DNA from: Lysobacter antibioticus HS124
GTDB lineage: Bacteria > Pseudomonadota > Gammaproteobacteria > Xanthomonadales > Xanthomonadaceae
DNA length: 64,000 nucleotides
Assembly (NCBI RefSeq): GCF_000336385.2
Contig: NZ_HG424450.1
Location: 1-64,000 of the forward strand
Direction: 5' to 3'
The notes under the pieces were generated by a model. That model saw only the letters and a list, made by a program, of their open reading frames with translations. It did no database searches and was not told the origin of the DNA. The position numbers and the translations under genes are program-made. This document shows, piece after piece, positions 1-64,000 of this stretch; the stretch's first letter is position 1, and each line of letters opens with the position of its first letter.

Positions 1-727
1 TCTTGTACAGCAACGACTTGTCGATGGGCTTCCCGACGATCTCTCGCCCGTTCCTAGTGGTCCAGAACTTCGAGGTCGCGCCGCGAGAACGCAGCTTGGC
101 CACCAACTGCGCGGTGGGGACGCCCTCTGCGACTTGTTCGAAAATCCAGCGAACCAACGGCGCCTCCTTTGGGTCGGGTACAAGACGACGATTCCGTAGG
201 TCATAGCCTAGTGGCGGGACGCCGTGCATCCACAGACCCTTCTTCTTGCTCGCGATCATCTTGTCGCGGGCGCGGTCCACATCGAGATCTCGGTCGAACT
301 CAGCGAACGACATCATGATGTTCATCATGAGTTTTCCGATTGCATCTGCGGTGTTGAAATGCTGCGTGATGGATACGAATGCTACGTTGTTCTCCTGCAT
401 CACCTCCCAGTACAGGTGGACGAAGTCCCGGAGGCTTCTGGACAAGCGGTCCAGCTTGTAGACGAGGACGACATCAATCTTTCCTGAACGGATATCAGAC
501 AGAAGTCGCTGTAGCGCCGGTCTAAGCATTGTCGCCGCCGAGAAGCCAGCATCGTCGTAGTCATCGCTTGCCGGAATCCAGCCTTCGCATCGCCGACTGG
601 CGATGTATGCATGCCCCGCATCGCGCTGGGCTTCAATAGAGTTGTATTCCCGCTCCAGTCCCTCCTGAGTCGACTTACGAGTGTAGACGGCGCACCGGAG
701 CCGCTTTTGGTCCGTTCGCTCACTCAT
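1..727 (-). CDS. Large serine recombinase (phage integrase), partial
   Basis: Site-specific recombinase of the serine family, expected to integrate and excise the prophage through a covalent 5'-phosphoserine intermediate. Translating the minus strand from ATG at 727 gives an open frame to the window edge (about 242 residues). The N-terminal catalytic domain has YTRKST, with nucleophile Ser at about residue 19. It also has the DRLSRSL arginine motif and an FDRDLDVDRARDK segment where the family usually has FERE(x)xxER. The recombinase domain (GVPPLGYD) follows. The zinc-ribbon and coiled-coil parts lie off the left edge. Its start overlaps the stop of the DUF2924 gene (ATGAGTGA), indicating translational coupling. 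Confidence 0.93.
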   Translation of the reverse strand, partial: MSERTDQKRLRCAVYTRKSTQEGLEREYNSIEAQRDAGHAYIASRRCEGWIPASDDYDDAGFSAATMLRPALQRLLSDIRSGKIDVVLVYKLDRLSRSLRDFVHLYWEVMQENNVAFVSITQHFNTADAIGKLMMNIMMSFAEFDRDLDVDRARDKMIASKKKGLWMHGVPPLGYDLRNRRLVPDPKEAPLVRWIFEQVAEGVPTAQLVAKLRSRGATSKFWTTRNGREIVGKPIDKSLLYK

Positions 728-1199
728 CGCCCTTCCCCTTTGCTTTCGCGGCGCGAAGCCCGAAGAACACCGGGCCAGACCAGGGCGTTCCAGTGATGTA
801 CTTCGCTATCGCAGACAGGCTGGTGAAGCATTGGCCGCGATAGTCGAAGCGACCGTCGGGCATGACCGTCACAACGTGGTCCTCGCCGCCGAAGTGCCGG
901 ACCATAACGGAGCCCGGCATCGGCTTACCGTTCCGCACGCGCGGGCCAATCGTTCCCTTCTCTACGAAGGCATCGATGCGCACGCGGTTGTCCTCTAGCT
1001 TGGCGGCATGGGTCCTGGCCCACTCCAGTTCCTGTAGGCGGTAAGCGATGCGGCGCTCTAGGAAGCGGCGCTGGTCGACGATCGGTTCCTGTTCGAACAG
1101 CTGGCGCCACTGCACTTTGAGTTCGGCCATGGTCATCTTCGGTAATGCCATGACGCGTGCGACGGTGTTCGAACTGATACGAGGAGCGTCTAGTTTCAT
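720..1199 (-). CDS. DUF2924 family phage protein
   Basis: Small basic protein of the DUF2924 type, commonly found immediately upstream of phage serine recombinases. The core contains MAELKVQWRQLFEQEP, then ERRIAYRLQEL, then a C-terminal half with FDYRGQCFTSLSAIAKYITG, which resembles the 'replace/extend DNA-binding' segment seen in the family. I chose ATG at 1199 (MKLDAP); ATG at 1151 (MALPKM) is an alternative, since neither has a strong Shine-Dalgarno sequence. It overlaps the recombinase start by 8 bases, so both are probably made from one mRNA. The function is unknown; an accessory role in recombination is inferred from linkage only. Confidence 0.8.
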   Translation of the reverse strand: MKLDAPRISSNTVARVMALPKMTMAELKVQWRQLFEQEPIVDQRRFLERRIAYRLQELEWARTHAAKLEDNRVRIDAFVEKGTIGPRVRNGKPMPGSVMVRHFGGEDHVVTVMPDGRFDYRGQCFTSLSAIAKYITGTPWSGPVFFGLRAAKAKGKGDE

Positions 1200-1389
1200 C
1201 GGCGGGTTGGACGTGGTTGGTCGGGGTGCGTATGCACGCTTCCCGCGCGGGATAGTGCAACCCCCTTCTGGGTCCAACCAACAGGCGCTGAGCCAGTGCG
1301 GAAACGAACGAGAGCAAGCGCGAGCAGTTTCGCTACGGCCTGCCGGCGTTGATCTGGAGGCAGTGCGGCGGCATTGATGGGCGTCGTGT

Positions 1390-1611
1390 TCAAGCTCGGA
1401 CCTCGTGGTGCAGTCCGGTGGCGAACTCGTACGCAACGATGTCGTCGGGTCGATACCGTACCGTTCCAGCGCTGAGCAGGACGAACGCTGGGCCGCGTCC
1501 CTGACTGCGCCATTTGCGAATGGTGCATTCGTTGATCTGCCAGCGCTCGGCCAGGGCGCGAGTACGCAGCAGGGAGATGGGGGCAGACGAGGAGGGGGCA
1601 GGGGCGGGCAC
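1390..1611 (-). CDS. Excisionase/MerR-like helix-turn-helix protein
   Basis: A 73-residue protein with a winged-helix DNA-binding pattern: ALAERWQINECTIRKWRSQG (helix-turn-helix) followed by RYRPDDIVAYE, the wing and helix typical of AlpA/Xis-type proteins. Located upstream of DUF2924 and the recombinase on the same strand, it is a reasonable candidate for the recombination directionality factor or a transcriptional switch. That role is inferred from position. The same domain type recurs at 4803-5009. Confidence 0.75.
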   Translation of the reverse strand: MPAPAPSSSAPISLLRTRALAERWQINECTIRKWRSQGRGPAFVLLSAGTVRYRPDDIVAYEFATGLHHEVRA

Positions 1612-1712
1612 GCATCGTTTCGATGGGGAACATGCGTGGAAGGCTAGGACGGCCGGACGCCAATCCGAGAAACGCGATTCCGCTAAACAGAGCTGGACTC
1701 AGCTAGCCCAAG

Positions 1713-2042
1713 CTAATCCAGACTTATCGCAGGTAGGCCGAGGCGCTGGGAGAAGCGGTCCCCGAGCTCGGCTTGTATCAAATGCCCCTGCCGATCCAAC
1801 CATCGCGCGACCCAGCCCGCCGCCGCTGCGGACGTTCGGAACGGTCGGTCGATTTGCATGGTGCGCGCCTTGTGCCGGCGGATGGTTGCGGTACAGGTCG
1901 CACCGTTCTGGCCGATGGTCGCTAGCCAAACCTCTGGTGCGGCGTCAGGCACGGCGATGCAGCGGCGGCTGGCCCCCAGCCCGGCCACCTCCCAATGAAA
2001 ACCGCTGGGTAGCTCGGCGAGAATCGCGGTCGTCCTGTCCAT
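1713..2042 (-). CDS. Conserved hypothetical protein, paralog of 62912-63214
   Basis: About 109 residues from ATG at 2042 (MDRTTAIL). No enzymatic motif is recognised. It clearly matches the chromosomal gene at 62912-63214: both have LPxGFHWE, AVPD-x-A-x-x-WLAT, ATIRRH, RPFRT-x-AAA-x-WVARWL and QG-x4-AEL in the same order. The phage copy has an extra C-terminal tail (DRFSQRLGLPAISLD). The family therefore exists both in the prophage and in flanking chromosome. Function unknown. Confidence 0.75.
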   Translation of the reverse strand: MDRTTAILAELPSGFHWEVAGLGASRRCIAVPDAAPEVWLATIGQNGATCTATIRRHKARTMQIDRPFRTSAAAAGWVARWLDRQGHLIQAELGDRFSQRLGLPAISLD

Positions 2043-2215
2043 TGGGTGAACGCTACCCCTGTCCCGTCGCAAACGCCGAGACCCATTGGTCGGGAGAGCA
2101 TGGGTTCTGCGTCGTACACTTTGGTGGGCCATGGCAACCGGAATCCAACTTTTGGCAGTGGATCGCCGGCAGTTCTGTGGCCGCAATGGATGTCACATCA
2201 CCAACAGGGGCTGCA

Positions 2216-2761
2216 ATGAAGTTGTCGAACGAGGAGAGGCTGATCGTGGCCATGCTGGCGAGCGTCCAGCGTAGGCTTGGCATCATGGAGGAGCACGATG
2301 AAGTTGATCCGGACTTCGTCATGGGAGCGATCTATGCGGAGCAGCAGTGGGCAATCGCCGCCCGCTATCCGGGACTGTTCTCCCCGGAAGCGCTGCCCCC
2401 GGTGGTTAGCACGGTCCAGGAGCACCTTTCCATGTGGACTGCATTGGAACGTTGCTACGCGGAGCTGCCCCCCGTCGAACAGGAGCGCGTCGCGGCCGCG
2501 GTCGGACCGAGCCGGACGCCGGTGCGATTTCCGGGCTACGACGCTCAGCACGAACGAGACTACTTGGCCGTGACGCGCTTTACGGTCGAGTACATGCAGA
2601 TGCACATGGAGCTGGCCGACCGAGCCGACTACATCGCCGGCCAGCAGATGCTGCCGCGCTACGAGGCGATGATCGCGCGTTACCGACAAGAGAAGGCATC
2701 CGCGGACGCGGACTCCCTGGCCCCCGAGCAGTTGATTCGGGTGTTGCAGGCTGCCGAGTGA
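2216..2761 (+). CDS. YfbU family protein
   Basis: 181-residue protein beginning MKLSNEERLIVAML, matching the start of Escherichia coli YfbU (MTNAQRLIL). It also has the family signature VRFPGYDAQHERDYLAVTRF (YfbU: [20 protein letters not shown]) and a C-terminal helix with EQLIRVL. YfbU proteins are uncharacterised biochemically. It is the only plus-strand gene inside the minus-strand integration module and behaves like a moron (independently acquired cargo). I start at ATG 2216; longer in-frame starts run through the divergent gene and lack coding character. Confidence 0.8.
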   Translation: MKLSNEERLIVAMLASVQRRLGIMEEHDEVDPDFVMGAIYAEQQWAIAARYPGLFSPEALPPVVSTVQEHLSMWTALERCYAELPPVEQERVAAAVGPSRTPVRFPGYDAQHERDYLAVTRFTVEYMQMHMELADRADYIAGQQMLPRYEAMIARYRQEKASADADSLAPEQLIRVLQAAE

Positions 2762-2766
2762 CCAGG

Positions 2767-2794
2767 CCCCCGGCTGGCCGGGGGTGCCCGGCCA
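2767..2794. terminator. Hairpin pair between convergent genes
   Basis: Two mutually exclusive GC-rich stems sit between the convergent YfbU and HTH genes. CCCCCGG (2767-2773) pairs with CCGGGGG (2778-2784). CTGGCCGGG (2774-2782) pairs with CCCGGCCAG (2786-2794). It probably serves as a terminator for one or both genes; there is only a short T run. Confidence 0.5.
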
Positions 2795-2804
2795 GCTTTG
2801 GCGT

Positions 2805-3233
2805 TCACTGCGCCGCTGTCGCCTCCAGTAGCTGTCGGGCGCGCCGCTTCCCGAGCTTCCGCAGCGACGCCAGCTTCACTACGAAGTTGTCGCTGGGCGT
2901 CTTGCCCGATTCCCAGAGGTAGATCGAGCCGACCGACGAACCGGCCAACCGACCGAGCTGAGCGGCGCTGAGGTCCAGACGAGTTCGCAGCTCGACCAGC
3001 GCATGGGCCGAGAACCAGTCGCGTGCTTCCTGGAGGGAGACCTGCGAGGGGCGGCGCGGCTTGCGCGCCCCCTGTCTGGCCGGGGAGGAGGAAAAAGTCC
3101 GACCGCGCTTTAGCTCGATCAACTCCTTCTTTTGTGCGGCGATCCGCTCAAGCAGAGGCGCGATCAGCAGCCGAGCTTCTTTCCGAGCGATACGAACCAT
3201 GTCGTTCTTGAGCTTTGCTTCCTTGGCGATCAT
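2805..3233 (-). CDS. HTH-domain phage regulator candidate
   Basis: 142 residues from ATG at 3233 (MIAKEAKLKNDM). The N-terminal half is a charged helix (ERIAAQKKELIELKRGR). The C-terminal half looks like an XRE-type helix-turn-helix: RTRLDLSAAQLGRLAG, SVGSIYLWESGK and a final RKLGKRRARQLLEA. Proteins of this layout are annotated as transcriptional regulators. Its place in the minus-strand lysogeny arm makes a repressor role possible, but no operator was tied to it. Confidence 0.7.
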   Translation of the reverse strand: MIAKEAKLKNDMVRIARKEARLLIAPLLERIAAQKKELIELKRGRTFSSSPARQGARKPRRPSQVSLQEARDWFSAHALVELRTRLDLSAAQLGRLAGSSVGSIYLWESGKTPSDNFVVKLASLRKLGKRRARQLLEATAAQ

Positions 3234-3309
3234 GTTGAGTCCTGGGGTTGGGGGAAGTGGGCATTGCGTTGGGCGAGATGAACGGTCCCGTGGCGGGGTA
3301 CGGACCGCC

Positions 3310-4242
3310 TCAGTCCACATCGTCGCGAATCCAGACGAAACCGTCGGCGACGCCGATGAAGTCGCGAAACTCGCGGCGGGTGCAGATCTGCTGCAAGCTG
3401 CGGATGTCGCGGTCGTAGTTGGCATCGGTGACCGCATCGGACAGACGGTGGTGCGCCCGCCCACGCTCGTGCGCGCGGGTGATCGAGGCGACAAAAGCGC
3501 GTTGCTTTCCGCGCAGGCTTAGCTGGCGATGCCGGACCCTGAGCCAGGCATTATCCGGCCCCATTTCGAACCACAGCGGCTTCTCGCTACCAGCGCTCGA
3601 ATGCGGCCGCGGGTTTCGCGACGACGGATCTGCACGGATCTGACGCTCGATCAACGCCTCGCGCTCCAGCCACAGGCCGTTGGTCTCGAGCTTGGCCACC
3701 CCAATGAGCGGCACGACGGACCAACCTGGCTTGCCAAGCGCGTCATGATGCATCCGCGACGTGGTCAGGATGATCAATCGCGACGCGAGGATCTTGCGCA
3801 GGGCATTGACCACCTCCGTGTAGTCGACCTGCCATCCGCAGCGCAATAGCACGACTGAGACGTCGCCGCGTGGCGTATCGATGCTCGCCAAGTTCCACAA
3901 GCGTTGTGCCAACAGCACGGTCGGCTTGGCTCGCTCGCCGGCCATTTGACGGCTCAGGGTCTCGGGCAACCATTCGCGTTGCAGCTGCACCGACTCGAAA
4001 GGTGGCCCTTGCGATTCGACTTGGCCACCGCACTCCATGCACGGCAGCAAGCGGTGCTCGCCGGCTTCGTAGACATGTCGGGCCTGCTGTCGTCCGCAGT
4101 CCCTGCACTGGACGCGGCGTGTTCGCCGAGGCGCGTGGAATGCGCCCAGCGCAGCGAGATCGGTCATGACGTCTGCGCCCTTCGCGGGCAGCAGGGCGTC
4201 GACCGGTTCGCTTTCGAACCAGCGCAAATAGAGATTGAGCAC
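3310..4242 (-). CDS. Zinc-ribbon protein of unknown function
   Basis: 310-residue protein with one zinc-ribbon-like four-cysteine cluster near the N-terminus: CRDC (C46, C49) and CMEC (C68, C71) separated by 18 residues. The remainder is mixed alpha/beta with QVDYTEVVNALRKILASRLIILTT and a basic RVRHRQLSLRGKQRAF stretch, and ends FVWIRDDVD. No known catalytic motif is seen. It is the promoter-proximal gene of the leftward transcription unit, facing the early operon across a 560-base gap. Confidence 0.65.
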   Translation of the reverse strand: MLNLYLRWFESEPVDALLPAKGADVMTDLAALGAFHAPRRTRRVQCRDCGRQQARHVYEAGEHRLLPCMECGGQVESQGPPFESVQLQREWLPETLSRQMAGERAKPTVLLAQRLWNLASIDTPRGDVSVVLLRCGWQVDYTEVVNALRKILASRLIILTTSRMHHDALGKPGWSVVPLIGVAKLETNGLWLEREALIERQIRADPSSRNPRPHSSAGSEKPLWFEMGPDNAWLRVRHRQLSLRGKQRAFVASITRAHERGRAHHRLSDAVTDANYDRDIRSLQQICTRREFRDFIGVADGFVWIRDDVD

Positions 4243-4802
4243 GCAAGATACTTCCTTGAGGTTTTTCTGGACGCAACCCGTCGATCAGGCCTTTTCCGGC
4301 CCGATGCAGTACGGCTCGTCGGAGTAGGTGCAGCTGCGGGTTACGGCGAAATCGAGCGATGTCGCCGCGATCCGATCTGGGCCGGATTCGGTAGGTGCGG
4401 TAGCTCGCATCGGCCTACAGAGGAGGCGACGCGGGTGGAGGCGCGGAATCGATCAGCGCAACGTTGGCGATGGCAGGAACGAGTAGTACGAGTGAGGTGC
4501 AACAGTCCTTTGTTCATGGGGAAGTCCGGGGGGATGACCACTTCGAGTGGTGGTATGTGACCTTGATCGCAGCCTATCGCGCACATGAACAGGCCGCAAT
4601 ACGACTCGTGCGACTCGGACGTCATGAGACGGTTCTGGATCGGTTCGATTCATGCTTCGTTACGCTTTCGCCGCTTCGCGGTGCGAATTTCGAGCTGATC
4701 TCTAGCAACTTATATCAAACACGGCTTCAACCTATAGCGGCTTTCGGAAGACCCTCGCGTCCTCGGCACACCGTGCCGTTGATCGAACCGAGGAGTGATG
4801 GA
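4243..4802. promoter_or_regulatory. Divergent control region between lysogeny arm and early operon
   Basis: 560 bases with no convincing gene separate the leftward module from the rightward early operon, the expected site of the genetic switch. On the plus strand a promoter-like pair TTTCGA (4688-4693), 16 bp, TTATAT (4710-4715) stands out as AT-rich in a GC-rich context. A perfect small dyad CCACT-TCG-AGTGG occupies 4538-4550 and could be an operator half-site pair. Both assignments are by eye. Confidence 0.35.
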
Positions 4803-5009
4803 GTGAGCAGCAACAACCTTTCCCCTGAGCAGCTCGCCGCGCGCTGGGAAGTCACGCTCGATACCTTGCAGCGCTGGCGTCGCGAGAAGGTCGGCCCGCG
4901 CTTTTTCAAAGTCGAGCGCCGCATCCGATATCGCCTTGAGGACGTCGAGGCCTACGAGAGCGCGTCGCTGCGCTCATGCGGCATCGGCGCCGCGGGAGCC
5001 GCGGCATGA
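4803..5009 (+). CDS. Helix-turn-helix DNA-binding protein
   Basis: 68-residue protein starting at GTG 4803 (VSSNNLSPEQLA) after a GAGGAG-like ribosome site. LAARWEVTLDTLQRWRREK is a helix-turn-helix and RIRYRLEDVEAYE the following wing, as in MerR/AlpA-type proteins. First gene of the early operon, so an early transcription regulator is plausible. The stop overlaps the next start (ATGA). Confidence 0.75.
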   Translation: MSSNNLSPEQLAARWEVTLDTLQRWRREKVGPRFFKVERRIRYRLEDVEAYESASLRSCGIGAAGAAA

Positions 5010-5476
5010 CGCTGTTGGAGCGTTGCATCGGTCGCCCCGCATCGGAGCTGGCCGAGTACCCACCGGAGATGCTGCTGGATCTGAAACTGCAGGCCGCAAA
5101 CGCAGTCGCCAGTGCGAAAGCACATTACGACGTCATCGATCGAGCGCTTGATCTTCGATACCACCGGATCGCGGAACAACAGCGAATGGCTGAGGGGAAA
5201 GACACCGGGACGGTGACGTTCCGCGACGGCGTCGTTCGCGTCAGCGTCGAGCTACCCAAGCGCGTCGAGTGGGATCAAGCGCAGTTGGGCCGAATCGTCG
5301 AACGCATCCGCGCAGCCGGTCAGGACCCTGGCGAGTTCGTGGAGATCAGTTATCGCATCAGCGAGGCCAAATACGGCGCATGGCCAGCGTCGATGCGCGC
5401 CTCATTCGATGCGGCACGCACGCTCAAAAGCGGCAAGCCCACGTTCCGTCTGTCGTTGACAGAAGGTACACCGTGA
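5006..5476 (+). CDS. Early-operon hypothetical protein
   Basis: 156 residues from ATG 5006, coupled to the upstream HTH gene by an ATGA overlap. The N-terminal part is helical (PPEMLLDLKLQAANAVASAKAHYDVI) and a beta-rich part follows with GTVTFRDGVVRVSVELPKRVEWD. Similar small proteins precede AAA ATPase/Cas4-like pairs in temperate phages, but I do not recognise a named family or catalytic residues. Confidence 0.65.
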   Translation: MTLLERCIGRPASELAEYPPEMLLDLKLQAANAVASAKAHYDVIDRALDLRYHRIAEQQRMAEGKDTGTVTFRDGVVRVSVELPKRVEWDQAQLGRIVERIRAAGQDPGEFVEISYRISEAKYGAWPASMRASFDAARTLKSGKPTFRLSLTEGTP

Positions 5477-5555
5477 TGTTCGTCTCAATTTTGAGTGGCG
5501 TAAGCCAGGCGCCGAGCCAGCCCATTGCAGGCGAGCACTTGCCGGGAGGGGACTG

Positions 5556-6383
5556 ATGACTCTGCCGATTATCACCGCCACCCAGCGGTTGGCTGAGACG
5601 CGCGGCGTCAAAGGCGTGTTGGTAGGACGCTGGGGTCTGGGTAAGACCTACCAGCTGTGGTCGCTGGACCCGGCCACCACCCTGTTCGTGGACATCGAGG
5701 CCGGCGACCTGGCGGTCAAACACTGGCCCGGCGACAGCCTGCGCCCGCGCACCTGGGATGACTGCCGAGACCTGGCCGTGTTCCTGGGCGGCCCGAATCC
5801 GGCGCTGCGCGACGGCCAGCACTTCAGCCAATGGAACTACGAACAGGCCTGTCTGCGCTACGGCGATCCGCACGTCTTGGATCGCTACCGCACACTTTTC
5901 ATCGACTCGATCACCGTCGCCGGTCGCCTGTGCTTCCAATGGTGCAAGGGTCAGCCGCAGGCGTTCTCGGACCGGAACAACAAGCCCGATCTGCGCGGGG
6001 CGTATGGCCTGCTCGGTCAGGAGATGGTGGCGTGGTTGACCCATCTCCAGCACGCGCGGGACAAGCACGTCTGGTTCGTCGGCATCCTCGATGAACGGAC
6101 CGACGAGTTCAATCGCCGCTACCACGAACTGCAGATCGACGGCTCCAAGACCGGCCTGGAACTGCCGGGCATCGTGGACGAGGTGATCACGCTGGCCGAG
6201 ATCAAGCCCGCCGAGGGTGAGCCCTATCGCGCCTTCGTCTGCCAAACCGCCAATCCCTGGGGCTATCCGGCCAAAGACCGATCCGGCCGCCTCGACCTGG
6301 TCGAGCCCCCGGACCTGGGCCGGCTGATGCGCAAGCTCGGCGCGCCCGAGGCCGCCGCGGCCGACGCTCCTCCCCTTCACTAA
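5556..6383 (+). CDS. Phage AAA-family ATPase (RecA-like nucleotide-binding)
   Basis: 275-residue P-loop NTPase of the AAA_24-type phage nucleotide-binding family, often paired with single-strand annealing or exonuclease genes. The Walker A is GRWGLGKT (residues 24-31, Lys30). LFVDIEAGDL follows as a sensor/acidic strand. YRTLFIDSIT is the Walker B. It probably powers recombination or replication-fork processing with the neighbouring ssDNA-binding candidate and Cas4-like nuclease. The 80-base gap before it contains no gene. Confidence 0.8.
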   Translation: MTLPIITATQRLAETRGVKGVLVGRWGLGKTYQLWSLDPATTLFVDIEAGDLAVKHWPGDSLRPRTWDDCRDLAVFLGGPNPALRDGQHFSQWNYEQACLRYGDPHVLDRYRTLFIDSITVAGRLCFQWCKGQPQAFSDRNNKPDLRGAYGLLGQEMVAWLTHLQHARDKHVWFVGILDERTDEFNRRYHELQIDGSKTGLELPGIVDEVITLAEIKPAEGEPYRAFVCQTANPWGYPAKDRSGRLDLVEPPDLGRLMRKLGAPEAAAADAPPLH

Positions 6384-6398
6384 TTCGCAGGAGACGCG

Positions 6399-7010
6399 AT
6401 GTCTAGCTGGAACGACTTCAACAGCGCCGAGAATCCGGCGTTCTCTCTCATCCCCAAAGGCACGCTGGTCAAGGTCCGTATGACGATTCGACCGGGTGGC
6501 TACAGCGACGAGGCCAACGGTTGGCGGCACGGCTGGGCGACCCGCAAGCCCGAAACCGGCGCCATCTATCTCAATGCCGAGTTCGTTGTACTCGAAGGAA
6601 AGTACGCCAGGCGCAAGCTGTGGTCGTTGATCGGCCTGCACAGCCCCAAGGGGCCGACCTGGGGCCAGATGGGACGCAGCTTTATCAAGGGCGTACTCAA
6701 CTCCGCGTTCGGGCTTCATCCGGACGATCAGAGCGCGGCGGCGCAGGCAGGTCGCTGCATCGAGAGCTTCGCGGACCTGGACGGCATCGTGTTCGCCGGT
6801 AAGGTCGACTGGGAGAAGGGTAACGATGACGACGACAAGGCAGTGGTCAAGGTTCCGATCATGCCCGACCACCCGCAATACAAAGAGGTCATGGGAGCGG
6901 CGCCGCCCTCGCGGACCAGCCCGACGGCGGCGCCGGCCCGCCTCGCTACCGGATCGCCGTCGCCGGCCGCGAGCTCGCCCGTTCCCAGTCGCCCCGTGTG
7001 GGCAGAGTAG
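6399..7010 (+). CDS. Probable ssDNA-binding/recombination accessory protein
   Basis: 203 residues. The N-terminal two thirds are beta-rich (LIPKGTLVKVRMTI, YLNAEFVVLEGKYARRKLWSLIG). The C-terminus is a disordered Pro/Ala/Ser tail ending in PVWAE. A globular OB-like body with a flexible tail, directly after an AAA_24 ATPase, resembles DUF669-type phage single-strand-binding proteins. This is inference from layout; no family signature is certain. Confidence 0.5.
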   Translation: MSSWNDFNSAENPAFSLIPKGTLVKVRMTIRPGGYSDEANGWRHGWATRKPETGAIYLNAEFVVLEGKYARRKLWSLIGLHSPKGPTWGQMGRSFIKGVLNSAFGLHPDDQSAAAQAGRCIESFADLDGIVFAGKVDWEKGNDDDDKAVVKVPIMPDHPQYKEVMGAAPPSRTSPTAAPARLATGSPSPAASSPVPSRPVWAE

Positions 7011-7025
7011 CGCGGGCAACGGCCG

Positions 7026-7223
7026 ATGACGCGAACCTCACCCCTGCAGGACCGGCATCCGAACCAGCACGGCATCTACATTGAACTGCGCAAGCTCTCC
7101 GGCGCCGACCTGGACGCCCTGGTTCAGCACTACCAGCACCAAGCTGAGCTGCACCGGGCGCACGCCCAAGCGTTGATCGCCTACCGCGAACGCGTGGTCG
7201 ACATGTCCCGCCATGGCCGATGA
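7026..7223 (+). CDS. Small early protein
   Basis: 65-residue charged helical protein (LDALVQHYQHQAELHRAHAQ). The start at 7026 sits 16 bases after the upstream stop, and the stop overlaps the next gene's ATG. No family recognised. Confidence 0.55.
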   Translation: MTRTSPLQDRHPNQHGIYIELRKLSGADLDALVQHYQHQAELHRAHAQALIAYRERVVDMSRHGR

Positions 7224-7651
7224 CGCCGTGCTGGGCCTGTGGCAGGCCGGCGCGTGGGTTCGGTCATCTGGACCTGCGCCGCCGAATCGGTGATCCGCGG
7301 CGGACACCGTACCGCTGGGCGTTCTGCTCGATGAGCTGCCAGAACGCCTTCCATCAACTCTACGACACCCGACGCCGGAGCGATCCGGCGTCGATAGAGG
7401 AGCTTTTGCCCGTGACCCACCCGCTGACCCCTGACGCGCAGCGCGCCTGCTTGCGCGCGCTGGCTTCCGCCGCCGCTCGCGTCGGCTTCGATGTGCCGCT
7501 GGCGAAGTACACCCAAGTGCAAGCCACCGAGGTGATCGTGGCCGTGACGATGGCCTACGAGAAATCGCTGCATGTGCAGTCCGAGCCGAGCAACAAACCG
7601 AACAAGACGCTCACCGACGACGCGCCCTTCGACGACCCCATCCCCTTCTAG
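7220..7651 (+). CDS. DUF6511-like phage protein
   Basis: 143 residues. The N-terminal zinc-finger-like module has CWACGRPARGFGHLDLR, then WAFCSMSCQNAFHQLY, giving CxxC...CxxxC ligands. This layout is typical of the DUF6511 family found in phage early operons. The C-terminal helix (VIVAVTMAYEKSLH) and acidic tail are unremarkable. ATGA overlap with the upstream gene. Confidence 0.65.
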   Translation: MTPCWACGRPARGFGHLDLRRRIGDPRRTPYRWAFCSMSCQNAFHQLYDTRRRSDPASIEELLPVTHPLTPDAQRACLRALASAAARVGFDVPLAKYTQVQATEVIVAVTMAYEKSLHVQSEPSNKPNKTLTDDAPFDDPIPF

Positions 7652-7657
7652 GCCGCC

Positions 7658-8407
7658 ATGCTCGACTTCAACACCCACGATGTCTCCGAGCATCTAGGCG
7701 GACTGGTGGATGCCGCGATGGAGCGCGAGGCGGCGACCCTGCCGCCGCGTGCCTATCTGGGCGCATCCAGCCTCGGCGAGGACTGCAGCCGGCGGCTGCA
7801 ATTCCAGTACTTCGACGCTCCCAAGGACGTCGGCCGCCACTTTCCCGGTCGACTGCTCCGGGTGTTCGCACGCGGCCACCGCGTCGAGGATTGGATGGCC
7901 GACTGGCTGCGGCTCGCCGGGTTCGACCTTCGCACACGTAATGACCAAGGAGCGCAGTTCGGCTTCGCCACGGCCGATGGCCGAGTGCGCGGTCACGCCG
8001 ATGGCGTAATCGTCGGAGGTCCCGACAGCTTCCACTACCCGATGCTCTGGGAGAACAAGGCGGTCGGCGCCAAGACCTTCCGCGAGTTGCAGAAGAAGCG
8101 ACTCGCCGCCAGCCGGCCGGTCTACGCCACCCAGATCGCGCTGTACCAGGCGTATCTCGACCTGCACGAACACCCGGCGCTGTTCACCGCGATCTGCACC
8201 GACGACATGGCGATCTATGCCGAGCGCGTGGCGTTCGACCGTGGCCTGGCGCAGCGTGCGTCCGATCGCGCCGTCGAGATCCTGCGCGCCTGCGATGCCG
8301 CTGAGCTTCTGCCCCGGATCAGTACCACCCCGGTCCACCAGACCTGCCGTCAATGTCCCTGGCAGGACCGTTGCTGGTCCGTCCCCCTCTCCCCCACGCT
8401 CCATTAA
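7658..8407 (+). CDS. Cas4-like PD-(D/E)XK exonuclease
   Basis: 249 residues. The nuclease core shows GHADG (Asp115) and LWENKAV (Glu132, Lys134), the D...ExK triad, followed by a QIALYQAYL helix. Four cysteines fit an iron-sulfur cluster: Cys43 and a C-terminal CRQCPWQDRC (Cys230, 233, 239), the Cas4/AddB arrangement. In phages such proteins resect DNA ends for recombination. There is no CRISPR locus in the window, so this is a recombination exonuclease, not an adaptation gene. Confidence 0.85.
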   Translation: MLDFNTHDVSEHLGGLVDAAMEREAATLPPRAYLGASSLGEDCSRRLQFQYFDAPKDVGRHFPGRLLRVFARGHRVEDWMADWLRLAGFDLRTRNDQGAQFGFATADGRVRGHADGVIVGGPDSFHYPMLWENKAVGAKTFRELQKKRLAASRPVYATQIALYQAYLDLHEHPALFTAICTDDMAIYAERVAFDRGLAQRASDRAVEILRACDAAELLPRISTTPVHQTCRQCPWQDRCWSVPLSPTLH

Positions 8408-8418
8408 TCGAGATCCTC

Positions 8419-9306
8419 ATGAACGCTGACTACCGCTCCGCGCCCGTCTGCGCCAGCTCCACCTTCGCCACTGCGGTCATTGACCTCCCCGATACGACCC
8501 AATACGAGATTCACCAGGTGCTGATCACGCCCGCGGTCGCGACCGCGTGGTTGCGCCGGAACGAAGCCAATCGACGACTTCGCCAGCGCGCGGTGACGCA
8601 GTACGTTCACGACATACAGCGCGGCGCTTGGAAGCCGACGGGCGAGACCATCAAGTTCAGCACGACCGGACGCCTGCTCGACGGCCAACACCGATTGGCG
8701 GCAGTGGTCGAGTCCGGGGGGAACGTGCGGATGTGCGTGGCCACGGGCCTGGACAACAGCGCATTCGACGTCATCGACACCGGCCGCTCACGAACCGGCG
8801 CGGATGTGTTGGTGATCGAAGGCGTCGGCCTGCGGGAGTCATCGACCGTCGCCGCGGCGATGCCGCTGATCCTGAACTACCAGCGCGGCTTGATCCCGCA
8901 CAGCCGTGCGCGCTACCCCAACCAGGAATTGATCGAGGCCTGGAACACGCAGGCGGCCATCCGACGCAGTAGCCAGTTCGTCGCCAAGCTGCCGCGCAAG
9001 GTCATGCCGGTGGGTCATTCCAAGGCGCTGTTCCTGCACTGGGCGTTCTGCCAGCGCAACATCGACGCGGCCGACGAGTTCATCGAGCGGCTGTTCACCG
9101 GCGAGCACCTGGGCAAATCCGAACCGCTCTACCACCTGCGGCAGCGGCTGCTGCAACTGCGCATGACCGGCCAGTCCATCCCAGACACGGTGATGCTGCA
9201 TGCCGCCATCAAGGCTTGGAACGCGACCCGCTCGGGCCGGACGTACTCGACGTGGCGCCCGGTGTTCCCGCGCTCCGATGAAACCTTCCCGGAGATCGCA
9301 CGATGA
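8419..9306 (+). CDS. ParB-fold-like phage protein
   Basis: About 295 residues from ATG 8419. The N-terminal segment IHQVLITPAVATAWL, AVTQYVHDIQRGAW, ETIKFSTTGRLLDGQHRLAAV resembles the ParB/sulfiredoxin nuclease fold with its G-x-DGQHR box. The C-terminal half is helical (YQRGLIPHSRARYPNQEL). Probably a DNA-binding or regulatory protein; enzymatic activity is unknown. It overlaps the next ParB-like gene by ATGA, so the two are a coupled pair. Confidence 0.65.
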   Translation: MNADYRSAPVCASSTFATAVIDLPDTTQYEIHQVLITPAVATAWLRRNEANRRLRQRAVTQYVHDIQRGAWKPTGETIKFSTTGRLLDGQHRLAAVVESGGNVRMCVATGLDNSAFDVIDTGRSRTGADVLVIEGVGLRESSTVAAAMPLILNYQRGLIPHSRARYPNQELIEAWNTQAAIRRSSQFVAKLPRKVMPVGHSKALFLHWAFCQRNIDAADEFIERLFTGEHLGKSEPLYHLRQRLLQLRMTGQSIPDTVMLHAAIKAWNATRSGRTYSTWRPVFPRSDETFPEIAR

Positions 9307-10151
9307 GTCTTTCGTTTCACCCGCTTTGCCTGAGCCTGCCCGACATGACGCCGGACGCCTTCAAGGCCCTGGTGGACGATGTTCGCCGCAACGGACAACT
9401 TCGGGACATTGTGTTGTACGAGGGGATGATTCTCGACGGCCGTCACCGCTACCGCGCCTGTTTGGACAGCGGTATCGATCCGCGCATGGTCGAGTTCAGC
9501 GGCAATGATCCCGTTGCGTTTGTGATCAGCGAGAACGTGGCGCGACGGCACCTCAGTGAGTCTCAGCGCGCGATGGTGGCTGCTCAACTTGCAGTCTGGG
9601 GAAAGGGGAAGCCACGTAAATCGGAAAATTTTCCGATTAATGCCCCAAAGCAGCCACAAGTAGCTGAAATGCTTTCTGTTTCTGATCGAACGATTCGAAA
9701 AGCCTCCGAGGTCCGCAAGCACGGCGCCGCTCAGCTCGTGGCAAGAGTTGAGGCCGGGGAGATGACCGTCAGCGAGGCCGCCAAGATCGCGCAGCTCGGT
9801 AAGCAATCGCAGGAGCGAATTTTGGGTATCGAGGATCGCCAAGAGCGCAAGAAGGAGGTCGCAAAAGCCTTGTCGATCAGTCAGGGTCGGAAGAATTCGG
9901 GGCCGCGCACAGATTTCATCGAGTCGGTGGAGCAGGCGCCTTGGCTGGTGACGTTCATGGCAAGGCTGGAGGGCTTGATCCAGTGTGCGACGAACGCCGG
10001 CATTGATCCTGCCTCGTTGCGGGATCGTCTGGTGAATGAAACAAACTGGAACGACTCGCGCTTTGCGGAACGGTATGGCCGAGCGATGCCTTGGCTGGAG
10101 GCGATCGGACGGCTGCCGAAAGCACCGGATCGGGCGAGGCGGACGGTATGA
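9303..10151 (+). CDS. ParB N-terminal-domain protein with HTH
   Basis: 282 residues. The ParB-like domain shows LVDDVRRNGQLRDIVLYEGMILDGRHRYRAC, with the DGRHRY box at about residues 45-51, and then ISENVARRHLSESQRAMV. A KorB-type helix-turn-helix follows (QVAEMLSVSDRTIRKASEV), then a second HTH-like TVSEAAKIAQLG. Phage proteins of this type act as transcription or replication regulators. The middle (KGKPRKSENFPIN) is AT-richer than its surroundings. Confidence 0.75.
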   Translation: MSLSFHPLCLSLPDMTPDAFKALVDDVRRNGQLRDIVLYEGMILDGRHRYRACLDSGIDPRMVEFSGNDPVAFVISENVARRHLSESQRAMVAAQLAVWGKGKPRKSENFPINAPKQPQVAEMLSVSDRTIRKASEVRKHGAAQLVARVEAGEMTVSEAAKIAQLGKQSQERILGIEDRQERKKEVAKALSISQGRKNSGPRTDFIESVEQAPWLVTFMARLEGLIQCATNAGIDPASLRDRLVNETNWNDSRFAERYGRAMPWLEAIGRLPKAPDRARRTV

Positions 10152-12442
10152 TGAACTTCAACGATGCCGATGCGCCGGAGAGCGCGCGCCGGCCGGAACG
10201 CGCCGAACGCGAAGAGGTGCGAGCGCTGCTTTTGCAGCGCTTGGAGGGCGTACTCAAATCGCTGTATCCGCAAGGCCGCACGCGCCGCGGATCGTTCAGC
10301 GTGGGCGACATCCACGGTTCCGCCGGCGACAGCCTGGAGATCGCTCTGGGCGGCGACAAGGCGGGACTGTGGACCGATCACGCCACCGGCGAGGGCGGTG
10401 ACATCTTCGACCTGATCGCCGCACACGCCAACCTAGACGCGCGAGACGACTTCGCCATCGTCGTGGCCATGGCTGCCGAACTGGCCGGCCATGTGCCGCC
10501 ATCGGTACCAGCGGAGCCGGGTAAGCGGCGCCGCTCCGAACCGGCGATGGACGAGCTCGGCCCGCACACCGCGCGCTGGGACTACCTGAGCGCGCAGGGC
10601 GAGCTGATCGCCTGCATGTACCGATACGACCCGCCTGAAGGCAAGCAGTACCGCCCCTGGGATGCCAAGCGCGGCAAGCACCAGGCGCCGACGCCGCGGC
10701 CGCTCTATAACCAGCCGGGTATGGTCGCGGCGCTGGAGGTGATCCTCGTGGAAGGGGAGAAGTCGGCCGATGCGCTGATCGCCCGCGGCTTCTGCGCCAC
10801 GACCGCGATGAACGGCGCCAACGCCCCGATCGAGAAGACCGATTGGTCGCCACTGGCCGGCAAGCACGTCCTGCTCTGGCCGGACAAGGACAAGCCCGGC
10901 TGGGAGTACGCGATGCAGGCGGCGCAAGCGGCCCTCAAGGCCGGCGCCGAGTCCTGCGCCATGCTGCACGTGCCCGAGGACAAGCCCGAGGCCTGGGACG
11001 CGGCCGATGCCGCCGAAGACGGCTTCGACATCGACGGCTTCCTGCGCGCGGGCGAGCGCACGTACCTCGCGCCCGGCAGCGACGGTGCGCCGCCGCCGAT
11101 TGACTTCGCCGGCCTGGACTGGAGCAGCGACGACGGCCTGGGCCTGGCGTTCACCCGCCACTACGCGGAGGACTGGCGCTACTGTGCGGCCTGGGGCCAA
11201 TGGCTGAGCTGGACCGGCACCCGCTGGAACCCGGACCGGACCCTGGTCTTGCAGCACCTGGTCCGCGGAGTCTGTCGCGCGGCGCAGGTCTTCGCCGAGC
11301 GGCCGACGCAACGTGCGAAGCTGGCCTCGGCGTCGACCGTGGGTGGGGTGGAGCGGCTCGCACGCAGCGATCCGCGCCACGCCTCGTTTGCCGAAAGCTG
11401 GGACCGCGACCTGTGGGCACTGAATACCCCCAACGGCATCGTGGATCTGCGTGGTGGCGCACTGCGCCGACATGCCCGCGGCGAACACATGACCAAGCTG
11501 ACCACGGCCAGCCCGGCGGGCGATTGCCCGACGTGGCGGCGCTTCCTGGGTGATGTGACTGGCGGCGACGGCGACCTGGCCGCCTATCTGCAACGGGTAG
11601 TCGGCTACTGCCTGACCGGCGTTACCACCGAGCATGCGCTGTTTTTCCTCTACGGCACCGGCGCCAACGGCAAGTCCGTGTTCGTCAATACCCTGGCCAC
11701 GATCCTCGGAGACTACGCCACCAACGCGCCGATGGAGACCTTCATGGAGACTCGTGGCGACCGGCATCCGACCGACCTGGCCGGCCTGCGCGGCGCGCGC
11801 TTCGTCGCCGCCAGCGAGACCGAGCAGGGGCGGCGCTGGAACGAGGCCAAGCTCAAGGCGATCACCGGCGGCGACAAGATCAGCGCGCGGTTCATGCGCC
11901 AGGACTTCTTCGAATACATCCCGCAGTTCAAGCTGGTGATCGCCGGCAACCACAAGCCGGCCATGCGCAACGTGGATGAAGCGATGAAGCGGCGCCTGCA
12001 CATGGTGCCGTTCACCGTCACCGTTCCGCCGGAGCGGCGCGACCGTCGCCTGACCGAGAAGCTTCTGGCCGAGCGCGACGGGATCATGGCCTGGGCGGTC
12101 CAGGGCTGTCTGGACTGGCAGCTGACTGGCCTGCGCGCGCCGCAGTGCGTGATCGACGCCACCGAGGAGTACTTCGAGGAAGAGGACCGCGTCGGCGAGT
12201 TCGTCGCCGAGGACTGCTACGTGCACGGCGATGCGCGGGTGTCGATCGAGGACGTCTTCCACCGCTGGCGCGAACGCGGCGAGCAGCGCGGCGAGTACAT
12301 CGGTACGTCCCGCTGGCTGGTGCAGCAGTTGCTGTCCCGTGGATTCTCCCGCAAGCGCCTAAGTGGCGGCGTCAAAGGGCTCATCGGGCTGTCGCTCAAG
12401 CCGCGCTCGCAGAACAGCCGCCTTCCCTACGCCGATAACTGA
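10148..12442 (+). CDS. P4-type primase-helicase (replication protein)
   Basis: 764 residues starting at ATG 10148 (ATGATGAACTTC; ATGA overlap). The N-terminal region (GDIHGSAGDSLEI, GEGGDIFDLI) is primase-like. A TOPRIM segment follows (VILVEGEKSADALI ... HVLLWPDKDKPGWEYA, about residues 197-260). The C-terminal D5/SF3 helicase has Walker A GTGANGKS (about 502-509), Walker B-like LRGARFVAASETE, and KLVIAGNHKP (motif C/sensor). Expected to unwind and prime phage DNA at the origin. The 124-base gap that follows carries palindromes and may be that origin. Confidence 0.92.
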   Translation: MMNFNDADAPESARRPERAEREEVRALLLQRLEGVLKSLYPQGRTRRGSFSVGDIHGSAGDSLEIALGGDKAGLWTDHATGEGGDIFDLIAAHANLDARDDFAIVVAMAAELAGHVPPSVPAEPGKRRRSEPAMDELGPHTARWDYLSAQGELIACMYRYDPPEGKQYRPWDAKRGKHQAPTPRPLYNQPGMVAALEVILVEGEKSADALIARGFCATTAMNGANAPIEKTDWSPLAGKHVLLWPDKDKPGWEYAMQAAQAALKAGAESCAMLHVPEDKPEAWDAADAAEDGFDIDGFLRAGERTYLAPGSDGAPPPIDFAGLDWSSDDGLGLAFTRHYAEDWRYCAAWGQWLSWTGTRWNPDRTLVLQHLVRGVCRAAQVFAERPTQRAKLASASTVGGVERLARSDPRHASFAESWDRDLWALNTPNGIVDLRGGALRRHARGEHMTKLTTASPAGDCPTWRRFLGDVTGGDGDLAAYLQRVVGYCLTGVTTEHALFFLYGTGANGKSVFVNTLATILGDYATNAPMETFMETRGDRHPTDLAGLRGARFVAASETEQGRRWNEAKLKAITGGDKISARFMRQDFFEYIPQFKLVIAGNHKPAMRNVDEAMKRRLHMVPFTVTVPPERRDRRLTEKLLAERDGIMAWAVQGCLDWQLTGLRAPQCVIDATEEYFEEEDRVGEFVAEDCYVHGDARVSIEDVFHRWRERGEQRGEYIGTSRWLVQQLLSRGFSRKRLSGGVKGLIGLSLKPRSQNSRLPYADN

Positions 12443-12565
12443 CCGAGTGACCCATTGAGGCCGTAGAATCGTAAGTTCCTTACGTGTGCGCGCGCACACA
12501 CGCGTATAGACTTACGTTCTGACGGTCTTGTTTGGTCACTGCGGCATCGACCAAGAGACAAAACA
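12443..12565. promoter_or_regulatory. Palindromic intergenic region, candidate origin or operator
   Basis: Between the primase-helicase and RuvC genes. CGTAAG-TTC-CTTACG (12470-12484) is an inverted repeat that runs directly into the 16-base perfect palindrome GTGTGCGCGCGCACAC (12484-12499). CTTACG recurs at 12511-12516 and again just inside the next gene. Iterated hexamers plus palindrome next to a replicative helicase suggest an origin or a regulatory site; neither is proven. Confidence 0.4.
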
Positions 12566-13120
12566 ATGACTTACGAAGCACGCGAGCAGGGTGAAGAGCC
12601 CGGCATCGCCAAAGCTGATCAGCTCTACCCATCGGCGCACTCCGGACACGACGACCAGGCGCCCACCATCCTCGCACTCGATCTGGGCACGAGCTTGGGT
12701 TGGGCACTGCGGTTCACCGGTTTGGTCATCAGCGGCACCGAGCACTTCAAGCTGGGTCGCTTCGAAGGCGGCGGCATGCGCTACCTGCGCTTCGCCCGCT
12801 GGCTGGATGAGGCCCGTGCCTTTGCCGGCCCATTCGAGGCGGTCTACTTCGAGGAGGTGCGTCGGCACCGCGGTGTAGATGCCGCGCACGCATACGGCGG
12901 CTTCCTGGCGCAGCTCACCGCTTGGTGCGAGCAATACGGGATTCCCTATCAGGGGGTGCCCGTCGGTACGATCAAGAAGTTCGCCACCGGCAAAGGCAAT
13001 GCGGACAAGGCCGCCATGGTCGCGGCGGCGCAGCAACGGGGGCATCACCCGAAGGACGACAACGAAGCCGACGCGCTTGCCCTGCTGTACTGGGCGGTGG
13101 TTCAAGGAACGGCAGCATGA
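12566..13120 (+). CDS. RuvC-like Holliday-junction resolvase
   Basis: 184 residues with an RNase H-fold nuclease pattern: ILALDLGTSLGWA (Asp39), AVYFEEV (Glu96/97), and a C-terminal DDNEADALALLYWA (Asp165/Asp169). These acidic residues correspond to the RuvC active site. It would resolve branched recombination or replication intermediates before packaging. It lacks canonical RuvC dimer motifs, as usual in phage versions. The first 30 residues look disordered. Confidence 0.85.
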   Translation: MTYEAREQGEEPGIAKADQLYPSAHSGHDDQAPTILALDLGTSLGWALRFTGLVISGTEHFKLGRFEGGGMRYLRFARWLDEARAFAGPFEAVYFEEVRRHRGVDAAHAYGGFLAQLTAWCEQYGIPYQGVPVGTIKKFATGKGNADKAAMVAAAQQRGHHPKDDNEADALALLYWAVVQGTAA

Positions 13121-13566
13121 GCACGGTCTGGACGATCGACCGGGTCGCCGACCGCTTCCAAGAAGCGGCGATTACCGCGCGGCGTTTGCCGCCCGCACGG
13201 GTGCAGGGATACGCCTCGTTCTGGCCCGATATCCACCGCCAGTCGTGGGAGGGGTACGCCGACGAGCGCATCATTCTGCGCTTCGCTGCGTCTCCCGCCG
13301 CCATCGACCGTTTCGGCGAGACCGTGCGCTGGCTGCATTGGCTGGACGAAGAGCAGCGCAGGTTGATCTGGCTGCGAGCGCAGTACGTTCCCTGGCGCGA
13401 GGTCTGCAACCGCACGGGCTTGATCCGGAAGACCGCATGGCGCCGCTGGCAGCATGCGCTCAGTCTGGTCACGGTGCATCTCAACGGGACGTTGCCGCGA
13501 TTTGCCGACGTCGAGATAGGTTTGGCGGCCGAGAGGATTCCGGCTAACGCAGGTCAACGCGGCTAA
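13117..13566 (+). CDS. DUF6362-like phage protein
   Basis: 149 residues with the recognisable opening ITARRLPPARVQGYASFWPDI, then a helical WLHWLDEEQRRLIWLRAQ and an HTH-like VPWREVCNRTGLIRKTAWRRW. This is the DUF6362 pattern seen after RuvC-like genes in phages; a DNA-binding function is likely. ATGA overlap with the resolvase. Confidence 0.7.
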   Translation: MSTVWTIDRVADRFQEAAITARRLPPARVQGYASFWPDIHRQSWEGYADERIILRFAASPAAIDRFGETVRWLHWLDEEQRRLIWLRAQYVPWREVCNRTGLIRKTAWRRWQHALSLVTVHLNGTLPRFADVEIGLAAERIPANAGQRG

Positions 13567-13725
13567 TCGCAGTTCGGGGAACGCAATCCGCTGTCCCAAA
13601 ACTCCAAGAATTGCCCTAGTCTGATCCCCATGCTGAGCGCGCTGTGCCATGAACGCGGCGCGGTCGCTAGGGCCAGCCCGGAGTGCCTCCGCCGCCTCCT
13701 TCCGCTCCGGGTTGGTCCGCCTTTC

Positions 13726-13914
13726 CTAATGGACGATTGCTCCAAAAACAAAACAGCCCGCGCCGGACTCGTAGGCGCGACCTGTCCGCGGGTCGCTTGC
13801 CGAAGCAGACTTGGGGAAGTCACGACCCACGGCTCGAACGTAGCACGGGAAATTGTGACTTTCAGCCGAGAGATCAGTGCTCCCGACGAACGGTCCCAGC
13901 CGTGTTATGGACAT
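13726..13914 (-). CDS. Small ORF with RAYESGAG motif
   Basis: 62-codon frame ending DPRTGRAYESGAGCFVFGAIVH. Short phage ORFs with an RAY-x-SGAG segment recur in my experience of gammaproteobacterial prophages, where the same DNA forms a GC-rich stem; here GCGCC and GGCGC flank the GGACTCGTA loop at 13759-13777. It is 11 bases downstream of the DUF4096-like gene on the same strand but has no clear ribosome site. It may be an RNA structure rather than a protein. Confidence 0.35.
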   Translation of the reverse strand: MSITRLGPFVGSTDLSAESHNFPCYVRAVGRDFPKSASASDPRTGRAYESGAGCFVFGAIVH

Positions 13915-13925
13915 TCATTGCCGGC

Positions 13926-14255
13926 CTAAACAGCCCCGGGCTTGATCCACCGGCCTTCTGCAACCAAGCGGGCCAGAGCTGCACCTTCTTCGGTGTTCGG
14001 CCCCAGCGCAGCAATGACGTACTGCCACGTTCCCGCCTGGCGCCAACGGTGGTACCTCACGTAGATTGCGTGCGTCCCGCTCCATCCTTGCGACGCCAGC
14101 CTTGACCATCTTTGCCGATGCCGTGCGACCCAGAGTACTGCCGAGATGAAGCTCCGATACTCGGCTTCTGCATTGAGTAGGCGGGCTTCCAAGCCGCGTG
14201 GAATTTCAGAGACGATGGCCATCCATTGGTCGTCCGAAATGTATTGCGGACTCAT
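13926..14255 (-). CDS. DUF4096-like (IS5-type N-terminal) small protein
   Basis: 109 residues resembling the DUF4096 N-terminal domain of IS5-family transposases: ISDDQWMAIVSEIP, FISAVLWVARHRQRWSRL, GTHAIYVRYHRWRQAGTWQYVIAAL. The DDE catalytic domain is absent on every frame nearby, so this is a stand-alone DNA-binding-like protein or a transposase remnant. Phages carry similar stand-alone versions. It heads a minus-strand group with the 14266 and 14576 genes. Confidence 0.6.
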   Translation of the reverse strand: MSPQYISDDQWMAIVSEIPRGLEARLLNAEAEYRSFISAVLWVARHRQRWSRLASQGWSGTHAIYVRYHRWRQAGTWQYVIAALGPNTEEGAALARLVAEGRWIKPGAV

Positions 14256-14265
14256 TCCTGCTATA

Positions 14266-14514
14266 TCAGCCCATCCAATCGCTTCGATCCTGTTTCACCA
14301 GCGCCAGCCCTGCTGCTTCCAAAGCGGCCTTAAGCCCAATGACGCCTGTGGAATTGATGGTGTCGAACACCACCACGGCGCGTTCGCCATCGTCGGCAAC
14401 CAATCTGACATTCCAAGTCGCAGATATATGCGTAAGGCACTGGACGGCAAGTTGCCCCGCAGTGAAGGCTCTGCTATCGCAGATCCGAACCACCTTGAGT
14501 GTATGCGTGACCAT
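14266..14514 (-). CDS. Small ferredoxin-like-fold hypothetical protein
   Basis: 82 residues from ATG 14514, preceded by AGAAAGGA. The strand-helix-strand pattern is TLKVVRICDS, TAGQLAVQCLTHI, WNVRLVADDGERAVVVFDT, GLKAALEAAGLALV, ending SDWMG. The order F..L..LA / VR..V / V.FDT / L..AGL.LV / DW matches the chromosomal gene at 61756-62100 and, more loosely, the adjacent 14576-14806 gene. Function unknown. Confidence 0.6.
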   Translation of the reverse strand: MVTHTLKVVRICDSRAFTAGQLAVQCLTHISATWNVRLVADDGERAVVVFDTINSTGVIGLKAALEAAGLALVKQDRSDWMG

Positions 14515-14575
14515 TGCGTGGTCCTTTCTGCGTGATCGAACTAAGAACCGATTCACCGCCAGAGCATTGATCAGA

Positions 14576-14806
14576 TCACGAGCGCCGGGTGAATCTCCAC
14601 CGAAGACCAAAAGCCTCTAGCTGGGTCTCAAGATTGATTGGCGCACTCTCGCTTCGCGTTTCGAACGAAAGGTCCGCCTCATCGCCTTCTATTCGTACCA
14701 CTTCGACATTACGAACCCCCGGTAACCGGTTGAGAACCACCATTGCGCGGATTGCCGCGAGATTATGCTCGACTAGGCTTGTGACGCCGACAGTAAACCT
14801 GGTCAT
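14576..14806 (-). CDS. Small ferredoxin-like-fold hypothetical protein
   Basis: 76 residues with a good ribosome site (AGGAG before ATG 14806). The predicted beta-alpha-beta-beta-alpha-beta pattern is FTVGVTSL, LAAIRAMVVLNRLPGVRNVEVVRI, EADLSFET, LETQLEAFGLRWRF. It resembles the neighbour at 14266-14514 in length and layout and may be a diverged tandem duplicate. No function known. Confidence 0.6.
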   Translation of the reverse strand: MTRFTVGVTSLVEHNLAAIRAMVVLNRLPGVRNVEVVRIEGDEADLSFETRSESAPINLETQLEAFGLRWRFTRRS

Positions 14807-15170
14807 GTAGCTCCTTGTTCAGTTGAAGCAGCATTGCAACGGAGCTGGTGCGGTCTGAAGTCAAAGAGAGAGTGGAGGGTCTGCTTGGTGAAGGCGTCGG
14901 GATATCGAGCTAGATCTCGAGGCTAACCTACGTCAGGCCGTAATGGTTCAGATTCGGATCGATCGATGAGGTGAGCGACTCGTTGGCCTGCTCGCTGGGC
15001 CACCGTGCCCAGCGCCGACCGATTCCTGGTGCGATCAGGTTTCGATTATATCACTAGGGTCCTTCCTTCAGCTTAGGTACATCGGGGGGCATGGCCGCAA
15101 AACCCCGCTAGCGTCAACTTTCTTAATCGGGTTCGCAGTCGCTGCGACCCGGTTCGCACTCGGACTTCCC
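14807..15170. other. Intergenic region upstream of methyltransferase
   Basis: 364 bases with no supported gene. A hairpin CGCAG-TCG-CTGCG (15134-15146) lies 25 bases before the TTG start of the methyltransferase, and GTTCGCA occurs twice around it (15131-15137, 15152-15158). Otherwise nothing recognised. Confidence 0.4.
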
Positions 15171-16421
15171 TTGAGCCCTCAGATCGAACTGCGCCCGATC
15201 GAGGCGCTGATCCCGTTTGCCCGCAACGCACGTACGCACTCCGATGCGCAAGTCGCGCAGATCGCCGCCAGCATCGTCGAGTTCGGGTGGACGAATCCGA
15301 TCCTGGTCGATGGCAACAACGGCATCATCGCCGGCCACGGCCGGCTGCTCGCCGCGCGCCAGTTGAAGCTCGCTCAGGTGCCGGTGATCGAGCTGGCGCA
15401 TCTGACCCCGGCGCAGAAGCGCGCTTACGTCATCGCCGACAATCGCCTGGCCGAGAACGCGGGCTGGGACGAGGACCTGCTCCGGCTGGAGCTGGCCGAG
15501 CTGCGCGATGTCGAGTTCGACCTAGATCTGCTCGGCTTCACCGATGCCGAGCTGGACGACCTGCTCACCGACGACGACCAGACCGGGCTGACCGAGGACG
15601 ATGCGGTTCCCGAGGTACAGGAACAGCCGATCTCCCGGCGCGGCGATGTCTGGATCTGCGGCAGCCACAAAGTGTTGTGCGGTGACGCCACCGACGCGGC
15701 GGACTACGGCGCGCTACTCGGCGACGAGCTGGTGGACATGACCTTCACCGATCCGCCGTACAACGTCGACTACGCCAACAACCCCAAGGACAAGCTGCGC
15801 GGCAAGCACCGCCCGATTCTCAACGACAATCTCGGCGGGGACTTCGGCGCGTTCTTGGAAGCCTTCTGCACCCAGATCGTCGCGCTGACCAAGGGCGCGA
15901 TCTACATCGCCATGTCGTCGTCGGAACTGGATCGGCTCCAGACCGCGTTCCGCGCAGCCGGCGGCCGCTGGTCCACCTTCATCATTTGGGCCAAGAACAA
16001 GTTCACGATGGGCCATGCCGACTACCAACGGCAGTACGAGCCCATCCTGTACGGGTGGCGCGACGGCACGGAGCGCTACTGGTGCGGCGCGCGCGACCAG
16101 GGCGACGTCTGGTTCATCGACCGCACCAGCAAGAACGACCTGCACCCGACCATGAAACCGGTTGCGCTGGTCGAGCGTGCAATCCGCAACAGCAGCAAGA
16201 GCCGCGACCTGGTGCTTGACCCCTTCGGCGGGTCGGGCACGACGATGATCGCCTGCGAGAAGACTGGGCGCCGCGCGCGGCTGATCGAACTGGACCCGAA
16301 GTACGCCGACGTGATCGTCCGGCGCTGGCAGGACCACACCGGCCAGGCGGCGATCCGGCAAGGGGACGGGGCCCGCTTCGAAGATGCTGCCAGCGAACCT
16401 GAGCCGGTGGAGGCCGAATGA
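15171..16421 (+). CDS. ParB-domain DNA methyltransferase (N6-adenine/N4-cytosine)
   Basis: 416 residues, two domains. Residues 1-95 are ParB-like (IELRPIEALIPFARNARTHS, GIIAGHGRLLAA). The rest is a beta-class amino-methyltransferase, with the catalytic DPPY box (TDPPYNVDY, about 194-202) before the SAM-binding motif (VLDPFGGSGTT, about 347-357). It should methylate phage DNA, probably against host restriction. The start is TTG 15171, as no ATG/GTG fits the conserved N-terminus. It overlaps the next gene by 4 bases (ATGA). Confidence 0.92.
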   Translation: MSPQIELRPIEALIPFARNARTHSDAQVAQIAASIVEFGWTNPILVDGNNGIIAGHGRLLAARQLKLAQVPVIELAHLTPAQKRAYVIADNRLAENAGWDEDLLRLELAELRDVEFDLDLLGFTDAELDDLLTDDDQTGLTEDDAVPEVQEQPISRRGDVWICGSHKVLCGDATDAADYGALLGDELVDMTFTDPPYNVDYANNPKDKLRGKHRPILNDNLGGDFGAFLEAFCTQIVALTKGAIYIAMSSSELDRLQTAFRAAGGRWSTFIIWAKNKFTMGHADYQRQYEPILYGWRDGTERYWCGARDQGDVWFIDRTSKNDLHPTMKPVALVERAIRNSSKSRDLVLDPFGGSGTTMIACEKTGRRARLIELDPKYADVIVRRWQDHTGQAAIRQGDGARFEDAASEPEPVEAE

Positions 16422-17458
16422 CCCGCCCGGCCTACTACAACGAGAACGATCCCTACCTATGCGACTGGCTGCGCAACCTGATCCGGGCCAGGCAGATCCC
16501 GGCCGGCGACGTCGATGACCGGGACATCCGATCTGTTTCCGCCGCCGATGTCCGCGGCTACGCCCAATGCCACTTCTTCGCGGGCATCGGCGGATTCGCC
16601 TACGCCGCCCGGCTCGCCGGCTGGCCGGAGGACGAGCCCCTCTGGACCGGCGGCTTCCCCTGCCAGCCGTTCAGCGTCGCTGGGCGCCAACGCGCGCAGG
16701 CGGATGACCGTCACCTCTGGCCGGAACTGCATCGCCTTATTGCACAAGCGCGACCCGCTCTATTCCTGGGCGAGAACGTTGCTGGCCTCATCCCGTTGGG
16801 GCTCGACGGAGTTCTCGCTGACCTGGAAGGCGAAGGCTACGCCGGCCGGGCGATGGTTGTTCCAGCTTGCGCCGTCAACGCCCCCCATCGACGGGACCGG
16901 GTTTGGATCGTCGGCAAGCGTCTGGCCGACGGCCGTGGGGAACGACGACAACAAGTCGCCTGCGGCGCGCTTGGCGATGAAATCCCGGATGCCGGGCGGG
17001 CCGCGCAAGGCGATCACCAGCTTGCAGGTGGCGGCCAAGGCGGTTTGGCCGACGGCCACGGCGAACGATGCCGAGAAGCGCGGCGACTTTGCGGCCGAGC
17101 GACGCAATGGCCTGCCGGGGGTGGCGAAGGCGGTGTGGAGCACCCCGCGCGCGAGCGACGGGGAGAAGGGCGGGCCGAACCAGGCCTTCGGCAGCGGCAG
17201 CACGCAGCCGCTCCCGGCGCAGGCAGTATGGGCAACACCGACGACGCGGGACCACAAGGATGCATCGAGCGTTGGCAGCGCGCCGGAGAATGGGATGCTT
17301 GGGCGACAGGTCGCACCCTCGCCGGCCGGCGGATACCTGAACCCAGAATTCGTCTTCTGGCTCATGGGATACCCGGAAGAATTCCTCGGCTGCGCGCCGC
17401 CGGCAACGCGATCGTCCCGCAAGTCGCCGCCGAGATCCTGAGAGCACTGCGCCCCTGA
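16418..17458 (+). CDS. DNA cytosine-5 methyltransferase
   Basis: 346 residues. The motifs are in canonical order: I (FFAGIGGFAYAARLAGW, 53-69), IV (GGFPCQPFS, catalytic Cys82), VI (GENVAGL, 118-124), VIII (HRRDRVWIVG) and X (RLRAAGNAIVPQVAAEIL). It methylates cytosine C5. Between VIII and X are four degenerate repeats (LADGRGER, LADGHGER, VEHPARER, MGNTDDAG) in the target-recognition region. A second long reading frame at 16515-17441 overlaps it. Coupled to the upstream methyltransferase. Confidence 0.9.
   Translation: MTRPAYYNENDPYLCDWLRNLIRARQIPAGDVDDRDIRSVSAADVRGYAQCHFFAGIGGFAYAARLAGWPEDEPLWTGGFPCQPFSVAGRQRAQADDRHLWPELHRLIAQARPALFLGENVAGLIPLGLDGVLADLEGEGYAGRAMVVPACAVNAPHRRDRVWIVGKRLADGRGERRQQVACGALGDEIPDAGRAAQGDHQLAGGGQGGLADGHGERCREARRLCGRATQWPAGGGEGGVEHPARERRGEGRAEPGLRQRQHAAAPGAGSMGNTDDAGPQGCIERWQRAGEWDAWATGRTLAGRRIPEPRIRLLAHGIPGRIPRLRAAGNAIVPQVAAEILRALRP
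16515..17441 (+). CDS. Overlapping alternate-frame ORF inside the cytosine methyltransferase
   Basis: A 308-codon frame lies entirely within the methyltransferase gene. Its sequence is not random-looking: STEFSLTWKAKATPAGR, four copies of a W-(P/S/A)-T-(A/P) unit (VWPTAVGND, VWPTATAND, VWSTPRASD, VWATPTTRD), LNPEFVFWLMGYPEEF and a CAPPATRSSRKS end. I recognise this layout from separately annotated phage proteins. Whether it is translated here, or those annotations are themselves shadows of methyltransferase genes, cannot be settled from one sequence. No ribosome site is obvious. Confidence 0.3.
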   Translation: MTGTSDLFPPPMSAATPNATSSRASADSPTPPGSPAGRRTSPSGPAASPASRSASLGANARRRMTVTSGRNCIALLHKRDPLYSWARTLLASSRWGSTEFSLTWKAKATPAGRWLFQLAPSTPPIDGTGFGSSASVWPTAVGNDDNKSPAARLAMKSRMPGGPRKAITSLQVAAKAVWPTATANDAEKRGDFAAERRNGLPGVAKAVWSTPRASDGEKGGPNQAFGSGSTQPLPAQAVWATPTTRDHKDASSVGSAPENGMLGRQVAPSPAGGYLNPEFVFWLMGYPEEFLGCAPPATRSSRKSPPRS

Positions 17459-17489
17459 CGCTGCGCGGCGCGGGGCGACGGCCCAAGCA

Positions 17490-17771
17490 TCAGGCGAGTT
17501 CGAACTGGCCGACGGTCCCGTTGTAGCGCAGTTGGACACCGCCGCGAATCGGCGTGCAGCCAACTACCCAGAAATTCAAGCGGTACAGATCCCGGTAGGC
17601 CAGCGCGTCTCGGGCTTGCGTGTCGGACAGGCCGACTTCGGTCAGGTACTGTGCCAGTTCGGCGTCGCTGCTGCTTTCATCGTTGGACAAGATCTCTTCG
17701 ACCAGCTGAAGGAGCGTGGCCGGCAAGGCGGCGAGATCGTATTCTGACTGGGTTGGCACTGCGTCTTGCAT
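17490..17771 (-). CDS. Cassette-array gene 1, hypothetical
   Basis: 93 residues from ATG 17771, with GGAG 7 bases upstream; an in-frame ATG at 17798 inside the control module would add nine residues (MASQPRRTT). Helical N-terminus (LPATLLQLVEEILSNDE, DAELAQYLTEVGLSDTQARDALAYRD), beta-rich C-terminus. No family recognised. First of six genes with the shared upstream module at 17796-17878. Confidence 0.6.
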   Translation of the reverse strand: MQDAVPTQSEYDLAALPATLLQLVEEILSNDESSSDAELAQYLTEVGLSDTQARDALAYRDLYRLNFWVVGCTPIRGGVQLRYNGTVGQFELA

Positions 17772-17795
17772 GGTGGTTCTCCGTGGCTGGGAGGC

Positions 17796-17878
17796 CATGA
17801 ACGCTTCATCGCGACGGAACATCAAGCGGATTCTCGTGTGATCTGCTGCTGGAATCGCGGCAGACAAGAACGAGACAG
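17796..17878 (-). promoter_or_regulatory. Shared control module, copy A
   Basis: Reading the minus strand: CTGTC (17878-17874), 6 bases, TTGTC (17867-17863); then TTG beginning at 17825; then TGAAGCGTTCATG at 17808-17796, forming the dyad ATGAA-GCG-TTCAT. TTG to TGAAGC is 17 bases, as in the other copies. The second half-repeat ends 55 bases before the dyad. Confidence 0.7.
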
Positions 17879-17905
17879 CGAGCCGGACAGGCGTCCGGCT
17901 CGCTG
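17876..17905 (-). terminator. Hairpin terminator after DUF3489-like gene
   Basis: 13-bp perfect stem CAGCGAGCCGGAC / GTCCGGCTCGCTG (17876-17888 with 17893-17905), loop AGGC. It lies 8 bases beyond the stop of the minus-strand gene at 17913 and overlaps the first CTGTC of control module A. Confidence 0.7.
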
Positions 17906-17912
17906 GGTGGGC

Positions 17913-18518
17913 TTACTCTTCTTCGTCGGCCTGCGGGCCGGTGTTGCCGGCGTCCGCTTGCGGCGCCTTGGTCGCGATGCGGTACACCCGATCGCCCTGG
18001 CCTTCCTTGGTGTTGGTCACGGTGTAGCCCTTCTTCTTAACCGCGCCGGCGAGGAAGCCGCGCACTGAGTGCTGCTGCCAGGCGGTCTTGGTCATGATCT
18101 CGGCGATGGTGGCGCCCTCCGGCCGCATCAGCATGCCGACCACCGTGGCCAACTTCGTGTCGCCGCGCTCGGCACGCTTCGGCCTAGCCGGTGCGGGTGC
18201 GGGCTCGGGCGCGGGAAGTGCATGGTCCGAACTCGGCTCCGTGCCTTCGCCCGCATCGGCCTCCGGCTCGGCACCTGCATTCTGGCTGGCGGTGTCCTCG
18301 CCAGCCGGCTCATTGGCGCCGATTGCCGCGTAGCCGGCGGCGGTGAGGCGGTAGCCGGCATCGTGCGCTTCGACCAGTTCGTTTCGCAGCAGGCCGCGCA
18401 CGACGCTGGTGCGCGCGCCCCCCTGCAAGCTGGCGGGGTAGCGCTCGATGCGGCCTTCGGTGTCGAGGGCCAGTTCGAGAACGCTGCGCTGGTTGGGGGA
18501 CAGTTCGATGGTGCTCAT
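17913..18518 (-). CDS. DUF3489 domain protein
   Basis: 201 residues from ATG 18518 (MSTIELSPNQRS), with AGGAGC at the ribosome site. The N-terminal winged-helix-like part (YRLTAAGYAAIGA) and a Pro/Ala linker lead to the DUF3489 core: KLATVVGMLMRPEGATIAEI, KTAWQQHSVRGFLAGAVKKKGY, GDRVYRIA. DUF3489 proteins are common in phage and integrative-element arms and are probably DNA-binding. Usually this family neighbours DUF2924; here it is 17 kb away. Confidence 0.8.
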   Translation of the reverse strand: MSTIELSPNQRSVLELALDTEGRIERYPASLQGGARTSVVRGLLRNELVEAHDAGYRLTAAGYAAIGANEPAGEDTASQNAGAEPEADAGEGTEPSSDHALPAPEPAPAPARPKRAERGDTKLATVVGMLMRPEGATIAEIMTKTAWQQHSVRGFLAGAVKKKGYTVTNTKEGQGDRVYRIATKAPQADAGNTGPQADEEE

Positions 18519-18718
18519 GGTTGTGCTCCTTGGATAGGGTGATGCAATTCGTATGCGCGGCGGGGACCAACCCATTCGCCGCTGGGGTCCAGCCCGCGAC
18601 GAATCAGTTCGTCGCGAGCCAGTTGATTGAGGTCGAGGGCTCCGCTGGCGGCGACGACTAGCACCGAGCTGTGCACCGCCTTGAGGAACCTGAGTTCAGG
18701 GCTGCTCGGCAAGAACAT
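18515..18718 (-). CDS. Small hypothetical protein
   Basis: 67 residues with LARDELIRRGLDPSGEWVGPRRAYE, a pattern familiar from short phage proteins of unknown role. ATGA overlap into the DUF3489 gene and a 23-base overlap with the upstream gene indicate a three-gene operon (18932 to 17913). Confidence 0.6.
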   Translation of the reverse strand: MFLPSSPELRFLKAVHSSVLVVAASGALDLNQLARDELIRRGLDPSGEWVGPRRAYELHHPIQGAQP

Positions 18719-18932
18719 CGGCGATGGCCTCGCGCATCTGGATCTCGCCGGAGACCAGCCCCAACAAGATGTCCCCGGGCAAGGTTTCCAAAAGCTGCTC
18801 GGCTCGGCGCTCGAGTTCGCGGGCGGCGGCGCCGTACCAGTCCGCGTAGGCGGTCAGCTGCGCCAGCTTCGCGCGGTCAGCCCGCTTCATGCCGCGCAGG
18901 AAATTCTTGAGCTGTTCGGTTTGCACTTTCAT
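18696..18932 (-). CDS. Cassette-array gene 2, hypothetical
   Basis: 78 residues from ATG 18932 (MKVQTEQLKNFLRGM), ribosome site GGAGG. Almost entirely helical, with WYGAAARELERRAEQLLETLP. No family recognised. The shared control module B lies 34 bases upstream of the start. First gene of the operon 18932-17913. Confidence 0.65.
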   Translation of the reverse strand: MKVQTEQLKNFLRGMKRADRAKLAQLTAYADWYGAAARELERRAEQLLETLPGDILLGLVSGEIQMREAIADVLAEQP

Positions 18933-18965
18933 CGCTGGCCTCCGTGGCCGTCGTTGGTGTGGCGA

Positions 18966-19049
18966 CATGAACGCTTCACCCTGCGGAGAAGCCAAGCGGT
19001 CTTCGCGACAAAGAACGCGCGTTCTCCAGCGTGTACAGGTGTCTGACAG
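18966..19049 (-). promoter_or_regulatory. Shared control module, copy B
   Basis: Minus strand: CTGTC (19049-19045), 6 bases, CTGTA (19038-19034); TTG beginning at 18995; TGAAGCGTTCATG at 18978-18966. TTG-to-dyad spacing 17; half-repeat-to-dyad spacing 56. It is divergent from copy C, and the two share a 250-base intergenic region. Confidence 0.7.
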
Positions 19050-19062
19050 GTTCACTCAGAAG

Positions 19063-19127
19063 CTGTCGGCTTCCTGTCTGCGCCGCTACGGATTCGCTTG
19101 GCTTTGCCGCCGAATGAAGCGTTCATG
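19063..19127 (+). promoter_or_regulatory. Shared control module, copy C
   Basis: CTGTC (19063-19067), 6 bases, CTGTC (19074-19078); CTTGGCTT with TTG at 19098; TGAAGCGTTCATG at 19115-19127. TTG-to-dyad spacing 17; repeat-to-dyad spacing 37. Confidence 0.75.
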
Positions 19128-19167
19128 TCGACGCCGCAACGGAGCGGCGAGTGCCAGGAACCTCACC

Positions 19168-19425
19168 ATGAAGATTGAAATTGCACAGACCCACCTGTTT
19201 CGCACCGCTCATGCGCTGCAAGAAGCATGCGCCAACCGCCTCGCGGACATGGCGGTGCAGATGGCCCCGCGCCTTAGCCCCGAGGAGCTGGAGGCGGCCA
19301 AAGCGTTAGCCACCGAGTCCCTGCGCCTTATCCAGGCGTTGTTCGAAGCCAACGATAGGGAGTTCGAACTCAACATCGATGTGAACATGACGGTCGAATA
19401 CCTCAACGGCCTGGCCGACGCCTGA
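19168..19425 (+). CDS. Cassette-array gene 3, hypothetical
   Basis: 85 residues, mostly helical: FRTAHALQEACANRLADM, LSPEELEAAKALATES, EFELNIDVNMTVEYLNGLADA. It aligns end to end with the next gene (19609-19857): F-x-TA-x-AL, LS-x-x-EL-x-AAK-x-L, EFE, LN-x-A. The two are tandem duplicates. Function unknown. Confidence 0.7.
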   Translation: MKIEIAQTHLFRTAHALQEACANRLADMAVQMAPRLSPEELEAAKALATESLRLIQALFEANDREFELNIDVNMTVEYLNGLADA

Positions 19426-19444
19426 GCCAGACGAAGAGCGAAGT

Positions 19445-19469
19445 CCCCAGCGCCTGCCGGGCGCTGGGG
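19445..19469 (+). terminator. Cassette terminator 1
   Basis: CCCCAGCGCC (19445-19454) pairs with GGCGCTGGGG (19460-19469), followed by TTCCCTCTTC. The same stem sequence and tail recur after the next two closed cassettes. Confidence 0.75.
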
Positions 19470-19496
19470 CGTTCCCTCTTCGGTTCTAGGCCGACG

Positions 19497-19569
19497 CTGT
19501 CCCTGTGCTGTCTGCCCGACCATGGACCGCGATATTCACTTGCGATTCCGCTCGAAGGAAGCGCTCATG
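19497..19569 (+). promoter_or_regulatory. Shared control module, copy D
   Basis: CTGTC (19497-19501), 6 bases, CTGTC (19508-19512); TTG at 19540; GGAAGCGCTCATG at 19557-19569, the most diverged dyad copy. Spacings 17 and 45. It begins 27 bases after the preceding terminator. Confidence 0.65.
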
Positions 19570-19608
19570 CCCACGCCGCACCATCGCGGCCAACTTGAGA
19601 GCGAAACC

Positions 19609-19857
19609 ATGTCGAACATGTCTTACTGCCGATTCCAGAACACGGCCATTGCTTTGAGAGATTGCGAACACGCGTTGGAAGAAATGACCGACGGTGACCC
19701 CGAGAAGCTTAGCGGGGACGAGCTGAGCGCGGCGAAGCAACTGGTCGCCAGTTGCGTCAACATCGTCCAGCGACTGGCTGAGCGTGGCGAATTGGAATTT
19801 GAGCCGGACATGGACCTTGCACCGGTACTTAAGGAGCTGAACGACGCCGCTGGCTGA
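19609..19857 (+). CDS. Cassette-array gene 4, hypothetical (paralog of gene 3)
   Basis: 82 residues from ATG 19609 (MSNMSYCRF), tandem paralog of the 19168 gene: FQNTAIALRDCEHALEEM, LSGDELSAAKQLV, LEFEPDMDLAPVLKELNDAAG. An upstream in-frame ATG at 19567 would extend it by 14 residues from within the control module. Function unknown. Confidence 0.7.
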   Translation: MSNMSYCRFQNTAIALRDCEHALEEMTDGDPEKLSGDELSAAKQLVASCVNIVQRLAERGELEFEPDMDLAPVLKELNDAAG

Positions 19858-19871
19858 TTGCGGAGAGCGTC

Positions 19872-19901
19872 AACCCCAGCGCCCGATCGGGCGCTGGGGT
19901 T
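19872..19901 (+). terminator. Cassette terminator 2
   Basis: Perfect 30-base palindrome with 15-base arms (AACCCCAGCGCCCGA and its complement) followed by TTTCCCTCTTC. Same stem family as the terminators at 19445 and 21225. Confidence 0.85.
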
Positions 19902-19927
19902 TTCCCTCTTCTGCCGCGCGCCGCAAG

Positions 19928-20002
19928 CTGTCCGTCGCCTGTCTGCCGGAACCTACTACCTCGCTTTCACGCTTTGAATCGCAGGGGATTGAAGCGTTCA
20001 TG
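19928..20002 (+). promoter_or_regulatory. Shared control module, copy E
   Basis: CTGTC (19928-19932), 6 bases, CTGTC (19939-19943); GCTTTG with TTG at 19974; TGAAGCGTTCATG at 19990-20002. TTG spacing is 16 here instead of 17; repeat-to-dyad 47. Confidence 0.7.
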
Positions 20003-20040
20003 CGATCGCCGCGCTGGGCGGCGATCGAGGAACAGCAACA

Positions 20041-20547
20041 ATGGATTTCGAACGAGATCTCTTCACTCTGCGTGCGTTGGGGAGCCAGATTCGATGGCTG
20101 CTGACCGCGCCGACGGATTTGGAGCCGGTCTGGGAGTACGGCACGTGCTCGGTGGACGGATGTGCCGCCTTGACCCGGTTCTTGGAGCCCTGGACGCGGA
20201 TCGACCGGGCACGGCGTATCGACGGCATCGAACTGCACGCGCGGGTGGCCGTGGTGAACGAGGAAATGGGGCGGTGGAGTTTGCGCGTCCTCAGCGGCGC
20301 CAATCGCCTCAAGCAACGCCCCAAGCGCCGAAACGAAGCGGTCGCCGCCCTCCTTGCGGCCACGGCGCAGCAGATCGAGGACTACCTGGAGTGCCGGTCG
20401 CCGCTGACGCCGCGCCAGTGGGTCGAGAAGGCACTCGTCTCGGTCGAGCGGCTGCACGTGCTGCGATCCCGCGACGCCGACTTCCAGCATGCGATCAGCT
20501 TAGCGGCCGGCGGATTGGAAGAGGCGTTGGGCCAGTTTCCCGAGTAG
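20041..20547 (+). CDS. Cassette-array gene 5, hypothetical
   Basis: 168 residues; helical ends and a beta-rich middle (EPVWEYGTCSVDGCAALTRF, GIELHARVAVVNEEMGRWSL). No known family or catalytic motif. No canonical cassette terminator follows; only a weak hairpin overlapping the next CTGTC repeat. Confidence 0.65.
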   Translation: MDFERDLFTLRALGSQIRWLLTAPTDLEPVWEYGTCSVDGCAALTRFLEPWTRIDRARRIDGIELHARVAVVNEEMGRWSLRVLSGANRLKQRPKRRNEAVAALLAATAQQIEDYLECRSPLTPRQWVEKALVSVERLHVLRSRDADFQHAISLAAGGLEEALGQFPE

Positions 20548-20567
20548 GTAATGGGCGCCCGGCGAAG

Positions 20568-20641
20568 CTGTCGGGCACCTGTCCGTCGTCATCGTGTGCC
20601 GCAAGTTCTGCTTGGCTTCCGCCGCAAATGAAGCGTTCATG
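20568..20641 (+). promoter_or_regulatory. Shared control module, copy F
   Basis: CTGTC (20568-20572), 6 bases, CTGTC (20579-20583); CTTGGCTT with TTG at 20612; TGAAGCGTTCATG at 20629-20641 preceded by A, a full ATGAA/TTCAT dyad. Spacings 17 and 46. It is the closest match to copy C. Confidence 0.75.
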
Positions 20642-20678
20642 CCGCTGCCGCAACGACGCGGTGTGAGAGAAACGAACC

Positions 20679-21209
20679 ATGAACCAGGACGTATTCATCT
20701 CGGACGCTGAGCTTCGAAGCCTCAGCGACTATTTGGAACGGATACTGCGGTCCGGACACACCTTTTCACAACCCGGATCAAAGTTGACGTTGTTCGCCTG
20801 CTATGGCTTGGCCAGCATCTTCGCCGAGCGTACGGATGCGGTTCTAACGCGCCGCCTCGACCCGAAGGACATTGGGCAGCTGGTGGCCGAGTGCCGTAGG
20901 GAGCTGGCGCCAGTGGAGCGCACCATAGATCAGACCGGCAGTTGGTCCGCGAAGCGCTGGGTTCCCAGCGAGCTCTGCGCGGACGAGATGACGTTGCGCT
21001 GGTTGCACGATGAGATCGCGCGCTACATCGAAGGGCTGGAGCCGGAATTCGTAGGATTGCCGGTGCATCAACTCAATCGAGCGGTACAACAGGCCCGGTT
21101 GATGCAGGTGTGGGACGTGGCGGACGCCAAGTACCAGCCCAGCCTCCGCTCGGCCATTCGATATCTGGAGCAAGCCATCACGGCCGCGATGTGCGCGCCA
21201 CGCAACTGA
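20679..21209 (+). CDS. Cassette-array gene 6, hypothetical
   Basis: 176 residues, mostly helical (AELRSLSDYLERILRSG, LDPKDIGQLVAECRRELAPVERTID, SLRSAIRYLEQAITAAM). No family recognised. Last member of the array; the packaging genes begin after its terminator. Confidence 0.65.
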   Translation: MNQDVFISDAELRSLSDYLERILRSGHTFSQPGSKLTLFACYGLASIFAERTDAVLTRRLDPKDIGQLVAECRRELAPVERTIDQTGSWSAKRWVPSELCADEMTLRWLHDEIARYIEGLEPEFVGLPVHQLNRAVQQARLMQVWDVADAKYQPSLRSAIRYLEQAITAAMCAPRN

Positions 21210-21224
21210 TCCCCTGAGAGCGCG

Positions 21225-21254
21225 CACCCCAGCCCCTTGGTGGGGGCTGGGGTG
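21225..21254 (+). terminator. Cassette terminator 3
   Basis: CACCCCAGCCCC (21225-21236) pairs with GGGGCTGGGGTG (21243-21254), followed by TTCCCTCTTCCC. It separates the cassette array from the late operon. Confidence 0.8.
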
Positions 21255-21328
21255 TTCCCTCTTCCCTTCACCCTGATCTGCGCCGATGGCCGGCGGTCGC
21301 GGAGGCCCGAACCTGCGATTGACCGCCT

Positions 21329-21874
21329 GTGGGAATCAGCATCCGCGCCTACGGGCGCCATCGCGGCGTCTCCGACACCGCCGTCCGCAAAGCCATCGCC
21401 ACCGGGCGCATCTCGGCGTTGCCGGACGGCACCATCGATGCGGCCCGCGCCGACGCCGAGTGGGACGCCAACACGGCCAAGGCCGAGCTGGCTGAAGCAC
21501 GGGCCGCGCCCCGCCCCGCGCGGGCGCGCGCGGCGGCGGCCTTTGGCGAGGACTCCCTAGCCGCGCCGGCCGGTGCCCCCGCCAGCAACAGCTACGCACA
21601 GGCGCGGACCGCCAACGAAGTTCTCAAGGCTCAGCACCACAAGCTACGTATCGCGCAGCTGCGCGGCGAACTGATCGATCGCCAGCAGGCCATTGGCCAA
21701 GTCTTCGCCCTGGCGCGCGCCGAGCGCGACGCCTGGTTGAACTGGCCGGCACGCATCAGTTCGATGCTGGCCGCCGAGCTCGGCATCGATCCTCATGCGA
21801 TGCACGTGTCGCTGGAGCGCGAGGTGCGCCAGCACTTGGCCGAACTCGGCGACTTCGTCGCCCGCCTGGAGTGA
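21329..21874 (+). CDS. Terminase small subunit (Nu1-like)
   Basis: 181 residues starting at GTG 21329. The N-terminus is a helix-turn-helix (IRAYGRHRGVSDTAVRKAIATGRI, the DNA-recognition domain) and an Ala-rich middle follows. The C-terminal helices (YAQARTANEVLKAQHHKLRIAQLRGELI, ARAERDAWLNWPARIS) bind the large subunit. It recognises the packaging site. It is followed after 3 bases by the large subunit. Confidence 0.85.
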   Translation: MGISIRAYGRHRGVSDTAVRKAIATGRISALPDGTIDAARADAEWDANTAKAELAEARAAPRPARARAAAAFGEDSLAAPAGAPASNSYAQARTANEVLKAQHHKLRIAQLRGELIDRQQAIGQVFALARAERDAWLNWPARISSMLAAELGIDPHAMHVSLEREVRQHLAELGDFVARLE

Positions 21875-21877
21875 TCG

Positions 21878-23815
21878 TTGTACGACGGCTTCGATGAGGT
21901 CGCCCGCGCCTGGCGCGACGGGCTAACGCCCGATCCGTTCTTGGACGTGTCGGACTGGGCGGACCGGGACCGGGTGCTGTCGAGCACCTCGTCGTCGGAG
22001 CCCGGGCGATGGCGCACCGCGCGCACGCCGTACCTGCGCGACATCATGAACGACCTGTCGCCGGCCTCGGCGATCGAGCGCGTCGTATTCATGAAGGGCG
22101 CGCAGGTCGGCGGCACCGAGTGCGGGAACAACTGGATCGGCTATGTGATCGCGTGCGCGCCGGGGCCGATGATGGCCGTGGCGCCCACGGTCGAGATGGC
22201 CAAGCGCAACTCCAAGCAGCGGGTCGATCCGCTGATTGAGGAATCGCCGTCGCTGCGCGAGCGCATCGCGCCCTCGCGCGCACGCGATTCGGGCAACACC
22301 ATCCTCGCCAAGGAGTTCCGCGGCGGGGTTCTGGTCCTGACCGGCGCCAACAGCGCGGTCGGCCTGCGCTCGATGCCGGTCCGCTACCTGTTTCTGGACG
22401 AGGTGGACGGCTACCCGCGCGACGTGGAGGGCGAAGGCGACGCGGTGGCGCTGGCCGAAGCCCGCACCCGCACCTTCACCCGCCGCAAGATCCTGCTGGT
22501 GTCGACGCCGACGATTGCCGGCGCCTCGACCATCGAGCGCGAGTACCTGGCGTCCGACCAGCGCCGGTATTTCGTGCCGTGCCCGCATTGCGCCCACGAA
22601 CAATGGCTGCGGTTCGAACAGCTGCGCTGGACGTGGGACGATCCGCGCTCGGCCCGCTACATCTGCGAGGCCTGCGAGCGGCCGATCGGCGAGCATCACA
22701 AGACGGCGATGCTGGCGGCGGGTCGCTGGATCGCCATGGCGCCGCAGAACCGCGGCAAGACCGCGGGCTATCACCTGTCGTCGCTGTACTCGCCGGTCGG
22801 CTGGCGCAGCTGGGCCGACATCGCCGCCGCCTGGCAGGCGGCGCAGGACTCAGCGACCGCGCTCAAGGCGTTCAAGAACACCGAGCTCGGCGAGACCTGG
22901 GAAGAGGAAGGCGAAGCCCCGGATTGGGAGCGCCTGCTGGAGCGCCGCGAGGACTACCGGATCGGCACCGTGCCCATTGGGGGCTTGCTGCTGGCCGGCG
23001 GCGCCGACGTGCAGAAGGACCGGATCGAGGTCTCGGTCTGGGCCTTCGGCCGGGAGCGTGAGACCTGGCTGGTCGAACACCGGGTGCTGATGGGCGACAC
23101 GGCGCGCGCCGCGGTCTGGGCCGAACTGGCGGGACTGGTACGCGAGCAATGGACCCACGCCTCCGGCGCGCTGCTGCCGCTGACCCGGCTCGGCTTGGAC
23201 ACCGGCTACGCGACGCAGGAGGCGTACGCCTTCGCCCGGGACGTCGCCGACCCGCGCCTGCTGCCGATGAAGGGCGTCGGCAGCGGCGCCGCGTTGATCG
23301 GCATCCCGACCGCGGTCGATGTCAGCGTGCCGGGCAAGCGACTGCGCCGCGGCCTGAAGCTGTTCGCCGTCGCCGGCGGAATCGCCAAGCTCGAGCTGTA
23401 CAACGCCCTTCGGCTATCGATCGACATCGGCCCGGAGGGGCAACCGGTGTTTCCTGCGGGCTATGTTCATCTGCCGAAGGTCGACGGCGAGTTTCTCCAG
23501 CAGCTGACCGCCGAGCACCTGATCACCCGACGCGACCGGCATGGCTATCCGCAGCGGGTCTGGGAGAAGCGCCGCGACCGCAACGAAGCCCTCGACTGCT
23601 ACGTCATGGCGCGCGCCGCGGCGATGCAGGCCGGCGTCGACCGCTTCGAAGAACGCCACTGGCGGGAGATGGAGCGGACGTTGGGTCTGGCCCCACCGAC
23701 CGCACCGCCCGTTCCAACTGCGCTACCCCTTCCCACGGCCGCCCCTTCGGGCGGCCTTTCTGTTTCTGGCCCGCGCCCCCGGCGTCGGGTGATTTCGAGC
23801 CGTTTCATGCAATGA
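21878..23815 (+). CDS. Terminase large subunit (GpA family)
   Basis: 645 residues from TTG 21878. ATPase part: MKGAQVGGTECGNNW (deviant Walker A, about 72-86) and YLFLDEVDGY (Walker B, about 169-178). It also has a zinc-binding CPHCAHEQW...CEACERP insert and a C-terminal nuclease domain (LDTGYATQEAY ... EALDCYVMARAA). It packages DNA and cuts it, probably as a cos phage like lambda. The last 45 residues are Pro/Ala-rich and coincide with a hairpin terminator. Confidence 0.95.
   Translation: MYDGFDEVARAWRDGLTPDPFLDVSDWADRDRVLSSTSSSEPGRWRTARTPYLRDIMNDLSPASAIERVVFMKGAQVGGTECGNNWIGYVIACAPGPMMAVAPTVEMAKRNSKQRVDPLIEESPSLRERIAPSRARDSGNTILAKEFRGGVLVLTGANSAVGLRSMPVRYLFLDEVDGYPRDVEGEGDAVALAEARTRTFTRRKILLVSTPTIAGASTIEREYLASDQRRYFVPCPHCAHEQWLRFEQLRWTWDDPRSARYICEACERPIGEHHKTAMLAAGRWIAMAPQNRGKTAGYHLSSLYSPVGWRSWADIAAAWQAAQDSATALKAFKNTELGETWEEEGEAPDWERLLERREDYRIGTVPIGGLLLAGGADVQKDRIEVSVWAFGRERETWLVEHRVLMGDTARAAVWAELAGLVREQWTHASGALLPLTRLGLDTGYATQEAYAFARDVADPRLLPMKGVGSGAALIGIPTAVDVSVPGKRLRRGLKLFAVAGGIAKLELYNALRLSIDIGPEGQPVFPAGYVHLPKVDGEFLQQLTAEHLITRRDRHGYPQRVWEKRRDRNEALDCYVMARAAAMQAGVDRFEERHWREMERTLGLAPPTAPPVPTALPLPTAAPSGGLSVSGPRPRRRVISSRFMQ
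23737..23756 (+). terminator. Intrinsic-terminator-like hairpin inside terminase 3' end
   Basis: GGCCGCCC (23737-23744), loop CTTC, GGGCGGCC (23749-23756), then TTTCTGTTTC. The structure lies within the last 80 bases of the large-terminase frame. It could attenuate late transcription between packaging and head genes. Confidence 0.55.
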
Positions 23816-24030
23816 GCGATCTTCCGTACACCCACGAACAGTTGCAGGCGCTGCGCAACGCGCTCGCGCGCGGCGAGCGCCGCGTCAGTTTCGGCGACCG
23901 CCTGGTCGAGTACCGCTCCGTGGACGAGCTGCTGGCCGCGATCCGCGAAATCGAGGCCGCGCTCGCCGGCACCGAGGGCCGCCCCCGTCGCGTCCGCCGC
24001 CTGCTGACCACCACCGCCAAGGGCTTCTAA
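23812..24030 (+). CDS. Head-tail joining protein gpW
   Basis: 72 residues, typical gpW size: YTHEQLQALRNALARGERRVSFGDRLVEYRSVDELLAAIREIE. gpW binds the portal connector and allows tail attachment. ATGA overlap with the terminase stop; portal gene begins 2 bases downstream. Confidence 0.9.
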   Translation: MSDLPYTHEQLQALRNALARGERRVSFGDRLVEYRSVDELLAAIREIEAALAGTEGRPRRVRRLLTTTAKGF

Positions 24031-24032
24031 CC

Positions 24033-25526
24033 ATGGCCTGGTGGGGCAAGCTGCGCGCCGCGATGTTCGGCGGCGCGCCGGTCCATGAGGTAGCGGGCCA
24101 CGGCCGGCGCTCGACTGCCTGGCAACCCGGCAATCCCGGCGCCGTCGCCGCGCTGGTCGCCACCGGCGATGCGCTGCGGGTGCGCTCGCGCGACCTGGTG
24201 CGGCGCAACGCCTGGGCCAATGCCGCGGTGGAGGCGTTCGTCGCCAACGCGGTCGGCACCGGCATCAAGCCGCAGTCGCTGATCGCCGACACCGCCCAGC
24301 GCGAGGCGCTGCACGCCCTGTGGCGGGACTTCGTGGACGAAGCCGACGCCGCGGGGCTGACCGACCTCTATGGACTGCAAGCCCTGGCCTGCCGGGCGCT
24401 TCTGGAGGGTGGCGAGTGTCTGGTCCGGCTGCGCCCGCGTCGCCCGGACGATGGTCTGGCGGTTCCCTTGCAGATCCAGCTCCTGGAACCGGAGCACCTG
24501 CCGCTGCACCTCAACCGCGAGCAGCCCAACGCCAACGTGATCCGCGCCGGGATCGAGTTCGACCGACTCGGGCGCCGGGTCGCCTACCACCTCTACCTCT
24601 CGCACCCTCAAGACGGGGCGATGGCGCCGATGAGTCGGCAGGGCGGGCTGGACACCTACCGCGTGCCCGCCAGCGAAGTGTTCCATCTCTTCCGGCCGCT
24701 ACGACCGGGCCAGATCCGTGGCGAGCCGTGGCTGGCGCGCGCGCTGGTCAAGCTGAACGAGCTGGACCAGTACGACGACGCCGAGCTGGTACGCAAGAAG
24801 ACGGCGGCGATGTTCGCCGGGTTCATCACCCGCGACGGTCCCGACGATCCGCTGCCGGGCGATGCCCCGCCCGACGAACACGGCAACGCGCCGCTGGGCC
24901 TGGAACCGGGCAGCCTGCAGATTCTGGAGGCGGGCGAGAGCGTCACCTTCGCTCAGCCGGCCGACGTCGGCGCCAGCTACGAAGCGTTCCTGCGCTCGCA
25001 GTTCCGCGCCGTCGCCGCGGCGATGGGCATCACCTACGAGCAGCTGACCGGCGATCTGACCGGGGTCAACTACTCGTCGATCCGCGCCGGCCTGCTGGAG
25101 TTTCGGCGCCGCTGCGAGATGGTCCAGCACTCGGTGCTGGTCTACCAGCTGTGCCGGCCGATCTGGAACGCCTTCGTGGATGCTGCGGTGTTGTCCGGCG
25201 CGATCGAACTGCCCGGCTACCGCCGCCGCAAGCGTGCGTACCGTGCCTGCAAGTGGGTACCGCAGGGCTGGAACTGGGTCGATCCGGAAAAGGAATTCAA
25301 CGCGATGATCCTGGCGATCCGCGCCGGTCTGTTGTCGCGGTCGGAAGCCATCGCCAGCTCCGGCTACGACGCGGAGACCATCGATCTCGAAATCGCGGCC
25401 GACGCCATCCGCGCCGATGAACTCGGCCTGGTGTTCGACACCGACCCGCGCCAGGTCGCCCGCAGCGGTGCCCGGCATCCCCCGCCGCCTTCACGGGCGA
25501 CGTCCTCGACCGAACCCACCGAATGA
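24033..25526 (+). CDS. Portal protein (lambda gpB family)
   Basis: 497 residues, usual lambda-family portal length. Recognisable features are LVRRNAWANAAVEAFVANAVGTGIKP near the N-terminus, the EPGSLQILEAGESVTF segment, AAMGITYEQLTGDLTGVNYSSIRAGLLEF and a WNWVDPEKEFNAM C-terminal motif. It forms the dodecameric DNA channel. ATGA overlap with the protease gene. Confidence 0.93.
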   Translation: MAWWGKLRAAMFGGAPVHEVAGHGRRSTAWQPGNPGAVAALVATGDALRVRSRDLVRRNAWANAAVEAFVANAVGTGIKPQSLIADTAQREALHALWRDFVDEADAAGLTDLYGLQALACRALLEGGECLVRLRPRRPDDGLAVPLQIQLLEPEHLPLHLNREQPNANVIRAGIEFDRLGRRVAYHLYLSHPQDGAMAPMSRQGGLDTYRVPASEVFHLFRPLRPGQIRGEPWLARALVKLNELDQYDDAELVRKKTAAMFAGFITRDGPDDPLPGDAPPDEHGNAPLGLEPGSLQILEAGESVTFAQPADVGASYEAFLRSQFRAVAAAMGITYEQLTGDLTGVNYSSIRAGLLEFRRRCEMVQHSVLVYQLCRPIWNAFVDAAVLSGAIELPGYRRRKRAYRACKWVPQGWNWVDPEKEFNAMILAIRAGLLSRSEAIASSGYDAETIDLEIAADAIRADELGLVFDTDPRQVARSGARHPPPPSRATSSTEPTE

Positions 25527-26686
25527 CCGGACTGCCCCATGTAGCGGCGCGCGTGTTCAACACGCCGCTGCTGATCCAGCGCGCCAAGCTGGACGTGATC
25601 CTGAGCGTGTTGGCGCCGAAATTCGAACTGCAGACGGTGCCGCCGCCGCTGTTGGGCCCGCCCACATCGCAACCACCGCGTCTGGCCGACGAACGCGGCA
25701 TCTACGTGCTGCCGATCCACGGCACGTTGGTGCAGCGAACCGCCGGACTGGACGCGCTGTCGGGGCTGACGAGTTACCAAACGATCGCGCGCCGGCTCGA
25801 TACGGCGCTGGCCGACGAGGCCGTACGCGGCATCGTGCTCGACATCGACAGCCCCGGCGGCGAAGCCGCGGGGGTGTTCGATCTGGCCGATCAGATCGTG
25901 GCGGCGCGTGCTCGTAAGCCGATCTGGGCGGTGGCCAACGACGCCGCGTTCTCGGCGGCCTATGCCCTGGCGAGCGCGGCGTCGCGCGTGTTCCTGACCC
26001 GCACCGCCGGGGTCGGCTCGATTGGCGTCATCGCCCTCCACGTCGATCAATCGCAGCGCGATACCCAAGCCGGTCTGACCTACACCCCGATCCACGCGGG
26101 CGCGCGCAAGAACGACGGCAGCCCGCATGCGCCGCTTAGCGACGAAGCGCGCGGCTCGATCCAGACCGAGGTCAATCGACTCTACGAGCTGTTCGTCCTG
26201 ACCGTCGCCGACCAACGCGGGCTGACCGCCGATGCCGTGCGTCAAACCGAAGCCGCGTTGTACTTCGGCCAGGACGCGCTCGATGCCGGCCTGGCCGACC
26301 GGATCGGAACGCTCGGCGATGCCGTGCGGCAACTGCATACCGAACTGGACGCAAGCCGTCCGCTATTCCCGGAGAACCCCACCATGTCCACCCCTGAATC
26401 GACGGCGCCTGCCGTCGATGCGGCGCGCGCGCAAGCGCACGCCGAGGCCGTCGCCATCGCCGAACTGTGCGAGCTGGCCGGCCAGCCGGCCCTGACCGCG
26501 AGCTACCTCGCCGAAGGCATTACCGCCGCCACCGCGCGCCAGCGCCTGCTCGGATTGCGCGCGCAGTCGCCGGAGATCGCCAGCCACCTGACGCCGACCG
26601 ACCCGGCGCCGCAGGCCCATGCGGCCAGCAATCCCTTGATCGCCGCCGCAAAGGCGCGCGCCGACGCGATCCGGAGGGCGCTGTGA
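25523..26686 (+). CDS. S49 head maturation protease (lambda gpC-like)
   Basis: 387 residues. Peptidase S49 fold: YVLPIHGTLV, GIVLDIDSPGGEAAG, nucleophile in NDAAFSAAYALASAA (Ser144), GSIGVIALHVDQS, and a probable general base Lys196 in AGARKNDG. It trims portal and scaffold during prohead maturation. The last 100 codons can be made separately from an internal start (see scaffold feature). Confidence 0.92.
   Translation: MTGLPHVAARVFNTPLLIQRAKLDVILSVLAPKFELQTVPPPLLGPPTSQPPRLADERGIYVLPIHGTLVQRTAGLDALSGLTSYQTIARRLDTALADEAVRGIVLDIDSPGGEAAGVFDLADQIVAARARKPIWAVANDAAFSAAYALASAASRVFLTRTAGVGSIGVIALHVDQSQRDTQAGLTYTPIHAGARKNDGSPHAPLSDEARGSIQTEVNRLYELFVLTVADQRGLTADAVRQTEAALYFGQDALDAGLADRIGTLGDAVRQLHTELDASRPLFPENPTMSTPESTAPAVDAARAQAHAEAVAIAELCELAGQPALTASYLAEGITAATARQRLLGLRAQSPEIASHLTPTDPAPQAHAASNPLIAAAKARADAIRRAL
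26384..26686 (+). CDS. Internal in-frame scaffold (Nu3-like)
   Basis: ATG 26384 (MSTPESTAP) sits 9 bases after GGAG, inside the protease frame and at the junction where the protease domain ends. The 100-residue product is Ala-rich and helical (VDAARAQAHAEAVAIAELCELAG), ending in AAAKARADAIRRAL, as expected of a capsid scaffold. Lambda makes Nu3 from gene C in the same way. The start is inferred from ribosome site and precedent. Confidence 0.65.
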   Translation: MSTPESTAPAVDAARAQAHAEAVAIAELCELAGQPALTASYLAEGITAATARQRLLGLRAQSPEIASHLTPTDPAPQAHAASNPLIAAAKARADAIRRAL

Positions 26687-27078
26687 GCCGACTGACCACG
26701 TATCCCCCGGTCTTTGAGGGGCCGAACCTGGGCGATCTGCTCAAGCTCGAAGCCGATCACCTCTACTCGCGCGATCAGGTCGCCGTCGCGCCCAACCAGG
26801 TGCTCGTCCTGGGCCAGATGGTCGGTCGCATCACCGCGACGGGCCAGTACGCCGCTTTCGATCCTGTCGCTACCGATGGCCGCGAGCAGGCGGCCGGGGT
26901 GGTGATCGTGCCGATCACCACCAGTGTCGACCCCAGCCCGGACGGCATCGTCGTCGTGCGCCACGCCACGGTCTCGGATCGCTACCTCGTCTGGCCCCGC
27001 ACCGCTACCCCCGAACACCGCGCCGCGGCGGTCCAGCAGCTGCGTGCCCTCGGCGTGCTCGTCCGTCAGGGAGTCTGA
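26683..27078 (+). CDS. Capsid decoration protein (gpD-like)
   Basis: 131 residues from GTG 26683 (overlap GTGA). Opening TTYPPVFEGPNLGDLLKLE, then QVLVLGQMVGRITATGQYAAFDP and AAGVVIVPITTS match the Phage_Head_D/gpD beta-tulip pattern. It cements the expanded capsid. Confidence 0.85.
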   Translation: MSRLTTYPPVFEGPNLGDLLKLEADHLYSRDQVAVAPNQVLVLGQMVGRITATGQYAAFDPVATDGREQAAGVVIVPITTSVDPSPDGIVVVRHATVSDRYLVWPRTATPEHRAAAVQQLRALGVLVRQGV

Positions 27079-27081
27079 TCC

Positions 27082-28095
27082 ATGTCGATGAACAACCCCT
27101 TCAACAACCCCGCCTTCTCGGTCAGCTCGCTGACCGCCGCAATCAACCTGCTGCCGAACACCTACGGCCGGCTGGACGAGCTAAATCTGTTCCCGATCAA
27201 GCCGGTGCGCACGCGCCAAGTCTCGATCGAGATGCGCAACGGCGTGCTGAACCTGCTGCCGACCAAGCCGGTCGGCGCGCCGGGCACGGTCGGCACGCGC
27301 GGCAGTCGCAACCTGCGTGCGCTGACCATCCCGCACATCCCGCACGACGATGTCGTCCTGCCCGAGGAAGTGATCGGCGTGCGCGCGTTTGGGTCGGAGA
27401 CCGAACTGGCGACGCTGGCCGGCGTCATGGCCGACAAGCTCCAGACGATGCGCAACAAGCACGCGATCACCCTGGAGCATCTGCGCATGGGCGCGCTTAA
27501 GGGCATCGTCCTGGATGCCGACGGCACCGAGCTGATCGACTTCTACAAGGTCTTCGACATCACGCCGAAGGTGTTCTCGTTCGAACTGGCCAATCCCGAT
27601 ACCAGCATCCGCGACAAGTGCATCGAGCTCAAGCACTGGATGGAGGACAACTTGCTGGGCGAGCGCATGACCGGTGTGCGCGTGCTGGTTGGCGAAGACT
27701 TCATGACTAAGCTGACAAACCACGAGAACATCAAGGAAGCGTGGAAGGATTGGCAGAACGGCGAGTTTTTCCGCAGCGATCAACGCGCGGGATTCGCGAT
27801 GGCGGGGGTGGTGTTCGAGGAGTACCGAGCCACGGTCAGCACCGGCATCGAGGGGCAGGAACCGGTCCGGTTCATCGCCAAGAGCGAAGGTCATGCGTTC
27901 CCGGTTGGCACGCTGGACACGTTCGCAACCTACGTCGCCCCGGCTGACTTTAACGAGACCGTGAACACGCCGGGCCAGCTGCTGTACGCCAAGCAGGAGC
28001 CGCGCAAGTTCGACCGTGGTACCGATCTGCATACGCAGTCTAACCCGCTGCCGGTCTGCCAGCGCCCCGGCCTGTTGGTCAAGGTCACCCTATGA
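27082..28095 (+). CDS. Major capsid protein (lambda gpE family)
   Basis: 337 residues. It shows the gpE-family order: FSVSSLTAAINLLPNTYGRL, VLNLLPTKPVGAPGT, TIPHIPHDDVVLPEEV and GVRAFGSE early; KHAITLEHLRMGALKGIVLDADGT in the middle; the C-terminal APADFNETVNTPG and PLPVCQRPGLLVKV. HK97-fold shell subunit. Confidence 0.95.
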   Translation: MSMNNPFNNPAFSVSSLTAAINLLPNTYGRLDELNLFPIKPVRTRQVSIEMRNGVLNLLPTKPVGAPGTVGTRGSRNLRALTIPHIPHDDVVLPEEVIGVRAFGSETELATLAGVMADKLQTMRNKHAITLEHLRMGALKGIVLDADGTELIDFYKVFDITPKVFSFELANPDTSIRDKCIELKHWMEDNLLGERMTGVRVLVGEDFMTKLTNHENIKEAWKDWQNGEFFRSDQRAGFAMAGVVFEEYRATVSTGIEGQEPVRFIAKSEGHAFPVGTLDTFATYVAPADFNETVNTPGQLLYAKQEPRKFDRGTDLHTQSNPLPVCQRPGLLVKVTL

Positions 28096-28382
28096 ACGCG
28101 TTCGTGACAATGGACGCCGTAGTCTTCGAAGCGCTCGGCGCCGTCACGCAGGTTCAACGCCCACCTAACCCCTCGGCGTCGATCCGGCTGATTGTGCGCG
28201 ATGGCGTCGAGCGCCTGGGGGAGTTCCAGCAGGTCGTCGGTCGGGCTCGGCATGTCGTCGCGCGAAACACCGACTGGGCGTTCCGTCGCGGCGACGTGGT
28301 CACGATCGCCGGCCGTGCGTATCCGGTTGAAGCGATCGTACGCGACGACGGTCTGGTCAATGAGGCCGTCCTGCATGGCTGA
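28092..28382 (+). CDS. Head-tail connector (gpFII-like)
   Basis: 96 residues, beta-rich: RLIVRDGVERLGEFQQVVGRARHVV, FRRGDVVTIAGRAYPVEAIVRDDG. Size, position directly after the capsid gene and the G-D-x-V-x-I-x-G-x-x-Y pattern fit gpFII-type connectors. ATGA overlap with gpE. Confidence 0.65.
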   Translation: MNAFVTMDAVVFEALGAVTQVQRPPNPSASIRLIVRDGVERLGEFQQVVGRARHVVARNTDWAFRRGDVVTIAGRAYPVEAIVRDDGLVNEAVLHG

Positions 28383-28803
28383 TATGACGCCGACCTGGGC
28401 GCTGCTGGAGCGGATCGCTGCGCGCCTGGCCGATATCCGCACCGATGGCGGCTATCGGACCGACATCGGCAGTGCTGTGGCGCTGGAGCCGGTCCAGCAC
28501 GCCGGACCCGACGTGCCGGGGCTGACGCTGGCCGCACTGGGCGTGCAGCGCGACACCCAGAAGCCGCATGGCCAGCATCGGCTGCTTCAGGCCATGGTCG
28601 AAGCGACTCTGCCGGCGCATCTCCATGACGCCCATGCCCGCGCCCACGCCATCGCCGCCGATGTCGAGGACGCGCTCGACGCCTGGATTCCGCTGCCCCA
28701 GGCCCTGCCGTTGCAGGTCGAGGACATCGTGTTTCTCGACCGGCCCGAGGGGCTGGCGGTGGTGGCGGTGCAGGTCACGCTGACCGTGCGATACCGGCGC
28801 TGA
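28375..28803 (+). CDS. Putative tail terminator/completion protein
   Basis: 142 residues from ATG 28375 (or ATG 28384). Helical start (WALLERIAARLADIRTDGGYRTDIG), then a beta-strand end (QVTLTVRYRR). Position between the connector and gpZ matches the tail-terminator slot (gpU-like) of other siphophages. Assigned by position. Confidence 0.5.
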   Translation: MADMTPTWALLERIAARLADIRTDGGYRTDIGSAVALEPVQHAGPDVPGLTLAALGVQRDTQKPHGQHRLLQAMVEATLPAHLHDAHARAHAIAADVEDALDAWIPLPQALPLQVEDIVFLDRPEGLAVVAVQVTLTVRYRR

Positions 28804-29360
28804 TGCAGGTTTCGATCAACGCCGATGGCGCCCTGGAGACCGCCCAGCGCCTCAGCGATCTGCCGGGCAAGGTGCTGGTCGCGCAGCGCCGCGCGCTCGG
28901 CACGCTCCGACGCCGCTGGCCGGTCCTGGCGCGCCGCGACATCCAGACCGAATACGCGCTGTCGGCGACCCGGATACGCGATGGGTTGAGCGTGCGCATC
29001 ACCCGGGACGGCATTGCGCTGGTGGGCCGGGTGCGCGGCATCGGCCTGCTGAACTTCGCCGGGCGCGGGACACCGTCCGGTCTTCGGTACCGAATCTTCC
29101 GCAACCGGCCAGGCCACGAACCCCACGGCTTCGTCCGTGCGCGGCGCGGCCAGGGCATCGACAAGGCTTGGGAGCGCGAGCCCCTGATCGGCAGCGGCGG
29201 CCACCGCCGCGTGCCGCGCTACCCCATCGAGCCGCTGTTCGGCCCGTCGCTGGCCCAGATGCTGCGCAAAGGCGACCGCCCGGCGCGCATGGCGCAGGCC
29301 GGCCTGGACGTGATCACCGCCGATCTGGATCGGCAACTGCTGCGCTCGTTGCGCCGCTGA
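28803..29360 (+). CDS. Minor tail protein gpZ-like
   Basis: 185 residues. The N-terminal VLVAQRRALGTLRRRWPVLARRDIQTEYAL and the VGRVRGIGLLNFAGRG beta part match the prophage minor tail protein Z family. Overlaps the preceding stop by one base pair of codons (TGATG). Confidence 0.8.
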   Translation: MQVSINADGALETAQRLSDLPGKVLVAQRRALGTLRRRWPVLARRDIQTEYALSATRIRDGLSVRITRDGIALVGRVRGIGLLNFAGRGTPSGLRYRIFRNRPGHEPHGFVRARRGQGIDKAWEREPLIGSGGHRRVPRYPIEPLFGPSLAQMLRKGDRPARMAQAGLDVITADLDRQLLRSLRR

Positions 29361-29365
29361 GTCTC

Positions 29366-29413
29366 GGCCGCCCATCGGCGGCCCCACACCCATATATAGG
29401 AGCACGCGACCCG
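29366..29413 (+). promoter_or_regulatory. Hairpin plus AT-rich leader of major tail gene
   Basis: GGCCGCC (29366-29372), loop CATC, GGCGGCC (29377-29383), then a CATATATAGGAGC stretch containing both a TATATA box-like run and the ribosome site. In this GC-rich genome the AT run is conspicuous. Possible internal promoter or mRNA-processing/attenuation site boosting the abundant tail-tube protein. Confidence 0.4.
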
Positions 29414-30172
29414 ATGGCCGCGCCGAACCTCTTTTCGTTCCAGGGCAAGGTCTACCTCGCCCAGCGCCAGTCCACCGGCAAGCCCGGTCCGCTGCGCTGG
29501 GTCGGCAACGCGCCCCAGCTCGAACTCGCGCTGGAAGTCCAAAACTCGGACAAGTTCGAATCGTTCAGTGGCAATCGCCTGCTATACGGCCGCTTGGTCC
29601 AGTCGAAGACCGCCAACGTCAATCTGACCCTGGACGAGGCGACCCCGGAAAACCTGGCCGAGGGCCTGTACTCGATTCCAGCGACCCTGCCGGCGGGATC
29701 GGTCAACAACGAACTGCTGCCGCCAGGCCTGAAGGCCAACGACTTGATCGCGCTCGATCGCGGCTGGGTCAGCGACGTCGCGATTACTGACAGCGCCAAT
29801 CCGCCGGTCACGGTGCCGGCGGCGAATTGGTGGACGGAGTCGGCGTCCGGCGGTGTGATCGGCTTGCGCAAGGTCGACGGCCTGACCCAGCCGTTCAAGG
29901 CCAGCTACAAGCACGGCGAGACGGTCAACATCGCCCTGTTCAACACCCCGCCGCCGGAGCGGATGCTGATTCTGGACGGGATCAACACCGTCACCGGTCA
30001 GCGCGCCAAGGTGACGCTGTACCGCCTGACTTTCAATCCCATCGAGCAGCTGGCGCTGATCTCGGAGGAGTGGGGCAGCCTGCAACTGTCGGGTGCGGCC
30101 CTATTCGATGAGTCGCGCGCGCTGGACCCGGACCTGGGCGGCTTCGGCCGCATCGAACTGGCGAGGGTGTAA
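29414..30172 (+). CDS. Major tail (tube) protein
   Basis: 252 residues from ATG 29414 after TAGGAGC. The sequence FSFQGKVYLAQRQSTGKPGPLRWVGNAP, then KTANVNLTLDEATPENLAEGLY and the closing SEEWGSLQLSGAALFDESRALDP fits phage tail-tube subunits (gpV position). It polymerises into the tail tube around the tape measure. Confidence 0.8.
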   Translation: MAAPNLFSFQGKVYLAQRQSTGKPGPLRWVGNAPQLELALEVQNSDKFESFSGNRLLYGRLVQSKTANVNLTLDEATPENLAEGLYSIPATLPAGSVNNELLPPGLKANDLIALDRGWVSDVAITDSANPPVTVPAANWWTESASGGVIGLRKVDGLTQPFKASYKHGETVNIALFNTPPPERMLILDGINTVTGQRAKVTLYRLTFNPIEQLALISEEWGSLQLSGAALFDESRALDPDLGGFGRIELARV

Positions 30173-30603
30173 TGGCGCGCAAAGTTCGACGCCCCCAGCC
30201 CGCTGCCGATGAACTGGTCGTGTTGCAACCGAATCGGACGCTGCCGCTCGGCGATCGCACCGTCACCGTGCGCGAGATCGGCTTCTTCGAAAGCCTGAAG
30301 CTGCACGACGCCATCGCGGCCCTGGTCGCCGACCTGGTCGAGCAGACCGATGACGGCAACATCGATCTGGGTCGCCTGCACCGGGTCTGCGCCCAACACC
30401 CCGCAGCCACCATCGCACTGCTCGCTCAGGCCTGCGACCAGCCGGCCGACTGGGTCCAAGCCCTCTCCGGCGCCCACGGCGACCTGCTGTTGCTGACGTT
30501 CTGGGCGGTCAACGCCGATTTTTTTCTGCAGCGCGTGCTGGCGGCACTGGAGCTGCGTCGTGCGGTTCCGACAGCGACTGGCCCAGCGTCCTCGCCACCC
30601 TGA
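30172..30603 (+). CDS. Tail assembly chaperone gpG-like
   Basis: 143 residues: LPLGDRTVTVREIGFFESLKLH, then helical AIAALVADLVEQ and LLLLTFWAVNADFFLQRVLAAL. Precedes the tape measure gene region, as tail chaperones do. It contains a T_TTT_TTT heptamer near codon 117, from which a longer GT product arises. Confidence 0.75.
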   Translation: MARKVRRPQPAADELVVLQPNRTLPLGDRTVTVREIGFFESLKLHDAIAALVADLVEQTDDGNIDLGRLHRVCAQHPAATIALLAQACDQPADWVQALSGAHGDLLLLTFWAVNADFFLQRVLAALELRRAVPTATGPASSPP

Positions 30604-30788
30604 TCGCCCACGGCCACGACTGGCCGTGGATCGAGCGCGCCACCGCCCGCCAGCTTGCCTTGTTCTACCGCGTCGCAGTCCAGCGCGAGCGCGCGCTGCG
30701 CGCCGATCGCATCGAAGACGTCAACGCCGGCTTTGCCGGCGGCAAGGACGTCACCGCCTTCGTTACCTCCCTTCGGAAGCCCCCATGA
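30172..30788 (+). CDS. Tail assembly chaperone gpGT-like, -1 frameshift product
   Basis: At 30519-30525 a perfect slippery heptamer T TTT TTT sits in the gpG frame (GAT TTT TTT CTG). A -1 slip continues the frame as SAARAGGTGAASCGSDSDWPSV, then (given in parts) LIAHGHDWPWIERATARQ, LALFYRVAVQRERAL, RADRIEDVNAGFAGG, ending SLRKPP at 30788. The extension has no start codon of its own, good codon composition, and ends at an ATGA overlap with the holin. It corresponds to the conserved G/GT frameshift of long-tailed phages. Confidence 0.85.
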
Positions 30789-31006
30789 AACTAATCGACA
30801 ACTGGCGCCAGGCTTGGCGCTTCGTCAGCGTGCAGGCGATGACCTTCGCCATCGCCCTGCAAGGTGTCTGGCTGAACCTCCCCGAGGATCTGCGCACGCA
30901 CGTGCCCGACCGGCTCGCGGCCACGGTAACGGCGGGCATCCTCCTGCTCGGTCTGATCGGTCGCCTGTTCCAGCAGCGAGGGGCCGATGGCACGACTCTC
31001 CGCTGA
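30785..31006 (+). CDS. Holin
   Basis: 73 residues, opening MKLIDNWRQAWRFVSVQ with two hydrophobic helices (MTFAIALQGVWL and AATVTAGILLLGLIGRLF) and a short charged end. Size, topology and the following endolysin identify it as the holin that permeabilises the inner membrane. ATGA overlap with GT; overlaps the endolysin start by 20 bases. Confidence 0.85.
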   Translation: MKLIDNWRQAWRFVSVQAMTFAIALQGVWLNLPEDLRTHVPDRLAATVTAGILLLGLIGRLFQQRGADGTTLR

Positions 31007-31463
31007 GCAGGCTGGCGGCCAGAACGTCGTCGCCTTTCTGGACATGATCGCCCATGCCGAAGGCGTGGAGCGATTCAGCGATCACCACGGCTATGACGTC
31101 ATGGTCGGCGGCGAGCGCTCCACGTCCTATAGCGACCACCCGCGGAAGATGGTGTGGCTGCCGAAGTATCGGATCAACTCGACCGCCGCGGGGCGCTATC
31201 AGTTCCTGTGGAAGACCTGGAACAGCCTGCGTCTCCGGCTCAAGCTGCCAGACTTCGGCCCGGCGTCGCAGGACCGCGCCGCGATTGAACTGCTGCGCGA
31301 GACCGGGGCGCTGGCCGACATCAAGAAGGGCTGGATCAGCTCGGCCATCCGCAAGTCGCGCAAGACCTGGGCGTCGTTGCCGGACGCCGGCTACGGCCAG
31401 CGCGAGCTGCCGCTGGAGACGTTGCTGGCGGTCTATCAGAAGGCCGGAGGCCAGCTCGCGTGA
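30987..31463 (+). CDS. Endolysin, lambda gpR-like transglycosylase
   Basis: 158 residues, directly alignable to lambda R: FLDMIAHAEG (catalytic Glu25), HGYDVMVGGE, YSDHPRKMV, STAAGRYQFL, WASLPDAGYGQ, and a KAGG end. A lytic transglycosylase that cleaves peptidoglycan glycan strands. No signal peptide, so holin-dependent. Confidence 0.95.
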   Translation: MARLSAEQAGGQNVVAFLDMIAHAEGVERFSDHHGYDVMVGGERSTSYSDHPRKMVWLPKYRINSTAAGRYQFLWKTWNSLRLRLKLPDFGPASQDRAAIELLRETGALADIKKGWISSAIRKSRKTWASLPDAGYGQRELPLETLLAVYQKAGGQLA

Positions 31464-31852
31464 TCGCCCGACTCCAAGCGTGGGGTGCCGCGGTGCTGGC
31501 CGCCTTCGTCGCCGTCCTGGCAGCGTTCGGCTGGGGGCGCATCCAGGGCGCGCGTCGGGCGCGCGAACACACCGAGCGGCGGGTGGTCGACGCCGAACGC
31601 CGTGCGATGACCGCAGAACGCGAGCGTCGCGACAGCGAAGTACGCACCGAGGTAGAGACCGATGTTCTTCAACTGCCATCCGGCAGCCCGTCGCCGTTGG
31701 CGGTGGCTGTGCCTGATTCCGCTGCTGACCGCCTGTACGACGACTGGTCGCGTGACGGAGGCGACGACCGGCTGCGCCTGGACGCGGCCGATTCGGGTGT
31801 CCCGTCAGGATCAACTGACGGATCTGACCGCTCGACAGATCCTGGCGCATAA
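31460..31852 (+). CDS. Rz: i-spanin (Rz)
   Basis: 130 residues with an N-terminal membrane anchor (WGAAVLAAFVAVLAAFGW) and a charged helix (REHTERRVVDAERRAMTAERERR), then a disordered Pro/Ser/Asp end. It is the inner-membrane spanin. The o-spanin gene is embedded in another frame, as in lambda. Confidence 0.85.
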   Translation: MIARLQAWGAAVLAAFVAVLAAFGWGRIQGARRAREHTERRVVDAERRAMTAERERRDSEVRTEVETDVLQLPSGSPSPLAVAVPDSAADRLYDDWSRDGGDDRLRLDAADSGVPSGSTDGSDRSTDPGA

Positions 31853-31916
31853 CGAAGCCGGCCGCCGCCTGTGCGGCTGGCAGCCGAACCCACCGGCGAA
31901 CCCGCCGCATCCCTGA
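31662..31916 (+). CDS. Rz1: o-spanin lipoprotein (Rz1)
   Basis: 84 residues overlapping Rz in a different frame. Basic N-terminus then LCLIPLLTAC, a lipobox with Cys25, and a Pro-rich end (QPNPPANPPHP). It bridges to Rz across the periplasm to fuse membranes at lysis. The stop is 3 bases before the tape measure start. Confidence 0.85.
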   Translation: MFFNCHPAARRRWRWLCLIPLLTACTTTGRVTEATTGCAWTRPIRVSRQDQLTDLTARQILAHNEAGRRLCGWQPNPPANPPHP

Positions 31917-31919
31917 GCC

Positions 31920-34900
31920 ATGGCCAATCGCGACACGACGATCACGCTGCTGCTCAAGGGCAACGCTGCGGCGCTGAATGCTGCGCTCCAGCAGTCCAGC
32001 CGGCAGGTACGCAGCTTCGCCACCGAGGCCGAGCAAGCCGGAAGCCGTAGCCGCAGACCGTTCAATCAGGTCCGCGCCAGCGTCGCGTCGATCAGCAAGC
32101 AACTGGCGCAGGCCAAGACCCAGCTCATCGCATTTGTCGGCCTCCAGGGCGTGGGCGACGCGGTCAGCCGTCTGGTCCGAGCGGCCGACAGCTATGCGAA
32201 TCTGGCGGCCAAGATCAAGCTGGCGACGACCTCGCAGGCCGGCTTTAATCAAGCCGAAGCGACGGTCTTTGCGATCGCGCAGCGTACGTCGACCCAACTG
32301 GATTCGACCGCCACGCTGTTCGGGCGCTTGACCAGCGCATTGCAGGATCAGGGCGGCTCGCAGAGGGAAGTCCTGGGACTGACCGAAACGATCAACAAAG
32401 CTCTGGCCGTCTCCGGCGCTACGGCTGCGGAAACGGCATCGGTCATCGTCCAGTTGAGTCAGGCCTTCGCTGCCGGCCGGCTCAGCGGCGACGAGTTCAA
32501 CTCGATCAATGACGCGGGTCCACGCCTGATGCAGGCACTGGCCAAGAGCATGGGCGTGACAGTCGGTGAACTGAAGGCCCTGGCCGAGGCCGGAAAGCTC
32601 ACCAGCGACCAGCTACGCAAGGCGTTCTCGGGCGAGCAGGCTCGCAAGATCGCCACCGAGTTCGGCCAGCTTCCGCTGACCATCGAGCGTAGCCTCACCC
32701 AGCTCGATAGCGCCTTCACCCGATTTGTCGGTCAGCAGGATCGAGCCAGTGGGACGTCGGCGGCGATCGCGCAGTCGATCCAAGGACTGTCGCAGAACTT
32801 CGACGGCTTGGCGAACGTGGTCGGTGTGGTCATCGTTGCGGCGCTCGGGCGATTCATCGCGAACCTGGCCACGGCCGGCGCCGCGAAGCTTCAGAGCCTG
32901 CGCCAAACCCGGCAGTTGGCGCTGGAAGAACTGGCCCAGGCCCGTGCGGCGGAATCGGCGGCGCAGGCCGAACTGGCGCGCGCCCGAGCGCTCGCGCTGG
33001 CCGGCGCCGGCACCGCGGGGGCGACGACGGCCGAAGCCGCGCTCGCCGCGGCGCAGGCTCGGACTACGGCGGCCACTCACGCGGCGACCGCGGCGGTGGG
33101 CGCGAAGGCCCTCGCCGTTCGCGGGCTGTCCACCGTGCTGACGCTGATGGGCGGTCCACTGGGCCTAGCCATCACCGGCGTGACCCTGCTGGCGAGCGCC
33201 TTCGCCAGCGCCAGCGCGAGCGCTAGGGCGGCCAAGCTCGAGTTCGAGGGCACGATCCAGGCCGCACAGCGGTTTCGCCAGCAGCAGGACATCGACGCAG
33301 GCGTCGATGTCGGCAAGCGCTTGATCGCCCAGCGCGACCAACTACGAAAGGAGTTGGAGGACCTGGAGGGTATCCGCCGAGGCTGGGGCGGTGGTCACTT
33401 CAATGAGGGGCAGAGCGCCGGGCGGCTGCTGTTTGGCGAGGAACTGGACGGCGAAATCGCCCGCGTCCAAACCCAGCTCAAGCGGACCAACGCCGAATTC
33501 GAGACGGTCCGCAAGTCGCTAACCGACCTCCGCGCGGCGCAGGCGACCGGCGGACGAACCCGACAGCAAGCCAGCAAGGATGCGGCCGATTTCGCCAGAA
33601 ATCTGATGGACCAGAACGAGAAGCTCAAGATCGAGCGGATCGAGCGCGAGAAGGGGCTACGCGCGGCGCTGGAGTACCGGGCAGTCAAAGCCGCCGGGGT
33701 CAAAGATGTCGCACAGCTGACGGAAGCGACACGCAAGCTCATCGATGAGCAGGTCCGTGAGCGCGAGGCCGCCAAGGCGTCGTCTGCGGAGGACCGCGCG
33801 CAGATCAAGGCACGGCGAGAGGCCGACCAGGCGCAGAGGGCCGCCCAGCGCCTCGCCAAGCAACAGAAGAGGGCGCAGGACCGCGAGGACAAGAAGGAAA
33901 AGAAGACCGACGAAGAACTGGATCGGACGGTGGCCGAAGCGGAAGCCGGCCTGCTGCGCAACCGAGGCGACACGGCCGTTGCCCGCCAGCGCGAGTTGCT
34001 GCTGGAACACCGGGAATCCTTGGCCGAACTGCTCAAGCGTGGGCGCACGGCGGATTGGCTCAAGCTCAACCTGAGCATCGACACCGAGGTCGCGCGCGCC
34101 CAACTGGATGACTTGCAGGCACAGGTTGATCGCGTGTTCGGCGATCAATCGCGCCAGGAACAGTCGATCCAGACCCGGCAGCAGGCCGGTGCGTTGACCG
34201 AGATCGGCGTGCGCCGCGAGTTGCTGGAGTTGCACGGCCGCACCGCGGCTGAGGTCGATCAGCTCCTGCCGAAGATGGATGCGTTGGCGGCCAAGACCGG
34301 TTCGCCGGAGGCCATCGAGCGGGTCAAGGATTTGACGGCGCAGGTCGCCGCCCTGAAGGTCCAATCGAACGAGTTGCTGGTCACCTTGAGCAACGGGTTC
34401 GAGTCGGGCCTCAGCACCGCATTGGAAGGGCTGGCGACGGGCACATTGACTCTGCGACAAGCCCTCACCGGGTTGGTGCAGGATATGGCCCGGTCGCTGG
34501 CGCAACTGGCCTCGCAGCAACTGGCGGCGCTGGCCACAGCCAAGCTGATGTCGGTGGTGGGCAAGCTGGTGGGCGGCGGAAAAGCCCCGGACGTCGCCCA
34601 GCCGGACCCGGTTCAAGCGGCCGCGGCGGGCGCCGCGTACGCCACCCCGATCACTGGCGCCTCGTTGGCGTTGGGAGTGGCCGGCGGCGTGGTCCTGAAG
34701 TCCGCCGCGGCAATGCAGACGGCGGCGATGACCTTGCTGGCCGCCAACGCGACCAAGAAGGCGAGCGGACTTTTCGCCGCAGGCGGCTTCACCGGCATCG
34801 GCCCAAAGTACGCCCCGGCCGGCATCGTGCATCGCGGCGAGTTCGTGCATCGCCGCGAGGTGGTTCGCCAGCCCGGCGCGCGGTCGTTTCTGGAGCGGTT

Positions 34901-35174
34901 CAATCGCGTTGGCATGGCCGCGCTGGATGGCCTGCGCGGATACGCCACCGGCGGATTCGTGGCACCCTCCCCCGTGCCGCCAGTGCCGCGACCTCGCTCC
35001 ATGGCCGAACGACCCGGTTCGAATTCTGCTGAGCAGCGTGCTTCGCAAATTACGAACGTCCTCTACCTGGACCCGCGCGAGATCGTCAACGTGATGGGTA
35101 CCCAGGCGGGTCGGCAAGTTATCCTTTCCACCATTCGGGCCAATGCCCCAACCGTTCGTCAGGATCTTGCGTAG
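31920..35174 (+). CDS. Tape measure protein
   Basis: 1084 residues. The N-terminus is of the TP901/phage-tail family (RDTTITLLLKGNAAALNAAL). The tape measure core is ATVFAIAQRTSTQLDSTA and RLSGDEFNSINDAGPRLMQALA. Long coiled-coil regions rich in Arg/Lys/Glu follow. The C-terminal AAGGFTGIGPKYAPAGIVHRGEFV motif is common in tape measures. Its length sets tail length. It follows the lysis cassette rather than GT directly. Confidence 0.93.
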   Translation: MANRDTTITLLLKGNAAALNAALQQSSRQVRSFATEAEQAGSRSRRPFNQVRASVASISKQLAQAKTQLIAFVGLQGVGDAVSRLVRAADSYANLAAKIKLATTSQAGFNQAEATVFAIAQRTSTQLDSTATLFGRLTSALQDQGGSQREVLGLTETINKALAVSGATAAETASVIVQLSQAFAAGRLSGDEFNSINDAGPRLMQALAKSMGVTVGELKALAEAGKLTSDQLRKAFSGEQARKIATEFGQLPLTIERSLTQLDSAFTRFVGQQDRASGTSAAIAQSIQGLSQNFDGLANVVGVVIVAALGRFIANLATAGAAKLQSLRQTRQLALEELAQARAAESAAQAELARARALALAGAGTAGATTAEAALAAAQARTTAATHAATAAVGAKALAVRGLSTVLTLMGGPLGLAITGVTLLASAFASASASARAAKLEFEGTIQAAQRFRQQQDIDAGVDVGKRLIAQRDQLRKELEDLEGIRRGWGGGHFNEGQSAGRLLFGEELDGEIARVQTQLKRTNAEFETVRKSLTDLRAAQATGGRTRQQASKDAADFARNLMDQNEKLKIERIEREKGLRAALEYRAVKAAGVKDVAQLTEATRKLIDEQVREREAAKASSAEDRAQIKARREADQAQRAAQRLAKQQKRAQDREDKKEKKTDEELDRTVAEAEAGLLRNRGDTAVARQRELLLEHRESLAELLKRGRTADWLKLNLSIDTEVARAQLDDLQAQVDRVFGDQSRQEQSIQTRQQAGALTEIGVRRELLELHGRTAAEVDQLLPKMDALAAKTGSPEAIERVKDLTAQVAALKVQSNELLVTLSNGFESGLSTALEGLATGTLTLRQALTGLVQDMARSLAQLASQQLAALATAKLMSVVGKLVGGGKAPDVAQPDPVQAAAAGAAYATPITGASLALGVAGGVVLKSAAAMQTAAMTLLAANATKKASGLFAAGGFTGIGPKYAPAGIVHRGEFVHRREVVRQPGARSFLERFNRVGMAALDGLRGYATGGFVAPSPVPPVPRPRSMAERPGSNSAEQRASQITNVLYLDPREIVNVMGTQAGRQVILSTIRANAPTVRQDLA

Positions 35175-35253
35175 CGGCCTCACGACGCCGCACTACTGGC
35201 GTACCGTGAACGGGCGCGCCGAGCTTCCCCTAAGAGCTGCTTCTACCGGCCGC

Positions 35254-35289
35254 AGGCGACTCACGTGTCGAGTCCCACGTGAGTCGCCT
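35254..35289. terminator. Hairpin terminator after tape measure gene
   Basis: 14-bp perfect stem AGGCGACTCACGTG / CACGTGAGTCGCCT (35254-35267 with 35276-35289), followed by TTCCCTCC. It separates the tape measure from the tail-tip block and could serve both strands. Confidence 0.75.
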
Positions 35290-35400
35290 TTCCCTCCTTC
35301 CAAGACAACGATCTGACAGCCAGCCAACGGCCGCGTCGGACGGAACGTTCATCTCGTCAGATCATCTTGGCTAACATGCAAACCAATGGACGACCGCTGA

Positions 35401-35691
35401 TCAGAGAGCCGACGATGGTTCGTTCTCTATCGCGAAAACTAGGTTGTACCCGCCATCGCCGTGGTCATGATCAGAATGGAATTTGGTTCGATCAGATAGC
35501 ACGCCATTGTTGACGAGTTTCTTCAGCAGACGAACTAGCCGCTGGAAGTCCGAATGTCCCTTGTCGCCAGACAAAGAACTGAACGTGTACCCATGCTCAT
35601 TCGGCTCAACTGAGTATTCAGAAGAGCCTCCCTTTATCAGGCTCCAAGCATCGATTGAGTTGAGATTGTCCATGGTTTCGAAGACTGACAT
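35401..35691 (-). CDS. Moron-like hypothetical protein
   Basis: 96 residues, on the opposite strand to all surrounding late genes and visibly less GC-rich. Hydrophilic: SLIKGGSSEYSVEPNEHGYTF, DFQRLVRLLKKLVNNGVLSD, HSDHDHGDGGYNLVFAIE. Independent placement next to a terminator is typical of lysogen-expressed cargo. No family recognised. Confidence 0.6.
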   Translation of the reverse strand: MSVFETMDNLNSIDAWSLIKGGSSEYSVEPNEHGYTFSSLSGDKGHSDFQRLVRLLKKLVNNGVLSDRTKFHSDHDHGDGGYNLVFAIENEPSSAL

Positions 35692-35773
35692 ATCAGAATC
35701 TCCATTTTAGGAGATCCAGGGTTAATTTACCGCCAGGCGGAATGCAAGCAAACGGCGACCTCACGAATCAAAA

Positions 35774-37351
35774 ATGACAATACGAACAGGTGTGGCAAGT
35801 AGCTATTACGACCTACTTGATCGACTGGAATCTGCTCTTTGCAGCGAAGGTCATGCTTGGGGCGTTCAGCGCTTCGGGGTTGGCGATGGATCGCTGACAG
35901 CATCAGATGGAAGCGTTGGTGGGTATCGCGGTGGCTCTTCCAGCGTAGCGGAGGCAGGAACGCTCACCGCGCTGGACTCTGATCGTTTCCAGGTGACTGG
36001 ATCTGCGTCTGGCGTTCTGGGGGTTGCGCATGTAGGCCAACCGTTCGAAACCGATCGCATCCAATTTCGCATCAACGCGGGAACGACACCATTCGTGCGT
36101 GGCGATCGCTTCACTTTGAACACGTCGCCACCTTGGCGACTGCTACGGCGATTTGGCTGTCGTAATCCGGGGGCCCGCACGACGAACCTCGCCAGTCCGG
36201 ATGCCGTCTTCGACAATCGCACCGATACCTGGTCGTCTCGGCCGAACGCTGAGCTCCCGGCGCAGGCCACGATTGAAATGATCGGCCCGGCAGCGGTGAA
36301 GGCCGTGACCCTGGGCATCGGCGACACCAGCACGCGCGGCCCAGCCGCCTTCGAACTGCAGCGATCCGACGACGGCGTGGTCTGGTCGCGCGTTCAGGCC
36401 TGGGCCGGCCAGACCTGGCCGACCGCTCGGCTGCGACGCACCTACACGGTTACGGCCACCGGTGCTGCGACCCGCTTCTGGCGAGTGCTGGTCACCGCCA
36501 GTGCCGGCGGCGATTCCCTGGAACTGGCCGACGTCAGCTTCCACACCGACCTCAACGCCGACTTCGAACTCGAGGACCGGGCGCAGTGGATCGTCCAAGC
36601 GCCGGGGCTCGACGGCCAAAAGGCCATCTACCTGGGCGCCGAACTGTATGAGGACCCAGCGCGGGCGGCCTACAACCTCAATTGGTACGGCTTCCGGTCT
36701 TACAACCCGCTTCGTAGCGTTCGAACCCAGACCAACCACAGCGGCCTGCGCTGCCTGCCATTGCGCAATGGCCCGTTCGCCTACTGGCTGGCGATCAACG
36801 GGCAGCGGCTGGTAATCGTGGCCCGAGTGGGCACCGTCTACCTGAGCGCCTACCTGGGGTTCGCCCACGCCTATGAGCCGCCTTCGATCCATGAGTATCC
36901 CCTGGTCGTCGGGGCCTGCGGCTCGCTAGAGACCCTGACCCCCGATGCGACGGATTCGAACTTCCGCTGCTTCTTCGACCCGGGCCGATACGGGGTGGCG
37001 GCCAATTACCCGGATAACGTCTGGCGGCCGCACAGCAATCGCTTCGCGGTTGGCAATACGGAGTACGGGGATCAGGAAACGCCCGGCAAGGTCTACCCCA
37101 GCGCCATGTCGGTGGACGGTCACCGAAGCTATCTGCGCGCAAACCTGGACGACTCCTCGCCTGTGTTGCCGTTGGTGCTGGGAAACACGACGCCGCGCCA
37201 CGCCTTTGGCGAGTTCGACGGCTGCGGCTGGACGACGGGCTTTGGCACGGCCTCCGAGTCGCGTATCGACCATGACGGCGCCTCCTGGCTGGCGTTTCAG
37301 AACGCCTTTCGCACCTCGCCCGACAACTATTTCGCACTGAAACTGGACTGA
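35774..37351 (+). CDS. Tail-tip structural protein with discoidin-like segment
   Basis: 525 residues. Residues about 135-260 resemble a coagulation-factor 5/8 (discoidin) beta-sandwich: NLASPDAVFDNRTDTWSSRP, AFELQRSDDGVVWSRVQAW, RFWRVLVTASAGGDSLELADV. Such modules bind carbohydrates, so it may touch the host surface. The rest is aromatic and beta-rich, with no catalytic motif. First gene of the tail-tip block; TGATG junction with the next gene. Confidence 0.6.
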   Translation: MTIRTGVASSYYDLLDRLESALCSEGHAWGVQRFGVGDGSLTASDGSVGGYRGGSSSVAEAGTLTALDSDRFQVTGSASGVLGVAHVGQPFETDRIQFRINAGTTPFVRGDRFTLNTSPPWRLLRRFGCRNPGARTTNLASPDAVFDNRTDTWSSRPNAELPAQATIEMIGPAAVKAVTLGIGDTSTRGPAAFELQRSDDGVVWSRVQAWAGQTWPTARLRRTYTVTATGAATRFWRVLVTASAGGDSLELADVSFHTDLNADFELEDRAQWIVQAPGLDGQKAIYLGAELYEDPARAAYNLNWYGFRSYNPLRSVRTQTNHSGLRCLPLRNGPFAYWLAINGQRLVIVARVGTVYLSAYLGFAHAYEPPSIHEYPLVVGACGSLETLTPDATDSNFRCFFDPGRYGVAANYPDNVWRPHSNRFAVGNTEYGDQETPGKVYPSAMSVDGHRSYLRANLDDSSPVLPLVLGNTTPRHAFGEFDGCGWTTGFGTASESRIDHDGASWLAFQNAFRTSPDNYFALKLD

Positions 37352-38286
37352 TGGCCTACGCGACTTCGGCGGCAAACGACCCCGGCGAATTGCTCGACAA
37401 GCTGCGGCTGTTCGCCCAAGAGGCCGGGTGGTCGATCGACGGGCTCCGAGACCGGACCGCAAAGCCCGGCAAGGCGCTCAGCCTCCATGCAGCGGGACTG
37501 TACGCGACCTTCTTTTCTGAGCTGACGGGCGGCGACGGAAGTCGGCCGCCGCCGTACATCGGCGTCTTTGGCCACACCGGCTTTGCCACGACTGCCAATC
37601 CCGATGTCCAATCCGAGGCCAGTGCCCCGGCGTGGTCCAACTACCTGCAAGGTCCCTACAGTGCGGTGCACTTCTTCGGCCGAAACGCGCCTCGACCCTA
37701 CCTGCATGTGGTGCTGGAGACCCAAGCCGGTACGTTCAAGCACTTCGGCACGGGCCGTCTAGTGGCCGCCGGCTCGGTAAACACCGGGCAGTACGTGTAC
37801 GGAAGCCAGTGGTTCTACGATTCGCGTTACATCAATAGTCCCGATGACTACCATCATGCGATCGCATTCGACGATCACTGGGCCAACTTCATGCCGCCAG
37901 TGACCCGAGTCCGCGCAGATTTTGATGGGGTGGCGCCGCGCTGGCATTCGGTTTCGGATTCGCCCAGCGACAGCCTTCGTTTGCTGTGCGGTTGGCGGGG
38001 CAAAGCCTCGCCGATCAACCTGTTGAAGGACATCGGACACAGCGCATTGACAGGCCGTTCGCCGACGTACCCGCTGTGGTGCGCGGTGCCGCGAGGTGCC
38101 GATCTGTACTCCGACATCGGCCATCCGCCGGATCTGCGTTTCATTCGCCTCGACAGCTATGCGCCCGGCGAGGAGCTGGTGCTGGGCGACGATCGCTGGA
38201 AGGTGTTCCCGGTGCACCGCAAGAACGGACCGGCCGGAACGCCCAACAGCGGCGTGTACGGCTACGCGTACCGCATCATCGAGTAG
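37351..38286 (+). CDS. Tail-tip structural protein
   Basis: 311 residues, opening AANDPGELLDKLRLFAQEAGWSIDGL. Aromatic-rich middle (GRNAPRPYLHVVLETQAGTFKHFGTG, YGSQWFYDSRYINSPDDYHHAIAF). C-terminal LGDDRWKVFPVHRKNG. Conserved in siphophages with this tail-tip type, by my recollection; no enzymatic motif. Probably baseplate or receptor-binding apparatus. Confidence 0.6.
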   Translation: MAYATSAANDPGELLDKLRLFAQEAGWSIDGLRDRTAKPGKALSLHAAGLYATFFSELTGGDGSRPPPYIGVFGHTGFATTANPDVQSEASAPAWSNYLQGPYSAVHFFGRNAPRPYLHVVLETQAGTFKHFGTGRLVAAGSVNTGQYVYGSQWFYDSRYINSPDDYHHAIAFDDHWANFMPPVTRVRADFDGVAPRWHSVSDSPSDSLRLLCGWRGKASPINLLKDIGHSALTGRSPTYPLWCAVPRGADLYSDIGHPPDLRFIRLDSYAPGEELVLGDDRWKVFPVHRKNGPAGTPNSGVYGYAYRIIE

Positions 38287-38298
38287 CGATTCGACCCC

Positions 38299-40032
38299 AT
38301 GTGGCATGGTCTTTGGCCGCTGACCTTCAGCGGTCAGGGCGACTATTTCCCCTCGCGCACCGGGCTCGATCGGCCCGGCAGTGCGCTCGGCGCCGAGCCC
38401 CAATTTGGTCGCCGTACGGTCGTCGTTCCGCAGCATGTCGCGGATGCCCGTCGGGGAGCCGTGCAGCCACTCTTCGGCGACGACTTCTTCGACCGCGTCT
38501 ACGTCGAGCCGCGGACGCTAAACCTCGGCAACGTCAGCAGCGTGCAACGCCGTGCGGTGCGCGTCTGGAACGCCTTCCGCAGCCGCGCGCTGACCCTGAC
38601 CGGAGCGACGCTGACCGGCGGCGAAGGCATCGTCTTGACCGCGCCCGGCGTGCCGCCGCTGCCGTTCGCGCCGCTGTCGGAGCGGACCTGGCAGGTCGCG
38701 GTCGGAACGGACGGGCCGCCGGTCATCGGCGCCAGCCTGGCGTTTCACTTCGACGGCTTCGCCCCGATCCCGGTCCTGATCACCGGCCAGCGCATCGTTG
38801 CCTTCGGCTTTGTCCCGGATTGGTCGAGTGGCGTGTTGGAGCGGCTGGCCTGGCGCACGGACATCCTGACCAGCCCCCTGCAGATCGAGCAACGGCGCGG
38901 GCTACGCTCGACGCCGCGGCGGTCGTTCGAAGCGACCCTGATCGTGGACGGCCGCGAGCGGGTGCTGCTCGACCTGGCCGTGTTTGGTTGGGGTGGTCGA
39001 ACCTGGGCGCTGCCGGTCTGGCCGGACGGTCAGTGGTTGGGCGCCGATCACGCGCTCGGCACCCGTCTCCTGACCTGCGACCCGACGTATCGGGACTTCC
39101 GGCTTGGCGGCCTGGTGCTGCTGCGTGGCCCGACCGCGTTTGACACCGAGGTCGCTGAGGTCGAGTCCATTGGCGCCGACCGCCTGACGCTGCGGCATCC
39201 GACCACCCGCGCCTGGCCGCGGGGTACCCGGCTCTACCCGGTTCGTACCGCCCGATTGGCCGAAGCGCCCAAGGTAACCCGCCTGACCGACCAGGCCGCG
39301 TCGATCGCAGTGCGGTTCGATGTGGTCGAGCCCTGCGATTGGCCGCCGCTGCTGGATGCGCCGATCTACCGGGGACACCCCGTCCTGGCCGATCGCCCCG
39401 ACGAATCCGAATCGTTGTCGGCCGGATGGCAGCGGGCGCTGCTCACCTTGGATAATGAGTTCGGGACACCGTTCGTGCTGGACCCGACCGACTGGGCGGC
39501 GGTGACCAAATCGCATCGCTGGCGGATGCACGGTCGCGCCGAGCGCGCGCGGGTCCGGTCCTGGCTGTACGCCCTGCGGGGCCGCCAGGCTGTCGTTTGG
39601 CGGCCGACCCACGCCAACGACTTGTCCCTGGTGGCCCCGGTGGCCGGCACCGCCACGGCGGCGGACGTGGCCAACGTCGGCCTGGCGCGGTTCGGCGGCC
39701 TACGGCCGGGACGCCGCGACCTGCGGATCGAGCTTCGCGACGGTCGGACCTTCCATCGCCGGATCACCGCCGCGGCCAGCCTGGACGAGGTGACGGATCG
39801 CATCACCCTCGACGCCACGCTGGGCGTGGACGTGCGCCGGCGCGACGTGAAGCGGATCAGCTTCCTGGTCCTGTCCCGCGCCGATAGCGACGAGACCGAA
39901 ATCGAACACCACACCGACAGCGACGGCGCCGCTGATGCAGCGACCGTGCTCAGGGCGGTGCGAGATATCGATCAATCGTCCTCGTCGTCGGATTTACGGA
40001 GAGCAATGAGCTTCTCAAGGAATTCAGTGTAA
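38299..40032 (+). CDS. Tail-tip structural protein, C-terminus rewritten by moron
   Basis: 577 residues, opening MWHGLWPLTFSGQGDYFPSR. Contains GVLERLAWRTDILTSPLQIEQRRGLRSTPRRSFEATL and HRWRMHGRAERARVRSWLYALRGRQAVVW, typical of tail distal proteins in BR0599-type tails. The last 20 residues (after VRDIDQ) are encoded by DNA that belongs to the opposite-strand gene at 39972-40316, so the original end was probably lost when that gene inserted. Confidence 0.65.
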   Translation: MWHGLWPLTFSGQGDYFPSRTGLDRPGSALGAEPQFGRRTVVVPQHVADARRGAVQPLFGDDFFDRVYVEPRTLNLGNVSSVQRRAVRVWNAFRSRALTLTGATLTGGEGIVLTAPGVPPLPFAPLSERTWQVAVGTDGPPVIGASLAFHFDGFAPIPVLITGQRIVAFGFVPDWSSGVLERLAWRTDILTSPLQIEQRRGLRSTPRRSFEATLIVDGRERVLLDLAVFGWGGRTWALPVWPDGQWLGADHALGTRLLTCDPTYRDFRLGGLVLLRGPTAFDTEVAEVESIGADRLTLRHPTTRAWPRGTRLYPVRTARLAEAPKVTRLTDQAASIAVRFDVVEPCDWPPLLDAPIYRGHPVLADRPDESESLSAGWQRALLTLDNEFGTPFVLDPTDWAAVTKSHRWRMHGRAERARVRSWLYALRGRQAVVWRPTHANDLSLVAPVAGTATAADVANVGLARFGGLRPGRRDLRIELRDGRTFHRRITAAASLDEVTDRITLDATLGVDVRRRDVKRISFLVLSRADSDETEIEHHTDSDGAADAATVLRAVRDIDQSSSSSDLRRAMSFSRNSV

Positions 40033-40316
40033 TGGCTTAGGGCCGCCTTAAATGCCTCTTGTCGTGCGTCATGCCAAATAGCGGCATCCCCCTCCGGCGG
40101 AGTGTCTACCAGGCTATCGACAAGTTCGGGGCGAGCCATTTCCAACACGCCAAGAATGCCCTTGGGGTTCGGATGTGCACTGATTACCGCGTCCAAGATG
40201 ATCTGAAGAGCGGAAATTCGACTGCTGGCTTGAGCGGCGCCTTTGTGAAGGGCCTCGATGTGGTCCGCGCAGTACTGCGCGAACTCTTGGGGCGACATGG
40301 TTGCTTCTTTAGGCAT
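39972..40316 (-). CDS. Moron-like hypothetical protein
   Basis: 114 residues from ATG 40316 (or ATG 40298). Acidic helical: EFAQYCADHIEALHKGAAQASSRISALQIILDAV, EMARPELVDSLVDTPPEGD, KLIALRKSDDEDD. It opposes late transcription, is less GC-rich than its neighbours, and its 3' end overlaps the tail gene by 61 bases. Probably lysogen-expressed cargo of unknown function. Confidence 0.65.
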   Translation of the reverse strand: MPKEATMSPQEFAQYCADHIEALHKGAAQASSRISALQIILDAVISAHPNPKGILGVLEMARPELVDSLVDTPPEGDAAIWHDARQEAFKAALSHYTEFLEKLIALRKSDDEDD

Positions 40317-40363
40317 GGCAAGTCCGTCCTTGATCTATCAAGTTCAGTCTAGCAAGGGTTACG

Positions 40364-41179
40364 TTGTCCTTCGATCAATTTGAGCTTTCCACAGCCGCCG
40401 GAAATCCGCGGCGACTGTACGAGTTTGTACGCGGAGCCCAGCGCTGGCGCTACACGGGTGGCGATCGCGACTTCGAACTCGACACGCAGGCGTATCGCGC
40501 CATTGCTATCAGCGACGACGGCATCCGCCAGTCCGGCCACGTCGCCAGCGATGTGCTGACGATCACCGCGCCGGGCGATTTCGAGATCGCCCGGTGGTAC
40601 CGCGGCCTGCCGCCTTCGACCGAAGTCTCGGTGTTCATCCGCGACGTCCATGAGGGCGACGCCGAGGCGCGGGTGGCCTGGGTCGGGCGCGTGGCCGGGG
40701 TCAACCGGCCCCGCCTGGAAGCGAGCGAGATTCGCTGCCAGTCGCTGGACGCCGCGCTCGGACAGCCCGGCCTACGCCTGGCCTGGACGCGCGGCTGCCC
40801 GCACACGCTCTACGACCGCAACTGCCGGGTCAATCCCGAAGCGCATCGGGTGCCGGCATCCTTGACGACGGTCGCCGGCAACATCGTCACGGCCGGCGAG
40901 TTCGGCCTGCTGCCGAACGGGTGGTTGGCTGGCGGCTTCTTGGCCTGGGATCTGGGCGAGGCCGGCATCGAGCGACGCGGCATTCGCTTCCACGAAGGCG
41001 AACGGCTGATCTTGCTCGGGGCCGGCGACGGCCTGCGCGTCGGCCAGGCCGTCGTCGCCTATCCCGGTTGCGGCCGAACCATCGCGATCTGCCACAGCAA
41101 GTTCGCCAATGCGCCGAACTACGGCGGCGTGCCGGGGCTGCCCGGAAAATCCCCCTTCGACGGCACGCCGATCTTCTAG
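40364..41179 (+). CDS. Tail-tip protein, BR0599/DUF2163 family
   Basis: 271 residues from TTG 40364. The family hallmarks are present: FELSTAAGNPRRLYEFVRG near the start, AWTRGCPHTLYDRNCRVNP (three Cys), and C-terminal AYPGCGRTIAICHSKFANAPNYGGVPGLPGKSPF, whose cysteines may coordinate metal. These proteins join the tail tube to the hub in phages and gene transfer agents. Confidence 0.85.
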   Translation: MSFDQFELSTAAGNPRRLYEFVRGAQRWRYTGGDRDFELDTQAYRAIAISDDGIRQSGHVASDVLTITAPGDFEIARWYRGLPPSTEVSVFIRDVHEGDAEARVAWVGRVAGVNRPRLEASEIRCQSLDAALGQPGLRLAWTRGCPHTLYDRNCRVNPEAHRVPASLTTVAGNIVTAGEFGLLPNGWLAGGFLAWDLGEAGIERRGIRFHEGERLILLGAGDGLRVGQAVVAYPGCGRTIAICHSKFANAPNYGGVPGLPGKSPFDGTPIF

Positions 41180-41210
41180 CGGCGTCGCCGCTCCTTTTCG
41201 AGTCCCACTT

Positions 41211-41447
41211 ATGAACATCTGGGTCCAGCTCGCGATTTGGCTGGTCAGTTATTTCGTCTCGGCGGCCGCACGGCCGAAACCGCCGCAGCCCAAGCCGGCG
41301 GCGTTCGGCGACTTCCAGTTCCCCCAGGCCACCGAGGGCACGCCGCAGGCGGTGATATTCGGCGACGTGTGGATCTCGGATTGGATGGTGCTCGGCGTCG
41401 GCCAGTACCGCACGCAAGCGATCAAACAAAAGGGGGGCAAGAAGTGA
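41211..41447 (+). CDS. Small tail-tip assembly protein
   Basis: 78 residues: hydrophobic N-terminus (VQLAIWLVSYFVSAAA), Pro-rich linker, then FGDFQFPQATEGTPQAVIFGDVWISDWMVLG. The middle segment resembles the start of hub proteins (PQATEGTP). Overlaps the next gene by GTGA. Confidence 0.6.
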   Translation: MNIWVQLAIWLVSYFVSAAARPKPPQPKPAAFGDFQFPQATEGTPQAVIFGDVWISDWMVLGVGQYRTQAIKQKGGKK

Positions 41448-41659
41448 TCGTAACCTTGGACCACCTTCGCCGCGCGCCGGGCTTCGGTGCGCGGCCGGGA
41501 TTCTGCGCCCAAGGCGGGCGCGAATGGTTCGCCTACTACGGCTTGGACTGGAGCGCTTTCGTGCGCGAGGGCATCGACGCCCAAGCCATCGAGGCCACCG
41601 GCGACGCGCTGGGTGTCCATTTGGTCGCGTTCGCGCGCGCGGAGGCGGCGCGTGGGTAG
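41444..41659 (+). CDS. Small tail-tip assembly protein
   Basis: 71 residues from GTG 41444: VTLDHLRRAPGFGARPGFCAQGGREWFAYYGLDWSAF. This short protein accompanies the BR0599 and hub genes in related tail clusters, by my recollection. Role unknown. Confidence 0.6.
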   Translation: MIVTLDHLRRAPGFGARPGFCAQGGREWFAYYGLDWSAFVREGIDAQAIEATGDALGVHLVAFARAEAARG

Positions 41660-43865
41660 TCGTAGGAAGCAGACGGTCGGTCACCGCTACCTGTTCGGAT
41701 TGCACATGGGCCTCGCACGAGGACCGCTGGACGAGATCGTCGAGATCCAGGGCGGCGACCGGGAGGCCTGGAAGGGCTCGGTCACCAAGAGCGGCCGGAT
41801 CGTCATCAACAAGCCCGACCTGTTCGGCGGGGACAAGGGCGAGGGCGGGATCAAGGGCACGCTCGACGTGCTCATGGGGGATGCCGATCAAGCCGTATTG
41901 CCGGCGCTGGCGGCCCTGCACGGCACCCCCACGCCCGCGTTCCGCGGTGGCGCAACGATGTATTTCGACGGCCAGATCACGGCGAACAACCCGTACCCGA
42001 AGCCGTGGAAGACCCGCGCGCGCCGCGCGTTGGCCGGTTGGGACGGGGCGCCGTGGTATCCCGAGAAGGCGGTGATCTGGCTGGCGAACGGCGCCATCCG
42101 CGCCATGAACCCGGCGCACATCCTGGTCGAGTGCTTGACGAACCGGGACTGGGGCCGAGGGCTGGACCGCGGCCTGCTGGACGACGCCAGCTATCGCCGC
42201 GCCGCCGACACGCTGCACGCCGAAGGCTTCGGCCTGTGCCTGCGCTGGGCGCGGCAGACCGCGATCAGTGACTTCATGCAGGTCGTGATCGACCACATCG
42301 GCGCCGCGCAGTACACCGACCGCAGCACCGGCCGGTCCACGCTGCGGCTGCTGCGCGACGACTACCGCGTCGACGATCTGCCGCTGTTCGACTACGAATC
42401 CGGGCTGCTGGCGATCGAGGAGGACGAAGGCGGCGCCCAGGATGCGGCGGTCAATCAGGTCATCGTGACCTGGTACGACCCGATCAAAGACGAGGAGCGG
42501 CAGGTCCGGGTGCAGGACCTGGCCGGCATCCAAGCCACCGGTGGCGTCGCCTCCACCACCACCGAGTACCGTGGCCTGCCGACCGCCGAGCTCGCGGCGC
42601 GGGTCGGCACGCGCGACCTGTCGATCGCCTGTTCGGCCTTGAAGCGGTTCAAGATCAAGCTCGACCGGCGCGGCGGCGTGCTGGCTCCCGGCAGCGTGTT
42701 CTGCATCCGCGATCCGTTCCGCGAGATCGGCACCCTGGTTCTGCGTGCCGGCACCTTCGACGACGGGCGGATCGCCGAAGGCGCCATCACCGTTCAGGCC
42801 GTGCAGGACGTGTTCGGCCTGCCGGCCACCAGCTACCTCCAGCCGCAGCCCCCGATCTGGCTACCGCCGGACCGCACGCCGCAGCCGGCACCGACGCACC
42901 GGCTGTTCGAGGCCGGCTACCGCGACCTGGCGACCACACTGGACTCGGTCGCGCTGGCGACGCTGCCAACGGACGCAGGGGCGGTTCTGGCCGTAGGCGA
43001 ACAGCCGGGCGGCCTGGCGTTGAACTACATCCTGGCCACGCGGACCGGTGGCGGCGCCTTCGCCGAGGCCGGCACGGGCGATTGGTGCCCCACCGCGATC
43101 CTGGCCGGTGCCCTCACGGCAACAACGACCGCTGTCCAGCTCGCGGCCGGACGCGCGCTGGATCAAGTGGCGGCCGGTACCGCGGCCTGGATCGAGGACG
43201 AGCTGGTCCGCGTCGTGGCGATCGATCCGCAGTCCCAGACCACGACGCTGGCGCGCGGCTGCGCCGATACCGTTCCGGTGCCGCACGCCGAGGGCGCCCG
43301 GATTTGGTTCTACGACGATTTCGCCGCGGCCGACCCCATGGACTACAGCGCCGGCGAGACCGTTGAGGCCAAGCTGCTGACCCGCACGTCGAGCGCGCAG
43401 TTGGACCCCGCGCTGGCGCCGATCGACAACGTGCGCTTGGCGCAGCGCCAGGCGCGGCCGTACCCGCCGGGCGACCTGAAACTGGCCGGCGCCCGCTACC
43501 CGGATGCCGTCGACGGCGATCTCGTGGTGGACTGGGCGCATCGCGATCGCCGCTTGCAGGCAGACCAGTTGATCGACCACGGACAAGGATCGATCGGGCC
43601 GGAGGCGGGAACGGCGTATGTCGTCCGGCTCCTTGATGCCATCGCCGGCAGCGTCCTCGACGGCCCGGCGCCGATCAGCGGCGCCAGCTACGCCTCGCCA
43701 CTCAAGGGCGCGCACCGAGTGCGCGCCGAGACCGGTTCGATGCGCGATGGGCTGGCGAGCTGGCAGAAGGCCACGCACACCTTCGACTTCAAGAACGGCC
43801 TGCTTCGAACGGAGACCAGCGACGAGCTGGTCAGCGAAGCCGGCGACTACCTGCTAATGGAGTGA
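41652..43865 (+). CDS. Central tail hub protein (Phage-tail_3-like)
   Basis: 737 residues from GTG 41652. Opening GHRYLFGLHMGLARGPLDEIVEI. The hub domain shows MNPAHILVECLTNRDWGRGLDRGLLDDASYRRAADTLHAEGFGLCLRW and DFMQVVIDHIGA, the tip-attachment pattern shared with lambda gpJ. It is the likely host-contact organiser. The remainder is beta-rich. Precedes the last late gene by 1 base. Confidence 0.85.
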   Translation: MGSRRKQTVGHRYLFGLHMGLARGPLDEIVEIQGGDREAWKGSVTKSGRIVINKPDLFGGDKGEGGIKGTLDVLMGDADQAVLPALAALHGTPTPAFRGGATMYFDGQITANNPYPKPWKTRARRALAGWDGAPWYPEKAVIWLANGAIRAMNPAHILVECLTNRDWGRGLDRGLLDDASYRRAADTLHAEGFGLCLRWARQTAISDFMQVVIDHIGAAQYTDRSTGRSTLRLLRDDYRVDDLPLFDYESGLLAIEEDEGGAQDAAVNQVIVTWYDPIKDEERQVRVQDLAGIQATGGVASTTTEYRGLPTAELAARVGTRDLSIACSALKRFKIKLDRRGGVLAPGSVFCIRDPFREIGTLVLRAGTFDDGRIAEGAITVQAVQDVFGLPATSYLQPQPPIWLPPDRTPQPAPTHRLFEAGYRDLATTLDSVALATLPTDAGAVLAVGEQPGGLALNYILATRTGGGAFAEAGTGDWCPTAILAGALTATTTAVQLAAGRALDQVAAGTAAWIEDELVRVVAIDPQSQTTTLARGCADTVPVPHAEGARIWFYDDFAAADPMDYSAGETVEAKLLTRTSSAQLDPALAPIDNVRLAQRQARPYPPGDLKLAGARYPDAVDGDLVVDWAHRDRRLQADQLIDHGQGSIGPEAGTAYVVRLLDAIAGSVLDGPAPISGASYASPLKGAHRVRAETGSMRDGLASWQKATHTFDFKNGLLRTETSDELVSEAGDYLLME

Positions 43866-43866
43866 T

Positions 43867-44307
43867 ATGGCGAATCTCAAGCTCTCCCAACTGCCGGCAG
43901 CGGCCCAACTGGTCGGGGCCGAACTGGTGCCCCTGGTCCAGGGCGGACAAACCAAGGCCGCGACCCTGACTGCCATCGCGAACATGCGGAGGGGGGCATG
44001 GCAACTGGCCCAGTTGGAAGCGCCGTGGATCGCTTTCGGCGATCCGTTCGCAGCACCCGCCTACCGTAACGACGGGAGCCGTGTGTATCTGCGGGGGCTG
44101 ATCAAGGACGGCGCCGGCGGGTCGACAGCATTTCGCCTACCCGCAGGCCTACGGCCACCGATGCGCCATCTGTTCGCATGCATCAGCGATCGGAACGAGC
44201 CGACCCGCATCGATATCACAGCGACTGGCGACGTAATCGTGGTTCAACCGTTGAGCGGAACCGTTCAATGGCTGTCGCTCGACGGCATCGCGTTCTGCAT
44301 CGACTAG
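43867..44307 (+). CDS. Tail fibre-like terminal late protein
   Basis: 146 residues: LKLSQLPAAAQLVGAELVPLVQGGQTKAATLTAI is a motif common in phage fibre/appendage N-termini. The rest is a beta-rich head-like domain (VYLRGLIKDGAGGSTAFRLPAG). Last gene of the late operon; probably a short receptor-binding or fibre protein. Confidence 0.65.
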   Translation: MANLKLSQLPAAAQLVGAELVPLVQGGQTKAATLTAIANMRRGAWQLAQLEAPWIAFGDPFAAPAYRNDGSRVYLRGLIKDGAGGSTAFRLPAGLRPPMRHLFACISDRNEPTRIDITATGDVIVVQPLSGTVQWLSLDGIAFCID

Positions 44308-44319
44308 GAAAAGTCAAAG

Positions 44320-44350
44320 AAATCGAGGGCGCCAGCGGCGCCCTCGATTT
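44320..44350 (+). terminator. Late-operon terminator, probable prophage boundary
   Basis: 14-bp perfect stem AAATCGAGGGCGCC / GGCGCCCTCGATTT with loop AGC (44320-44333, 44337-44350). The AT ends give A and T runs on both strands, so it could end transcription from either side. Confidence 0.85.
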
Positions 44351-44371
44351 CGCTACGGGCCGATTGCAACC

Positions 44372-44848
44372 CTAGGGCTGAACACTGCGCGCAGGAAAAT
44401 GGAATGGCTCAGAGGTAACCCAGCACTTCTTTGTCGTCCTCAATCGAATTCGATACAAAGGCTCCGGATCGGGTCGGCTACTTGCTAGAAACTCCTTCTC
44501 CTCCCCCGGCTCGACTCTGAAAACCAGATTGGGCGGTTCAAAGTGCTCTATCACCGTCGAGTCGTTTGCCCAACGGCCGCTGTCACCTTTTGCTTCCACG
44601 AAGGCACTCAATGGATAAAGAAGAACTGGCTGCTCCTCGCTCTTGTAAGCAGAAATTTCCACTGGCTTCTTCGAATCATTTCGCACCACATAGCGGCCAT
44701 ATACAACATTCCAATCCCTTGCTCGATCTGCGTCGTTCGCAACAAACTTGACCGTCACATCACGACTGCACTCGCCAGCGATTGAAGCCGCTGGGGCTAC
44801 CAACAGTACTCCTAGCGAAAACAACAGCGAGCAGCTTAAATTGCTCAT
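44372..44848 (-). CDS. Secreted candidate immunity protein for RHS toxin
   Basis: 158 residues with a signal peptide (SCSLLFSLGVLLVAPAASIAG, cleavage near Gly/Glu). The mature part is a small beta-rich domain (GRYVVRNDSKKPVEISAYKSEEQPVLLYPLSAFVEA; FRVEPGEEKEFLASSRPDPEP) with two Cys that could pair. Its ATG overlaps the toxin stop (ATGA), the usual place for a cognate immunity gene. Periplasmic location would match an exported toxin. Role inferred from position. Confidence 0.6.
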   Translation of the reverse strand: MSNLSCSLLFSLGVLLVAPAASIAGECSRDVTVKFVANDADRARDWNVVYGRYVVRNDSKKPVEISAYKSEEQPVLLYPLSAFVEAKGDSGRWANDSTVIEHFEPPNLVFRVEPGEEKEFLASSRPDPEPLYRIRLRTTKKCWVTSEPFHFPARSVQP

Positions 44849-47800
44849 AGGTCCGCCTCGTTCGATTCAATAGCATGGGCTGGGCTTCTTCCCTCATCAT
44901 ACCTCTTCTTCGATCTCAACACCGCCGGCTTGACCGAGCCTTGTAAGAACTTCTGCAGGCCATTTTTACTCTGCGTCAAGCAATCCGCCTCGGACATGTA
45001 AACGCTTCGGCGAAGTTCTTGCTCCTTCTTCTCTGCCTTGCGTCGAGCCCGCGACATCCACGATCTTAGATCTCTGACGTGATCGTACTCGGCCGTGACC
45101 GTCTGTCGTGCAAAGGTTTGAGTGCTATAGGAGGTTCGAAGAAGAATTTGAACGCCGACATCAACTATGAATTCATCAAGGCGGAACTGTCCTTCAGAAC
45201 ACTTGCACTGCGGCTTGATAGCCCAATCGATCGTCGTTCGAGCCAAACTTCCCGGCTCAAATTGGGCCAATCCGTCGCCAGGAAATGTACGCGACGTCGC
45301 TCCGCGCGTCACCCGCCCCCAAAGCTCCTGAGTCGGCAACTCGTTCCATTGCAGTAACCCGAGGGGGTCACCCCAGATCAGCGGCGAATTGGAAACATAA
45401 TTATACGTATTCATTCCGCCAAGAATGCCAAGCGGATCGCTTTGAAGGTATGTGCCCGTTGACGGATCATAGTCGCGATGAATGTTGTAGTGCGTACCAC
45501 TTACTGAATCAAACTGCTGACCCGGGAATCGCAGGTCAAAGACAAAAGGCGTACCGTCCTGATCCGGGTCTTGATTGGGAGCGTCGCCACCAAACGGGCT
45601 CCCCGCTGCATCCCACTTCCATACTGCCTTCTGGCGAGCAGGGTCAATCACTACTCTGGGTGTACCAAGGTGATCGGCCTCGACGTAGTAGAGCTTTCCC
45701 CCGGCATCGACACTAACGGGCGTATCAGCAAGCCAAATAACCTCTTGAACCGCCTTGCCGGTGCTGTCGTAGCGGCCAAGGAATCGGCCCGACAAATCAT
45801 AGGTCGAGTAATCGAGTCCGAAAGCCCCCTGCCTCTGAACACGCTCACCCTTTGCGTTGTACTTATACGACATCGCCGTTGCGCCGTTGACCTTTACAGC
45901 GCTGACCCTGCCTGCCGAGTTATATACGAACTCCAGCGCGGACCCGCCATTACTTATCGTGTTGCCGGACGCATCGTACGCTCTCGCCTTTCCATTCCAC
46001 TGGATTAGACGGCCCGTGGCCGAGTCGTAAGTTGCCGTCGTACTGGTCGCTCCGTTTGTGACCTCAGTGGTCCTACTTAGCGAATACGGGTTGTAGATGT
46101 AGTCCTTGAGCTGCGCATCCGAACCGCTTTTCATTGCGGTCAGCTGCCCGAAGGAATCGTGTTGGTACCTTCTTACTGGTGGGTTGCTCAGATTGCCTTG
46201 ACGAAGCGCAGCAATGTCACCCACTTCATTGAACGAGTATCCGAGGGAGAGTCCATCAGTACTAGCGTCTTGAATTGCGGTGGGGCTGTAGTTCAAGTCG
46301 TATGTTCGGGCTAAGATCCGGCCATTGCCAAAAGTGATCTTCTTGGCTGGCCCAAACGGATAGTGCTCAACGCCAAGGAGGACTTTCTGGCTTGTCTGCG
46401 CAGGCCGAGTAAGCGTGATGGCTCCAATGCCTCCGTTCGGTGAGACGCCATAGTCCACCCTTACTCCGCTCGGGTAGACTACTGAGGACACACGTCCAGC
46501 TTTGGAGTATCCATATAGCTGCACGAATGGCCTGCCGTTTAAAATCTGAATCTTTCGGGTCAACCGACCTTGCCAGTCATAGCAGTACTCTGTGCTGCCA
46601 CTGGCATCCACTGTCTTTGATAGCCTTCCGACAGGAAATCGCTCGCTGGCGTTGCATGCAGTCGGCGCAACATCGTAGGTATTGGTAATGTTCAGCGATG
46701 AGTCGGCCGAGAAGGCGATTGAAATGGTTCGTCCGATAGCGTCGTATGTCGATACACGTTCTCGTCCATCGGCGTCCCGCTCCGTCCTGACATTGCCAGC
46801 CTTGTCATACGAGTACACTGTCGTGCCCGTTGCAGGACCGGCTAACGAAAGCGGTTCTCCAAAACGGTTACGTTCGTAGCTCGTAACACGGCTCATCCCG
46901 TCGTATGCTGAAATCAACTGGTCATTCGGGTCGTACTGATATAGCGCCCCGTTGGACGACGAGCCGTTGGCCCCAAGTATTACTCTCGACGGACGGTTCA
47001 ATTCGTCCGTCTGCTCAATTGTCTGGGTGCCGAGCGCGTCGGTCGTGTAGTTTCGAGATCCGTTCTTGTGGTAGGAGATGGTCGTACTCCGACCGTAAGC
47101 ATCCTTGATAGATTTTATCCACCCCAGCTGATTTCTCACGGTCGACATCGACTGGGCTAGTGAGCCAACGCTATCGAGTACCTCGGTCTTCTCGGGGCGT
47201 CCTTCATTGTCAAGGGTATAACGGATTCGGTTGCCCGAGGCGTCCAAGACGTCAGTTAGCCTACCTGCAGCGTCGTACTCAAGCACCGTTGCAAAGCCAT
47301 CGGCATCAGTCGCCTTCTTCAGCGCCCCGGTCGCGTCGTACTCTATAGTGGTAATCGAATCGTCGGCTTCGCTGCCGGATATGCCACCCCGGACAAGCTG
47401 ACGCTTCAATTGTCCGCGAAGGTCATACTCCACATCAGTCACTACGCCGTTCGCGTCCTTGACTGAAATCGGCCGGCCTGCGCGGTCGTAGGCAAGGTAC
47501 TCAGTAACGTGACCTGCAGCGTTAACCTCCCGGAAGACGTCTCCCCTGCGGTGGGAACAGAGGCCCGAAGGCGTACTGCAGCCTGAGTCATCCTGGGCGT
47601 AGTAGCTGAACGTGGTGACGTCGTTGACATCGGTCCTAGGACCGTCGACACGGATCGTCAAGCCGACAATTGGGCATGTTCCCGCTTGGACGTCTGCTGC
47701 TTCGCAATAGGTCGTAGTCGTTGTCCGCACCTCGCCCGAAGCGGGGTCTATGGCCGATGAGGTTAGCTGCTGACCACGTGCATTGTAGGTCCACTGCTCC

Positions 47801-49431
47801 TTGGTCCACAGGTTTCCGTTGGGGTCGTATACACGCCTCTCCAACGGCACGTCGAACGACTGGTGCCAATCGAACTGAACCTTCCTCGCTACATTGGTGC
47901 CAGGCGCGTCAATGCGCTGAATGAGCTGTCCCTTGGAGTTGTAATCGTAATCCTTCACCCCGTCGAAGCCGGTCACGCGATCTAGATAGCCCGCAGCGTC
48001 GTAGGAGTACGATGCGGTGGCACTGCAATCGCTGGTCGTGCAGATGCGTTCGACATCGAGCGGCAGGGTTCTGCCATTGATGTTCGTGAATCGATATCGC
48101 ATCTTGAGGCCGTTCGCATACACGACCTCCGTGGTTCCGCCGACACCCGGCTGGATTGTGTAGCGTTCGGCGCCGCCGGTGTGTTCGGTCGATATTGGGT
48201 TGCCAGATGCGTCGTACGAGAACGAAGCTTTGACCGCGCCAGTTTCGTCCAAAATCTGCGTCAGCAGCCCATTTCGATAGGGTTCGGAGCCGGTGTCGTA
48301 TCGGTACTCGCGAGCGTAGCCAGAGGTGGCGGTCACCTTGTCCAAGCGGTAGTCCGACAGCTCGGGCCAGGCCGGAAGCGTCGGGGAGCCGTACTTGTAC
48401 GTGTAGACCACTCCAGCAGGGTCGGTCACCGTGGAGATGAGGCCGTCGGATCTGCGTGCGATCGAAAGCACGCGCCCCTGAGCATCCGTCACTTGGCTTA
48501 GGCGCCCGCCGGAGTAGGCGATGTCCAGTCGGTAGCCGTCGTCGTAGTCGATGGCGACGAGGCGGCCGGATGCGTCGTACGTCTCGGTTGATCCGTCGGC
48601 CGGATTCGAAAGCTCCCAGATCTGCGGGACGCCTGCTTCGATCACTGGCTTGATTTTCATCCGAACGTCCGCTGTCGGCAGCCAGAGGCCGTTGGACTCG
48701 CGGAAGAGGATCTGCATGCCGTCGTCCCGGTGGATGATTAGAGTCTTCTTGTCGGGCGAAAAGTCATGGAGCTCCAGATTCCGGCTGTACGTGTGCCGCC
48801 AGCCGACGCCAAGCGAAACAGACTGGGCCTCGGGAGCGCTGTTGTAGAAGCGTTCGAACTTCAGCCCCCGTCCGCCGGTACCGGCATAGTCGACCTCAAA
48901 CTGGTATTTGTTTGCAGCGTTCACCACAATCGGGTTGCCGACACAGGTATTCGCGCAATCGCTCTTTCCCAAATTCTTCCCGTTGTCTTCTTCCCCGTCC
49001 TTCAGCGGCCAGAAGCCGTTGAAGCTTCCGTACCAGTAGGTGTAGCGGTCGATGGGAGGGTCGGGTGGGTTGTTATAGGGTGGCAGGTCGTAACGGTTTC
49101 CGACCTCAAGGTGCACCGACACCCGGCCACTCGTCACTTCGGGAAGAACCACCTCGCGTTTGCAGTCGAGGTTTACCCATTTGCGAGGGTTGGTGCCTTC
49201 GTCGGGTGGGGCAGCCGCCGCCGCCTCTTCCAGAGCCTTCTTCTTGTCTTGCTTACAAGAGCGGACAGCATGACGGAGCGTGTAGGTAGCGGGCCAAGCA
49301 CCCTGCCAGACGGGCCCGGGCGCGGGGTGGAGTGACTGGCCCGTTTCGGGCGGAAATTCTGCTTGGGCGACGGCCGGGGACAAACCCAGCGCCAATGCGA
49401 TGGCGAAACTCAATTTCGATTCGACTTTCAA
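44845..49431 (-). CDS. Secreted RHS-repeat polymorphic toxin
   Basis: 1528 residues from TTG 49431, which has GGGAGAGG upstream. An N-terminal signal peptide (ESKLSFAIALALGLSPAVAQA) is followed by a DUF6531-like region (GNPIVVNAANKYQFEVDY, LKFERFYNS) and many YD/RHS repeats (YDxxGRLxxxxD type). The RHS core has YNIHRDYDPSTGTYLQSDPLGI and YNYVSNSPLIWGDPLGL. The last 169 residues after DPLGL are the variable toxin tip (CKCSEG, EYDHVRDLRSWMSRARRKAEKK, RYDEGRSPAH). I do not recognise the tip's activity. A metalloprotease-like DUF922 layout is possible. Confidence 0.85.
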   Translation of the reverse strand: MKVESKLSFAIALALGLSPAVAQAEFPPETGQSLHPAPGPVWQGAWPATYTLRHAVRSCKQDKKKALEEAAAAAPPDEGTNPRKWVNLDCKREVVLPEVTSGRVSVHLEVGNRYDLPPYNNPPDPPIDRYTYWYGSFNGFWPLKDGEEDNGKNLGKSDCANTCVGNPIVVNAANKYQFEVDYAGTGGRGLKFERFYNSAPEAQSVSLGVGWRHTYSRNLELHDFSPDKKTLIIHRDDGMQILFRESNGLWLPTADVRMKIKPVIEAGVPQIWELSNPADGSTETYDASGRLVAIDYDDGYRLDIAYSGGRLSQVTDAQGRVLSIARRSDGLISTVTDPAGVVYTYKYGSPTLPAWPELSDYRLDKVTATSGYAREYRYDTGSEPYRNGLLTQILDETGAVKASFSYDASGNPISTEHTGGAERYTIQPGVGGTTEVVYANGLKMRYRFTNINGRTLPLDVERICTTSDCSATASYSYDAAGYLDRVTGFDGVKDYDYNSKGQLIQRIDAPGTNVARKVQFDWHQSFDVPLERRVYDPNGNLWTKEQWTYNARGQQLTSSAIDPASGEVRTTTTTYCEAADVQAGTCPIVGLTIRVDGPRTDVNDVTTFSYYAQDDSGCSTPSGLCSHRRGDVFREVNAAGHVTEYLAYDRAGRPISVKDANGVVTDVEYDLRGQLKRQLVRGGISGSEADDSITTIEYDATGALKKATDADGFATVLEYDAAGRLTDVLDASGNRIRYTLDNEGRPEKTEVLDSVGSLAQSMSTVRNQLGWIKSIKDAYGRSTTISYHKNGSRNYTTDALGTQTIEQTDELNRPSRVILGANGSSSNGALYQYDPNDQLISAYDGMSRVTSYERNRFGEPLSLAGPATGTTVYSYDKAGNVRTERDADGRERVSTYDAIGRTISIAFSADSSLNITNTYDVAPTACNASERFPVGRLSKTVDASGSTEYCYDWQGRLTRKIQILNGRPFVQLYGYSKAGRVSSVVYPSGVRVDYGVSPNGGIGAITLTRPAQTSQKVLLGVEHYPFGPAKKITFGNGRILARTYDLNYSPTAIQDASTDGLSLGYSFNEVGDIAALRQGNLSNPPVRRYQHDSFGQLTAMKSGSDAQLKDYIYNPYSLSRTTEVTNGATSTTATYDSATGRLIQWNGKARAYDASGNTISNGGSALEFVYNSAGRVSAVKVNGATAMSYKYNAKGERVQRQGAFGLDYSTYDLSGRFLGRYDSTGKAVQEVIWLADTPVSVDAGGKLYYVEADHLGTPRVVIDPARQKAVWKWDAAGSPFGGDAPNQDPDQDGTPFVFDLRFPGQQFDSVSGTHYNIHRDYDPSTGTYLQSDPLGILGGMNTYNYVSNSPLIWGDPLGLLQWNELPTQELWGRVTRGATSRTFPGDGLAQFEPGSLARTTIDWAIKPQCKCSEGQFRLDEFIVDVGVQILLRTSYSTQTFARQTVTAEYDHVRDLRSWMSRARRKAEKKEQELRRSVYMSEADCLTQSKNGLQKFLQGSVKPAVLRSKKRYDEGRSPAHAIESNEADL

Positions 49432-49544
49432 TGCTCCTCTCCCTGCTTCCTTAGCGCCGGCTGCTTGGGCTTGGCCACCATGGCCAATGTCCATGCCGAC
49501 ATCCTACGAATTGGCCGTATCAGCCAGCGGGACGCTAGCCACGG

Positions 49545-49570
49545 CCCGCCGGCCCCAATTGGCCGGCGGG
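49545..49570. terminator. Hairpin between RHS gene and upstream gene
   Basis: CCCGCCGGCC / GGCCGGCGGG (49545-49554, 49561-49570), loop CCAATT. It lies in the 275-base gap between the 49707 gene and the RHS toxin start, with no gene in the gap. Confidence 0.5.
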
Positions 49571-49706
49571 TGCCGCGCTCCACCGACAGCCTCCGCAGTC
49601 CGACCAAGGTCCTGCGGAGAATTCTTGCAGCGTGCGCCGGACACCTTCTAGGTTCGGCGCCAACGATGCACGCTCTACGCTAGCTTGAGGCCCGGGCGCA
49701 GGCAGC

Positions 49707-50048
49707 TCAGCCTGGATGCTCGTCCTCGCTATGTTCAGGCTGCGCTCCATCGCTTGCGCAGCCGGCGATCCAATCTACGTTCCCGACGGAGCGAATGAGA
49801 AGGTCATCCAGCTCCGGCGGCGTCATATATCGGATCAGGCACTCCGGCTTGCTCCCGTAGCCCGGCGCCCAGACCTCCGTAGCGCAGCCCGTATCGACGT
49901 GTCGAAGTCTGGCTCGCGTGCTTGCTGCTGCTATGCAGCTTTCCCGATTCGCGAACGGAACGTGTTCGTCAACGCCATCGACGCAGACGCGCCAGTCGAG
50001 CGCACCACGGCGGACCGCCTCGTAGGTCACTACCGTCCGGCCTACCAT
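49707..50048 (-). CDS. Hypothetical protein, DUF2188-like
   Basis: 113 residues from ATG 50048. Pattern VTYEAVRRGALDWRVCVDGVDEHVPFANRESCIAAASTRARLRH resembles DUF2188-like small proteins (short beta-hairpin then helix). The C-terminus is acidic. The start overlaps the upstream stop, so it is the last gene of the effector operon. Function unknown. Confidence 0.6.
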   Translation of the reverse strand: MVGRTVVTYEAVRRGALDWRVCVDGVDEHVPFANRESCIAAASTRARLRHVDTGCATEVWAPGYGSKPECLIRYMTPPELDDLLIRSVGNVDWIAGCASDGAQPEHSEDEHPG

Positions 50049-50689
50049 CCCTCGTACTCCTTCAGGATTCCGATTCGGCGGACGAATCCATCTCCCACCC
50101 ACTGCGGGTGATAGCTCCTCGCCGCCATCTGGCTTGGGTGCATGAACAGCCCTCGGTGAAACCGCTCCTGCTCAGATGCGAAGGCTGGAAATGCGGCCCA
50201 GAACGTCAGGTCGACAACCTCATGGCTGGGGAAGGTCAGCCACGCGTGCAGGCTAATGCGCGCCCCTGGGGCAATGCCGGTCAGCAGCATCTGCTCCAAC
50301 CCCGCGATCGGCGTGTGGTAAAGGCGCTGGCCGCACTGGTACACGTAGCCGAGGGTGTACGTCAGCGGCGCGCGAAGCTCACGCTCCAGCAGATCTCGCA
50401 TCAAAAGCACCAGACCGAACCGCTGCCGGACCACTAGGTCCTCGCTGAGATGGCCGAGCGCCCTCCTGAGCTCCCGGTGTACGAGTTGAGTGGCGGCGGG
50501 GGCGTAGCGGGCGTCTTCCGCAGTAAAGGGTGGCGGCTGGAGGCCAGCGAGGGCGGTACGGGCACGGGCGGCCATGAGCTTGGCTTCGTAGCCGGGCCGA
50601 ACGTTTACGCTTGCGACGCCAGGACGAAGAATCCGGCTAATCCAATATGGCAGCTTCCAATGCATCGCCGGCTTCAAAATCGTGGACAC
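50042..50689 (-). CDS. Hypothetical protein downstream of lipase effector
   Basis: 215 residues. Basic N-terminus (MHWKLPYWISRILRPG), helical middle (LVVRQRFGLVLLMRDLLERELRAPLTYTLGYV), C-terminal HPSQMAARSYHPQWVGDGFVRRIGIL. No family recognised. Lies 64 bases after the effector on the same strand and is coupled to the 49707 gene. Confidence 0.55.
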   Translation of the reverse strand: MSTILKPAMHWKLPYWISRILRPGVASVNVRPGYEAKLMAARARTALAGLQPPPFTAEDARYAPAATQLVHRELRRALGHLSEDLVVRQRFGLVLLMRDLLERELRAPLTYTLGYVYQCGQRLYHTPIAGLEQMLLTGIAPGARISLHAWLTFPSHEVVDLTFWAAFPAFASEQERFHRGLFMHPSQMAARSYHPQWVGDGFVRRIGILKEYEGW

Positions 50690-50752
50690 AAAGCCCCCCT
50701 TGGCCGCCCCCCGGCAGGGAGCGGCGCGGCTTAGGTCGAGTTGAAAAGGGGT

Positions 50753-52105
50753 TCAGACCGTGCGGGCGGCTTGCGTCCGGGCCTGATCTTGGTTGTGTTG
50801 TTCCTGGGACGCAGCCAGTTGCTGATTGACCGTCGCCAACTGCTGGAACGAGGTCTCGACCGGGATCTGAGCGGCGACCTGCGTGTTGACCTGCGCTCGC
50901 TTGTGGGCCGGGTCGTGAACATCGCCCTGCACGGCAAATACGTCGAGGCCAGCCGCTGTCTGGCGGCCTGGAACGACTTGATCCACTTGGCTCAGACCGT
51001 TTTGTCTAGCATTAACCAACAACGCCGCCGACGTTCGATCGGAGCTCTCTCCGACTTGAAGGCCTTTGCTGGCGAACGCATGCTCCACGCCTGTGTGAAT
51101 CGCCTGGTGCATGGCGCGGTTGGGGTGGCCGGCATCGCGCGGGTCGAGCGAATGCCGACCATGGGCAGGCAGCGCGCCGTGCGCGTCTCTAAACGGGCTC
51201 TCCGGAGAGCTTTCAGGCAGGTGGCGCCGGATCTCGTCCGCGATCGCCTGGCTGCCCCGATAGACAGCGGCGCCGAGGGTTGCGCCCGCGCGAATATCCT
51301 CGATATCACCTCTGTACTTCTCGAACAACGGCCGGTGCCGGTCGGCGAGTTCGCGCGCCTGCGGCTGCGACAGTATCGACCGGTCGGGCTGACCCTTGCC
51401 ATCGACGTCGAGGAAATGGTGCATGCGATGTGAGTCGCCGCCGGTGACTGCCGCCTTGATCGGATTCCGGATATCGAGCTGGCTTCCGTTGTCCTCGTAA
51501 CCGGATGCTTTCAATACGTTCAGCTCAACCGGCTCGGCGTACATGGTCACTTTGCCGAAGTGCTTGCTGGCTGCGCTGACCACATCACCAGCCATGACGT
51601 GGTTCATGACGCTACTGCCTCCTTCGGGAATGCGAAGCCCTAAGCTAACGGCGCCGTAGGGATTGAAGGTTTCGCCGTTGAGATTCAGTTTTGCGGCCGT
51701 GATCTGTGCGAGACAGCCACCGAGCGAATGCCCGGTGACAGTAACTTGCGGCTCCATTCCAGTTTCGTCGCGCCGCGCCTTCGCCATTTCAATCGCGGCT
51801 CTGGTGAACTCGATCGCATCCGCAGCCTGTGCATTGACTCGCTTCGCTACCATCCCGCCGTCAGCGAGTACGCCATCTTTGAACGGTTGCTCCTTGAATT
51901 CGCTGCCGCGATGGGCGACGACGATCTCCTTGGTATCTTCGCGTTGATAAATCGTTCCTTGATAGCCAGATTCCTTATCTACGTGCGCCAGGATGGTGTA
52001 CCGAATGCCTCCGATGTTAACCCGTCGATTCTGATCGCTGCTCAGGTCCGGTGAGTCATACGAGTCCTGTGCCAGGTTCGCATACTGCTGCGTGGTCATG
52101 GTCAT
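50753..52105 (-). CDS. Lipase-class-3 X-T4SS effector with XVIPCD-like domain (effector 1)
   Basis: 450 residues. The N-terminal alpha/beta-hydrolase has the class 3 lipase elbow VTGHSLGGCLAQ (Ser127), preceded by IVVAHRGSEF (oxyanion region). The C-terminal domain from about residue 330 has the Xanthomonadales VirD4-interacting signature: MHQAIHTGVE, RTSAALLVNA, GLSQVDQVV, DVFAVQG, DPAHKRAQ, ETSFQQLA, and a Gln-rich end. Predicted to be injected by the bacteria-killing T4SS and to degrade target membrane lipids. ATGA overlap with the immunity gene. Paralog of 59548-60891. Confidence 0.88.
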   Translation of the reverse strand: MTMTTQQYANLAQDSYDSPDLSSDQNRRVNIGGIRYTILAHVDKESGYQGTIYQREDTKEIVVAHRGSEFKEQPFKDGVLADGGMVAKRVNAQAADAIEFTRAAIEMAKARRDETGMEPQVTVTGHSLGGCLAQITAAKLNLNGETFNPYGAVSLGLRIPEGGSSVMNHVMAGDVVSAASKHFGKVTMYAEPVELNVLKASGYEDNGSQLDIRNPIKAAVTGGDSHRMHHFLDVDGKGQPDRSILSQPQARELADRHRPLFEKYRGDIEDIRAGATLGAAVYRGSQAIADEIRRHLPESSPESPFRDAHGALPAHGRHSLDPRDAGHPNRAMHQAIHTGVEHAFASKGLQVGESSDRTSAALLVNARQNGLSQVDQVVPGRQTAAGLDVFAVQGDVHDPAHKRAQVNTQVAAQIPVETSFQQLATVNQQLAASQEQHNQDQARTQAARTV

Positions 52106-52740
52106 TGCTGCACCTTCCTGGCCGTGATGGAAACACTGAACAAATCGCCGCGGAGCGATTCTTTGTACTCTTCGGGACTGCCCGCCCCGACGTCTGGGTA
52201 GTCGCTGATCTTTTGATGCTTCGGATAGCTCGAGCGCAAGTAGTAAGTAGTCCCTTGCGGATCAAACTCAAAGTCCTCTGCCCAGCGGCTCGCGACGAAC
52301 TTCGTCTCGCCGGATGCCCCAGTAGCTTTCAAGGAAAAGGAGGGCCCGATGGGTCTGAAGTGGCATACTCCGTGCCCGAAGTAGTCTTCATCGACTAGGC
52401 CATCGAGAGCGATTATCCCTTCGAAGGTCGTTTCGTTTACACGTTTGAGCGCAATGGGGATGAACGACGAAATCGGGGTGGTCTGCGCGACGGAGAGGCC
52501 CTCGGCAGGCGGCAGGCAGTCCCTATTCGAGATGTCGTACTGCATCGCACCCTGTACGGATGCAAAAGGCCCGGGAGCGTTGTCGACTACTATGGTCAGG
52601 TCATATTGATCTTGAGGGGACGGGTTCTGTTTGTACTTGGGCATTTTGGTTCCTGCTGGTTCAGAACATCCGCTGGCGACGAGCAGAGCGCTTAGGAATG
52701 CGATACCTGCGAAACGTTGGTGGAGTTTTTTGTAATGCAT
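52102..52740 (-). CDS. Immunity lipoprotein for effector 1 (X-Tfi-like)
   Basis: 212 residues with a lipoprotein signal (IAFLSALLVASGC, Cys25). The mature domain shares an order of motifs with the 58923 gene: PKYKQNPSP, VVDNAPGPFA, QYDISNRDCLPPAEG, TTFEGIIALDG, DYFGHGVC. Periplasmic lipoproteins encoded just upstream of an effector are the known immunity layout in this T4SS family. Expected to block self or sibling intoxication. Confidence 0.82.
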   Translation of the reverse strand: MHYKKLHQRFAGIAFLSALLVASGCSEPAGTKMPKYKQNPSPQDQYDLTIVVDNAPGPFASVQGAMQYDISNRDCLPPAEGLSVAQTTPISSFIPIALKRVNETTFEGIIALDGLVDEDYFGHGVCHFRPIGPSFSLKATGASGETKFVASRWAEDFEFDPQGTTYYLRSSYPKHQKISDYPDVGAGSPEEYKESLRGDLFSVSITARKVQQ

Positions 52741-52755
52741 GCAGGACTCTCTTGC

Positions 52756-53244
52756 TTAGGCCAGTCGCGCCTTCTCGGTTGCCCGAAGAGCTTCGAACAG
52801 CGCGGCGAACGACATGCTGGACTTGGCTGCGAACAAGCCCGTAGAGAACACGGAGACGAACTGAGCGGCAATTACCGCAGCCGTCACTTCATCGGGGCCC
52901 CCAACGGTCAAGTATGGGATCGTGATTGAAACAACTGCCGTCGAAATGACGCAGGCCGCAGTTACTGCCGAAGCCAGCCATACAATCTTTGCGTCCAGAA
53001 CACCCGACAACTTCTTACGGATCTGAAAATAGAGTTTCCAGATCTGGGCTGCTACGATCAGGACCGATGCCGCCGTAAACGCGGATAGATGCTGTGCGGC
53101 CGAGTACAGATTCAGGCCGAACACCGAGGCAGCAAGGGTTGCGGAAGATGCAAACGACAGGAGAACCTGCGTCCCAATGATCGCCAAAGCTACGGGGCGA
53201 ACGAATTTCTCGCTTTCTGGGCTCGCATAGTAATTAGTTGCCAT
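52756..53244 (-). CDS. Four-helix membrane protein
   Basis: 162 residues with about four hydrophobic segments (ALAIIGTQVLLSFASSATLA; FTAASVLIVAAQIWKLYF; WLASAVTAACVISTAVV; AAVIAAQFVSVFSTGLF) and a basic loop (QIRKKLSG). No named family. Its position between T4SS genes and the immunity gene suggests a secretion or protection accessory role. Confidence 0.6.
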   Translation of the reverse strand: MATNYYASPESEKFVRPVALAIIGTQVLLSFASSATLAASVFGLNLYSAAQHLSAFTAASVLIVAAQIWKLYFQIRKKLSGVLDAKIVWLASAVTAACVISTAVVSITIPYLTVGGPDEVTAAVIAAQFVSVFSTGLFAAKSSMSFAALFEALRATEKARLA

Positions 53245-53263
53245 GAGTCTCTACCGTTAAAAG

Positions 53264-53764
53264 TCAACGCTCAAGCACTGGGCGCGAGCATTCTTTGTAA
53301 GCAATCTCGCACGCCACACCATTTTTTTCCCTGCAGTCATCGAGGGCGATCTTCGAACTCTTAAACTCGTTCTCCGCTGCAACGGTGGCCGACGAGCCGT
53401 TCGATTGACCCACTGGTAGTGCGATCGCGGCGCATTGATGCTCATATGCAAGAATCACTTTGCACTGCGAGTTTCCGCCGCGCCGGCAACGTTCCAGTGC
53501 TTCCTTCTTGGCGGCGCGTTCCGTCCTGCTACCCACCGTTACGCCAGTGGCTCCGTTGGTGCCGTCAACGGCGATCGCACCCCAAGTCTTGCGCCAGCGA
53601 GGGCCAGAGGGCATTTGCTCCGGGGTAGAAGGAATGGGAATGCAATCTCCCCGATGGCCTGGAGTGGAGTATCGGTAATATCCGGAAGGACAGTCTCCTT
53701 CAGCATGAGCTGCCAGAGGCACGAATAGAGCCAGTCCGAAGGCGAGCAGCTGGGGTCGTCGCAT
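53264..53764 (-). CDS. DUF4189 secreted protein
   Basis: 166 residues from ATG 53764 (GGAG upstream). Signal peptide (LLAFGLALFVPLAAHA), then the DUF4189 core: WGAIAVDGTNGATGVTVGSRTERAAKKEALERC, CKVILAYEHQCAAIALPVG, SKIALDDCREKN. Cys-rich, so disulfide-bonded in the periplasm. DUF4189 proteins often neighbour Xanthomonadales T4SS loci; role unknown. Confidence 0.82.
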   Translation of the reverse strand: MRRPQLLAFGLALFVPLAAHAEGDCPSGYYRYSTPGHRGDCIPIPSTPEQMPSGPRWRKTWGAIAVDGTNGATGVTVGSRTERAAKKEALERCRRGGNSQCKVILAYEHQCAAIALPVGQSNGSSATVAAENEFKSSKIALDDCREKNGVACEIAYKECSRPVLER

Positions 53765-53786
53765 TTCTGTTCTCCAATCTGCCAGT

Positions 53787-54890
53787 TCAACTACGCCGGA
53801 TGTTGTCGCGATCAATACGCTCGGCGTTCTCGGCCCTTGTAACCACTTGGTTAGGTGGTGGAGTCGGGATACCGCCGCTCGGGTTCGCAGACAGGGTAGG
53901 TTGACTCCGGCTACCACTCCCGCCGCCGCCAGGGCCACCCATTGCCGAGTATGGGTTGAAGTGTGCGAGCAATCCTCTGAACAGCATCGCAGCCGCAGGC
54001 GGCGCGCTGAGAACCAGCATGGTGAGGACTAGCCCGAGGATTCCCTGCATCTGCACGACGCTGTTGATGCCTTCCGAAGCGGTTCCCATGCCGAGTAGCC
54101 TCGAGAGCCCTTCAGTCGCCCAGAATGCGCCGGCGAGGGCAAGTGTGATGTCCATCGCAAGTGTCACCGCCACGCTTAGGAACGCCATGGACATGAGCGT
54201 ACCAAGCAGCGCGTTGAACCAGCCTTTGAACAGCCCTTCGGTTTGCTTGAAGATGAGGCAGAGGATGAAGAAGGGGCCTGTCCCGAGAAGCAACGACATC
54301 ACAAACTTGTTCAGAATGAGCAGGCATCCTGCCGTGATCGCTGGGCCGCCGACACCGAGTCCAGCCATCAGGCTTGCCTGATCACGCTTCTTTATCGCGA
54401 CTTGGCTGTCGCCCACATCAAGCATGTCAATGCTGCTGATAGCTAGCTGCATCAGCGCCAAAGCCTGATCGATATCGTCGTAGACGGTGGTCTCGTCTTC
54501 ACCGCTAATGGTGTAGTTGATGACTTGGCTGACCCCATCGGTCATCGACTTGTAGATCGAGTTCTGAAAGTTGGCTGCTCCACCCGCGATCATCACGATC
54601 AGAACAACCTTGGTAGCTTCCACCTTCAGCGCCGCCATCGAGCTATGCGATTGTCCAGTCACTCGCAGATAGCCCTGAAAAATGATCCAGAGGGTGACCA
54701 GCGGAGTAACGCCGACGGCAACTAGGGCCCCAACGCGACGCAGAAGGTTTCGCGAGTACTCAGCAATCTCGCCGTCGAGGAAGTCCTTGAACAGCGCGAA
54801 GAAGCCAAGACTGTCTATCCCGTCCGGGATGCCAGCCTGCAAAAGGGAGCCCAGAGCTGCGTTCAGCCCGATAGAATGCAGATCGAACAT
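53787..54890 (-). CDS. VirB6/TrbL-like T4SS inner-membrane protein
   Basis: 367 residues with at least five hydrophobic stretches (VGALVAVGVTPLVTLWIIFQ, KVVLIVMIAGGAAN, LNKFVMSLLLGTGPFFILC, FLSVAVTLAMDITLALAGAF, GILGLVLTMLVLSAPPAAAM). It ends in a Gly/Ser/Pro cytoplasmic tail with PTPPPNQVVTR. Matches the VirB6/TrbL family that forms the channel base. Directly downstream of the VirB5-like gene. Confidence 0.82.
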   Translation of the reverse strand: MFDLHSIGLNAALGSLLQAGIPDGIDSLGFFALFKDFLDGEIAEYSRNLLRRVGALVAVGVTPLVTLWIIFQGYLRVTGQSHSSMAALKVEATKVVLIVMIAGGAANFQNSIYKSMTDGVSQVINYTISGEDETTVYDDIDQALALMQLAISSIDMLDVGDSQVAIKKRDQASLMAGLGVGGPAITAGCLLILNKFVMSLLLGTGPFFILCLIFKQTEGLFKGWFNALLGTLMSMAFLSVAVTLAMDITLALAGAFWATEGLSRLLGMGTASEGINSVVQMQGILGLVLTMLVLSAPPAAAMLFRGLLAHFNPYSAMGGPGGGGSGSRSQPTLSANPSGGIPTPPPNQVVTRAENAERIDRDNIRRS

Positions 54891-54922
54891 GGGTCAAATC
54901 CATTGAGATTGGAAGTTCGCGA

Positions 54923-55660
54923 TCAACGCTCTCGGCGCTTGGCCACTTCGAATGCAGCCTTGAGCGCGGCGGCGCGCATGCCGCCTTGCCCAAGTCGCTT
55001 GAGGTCGAGCTTGCTTCCAGATTGCTCACCTTCGATGACTGCTTGCGCGGCCTTGGTGTGCTCGGATTCCAGCACCCTAACCTGACCACCGTAAGCTTCC
55101 AGCAGGTTCTGCGCGTTCTGGAGATCCACCTGGGTTCGAGCCTGGAAGGACAACAGCCGATTGGTGTTCGCCTGAAGGCGCCCAGCCTCATCCGGCTTGA
55201 TCTCCGACCGCTCCTTGTAGATGTCCTTGAGCTCGCCTTCGCGGGCTTCGGTCAGCTCCTGCAAATCCACCATCGCGTTGAACTGCCGGTTCTGGGTCTG
55301 CACCAGGGCAGTGCACAGCTCTTTTTGCTTGGGGCCGGGGTTCTTGATGTCAGTACAGCGTTCGGCCACACCGTAACCGAGAGGACGCCGATCCAGTTTG
55401 ACCTTGACGCCGTCACGACCGAAGTAAGACATGCCAGCGACGAGCTGTTGGTTGTATTGCTTCCGAAGTTCCTTGTACTGGTCGTTCAGCTTGTCGTAGG
55501 AGCGCTTCATCTCTTGAAGCTGTTTGATGCTCTCAAACGTGTTCTTCGGGTCGAACACGATCTGCTGCGCATAGGCAGTGCTCCAGATGCCGGCCGCCAA
55601 TGCTAAGGCAAATGCAGCCCCCCTGACGGAGCGGCGTTCCACTCTGCTGCGATGCTTCAT
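54923..55660 (-). CDS. VirB5/TrbJ-like minor pilin
   Basis: 245 residues from ATG 55660, signal peptide RGAAFALALAAGIWSTAYA. Mature protein opens QQIVFDPKNTFESIKQLQEM, then a long helical hairpin (SYDKLNDQYKELRKQYNQQ; TNRLLSFQARTQVDLQNAQN), with CTDIKNPGPKQKELC as a likely disulfide. This is the VirB5/TrbJ layout; such proteins cap the T4SS pilus. First gene of the operon that ends with the lipase effector. Confidence 0.82.
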   Translation of the reverse strand: MKHRSRVERRSVRGAAFALALAAGIWSTAYAQQIVFDPKNTFESIKQLQEMKRSYDKLNDQYKELRKQYNQQLVAGMSYFGRDGVKVKLDRRPLGYGVAERCTDIKNPGPKQKELCTALVQTQNRQFNAMVDLQELTEAREGELKDIYKERSEIKPDEAGRLQANTNRLLSFQARTQVDLQNAQNLLEAYGGQVRVLESEHTKAAQAVIEGEQSGSKLDLKRLGQGGMRAAALKAAFEVAKRRER

Positions 55661-55718
55661 ACCTACTCCACTTCCTGTTGTGATCGACCTTCTTGTGGGG
55701 TGCCCGCTTGTAGCTGGA

Positions 55719-56291
55719 TCAACCCATTGCTGCCTGCGTGGCGGACACTCGCAGGAGCCGCTTTCTGTGAGCGGGATGCGCATCCCGAAACCGGACAGCT
55801 TCGCTGAGCGATACCTCCGCCCCGCCGTAGCGCGCATCGAGAAAGTAGTAGAGCGACGATCGATGACCCCGGCGGACAAGGACGGTCCAGCCTTCGGCAT
55901 TGACGATCTCTATGCGATCGATCCCGATCAGCTCAGCACCACGTTCGGCCATCAGGATTGCAGCGAACTTTGCTTCGAGATCGACGTCTAGGGCTGTCAA
56001 CTTCAGCAGGTGGGCATTTTTGCCCGGCCGGGACCTTGGGCCTTCTTGCAGAGCACGCGGCGCTAGGCCTCCCCCAGAGATCTCAGCCAACTGATGCCGT
56101 CGCTCGCTGATTGCCAGCGAAAGAGCGGATGCGGCCCCATAACTATCGACGCTGAAGTACTTCGTCAACACTTGCTTCGAAGGCAGCCTGGTTCGCGCTT
56201 GATACCCGACGACGCGCCCGTCTCTCCGTATCGCAGAAACTCCTAGGGTCGCGCTTCGTCGAGAAGAACGTTGAATTCCGATTTCAGCCAT
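55719..56291 (-). CDS. AP2-like DNA-binding domain protein
   Basis: 190 residues from ATG 56291 (AAGGAGGG upstream). Two AP2-type units: GVSAIRRDGRVVGYQARTRL...KYFSVDSYGAASALSLAISERR (about 18-66), and IDRIEIVNAEGWTVLVRR...YYFLDARYGGAEVSLSEAVRFRD (about 123-172). Bacterial AP2 domains usually occur in homing endonucleases and integrase-like proteins; here no nuclease domain is seen. Divergent from a response-regulator gene across a region full of GTTCAAT boxes. Confidence 0.7.
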   Translation of the reverse strand: MAEIGIQRSSRRSATLGVSAIRRDGRVVGYQARTRLPSKQVLTKYFSVDSYGAASALSLAISERRHQLAEISGGGLAPRALQEGPRSRPGKNAHLLKLTALDVDLEAKFAAILMAERGAELIGIDRIEIVNAEGWTVLVRRGHRSSLYYFLDARYGGAEVSLSEAVRFRDAHPAHRKRLLRVSATQAAMG

Positions 56292-56385
56292 GGCAATACG
56301 ACCCTCCTTGTCGCGGCGATAGGGTTACCTTTCGGCGACAGGGTTTGCAAGATATTTCTGACGAAACCGTGAAAAATTACGTGCG

Positions 56386-56499
56386 ATTGAACGCTGTTCA
56401 ATCTGAGCGTTGGAGCTGTTCAATGCTGTTCAATCGCTGCGGCGTCAGTTTGCTGAATATTGAATGTGCCACGAGGAACAGAAGTCGTGATGATTGAAC
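56386..56499. promoter_or_regulatory. Cluster of ATTGAAC/GTTCAAT boxes
   Basis: Perfect dyad ATTGAAC-GCT-GTTCAAT at 56386-56402, further GTTCAAT at 56418-56424 and 56428-56434, ATTGAAT at 56459-56465, ATTGAAC at 56493-56499. It lies in the divergent gap between the AP2 and response-regulator genes, so probably binding sites of one of them. Confidence 0.7.
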
Positions 56500-56575
56500 G
56501 GAAATGGCTTGATTGCTCTAAGCGTAATTTGGCTAAGTCGCGTCCCCCGAGGATCAATCCAAGCCAGGAGGGCGC

Positions 56576-57199
56576 ATGATCCGCGTACTCATTGTTGATG
56601 ACCACCCGCTTGCCGTTGCTGGCCTTCGGATGCTTCTCGGCGCAGCGGCTGGTATCGAGATTGCCGGAGCAACTGATTCCGCGGCAGGCGCTCTATCGAC
56701 CTACGCATCCCTACGGCCCGATGTGGTCATTTGCGACTACTACCTACCCGTCAGGAACGGGTTGTACTTGGTCGAACAGCTGCTTCGATCTGATCCGGCC
56801 TGCAAGATCTTGGTGGTTTCCTCCGTGGAAACAGCAGAGATCCCGGCGCAGTTGCTGCGGGCAGGTGCCCTGGGCTACGTAGTAAAGGCGGCGGATGCTT
56901 CCGTGCTGATCCGGGCTGTCCGAAAAGTAGCCAAAGGCGAGCGCTATGTGGACGAATCGCTAGCTGGAGCGGCTCTCTTTGAGCCCAGCGAGCTAGACAA
57001 GATTTCGGGGCGATTACTTCAAGTGCTGACGCTTCTCGCTGAGGGGCGGACGAATGCGGAGATCGCTATGGAACTGGAGATCGGGGAAGTCACTGTTCGC
57101 CGGCACAAGTCGAGGCTGCTGGCGAAGCTCGGAATTGACAGAGAAACGGCCCTGATTGCGATGGCGCGTGCTGCGGGCTTTGGAAGAAATCCCTGCTGA
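56576..57199 (+). CDS. NarL/FixJ-type response regulator
   Basis: 207 residues. Receiver domain with IVDDHPLA (Asp8/Asp9), phospho-acceptor Asp54 in VVICDYYLP, SSVETAE and Lys104 in GYVVKAAD. The C-terminal LuxR HTH has ISGRLLQVLTLLAEGRTNAEIAMELEIGEVTVRRHKSRLLAKLGIDRET. Strong ribosome site AGGAGGG. No sensor kinase adjacent, so orphan. The start codon region follows the GTTCAAT box cluster, suggesting autoregulation. Confidence 0.92.
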   Translation: MIRVLIVDDHPLAVAGLRMLLGAAAGIEIAGATDSAAGALSTYASLRPDVVICDYYLPVRNGLYLVEQLLRSDPACKILVVSSVETAEIPAQLLRAGALGYVVKAADASVLIRAVRKVAKGERYVDESLAGAALFEPSELDKISGRLLQVLTLLAEGRTNAEIAMELEIGEVTVRRHKSRLLAKLGIDRETALIAMARAAGFGRNPC

Positions 57200-57404
57200 A
57201 TGCAGGCGCCGTCCTGCATGCGAATCGTGCTGCCGGACAGTCGCATTAAAGCTGCGTTGATACCAGAGGCGCCTCCACGACGGTGTCCAAACCGGTGGTA
57301 TCCAGCCAGGCGGTGTTTAGCCAACATGTTTTTGCGCCGTGAGTTTATGTGCCGGCGCATTTTGTCCAGCGGCACGCAGATTCGTGCCGATCTACCTTTA
57401 TGCA

Positions 57405-57737
57405 ATGGCGACCAATCCCCCCTTCACTCCTGTGGGCAAGAAGCCGCGGCCCACGCCGGCCAAAGGCAGCGGTCGTCGCGTGCAGCTGCCGCTTCTCGCG
57501 ATCGTGGGGGAGCGAGTCAAGACGATTCGGCAGGAACGAGGGCTGAGCCAGGATGACCTGGCGGTCGGGATACCGATGGATCGCTCTCACCTGTCGATGA
57601 TCGAGGCTGGCAAAGCCGCGGTCACCGTGATGACGTTGTACAAGTTGGCCTTCGCGCTCGACTGCGAGGTGGGGCAGTTCCTGCCCGCGCGCGATGAAGC
57701 GCGGAAGGCGCTCAAGAAGCGGGTCGAGACCGAGTAG
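57405..57737 (+). CDS. XRE-family transcriptional regulator
   Basis: 110 residues from ATG 57405. Basic Pro-rich N-terminus, then the Cro/C1 helix-turn-helix: LLAIVGERVKTIRQERGLSQDDLAVGIPMDRSHLSMIEAGKAAVTVMTLYKLAFALDC. Regulators of this size control small nearby operons or selfish modules. No ribosome site is seen before ATG 57405, so it may be leaderless. Confidence 0.85.
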   Translation: MATNPPFTPVGKKPRPTPAKGSGRRVQLPLLAIVGERVKTIRQERGLSQDDLAVGIPMDRSHLSMIEAGKAAVTVMTLYKLAFALDCEVGQFLPARDEARKALKKRVETE

Positions 57738-57795
57738 GCATCTCCGGTCCGGTTTGAACCCAACTCGGAGGGGCATCTACCCCATCAAACCGCTC

Positions 57796-57859
57796 TTTTT
57801 GGTCCAGCGCTAAGCCTTTGAAAGCAAAGGAAACGCGAAATCGACCGTTGGACCAAAAA
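57796..57859. repeat. Inverted repeat TTTTTGGTCCA / TGGACCAAAAA
   Basis: 11-base arms at 57796-57806 and 57849-57859, 42 bases apart; TTGGTCCAACGC occurs again at 57931-57942. Lies between the XRE gene and tRNA-Arg. It may form a long hairpin (terminator) or mark an old integration scar. Confidence 0.5.
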
Positions 57860-57954
57860 ACCAACGCCCTGAGAAGAGAGAGAGAAAAGAGGGGGTGATC
57901 TGGCCGTTTTCGGTCGATTCGCCGCCAACCTTGGTCCAACGCCAAAACGCGAAA

Positions 57955-57983
57955 ACCGCCGAAAACAAGGCGTTTTCGGCGGT
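57955..57983 (-). terminator. Terminator downstream of tRNA-Arg
   Basis: Stem ACCGCCGAAAAC (57955-57966) and GTTTTCGGCGGT (57972-57983), loop AAGGC. On the minus strand it is followed by TTTTCGCGTTTT, 39 bases after the tRNA 3' end. Confidence 0.75.
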
Positions 57984-58021
57984 CGCTGCTCTCGAAATAG
58001 AGAGGTTCGAACAGGGGTATT

Positions 58022-58098
58022 TGGCGCGCCTGGAGGGATTCGAACCCCCGACCAACGGCTTCGGAAGCCGCTACTCTATCCGGCTGAGCTACAGGCGC
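58022..58098 (-). tRNA. tRNA-Arg(CCG)
   Basis: The minus strand reads GCGCCTG...CAGGCGC as a 7-bp acceptor stem, D-arm GCTC/GAGT, anticodon stem GCGGC/GCCGT with loop TTCCGAA (anticodon CCG, arginine), T-arm GGGGG-TTCGAAT-CCCTC, discriminator G and an encoded CCA. 77 nt. tRNA-Arg genes are common integration targets, but no integrase of tyrosine type is adjacent. Confidence 0.97.
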
Positions 58099-58922
58099 GT
58101 ATGAGCTGCATCGCACGAACGCGTCGTGCGGCCCGGCATTCTAAACGCAAATCGGGCCGAGGGCACGTGTTGCGTGACGGCGGCGGTCGTTGCCCCGCGG
58201 ACGGGCAATTCGGCCGTGACTTTCGGCCGCCTGGCGGGGTCGCCGATGAGGCGGCCGCCCCCTGCGTCTGAAGCCCCTCCCGATGAAAGGGACGATCCCC
58301 AGCGCTGGCGCAGCGATCCGCGGCGCGGCGGTGCCGCAAATGCTTCGCCGCAGCGGCGGCAGACCGTCGGCCGTCGGGTCCCGCAAGACGAGGCGGGACA
58401 CGCCGCGACCGGGTCGCGGCCGCAGACGGCGGACCGGCACCGGGCCGGCAGCGGCCGGGGCGGTGCTGCGCTCGCCCACAGTCCAGGCCCGACAGGCGCT
58501 CAACAGGCACCCATGCGGCGCTTCGCTGGCGACCGGCCGCGCCGAGGCCGGTCGCTCGGCCTGTCCAGTATCGGCCGAGCTGGTGCTGCCTCGCCGTGCA
58601 AGCGTCGATATTTCCGGGAGCGCCTGAATCGACCGTGGTCGACGCTAACCATTGGCTTGGACAAACGTCCACACCGAATCAGGGTTTTCCTATAGACCCG
58701 GATACGCGGCGGACGGACATTACTCGCCAGTCTTCCCGCCACCTCGCTGACGTGATGCCCAAGGCGAACATGCCCCGCGTCGTGCCACCTCCAGACATGG
58801 TCTCGGACAGCACGCGCAACGCGCATATGCTCGCTCTCGACCCGGGCGCTGGAGCAGCTCCTGGGCCTGCGGCTCCTGATGCCGATCTACGATGAGCATG
58901 CCGTCCTCTATTCGAGCCCACG
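58099..58922. other. Long low-information intergenic region
   Basis: 824 bases between tRNA-Arg and the second effector operon. Several frames are open because of high GC, but none looks like a protein of known type. The best candidate is 58596-58895 (plus, 99 codons), whose second half (HLADVMPKANMPRVVPPPDM, LALDPGAGAAPGPAAPDADL) has codon usage like a real gene. It ends 27 bases before the immunity gene. It could be the remnant of a third operon gene. Confidence 0.35.
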
Positions 58923-59543
58923 ATGAAAACGCCCCTTCCCCTCACGCTTGCCGGATGCTTCCTGTTTGCGCTGACCGCTTGCTCGAATGCGGTCCTGGAC
59001 CCGAAGTACGAGCGCAATCCGAATCCACGGCAGAAGCGCGTCGTCACCGCGACGATCGATGGAGCGCCGGGATCGTTCGCGGAGGCGACGGCCAGCGTTC
59101 AGTACATCATCGGGCCGGAGCGGACTTGCATGCCTTCGGCAGAGCCTTTTTCCGGCACGTTTCCTACGCCGGAGCGTTTCTCGATATCGATCCCCATGCG
59201 AAAGCTATCGGACACGACATACGAGTTCGACATATATCTGGATGGGATGTTGGCTAAGGACTATTTCGGAAAGGGCGTATGCACCTGGGTTGTCGAATTG
59301 GCCAGTATTTATCTACAGCCGACGCGGGACGAGAACGGACGGGAATTCTTGATTTCCCTGCAGCCCCCCGAACTGGCCAGCCGGAAAAGAACCGTTTTCT
59401 ATGCCAGACGCGATGCGTACTCAGCGCCTCTGATTCATGCGACCCACAACGTCGAGTACACCACGAGCAAGGAAAACTTCATAACCCGGTACGGCACGGA
59501 TTTGTCGAAAGCCTTCACCATCACCGTAGACGCCAAGGAATGA
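58923..59543 (+). CDS. Immunity lipoprotein for effector 2 (X-Tfi-like)
   Basis: 206 residues with a lipoprotein signal (LTLAGCFLFALTAC, Cys20). Mature motifs parallel the 52102 gene: PKYERNPNP, TIDGAPGSFAEA, QYIIGPERTCMPSAEP, TTYEFDIYLDG, DYFGKGVC. It precedes the effector by 4 bases. Predicted periplasmic inhibitor of the lipase at 59548. Confidence 0.82.
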   Translation: MKTPLPLTLAGCFLFALTACSNAVLDPKYERNPNPRQKRVVTATIDGAPGSFAEATASVQYIIGPERTCMPSAEPFSGTFPTPERFSISIPMRKLSDTTYEFDIYLDGMLAKDYFGKGVCTWVVELASIYLQPTRDENGREFLISLQPPELASRKRTVFYARRDAYSAPLIHATHNVEYTTSKENFITRYGTDLSKAFTITVDAKE

Positions 59544-59547
59544 GGCA

Positions 59548-60891
59548 ATGCCCATTAGCAGTTTGCACTATGCCGAGCTCTCTCATGTCGCTTATGCCCC
59601 TCCCCTAGTCAAAGAGAATGGAAAGCGCGACATCGTCAATATCGCCGGCATCAACTACAGCGTGATTGAAGTTTCTGACGAAAAACTATCCGGCTATCAA
59701 GGCGTAATGTTCCAACGGGAGGACACCGGCGAAATCGTGGTAGCCCATCGCGGCACCGAGTTTTTCGGCGAACCGTTGGACGATGTGATTCGCGCCGACG
59801 GAGGCATGGTGGCGCGACGCGCCAATCAGCAAGCAGCCGACGCCATCGAGTTCACCCGCAAGGCCGTAGAGCGCGCCCGCGCTGAAGGCGTCCCCATCAC
59901 CGTCACCGGGCACTCGCTCGGCGGCTGCCTGACCCAGATCACGGCAGCCAAGCTCGGCCTGTATGGCGAGACATTCAACGCATTCGGCGCTGCCGATCTC
60001 AACATGCGCATCCCCGAGGGTGGGCATCAAGTGGTCAACCACGTCATGGCCGCCGACTTCGTCAGCTCGGCCGGCCATCATTTCGGCGAGGTCCGCGTGT
60101 ATGCCAGCCGCCACGACGTGAAGTCGCTGTCCCTGGCCGGCCACGCGAACAACGACCGCAACTACACCGACCCGCGCAACTTTCTCGTCGCCACGGGAGC
60201 GGGCGCGCTGTCGCACAGCCTGCACCATTTTCGCGATGTCGACGGCAACGAGGATCGCGACCTGTCCGTGCTCCGCGACCCGGAAACCCGCGTCAACGCC
60301 CATCGCTTCGAAGCGATGATCGACAAGTTCCGCAGCGACGTGTGGGCCCTGCGCGAAGGCCTGTCGATCGGCGGCGCGGCGCTGAGGGGGCCGAAAGGCG
60401 TAGCCGAAGAAATCATGCGCCACGTCCCCGAGAAGCCGGCCGAAAGTCCGTTCAAAGACGCGCACGGCGCGCTGCCCACCGGCGCTGCGCGTCCGTTCGA
60501 TCCGCGCCATTGCGACCATCCCGGTCATTCGATGCACGACGCGATCCATGCTGGCGTGGAGCGGATCTATGCGCAGCAAGGTCGTTCCGCCGGTGAAGCC
60601 GCCGAGCGCACCAGCGCCGCGCTGCTCGCCAACGCGCACGAAAGCGGACTGACCCGGGTCGATCACGTCGTCGCCGGCCGCAACCAGAGTACGGGCACGG
60701 ACGTGTTCGCCGTGCAGGGCGAGTTGCACGACCCGGCGCACAAGCGGGCACAAACCCATACCGAGCTCGCGGAGCAGATTCCGCTGGAGACTTCCTTCCA
60801 ACGCTTGGCGGCCTTCCACCCGCAACAGGCCGCGGCCGAAGAGCAGCAGAGCCAGGAACAGACCCGCCTGCCTGCTGCGCGCATGGCCTGA
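59548..60891 (+). CDS. Lipase-class-3 X-T4SS effector with XVIPCD-like domain (effector 2)
   Basis: 447 residues. Lipase elbow VTGHSLGGCLTQ (Ser123) with IVVAHRGTEF upstream. C-terminal XVIPCD-like region: MHDAIHAGVE, RTSAALLANA, GLTRVDHVV, DVFAVQG, DPAHKRAQ, ETSFQRLA, Gln-rich end. It aligns with effector 1 along its full length, including ADGGMVA, RIPEGG, HHF-x-DVDG and ESPF-x-DAHGALP. Predicted substrate of the antibacterial T4SS. Start chosen at ATG 59548 (GAGG upstream). Confidence 0.88.
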   Translation: MPISSLHYAELSHVAYAPPLVKENGKRDIVNIAGINYSVIEVSDEKLSGYQGVMFQREDTGEIVVAHRGTEFFGEPLDDVIRADGGMVARRANQQAADAIEFTRKAVERARAEGVPITVTGHSLGGCLTQITAAKLGLYGETFNAFGAADLNMRIPEGGHQVVNHVMAADFVSSAGHHFGEVRVYASRHDVKSLSLAGHANNDRNYTDPRNFLVATGAGALSHSLHHFRDVDGNEDRDLSVLRDPETRVNAHRFEAMIDKFRSDVWALREGLSIGGAALRGPKGVAEEIMRHVPEKPAESPFKDAHGALPTGAARPFDPRHCDHPGHSMHDAIHAGVERIYAQQGRSAGEAAERTSAALLANAHESGLTRVDHVVAGRNQSTGTDVFAVQGELHDPAHKRAQTHTELAEQIPLETSFQRLAAFHPQQAAAEEQQSQEQTRLPAARMA

Positions 60892-61087
60892 GCCCCCCGT
60901 CCCCGCGCCGCTTGACCCCCGACCGCATCGCGCCGCGCCATGCGCAACGCTGGGCGCAACGGCAACGCGGCGAGATCCGTTCGACGGCCGCCCGGCCCGC
61001 GGGGACGATGCCGGACGCTGAGTGACGACACGCCGCCCCCGTACATCGCACGGCGCGGGCTCACGGCGCGCGCCGCGAATGCGCGCG

Positions 61088-61480
61088 TCAGCGCTTCGGA
61101 ACGGAACCGCCCTTCTTGCGCACGGTCCAGCCGATCAGCGCCGCGACCGTCACGCCGAGCGGAATCGACACGACGAGATTGAGCAGCGGAACGAACAACA
61201 GGCCCAGCGCCGCGGTCGAGCTCTGCGGATCGACGAACACCTGGTAGTAATTGACCGCATCCAACCCCAGGCAGACGAGCGCGGCGAACAGCCCATGCAG
61301 CGCACGGCGGCCGAGGCAGGCGACGACCAGGCAAATCAGATATGGCGGGCCACCCCAGGCCAGGAAGGCGACGCTCCAGACATCCTTGCCTGAGGACTCG
61401 AACAGGGCGATGTACGCGTGTAGCGCCAGCCCCGACGACGCGACGGCGGCAGTCAATCGCGGAAGCAGCGAACCTGCCAT
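61088..61480 (-). CDS. Small multipass membrane protein
   Basis: 130 residues from ATG 61480 (an ATG at 61525 is also possible). About four hydrophobic segments: LTAAVASSGLALHAYIALF, VAFLAWGGPPYLICLVVACL, ALHGLFAALVCLGL, LGLLFVPLLNLVVSIPLGVTVAALIGW. Basic C-terminus. No family name recognised; convergent with effector 2. Confidence 0.6.
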   Translation of the reverse strand: MAGSLLPRLTAAVASSGLALHAYIALFESSGKDVWSVAFLAWGGPPYLICLVVACLGRRALHGLFAALVCLGLDAVNYYQVFVDPQSSTAALGLLFVPLLNLVVSIPLGVTVAALIGWTVRKKGGSVPKR

Positions 61481-61755
61481 AGGCAACCCGTCCAGGCCGG
61501 GCGTCCCAGCCCGATGCGACGTCACTGTATCGGCGTCGCCGGCGGCGGGGCAATCGCGCGGAAGAGGAGGAGCCGAACGGGGCGGGGCGAACCTGGCGAT
61601 GCGCCATTGCGGGTTACGCCATCTAGGCCGGCCCTGACGGGCTCGGCCGCATCACAAAGCTCCGAAAAAAAAGCACACTTGACCTAACTGCGGCCGGGCT
61701 GTCGCGGCAGGTCAGTTCCTGACCTTCGAACTGCGCACCGTGGCGACATCGCGGA

Positions 61756-62100
61756 TCACGCAACCCAGTCCATCAACTCGGTATAAACCAGCACCAAGCC
61801 CAGCGCGCGCAGTTCCGGCGCCAGGCGATACGGCCAGGACGGGGTGTCGGTGTCGAAACACACCGTCACCACCTTCGCCGCCTGGTGGACGACTTTCAGG
61901 TTGCGCACGTCGCCGCAACGCTCGCCCAAACGCTGCACGCGATCGGCGAGATCGGCCAACGAGCGGAAGCCGCCGGCGCGCGTCGTCAGCATGACCAGAT
62001 GCTTAGCCGAGGGGGCCTGGGGCGCGGCCGGGATCTCCGCCGCGATGATGGCCTCGTCCCGGACCCACGGGGTGTACGAATGGAGTGTGTTACGAAGCAT
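61756..62100 (-). CDS. Hypothetical protein, paralog of prophage small genes
   Basis: 114 residues from ATG 62100. C-terminal 80 residues (LADLADRVQRLGERCGDVRNLKVVHQAAKVVTVCFDT ... LRALGLVLVYTELMDWVA) follow the same strand/helix order as the prophage protein at 14266-14514, including V-x-FDT and a terminal DW. N-terminal 30 residues are an extra segment. Function unknown. Confidence 0.65.
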   Translation of the reverse strand: MLRNTLHSYTPWVRDEAIIAAEIPAAPQAPSAKHLVMLTTRAGGFRSLADLADRVQRLGERCGDVRNLKVVHQAAKVVTVCFDTDTPSWPYRLAPELRALGLVLVYTELMDWVA

Positions 62101-62147
62101 GTGACGCCCCTCGGTACGTTGATGCACAGTGATGATCATCACAAAAA

Positions 62148-62797
62148 TCATGCCAACTTTGGCTGCAGCCGGGGCGCCCGATCGACAGCGCGCCGAGCGG
62201 ACCTCGTGCGCACCGATGCGTCGCTTGCAGCGCCGGGCGTAGCCCGCCCGGATCGTTTTGTCCGCGCTCCCGGCCGCAACGCCGCCGCCGCGATGGCGTC
62301 CAGACCGGCGAGCGCGCGGCGCGTCCGGGCGAAGACCGTCGGCAGCTCCAGCGTGACTCCATAGAACCCGAGATGGCCGACGATCGCTTCGCTGGCGAAG
62401 CCGCGTGCGCTCATCGCCAGGGTCGTGCCCGCGCCCTGCGGCCGCGAGCCAAACGCGAAGCTGGCGTGATGCGCCGGTTCGCCGGCCGAGCACGACGGCG
62501 AACACAGGCGGCTCTGGACCACAGTCGCGCCGGCCGCTCAAAGTCCGGCAGCCTGCTCGGGTTGCGGAACGCGGCATGGTGCAAACCGGCGACCGCGCTG
62601 CCGGCCGTCCCATCGGTCGTCGCCGTCAACGCCGTCTCCGCCTCGCCTATCCTCCATTGCGCCATCAGTGCAGGAGCGGTCAGGCAGGCCCAGACCGCTT
62701 CCGGCGGCGCGTCGGTGGCGATGGCGATGGCGTAATCGAAGCGGTTCGGCGGCGCAGACTGGGCGAAACCGGCGGCGATCAATCCCGGCGAGCGCAC
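62148..62797 (-). pseudogene. SRPBCC/AHSA1-family gene broken by a frameshift
   Basis: The N-terminal half (FDYAIAIATDAPPEAVWACLTAPALMAQWRIGEAE ... FRNPSRLPDFERP) is in one minus-strand frame (62797 downward). The C-terminal half (HHASFAFGSRPQGAGTTLAMSARGFASEAIVGHLGFYGVTLEL) is in another (ending at 62148). Together they give one START/SRPBCC-like ligand-binding domain. A single indel near 62500-62530 would restore the frame. Recent mutation or sequencing error are both possible. Confidence 0.6.
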
Positions 62798-62911
62798 GCA
62801 CCGGCGCTGCAGGAGTTTCTGGCATTCGCGCCGCAGCGCGCCAAACGCTGAGCCGATCCCGTCCCCTGCGGCGCCATCGCCCAGGCGCGGCGGCGGCTAG
62901 GCTCATTAGGC

Positions 62912-63214
62912 TCAGGCGCAGGCCGACAGCTCGGCGCGCACCGACTCGCCCTGCGCGCTGAGCCAGCGTGCGACCCAATTGGCCGCGGCGGCCTCGGTGC
63001 GGAACGGGCGGCTGACGTGGTCGCGCACGCCGAGGTGGCGGCGGATCGTCGCCACGGCGCAATGGCCTTCGCGCGGCGGCGTGACGGTGGCCAGCCAGGC
63101 TTCGGCGTCCTCGTCGGGCACCGCAACCAGGTGCGAAGGGAAGATCGAGCCGGCGAACGGGGCTTCCCAATGGAAGCCGGCGGGCAGGTCGTGCGGTGTC
63201 TGGGTCGTGTCCAT
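62912..63214 (-). CDS. Conserved hypothetical protein, paralog of 1713-2042
   Basis: 100 residues: LPAGFHWEAPFAG, HLVAVPDEDAEAWLATV, AVATIRRHLG, SRPFRTEAAAANWVARWLSAQGESVRAEL. Same motif order as the prophage copy near the window's left edge. Apparently a family of this lineage that phages have picked up. No function known. Confidence 0.75.
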   Translation of the reverse strand: MDTTQTPHDLPAGFHWEAPFAGSIFPSHLVAVPDEDAEAWLATVTPPREGHCAVATIRRHLGVRDHVSRPFRTEAAAANWVARWLSAQGESVRAELSACA

Positions 63215-63394
63215 GGGGCGGACCCTAGCCGGCGCGGGTCTCGCCGGCTAAGACCAGGCCGTCGGGCGGCGACCGCGATCCGGACCTGGCTCGCAAACCG
63301 CATATCCCGCGACCGCGGATGGCGGCAGCCGTCGCAGACGCGCCGGCCCGGCCCCGCGAGGATGCCCTGGCGGACATTCCAGGGGGACCACCGC

Positions 63395-63928
63395 ATGGCC
63401 AGACTACCGCTCAGGGACGCCTCGGCGATGAGCGACGCCGAAGCGGCGCAGTACGCGCGCCTTCCCGTCAACCTCACGCGCGCGCTGCTCGCCACCGGCA
63501 GCTGCGCCGAGCCCTTTCTCGATCTCGGCTTCGCTCTGCGCCGCACCAGTCTGTCGGTGCGGCACTACGAGATGGCGATCCTGCGCGTGGCCCGGCTCAG
63601 CGGTTGCGCCTATCAACGCATGCAGCATCTGCAGCCCGCCTTGAATGCGGGCTGGAGCGAGGCCGACATCGAGGCGATCGAGAACGGCCAGTGGCAACGC
63701 CTGGCTGCGCCGGACGCGATCGTGCTGCGGCTGGTCGACGAATGCGTGGCGCATCCGCGCATCGCCGACCCGAGCTTCAAGCGCGCGCTGGCCCTGCTCG
63801 GCGAGCGCGGCGTCGCCGAGTTGATCCTGCTGACCGGGTTCTACATGATGACCGCGCGCTTCCTGGAAGGCCTGGACGTGGACCTGGATGCGCAACCGTC
63901 GCCGCGGTTGCTGTCGTACGAGAACTGA
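63395..63928 (+). CDS. Carboxymuconolactone decarboxylase-family protein
   Basis: 177 residues from ATG 63395 (GGGGGA upstream). CMD-type helical fold: VRHYEMAILRVARLSGCAYQRMQHLQPALNAGWSEADIEAIENGQW, then IVLRLVDECVAH and LILLTGFYMMTARFLEGLDVDLD. The AhpD-type CxxC is reduced to CAYQ, keeping the first Cys and the downstream His, so disulfide reductase activity is unlikely by that motif. Confidence 0.85.
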   Translation: MARLPLRDASAMSDAEAAQYARLPVNLTRALLATGSCAEPFLDLGFALRRTSLSVRHYEMAILRVARLSGCAYQRMQHLQPALNAGWSEADIEAIENGQWQRLAAPDAIVLRLVDECVAHPRIADPSFKRALALLGERGVAELILLTGFYMMTARFLEGLDVDLDAQPSPRLLSYEN

Positions 63929-64000
63929 CGCGATTGACGCCGAAAGAAATCGTCGCCGCACGGTCGGCGTGGCGATGCACGCCAAAATGCGGCACGAACA

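Follow-up and report, generated by a model that had tools for sequence, protein, structure and literature searches.

Several small phage activators, among them P2 Ogr, lambda CII and RinA/ArpU, turn on sets of phage promoters, and their binding sites differ from the module described here. Direct repeats bound by OmpR/PhoB-family activators have an 11-bp period, and the Pho box reads CTGTCAT-N4-CTGTCAT. GafY is presumably a DUF6456 protein. Two reports describe GafA as a phage-type DNA-binding activator with a sigma-like region that acts at the -35/-10 region and whose BLAST relatives are annotated as DUF6456, and GafY as acting via RpoD at promoters with degenerate -35 elements; the targets comprise a main operon together with some 18 accessory promoters. 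The GafY binding site lies far upstream (-123 to -113) and IHF is required (PMC9638019, PMC11150451). In cluster K mycobacteriophages, a short asymmetric repeat precedes many phage genes, in about half of the cases with a second element just upstream (SAS/ESAS). The same source places SAS directly 5' of start codons, suggests a role in translation for them and describes the second element as an inverted repeat with a variable spacer (PMC3203893). Work on the Salmonella PhoP regulon deals with the orientation and helical phasing of the boxes, several whole-turn distances and a possible class I mode of activation (PMC3335776).

The stretch analysed in this study (the window) comprises 64,000 nucleotides of Lysobacter antibioticus HS124. 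An initial annotation had claimed six modules, each composed of a direct repeat CTGTC-N6-CTGTC, a TTG and a 13-bp near-dyad (TGAAGCGTTCATG), in either orientation in front of small phage genes. All six were found in the window, the module recurs in other Lysobacter prophages, and in the window gene map all six face a gene, on both strands. The features are as follows; YRY denotes pyrimidine-purine-pyrimidine.

13117..13566, plus strand, DUF6362 protein (PF19889, E 3.7e-34) with a C-terminal sigma-4-like HTH
17490..17771, minus strand, small gene of gene family 4 after module 1, ATG 36 nt after GAAGCG
17797..17878, minus strand, module 1: repeat 17863-17878 (one mismatch), -35 TTGATG 17820-17825, -10 GTTCAT 17797-17802; repeat centre about -80.5, YRY absent at the predicted start 17790
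17913..18932, minus strand, three tightly packed genes after module 2 (18696-18932, 18515-18718, 17913-18518)
18967..19049, minus strand, module 2: repeat 19034-19049 (one mismatch), -35 TTGGCT 18990-18995, -10 GTTCAT 18967-18972; predicted start 18960, repeat centre -81.5
19012..19025, no strand, palindrome AGAACGCGCGTTCT in module 2, centre about -58 (window position read by eye)
19063..19126, plus strand, module 3: repeat 19063-19078, -35 19098-19103, -10 19121-19126; predicted start 19133, repeat centre -62.5
19168..19425, plus strand, small gene (85 aa) after module 3
19497..19568, plus strand, module 4: repeat 19497-19512, -35 TTGCGA 19540-19545, -10 GCTCAT 19563-19568; predicted start 19575, repeat centre -70.5
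19609..19857, plus strand, small gene (82 aa) after module 4, phrog_8760 (E 4e-11)
19928..20001, plus strand, module 5: repeat 19928-19943, -35 region TTTGAA 19973-19978, -10 19996-20001; predicted start 20008, repeat centre -72.5
20041..20547, plus strand, gene (168 aa) after module 5
20568..20640, plus strand, module 6: repeat 20568-20583, -35 20612-20617, -10 20635-20640; predicted start 20647, repeat centre -71.5
20679..21209, plus strand, gene (176 aa) after module 6, the last ahead of terS
21329..23815, plus strand, terminase small and large subunits (context)

Five copies of TGAAGCGTTCATG are exact (17796-17808 and 18966-18978 on the minus strand; 19115-19127, 19990-20002 and 20629-20641 on the plus strand). 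The sixth (19557-19569, plus strand) and a seventh match without module at 24980 carry two mismatches each, and the level of 7 matches in the window was reached by none of 100 shuffles. In the whole genome of the strain the exact 13-mer occurs only at these five places, and the reversed control gave none. The repeat is present within the modules as 4 exact and 2 one-mismatch copies and elsewhere in the window as 5 one-mismatch matches, a total of 11 versus 4.5 expected, with a top shuffle of 10. Re-measurement reproduced the repeat-to-GAAGCG gaps of 55, 56, 37, 45, 47 and 46; the TTG, whose spacing had been given as 17 bases in five copies and 16 in one, is one base off in the copy at 19990. 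A wider PWM retrieved from the window the six modules and one weak match (50577, 6 bits).

Conservation was assessed in two sets. Patterns that allowed gaps of 30-60 were used to collect the Lysobacter set, which was then scored over 26-66; five of 115 candidates (L039, L057, L059, L056:2059 and L050:386, with gaps of 56, 49, 55, 29 and 50, three of them outside the bands given below) were dropped for lack of a CTTG core. The set from other phages was gathered with a pattern containing CTTGGCTT, GAA and GCGTTCAT. Because these letters sat in the gathering patterns their conservation is inflated, and our claims rest on positions outside the patterns.

The core consists of CTTGGCTTC (-35, from -36), a 17-bp spacer after TTGGCT and GCGTTCAT (-10), and each small gene or group of genes has a single copy. 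CTTG, absent from all patterns that collected the Lysobacter set, precedes GAAGCG with each base conserved to 94-97% in the 68 kept copies (65-68 of 73 each with the dropped candidates restored). A YRY 7 nt past the -10, outside every gathering pattern, was found at 0.87 of 133 sites in other phages and 0.85 of 68 in Lysobacter; remaining offsets gave at most 0.46, except for 0.65/0.51 at offset 10. It occurred in 59/73 with the dropped rows restored and in 12/17 sites found via DUF3489 instead of the motif. Transcription thus likely starts 7 nt 3' of GCGTTCAT, followed by a short leader. The ATG of the window genes lies 26-42 nt past the last base of the -10.

The symmetric dyad was not confirmed as the conserved element. 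The base preceding GAAGCG is G54/T28/C13/A4% in 68 non-redundant Lysobacter copies, and the left arm mostly reads CAGCGC in other phages. The right half, GCGTTCAT, which was also part of the search patterns, is common to both. The left arm varies, so the dyad does not represent a symmetric operator; the sequence predicts instead that it forms the -10 side of a promoter with a direction. The sigma-70 consensus (TTGACA, 16-18 nt, TATAAT, A at position 2) was not found in 17400-21400 (0.2 expected), and the -10 of the core is GTTCAT versus TATAAT of sigma-70. Moron genes have a promoter and an intrinsic terminator of their own; here a predicted promoter is present, and a terminator scan found 2 versus 2.9 expected.

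Two further candidate explanations were rejected. An RNA element found no Rfam family above the gathering score (window 12000-23000; six loci), and leader hairpins showed little covariation, with double changes in 1 of 4 pairs of one set (22/28 rows used) and in none of 4 pairs of a second (23/31 rows used). A coding peptide LGFxxEQRVH or a leader peptide was discounted since the reading frames through the core differed little in openness from those with shuffled flanks (38, 31 and 24 versus 30, 38 and 23, n=133).

In the 68 kept Lysobacter modules the repeat gap is 37, 44-47 or 55-57, and none lies outside the bands 36-38, 44-47 and 55-57 (3/73 with the dropped candidates restored). Relative to the predicted starts, the repeat centres of the window modules are at -62.5, -70.5 to -72.5 and -80.5/-81.5, upstream of the -35 and on a constant helical face as for class I activators. 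The predicted sites, near -62, -71 and -81, are on one helix face, at what we take to be class I activator positions. Two gene families were each found with gaps roughly one turn apart. In divergent pairs the repeats are 11-13 bp apart in 9 of 12 cases, as in modules 2 and 3 (13 bp), and 45 bp apart in 3. AGAACGCGCGTTCT (up to two mismatches) was present in 16/29 modules with gap 55/57 versus 0/39 others. Of the earlier reading, the promoter-like element, the whole-turn direct repeat, the small-gene targets and the conservation in related phages stand, but not the role of the dyad.

The full module was detected in 6 of 297 sampled family genomes and 1 of 54 genera, and in none outside the genus of the window. 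A genome scan yielded nine Lysobacter stretches and one match in Flavobacteriaceae which looks like a chance hit. Absence before homologous genes in related phages and a recent whole-unit duplication had been named as outcomes that would speak against the module; it does lie ahead of homologous genes in other phages, and no such duplication accounts for the copies. Without the repeat, the core recurs in virus DNA from IMG/VR, where at least 120 stretches carry it, and also in the Acidithiobacillus phage AcaML1. The repeat is present at 1 of 255 sites of the other-phage set, with no repeat-like element at a fixed position 5' of these cores; judged from these alignments, it is a Lysobacter-lineage addition to a wider putative core promoter.

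The three genes behind module 2 appear to form an operon. Two genes described as tandem duplicates, at 19168 and 19609, are related but old (35% identity over 71 aa, E 4e-9); sequence comparison detected no relationship between those at 20041 and 20679. The gene at 17913-18518 encodes a DUF3489 protein (PF11994, E 1.5e-24) with two predicted winged helices, itself encoded within the regulon and one candidate for binding the CTGTC pair. DUF3489 was found in 11 of 20 genomes of the genus, 10 with the full module and one (G138) with cores. No DUF3489 was seen on the module contigs C9 and C44 of G190, where matches lie near contig ends, and in G263 a broken remnant lies 7 kb from the module. As the sole regulator DUF3489 was rejected because it is widespread elsewhere without the core (27 of 29 phylum loci fetched); it also occurs in core phages without repeat.

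DUF6362 was found in 33 of 36 core-bearing phage records, chosen by length from more than 100 loci. Among 200 genomes of the order, including that of the strain, the core was present in 5 and DUF6362 exceeded the cut-off in the same 5 (Fisher 4e-10), one of these copies having an internal stop. Within the genus, 13 of 13 DUF6362 matches have a core at a distance of 3-10 kb. No DUF6362 gene was seen close to three small mobile elements and one orphan module, and Rhodobacter phage RcSwan has DUF6362 and no core (best 2.1 bits). DUF6456 occurred in 2 of 36 records, AcaML1 (a weak match at about the place of DUF6362) and G868, both below the cut-off, which argues against it as a general factor; it had no match in the 11 Lysobacter-set records, and one of 36 records, which may be fragments, had neither. 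The co-occurrence may reflect one common phage backbone alone. A Foldseek search of the PDB with the DUF6362 model (mean pLDDT 76) ranked the ECF sigma factor CnrH first and also gave DosR, other sigma factors and the antiterminator Q21, all with E-values >1. PDB sequence searches gave nothing useful. Among the viral matches are proteins of the sigma-4 type and one with DUF6456; the top match is unnamed.

We propose that DUF6362 redirects host RNA polymerase to the core promoters. On balance it is somewhat probable that these are phage promoters read in this manner (through the DUF6456 protein in AcaML1), supplemented in Lysobacter by a class I site. The core would be silent in the lysogen because it is a poor match for host sigma-70. 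DUF6362, encoded among DNA-metabolism genes, would bind the polymerase or the -35 region and open the core, by analogy with GafA at a gene transfer agent. In the Lysobacter lineage, an activator bound to the CTGTC pair as a head-to-tail dimer would additionally touch the alpha C-terminal domain in class I fashion, and small accessory proteins would as a result be made together in a burst at roughly the transition from early to late. In contrast to GafA, GafY and GafZ, the window phage encodes DUF6362, DUF6456 gave no match in the Lysobacter records that were scanned, and the core is long and rigid.

More tentatively, and with belief leaning slightly against it, the core may define a new promoter class, GCTTGGCTTC-N6-GAA-N4-GCGTTCAT with a YRY start, in phages of Lysobacter, its order, Acidithiobacillus and uncultured hosts, read through DUF6362 as a new sigma-region-4-like family. 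The regulon would be common to small serine-recombinase islands, which lack DUF6362 and would therefore depend on a helper phage to turn them on.

It is rather unlikely that a host alternative sigma factor or response regulator reads the promoters, in which case the genes would answer a host signal instead of a phage switch. Modules do occur in elements without DUF6362, and the geometry resembles Pho/PhoP boxes, phased direct repeats being known for OmpR/PhoB-family activators (PMC3335776). However, the half-site differs, with A after CTGTC in 4/68 first and 2/68 second half-sites; the core is not a sigma-70 consensus; and exact 13-mers of the genome are confined to the prophage.

A translational start element similar to the Start-Associated Sequences, with GAAGGAAGCGTTCATG as Shine-Dalgarno plus ATG, is very improbable. 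The sequence is GGAAGCGTTCATG in roughly half of the Lysobacter copies, which puts a purine-rich tract 7 nt ahead of an ATG, but the G of this ATG is found in 39% in other phages, the frames show no excess of openness over shuffled flanks, and the window genes start well downstream of the -10 and not directly after the repeat. The conserved CTTGGCTTC, the 17-bp spacing and the YRY start suit transcription, and unlike SAS/ESAS the module has promoter geometry and a direct repeat.

Equally doubtful is a role of GAA-GCG-TTC as an operator at which a repressor would silence a weak promoter, and with it these genes, in the lysogen: 5 of the 6 copies in the window show the near-dyad without mismatch, but its left arm varies in Lysobacter and mostly reads CAGCGC in other phages. 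Chance or recent duplication of one cassette can practically be dismissed, although the genes at 19168 and 19609 are related, since the core PWM, trained on a set including the window copies, had no matches in 20 random 64-kb sequences, the core recurs in at least 120 virus stretches, and the downstream genes form six multi-member families (single-linkage clusters).

In the open-access literature searched, we found no paper on DUF6362 and none on Lysobacter prophage promoters with direct repeats. Among the open-access matches listed for phage class I activation, AcaML1, the motif and small-gene promoters, this promoter is undescribed. The core signature locates regulated genes in a large group of phages, most of them uncultured, and natural whole-turn spacing variants are available for the study of class I activation. 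DUF6362, a family without assigned function, would become a named, testable switch protein with a link to the activators of gene transfer agents.

The six modules, each a CTGTC-N6-CTGTC direct repeat with a core promoter, are located within positions 17797-20640 of the window, flanked by two DNA methylase genes and the prophage terminase; repeats, coordinates and gaps claimed in the initial annotation were all recovered. All 5 copies of the exact 13-mer in the 5.14-Mb genome lie in this region, and its reversed control was not found in the genome. A position weight matrix (PWM) trained on related copies, including those of the window, recovered all six modules and gave no match in 20 random 64-kb sequences. 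No sigma-70 consensus promoter was found in the module region, and the possibility that the core is coding sequence was ruled out. The Rfam search returned no family at or above its gathering score; a SymR antitoxin-like RNA match in a viral locus (L150:3334-3406) scored 42.7 bits, under the gathering score of 61.

In logos of the Lysobacter copies, CTTGGCTT was found at a constant position 5' of GAAGCG, together with GCGTTCATG, and CTTG was exact at its position in 60 of 73 copies. The symmetric dyad originally proposed did not hold, as these logos show no symmetric left arm. A purine between pyrimidines is the usual appearance of a transcription start. Such a purine follows GTTCAT by 7 nt in 87% of 133 non-redundant sites in other phages, 85% of the Lysobacter set and 12 of 17 sites found via DUF3489 alone, so that TTG falls at -35 and GTTCAT spans -12 to -7. 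A second -10 form, GTTACT, was counted 40 times versus 228 for GTTCAT (viral loci L150-L264). The core pattern occurs in at least 120 viral stretches; among 106 viral loci analysed, a DUF3489-like ORF was seen in 77 and a member of the TerS-like ORF cluster in 70. Outside Lysobacter the same frame has another middle, CGCTTGGCTTC-N6-GAACAGCGCGTTCATR, in 5 of 7 DUF3489 gene neighbourhoods from the order and in the Acidithiobacillus phage AcaML1. A further AcaML1 core (L294:3046, minus strand, 34 bits) lies upstream of DUF2924/recombinase genes, hence integration genes may belong to the regulon.

The full pattern matched 12 viral-contig stretches and 10 stretches of genome contigs, namely 9 Lysobacter records and 1 from Flavobacteriaceae that looks like a chance match. 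It was present in 6 of 297 family genomes, every one in the window's genus, and a looser pattern in 26 viral stretches and 10 of 20 genus genomes. The scan for the gapped motif in other prophages showed that the module recurs in further Lysobacter records. Removal of 5 candidates without core from 115 left 110, of which 68 fell below 85% identity. Their gaps from direct repeat to GAAGCG were 37 (n=5), 44-47 (n=34) and 55-57 (n=29), upholding the suggested near-whole-turn spacing; once the five dropped candidates are included, 3 of 73 gaps miss these bands. Under a stricter repeat score all 124 PWM modules, a set not fully non-redundant, fell inside them. The band is not fixed per gene: among single-linkage clusters of downstream genes, family 0 occurs at 37, 45/46 and 56 and family 1 at 37 and 45-47. 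The mean resultant at 10.5 bp (21 family-gap combinations) was 0.87, reached by none of 20,000 uniform draws, an optimistic figure given that the sequences are related. Of 12 divergent module pairs, 9 have their repeats separated by 11-13 bp and 3 by 45. Loci L108, L111 and L119 have CTTAA as second half-site or have lost the repeat with the core intact, some at gap 55/56.

Repeat centres in the window lie at -62.5, -70.5 to -72.5 and -80.5/-81.5 from the predicted start; for CRP, known class I positions are -61.5, -71.5 and -82.5. A PhoP study (PMC3335776) shows helical-face dependence. Absence of the direct repeat from other phages (found at 1 of 255 core sites) marks it, by sequence comparison, as an addition in the Lysobacter lineage outside the core proper. 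A palindrome, AGAACGNNCGTTCT, near -58 in 16 of 29 long-gap modules possibly represents an extra operator. The window holds one:
19012-19025, palindrome AGAACGCGCGTTCT of the form GAAC-N4-GTTC, at about -58 of the gap-56 module.

DUF3489 proteins, one of them encoded in the probable operon after module 2, are predicted to contain two winged helices, and Foldseek returned winged-helix matches (best E 0.018). The 11 of 20 genus genomes with DUF3489 are identical to those with modules or cores; elsewhere DUF3489 without a core is common (27 of 29 phylum loci fetched). DUF6362 (13117-13566, plus strand) follows the core more closely, being present in 33 of 36 core-bearing phage records, a sample picked by length. 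Two of the remaining records, AcaML1 and G868, carry a sub-cut-off DUF6456 match, and the third has neither domain. In AcaML1 this match is as follows:
gp20, DUF6456 match, two genes after gp18.
The gp18 gene is homologous to window 12566-13120, directly before DUF6362; the annotation is putative polynucleotidyltransferase, which we read as RuvC-like. An IS5-type transposase fragment (13926-14255) separates the methylase genes from the DUF6362 gene.

Among 200 order genomes, core pattern and DUF6362 over cut-off coincide in 5, own genome counted; one of these copies has an internal stop, and 23 more genomes have DUF6362 scores under the cut-off. Nine of 20 genus genomes have both DUF6362 and module (Fisher 0.001). 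Genome G138 has DUF6362 and cores with mostly poor repeats, and G263 has an orphan module only, no DUF6362 prophage and a broken DUF3489. This co-occurrence could stem from descent of one phage backbone alone. A role of DUF6362 at the core promoters is a reasonable proposal by analogy to GafA and GafY. GafA is a DUF6456-type activator working via omega, and GafY works via RpoD at degenerate -35 elements (PMC9638019, PMC11150451). On this proposal, DUF6362 would act likewise. Its model (mean pLDDT 76) weakly resembles sigma factors, DosR and Q21 in the PDB (every E above 1), and sigma-4-type and DUF6456 proteins were among the matches to viral models.

Modules with homologues of the DUF3489 operon were also found in islands carrying HTH_17, serine recombinase and DUF2924 genes:
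L103:8900-17200, island with module-driven DUF3489 operon
L104:8500-16900, island with module-driven DUF3489 operon
L109:7900-18200, island with module-driven DUF3489 operon
Next to the islands is a large gene whose homologue in the window spans 44845-49494. The scanned ORFs, which came mainly from L103, included no structural gene. They are possibly phage satellites. A DUF6362 prophage resides in the host genome of all three, at a background rate of 10 in 20 genus genomes; three cases are too few to prove helper dependence.

The modules are real and the promoter is widespread; within the scope of the searches made, its class is undescribed in the literature. It is a variant within a known kind, that of phage promoters under the control of an activator from the phage itself.
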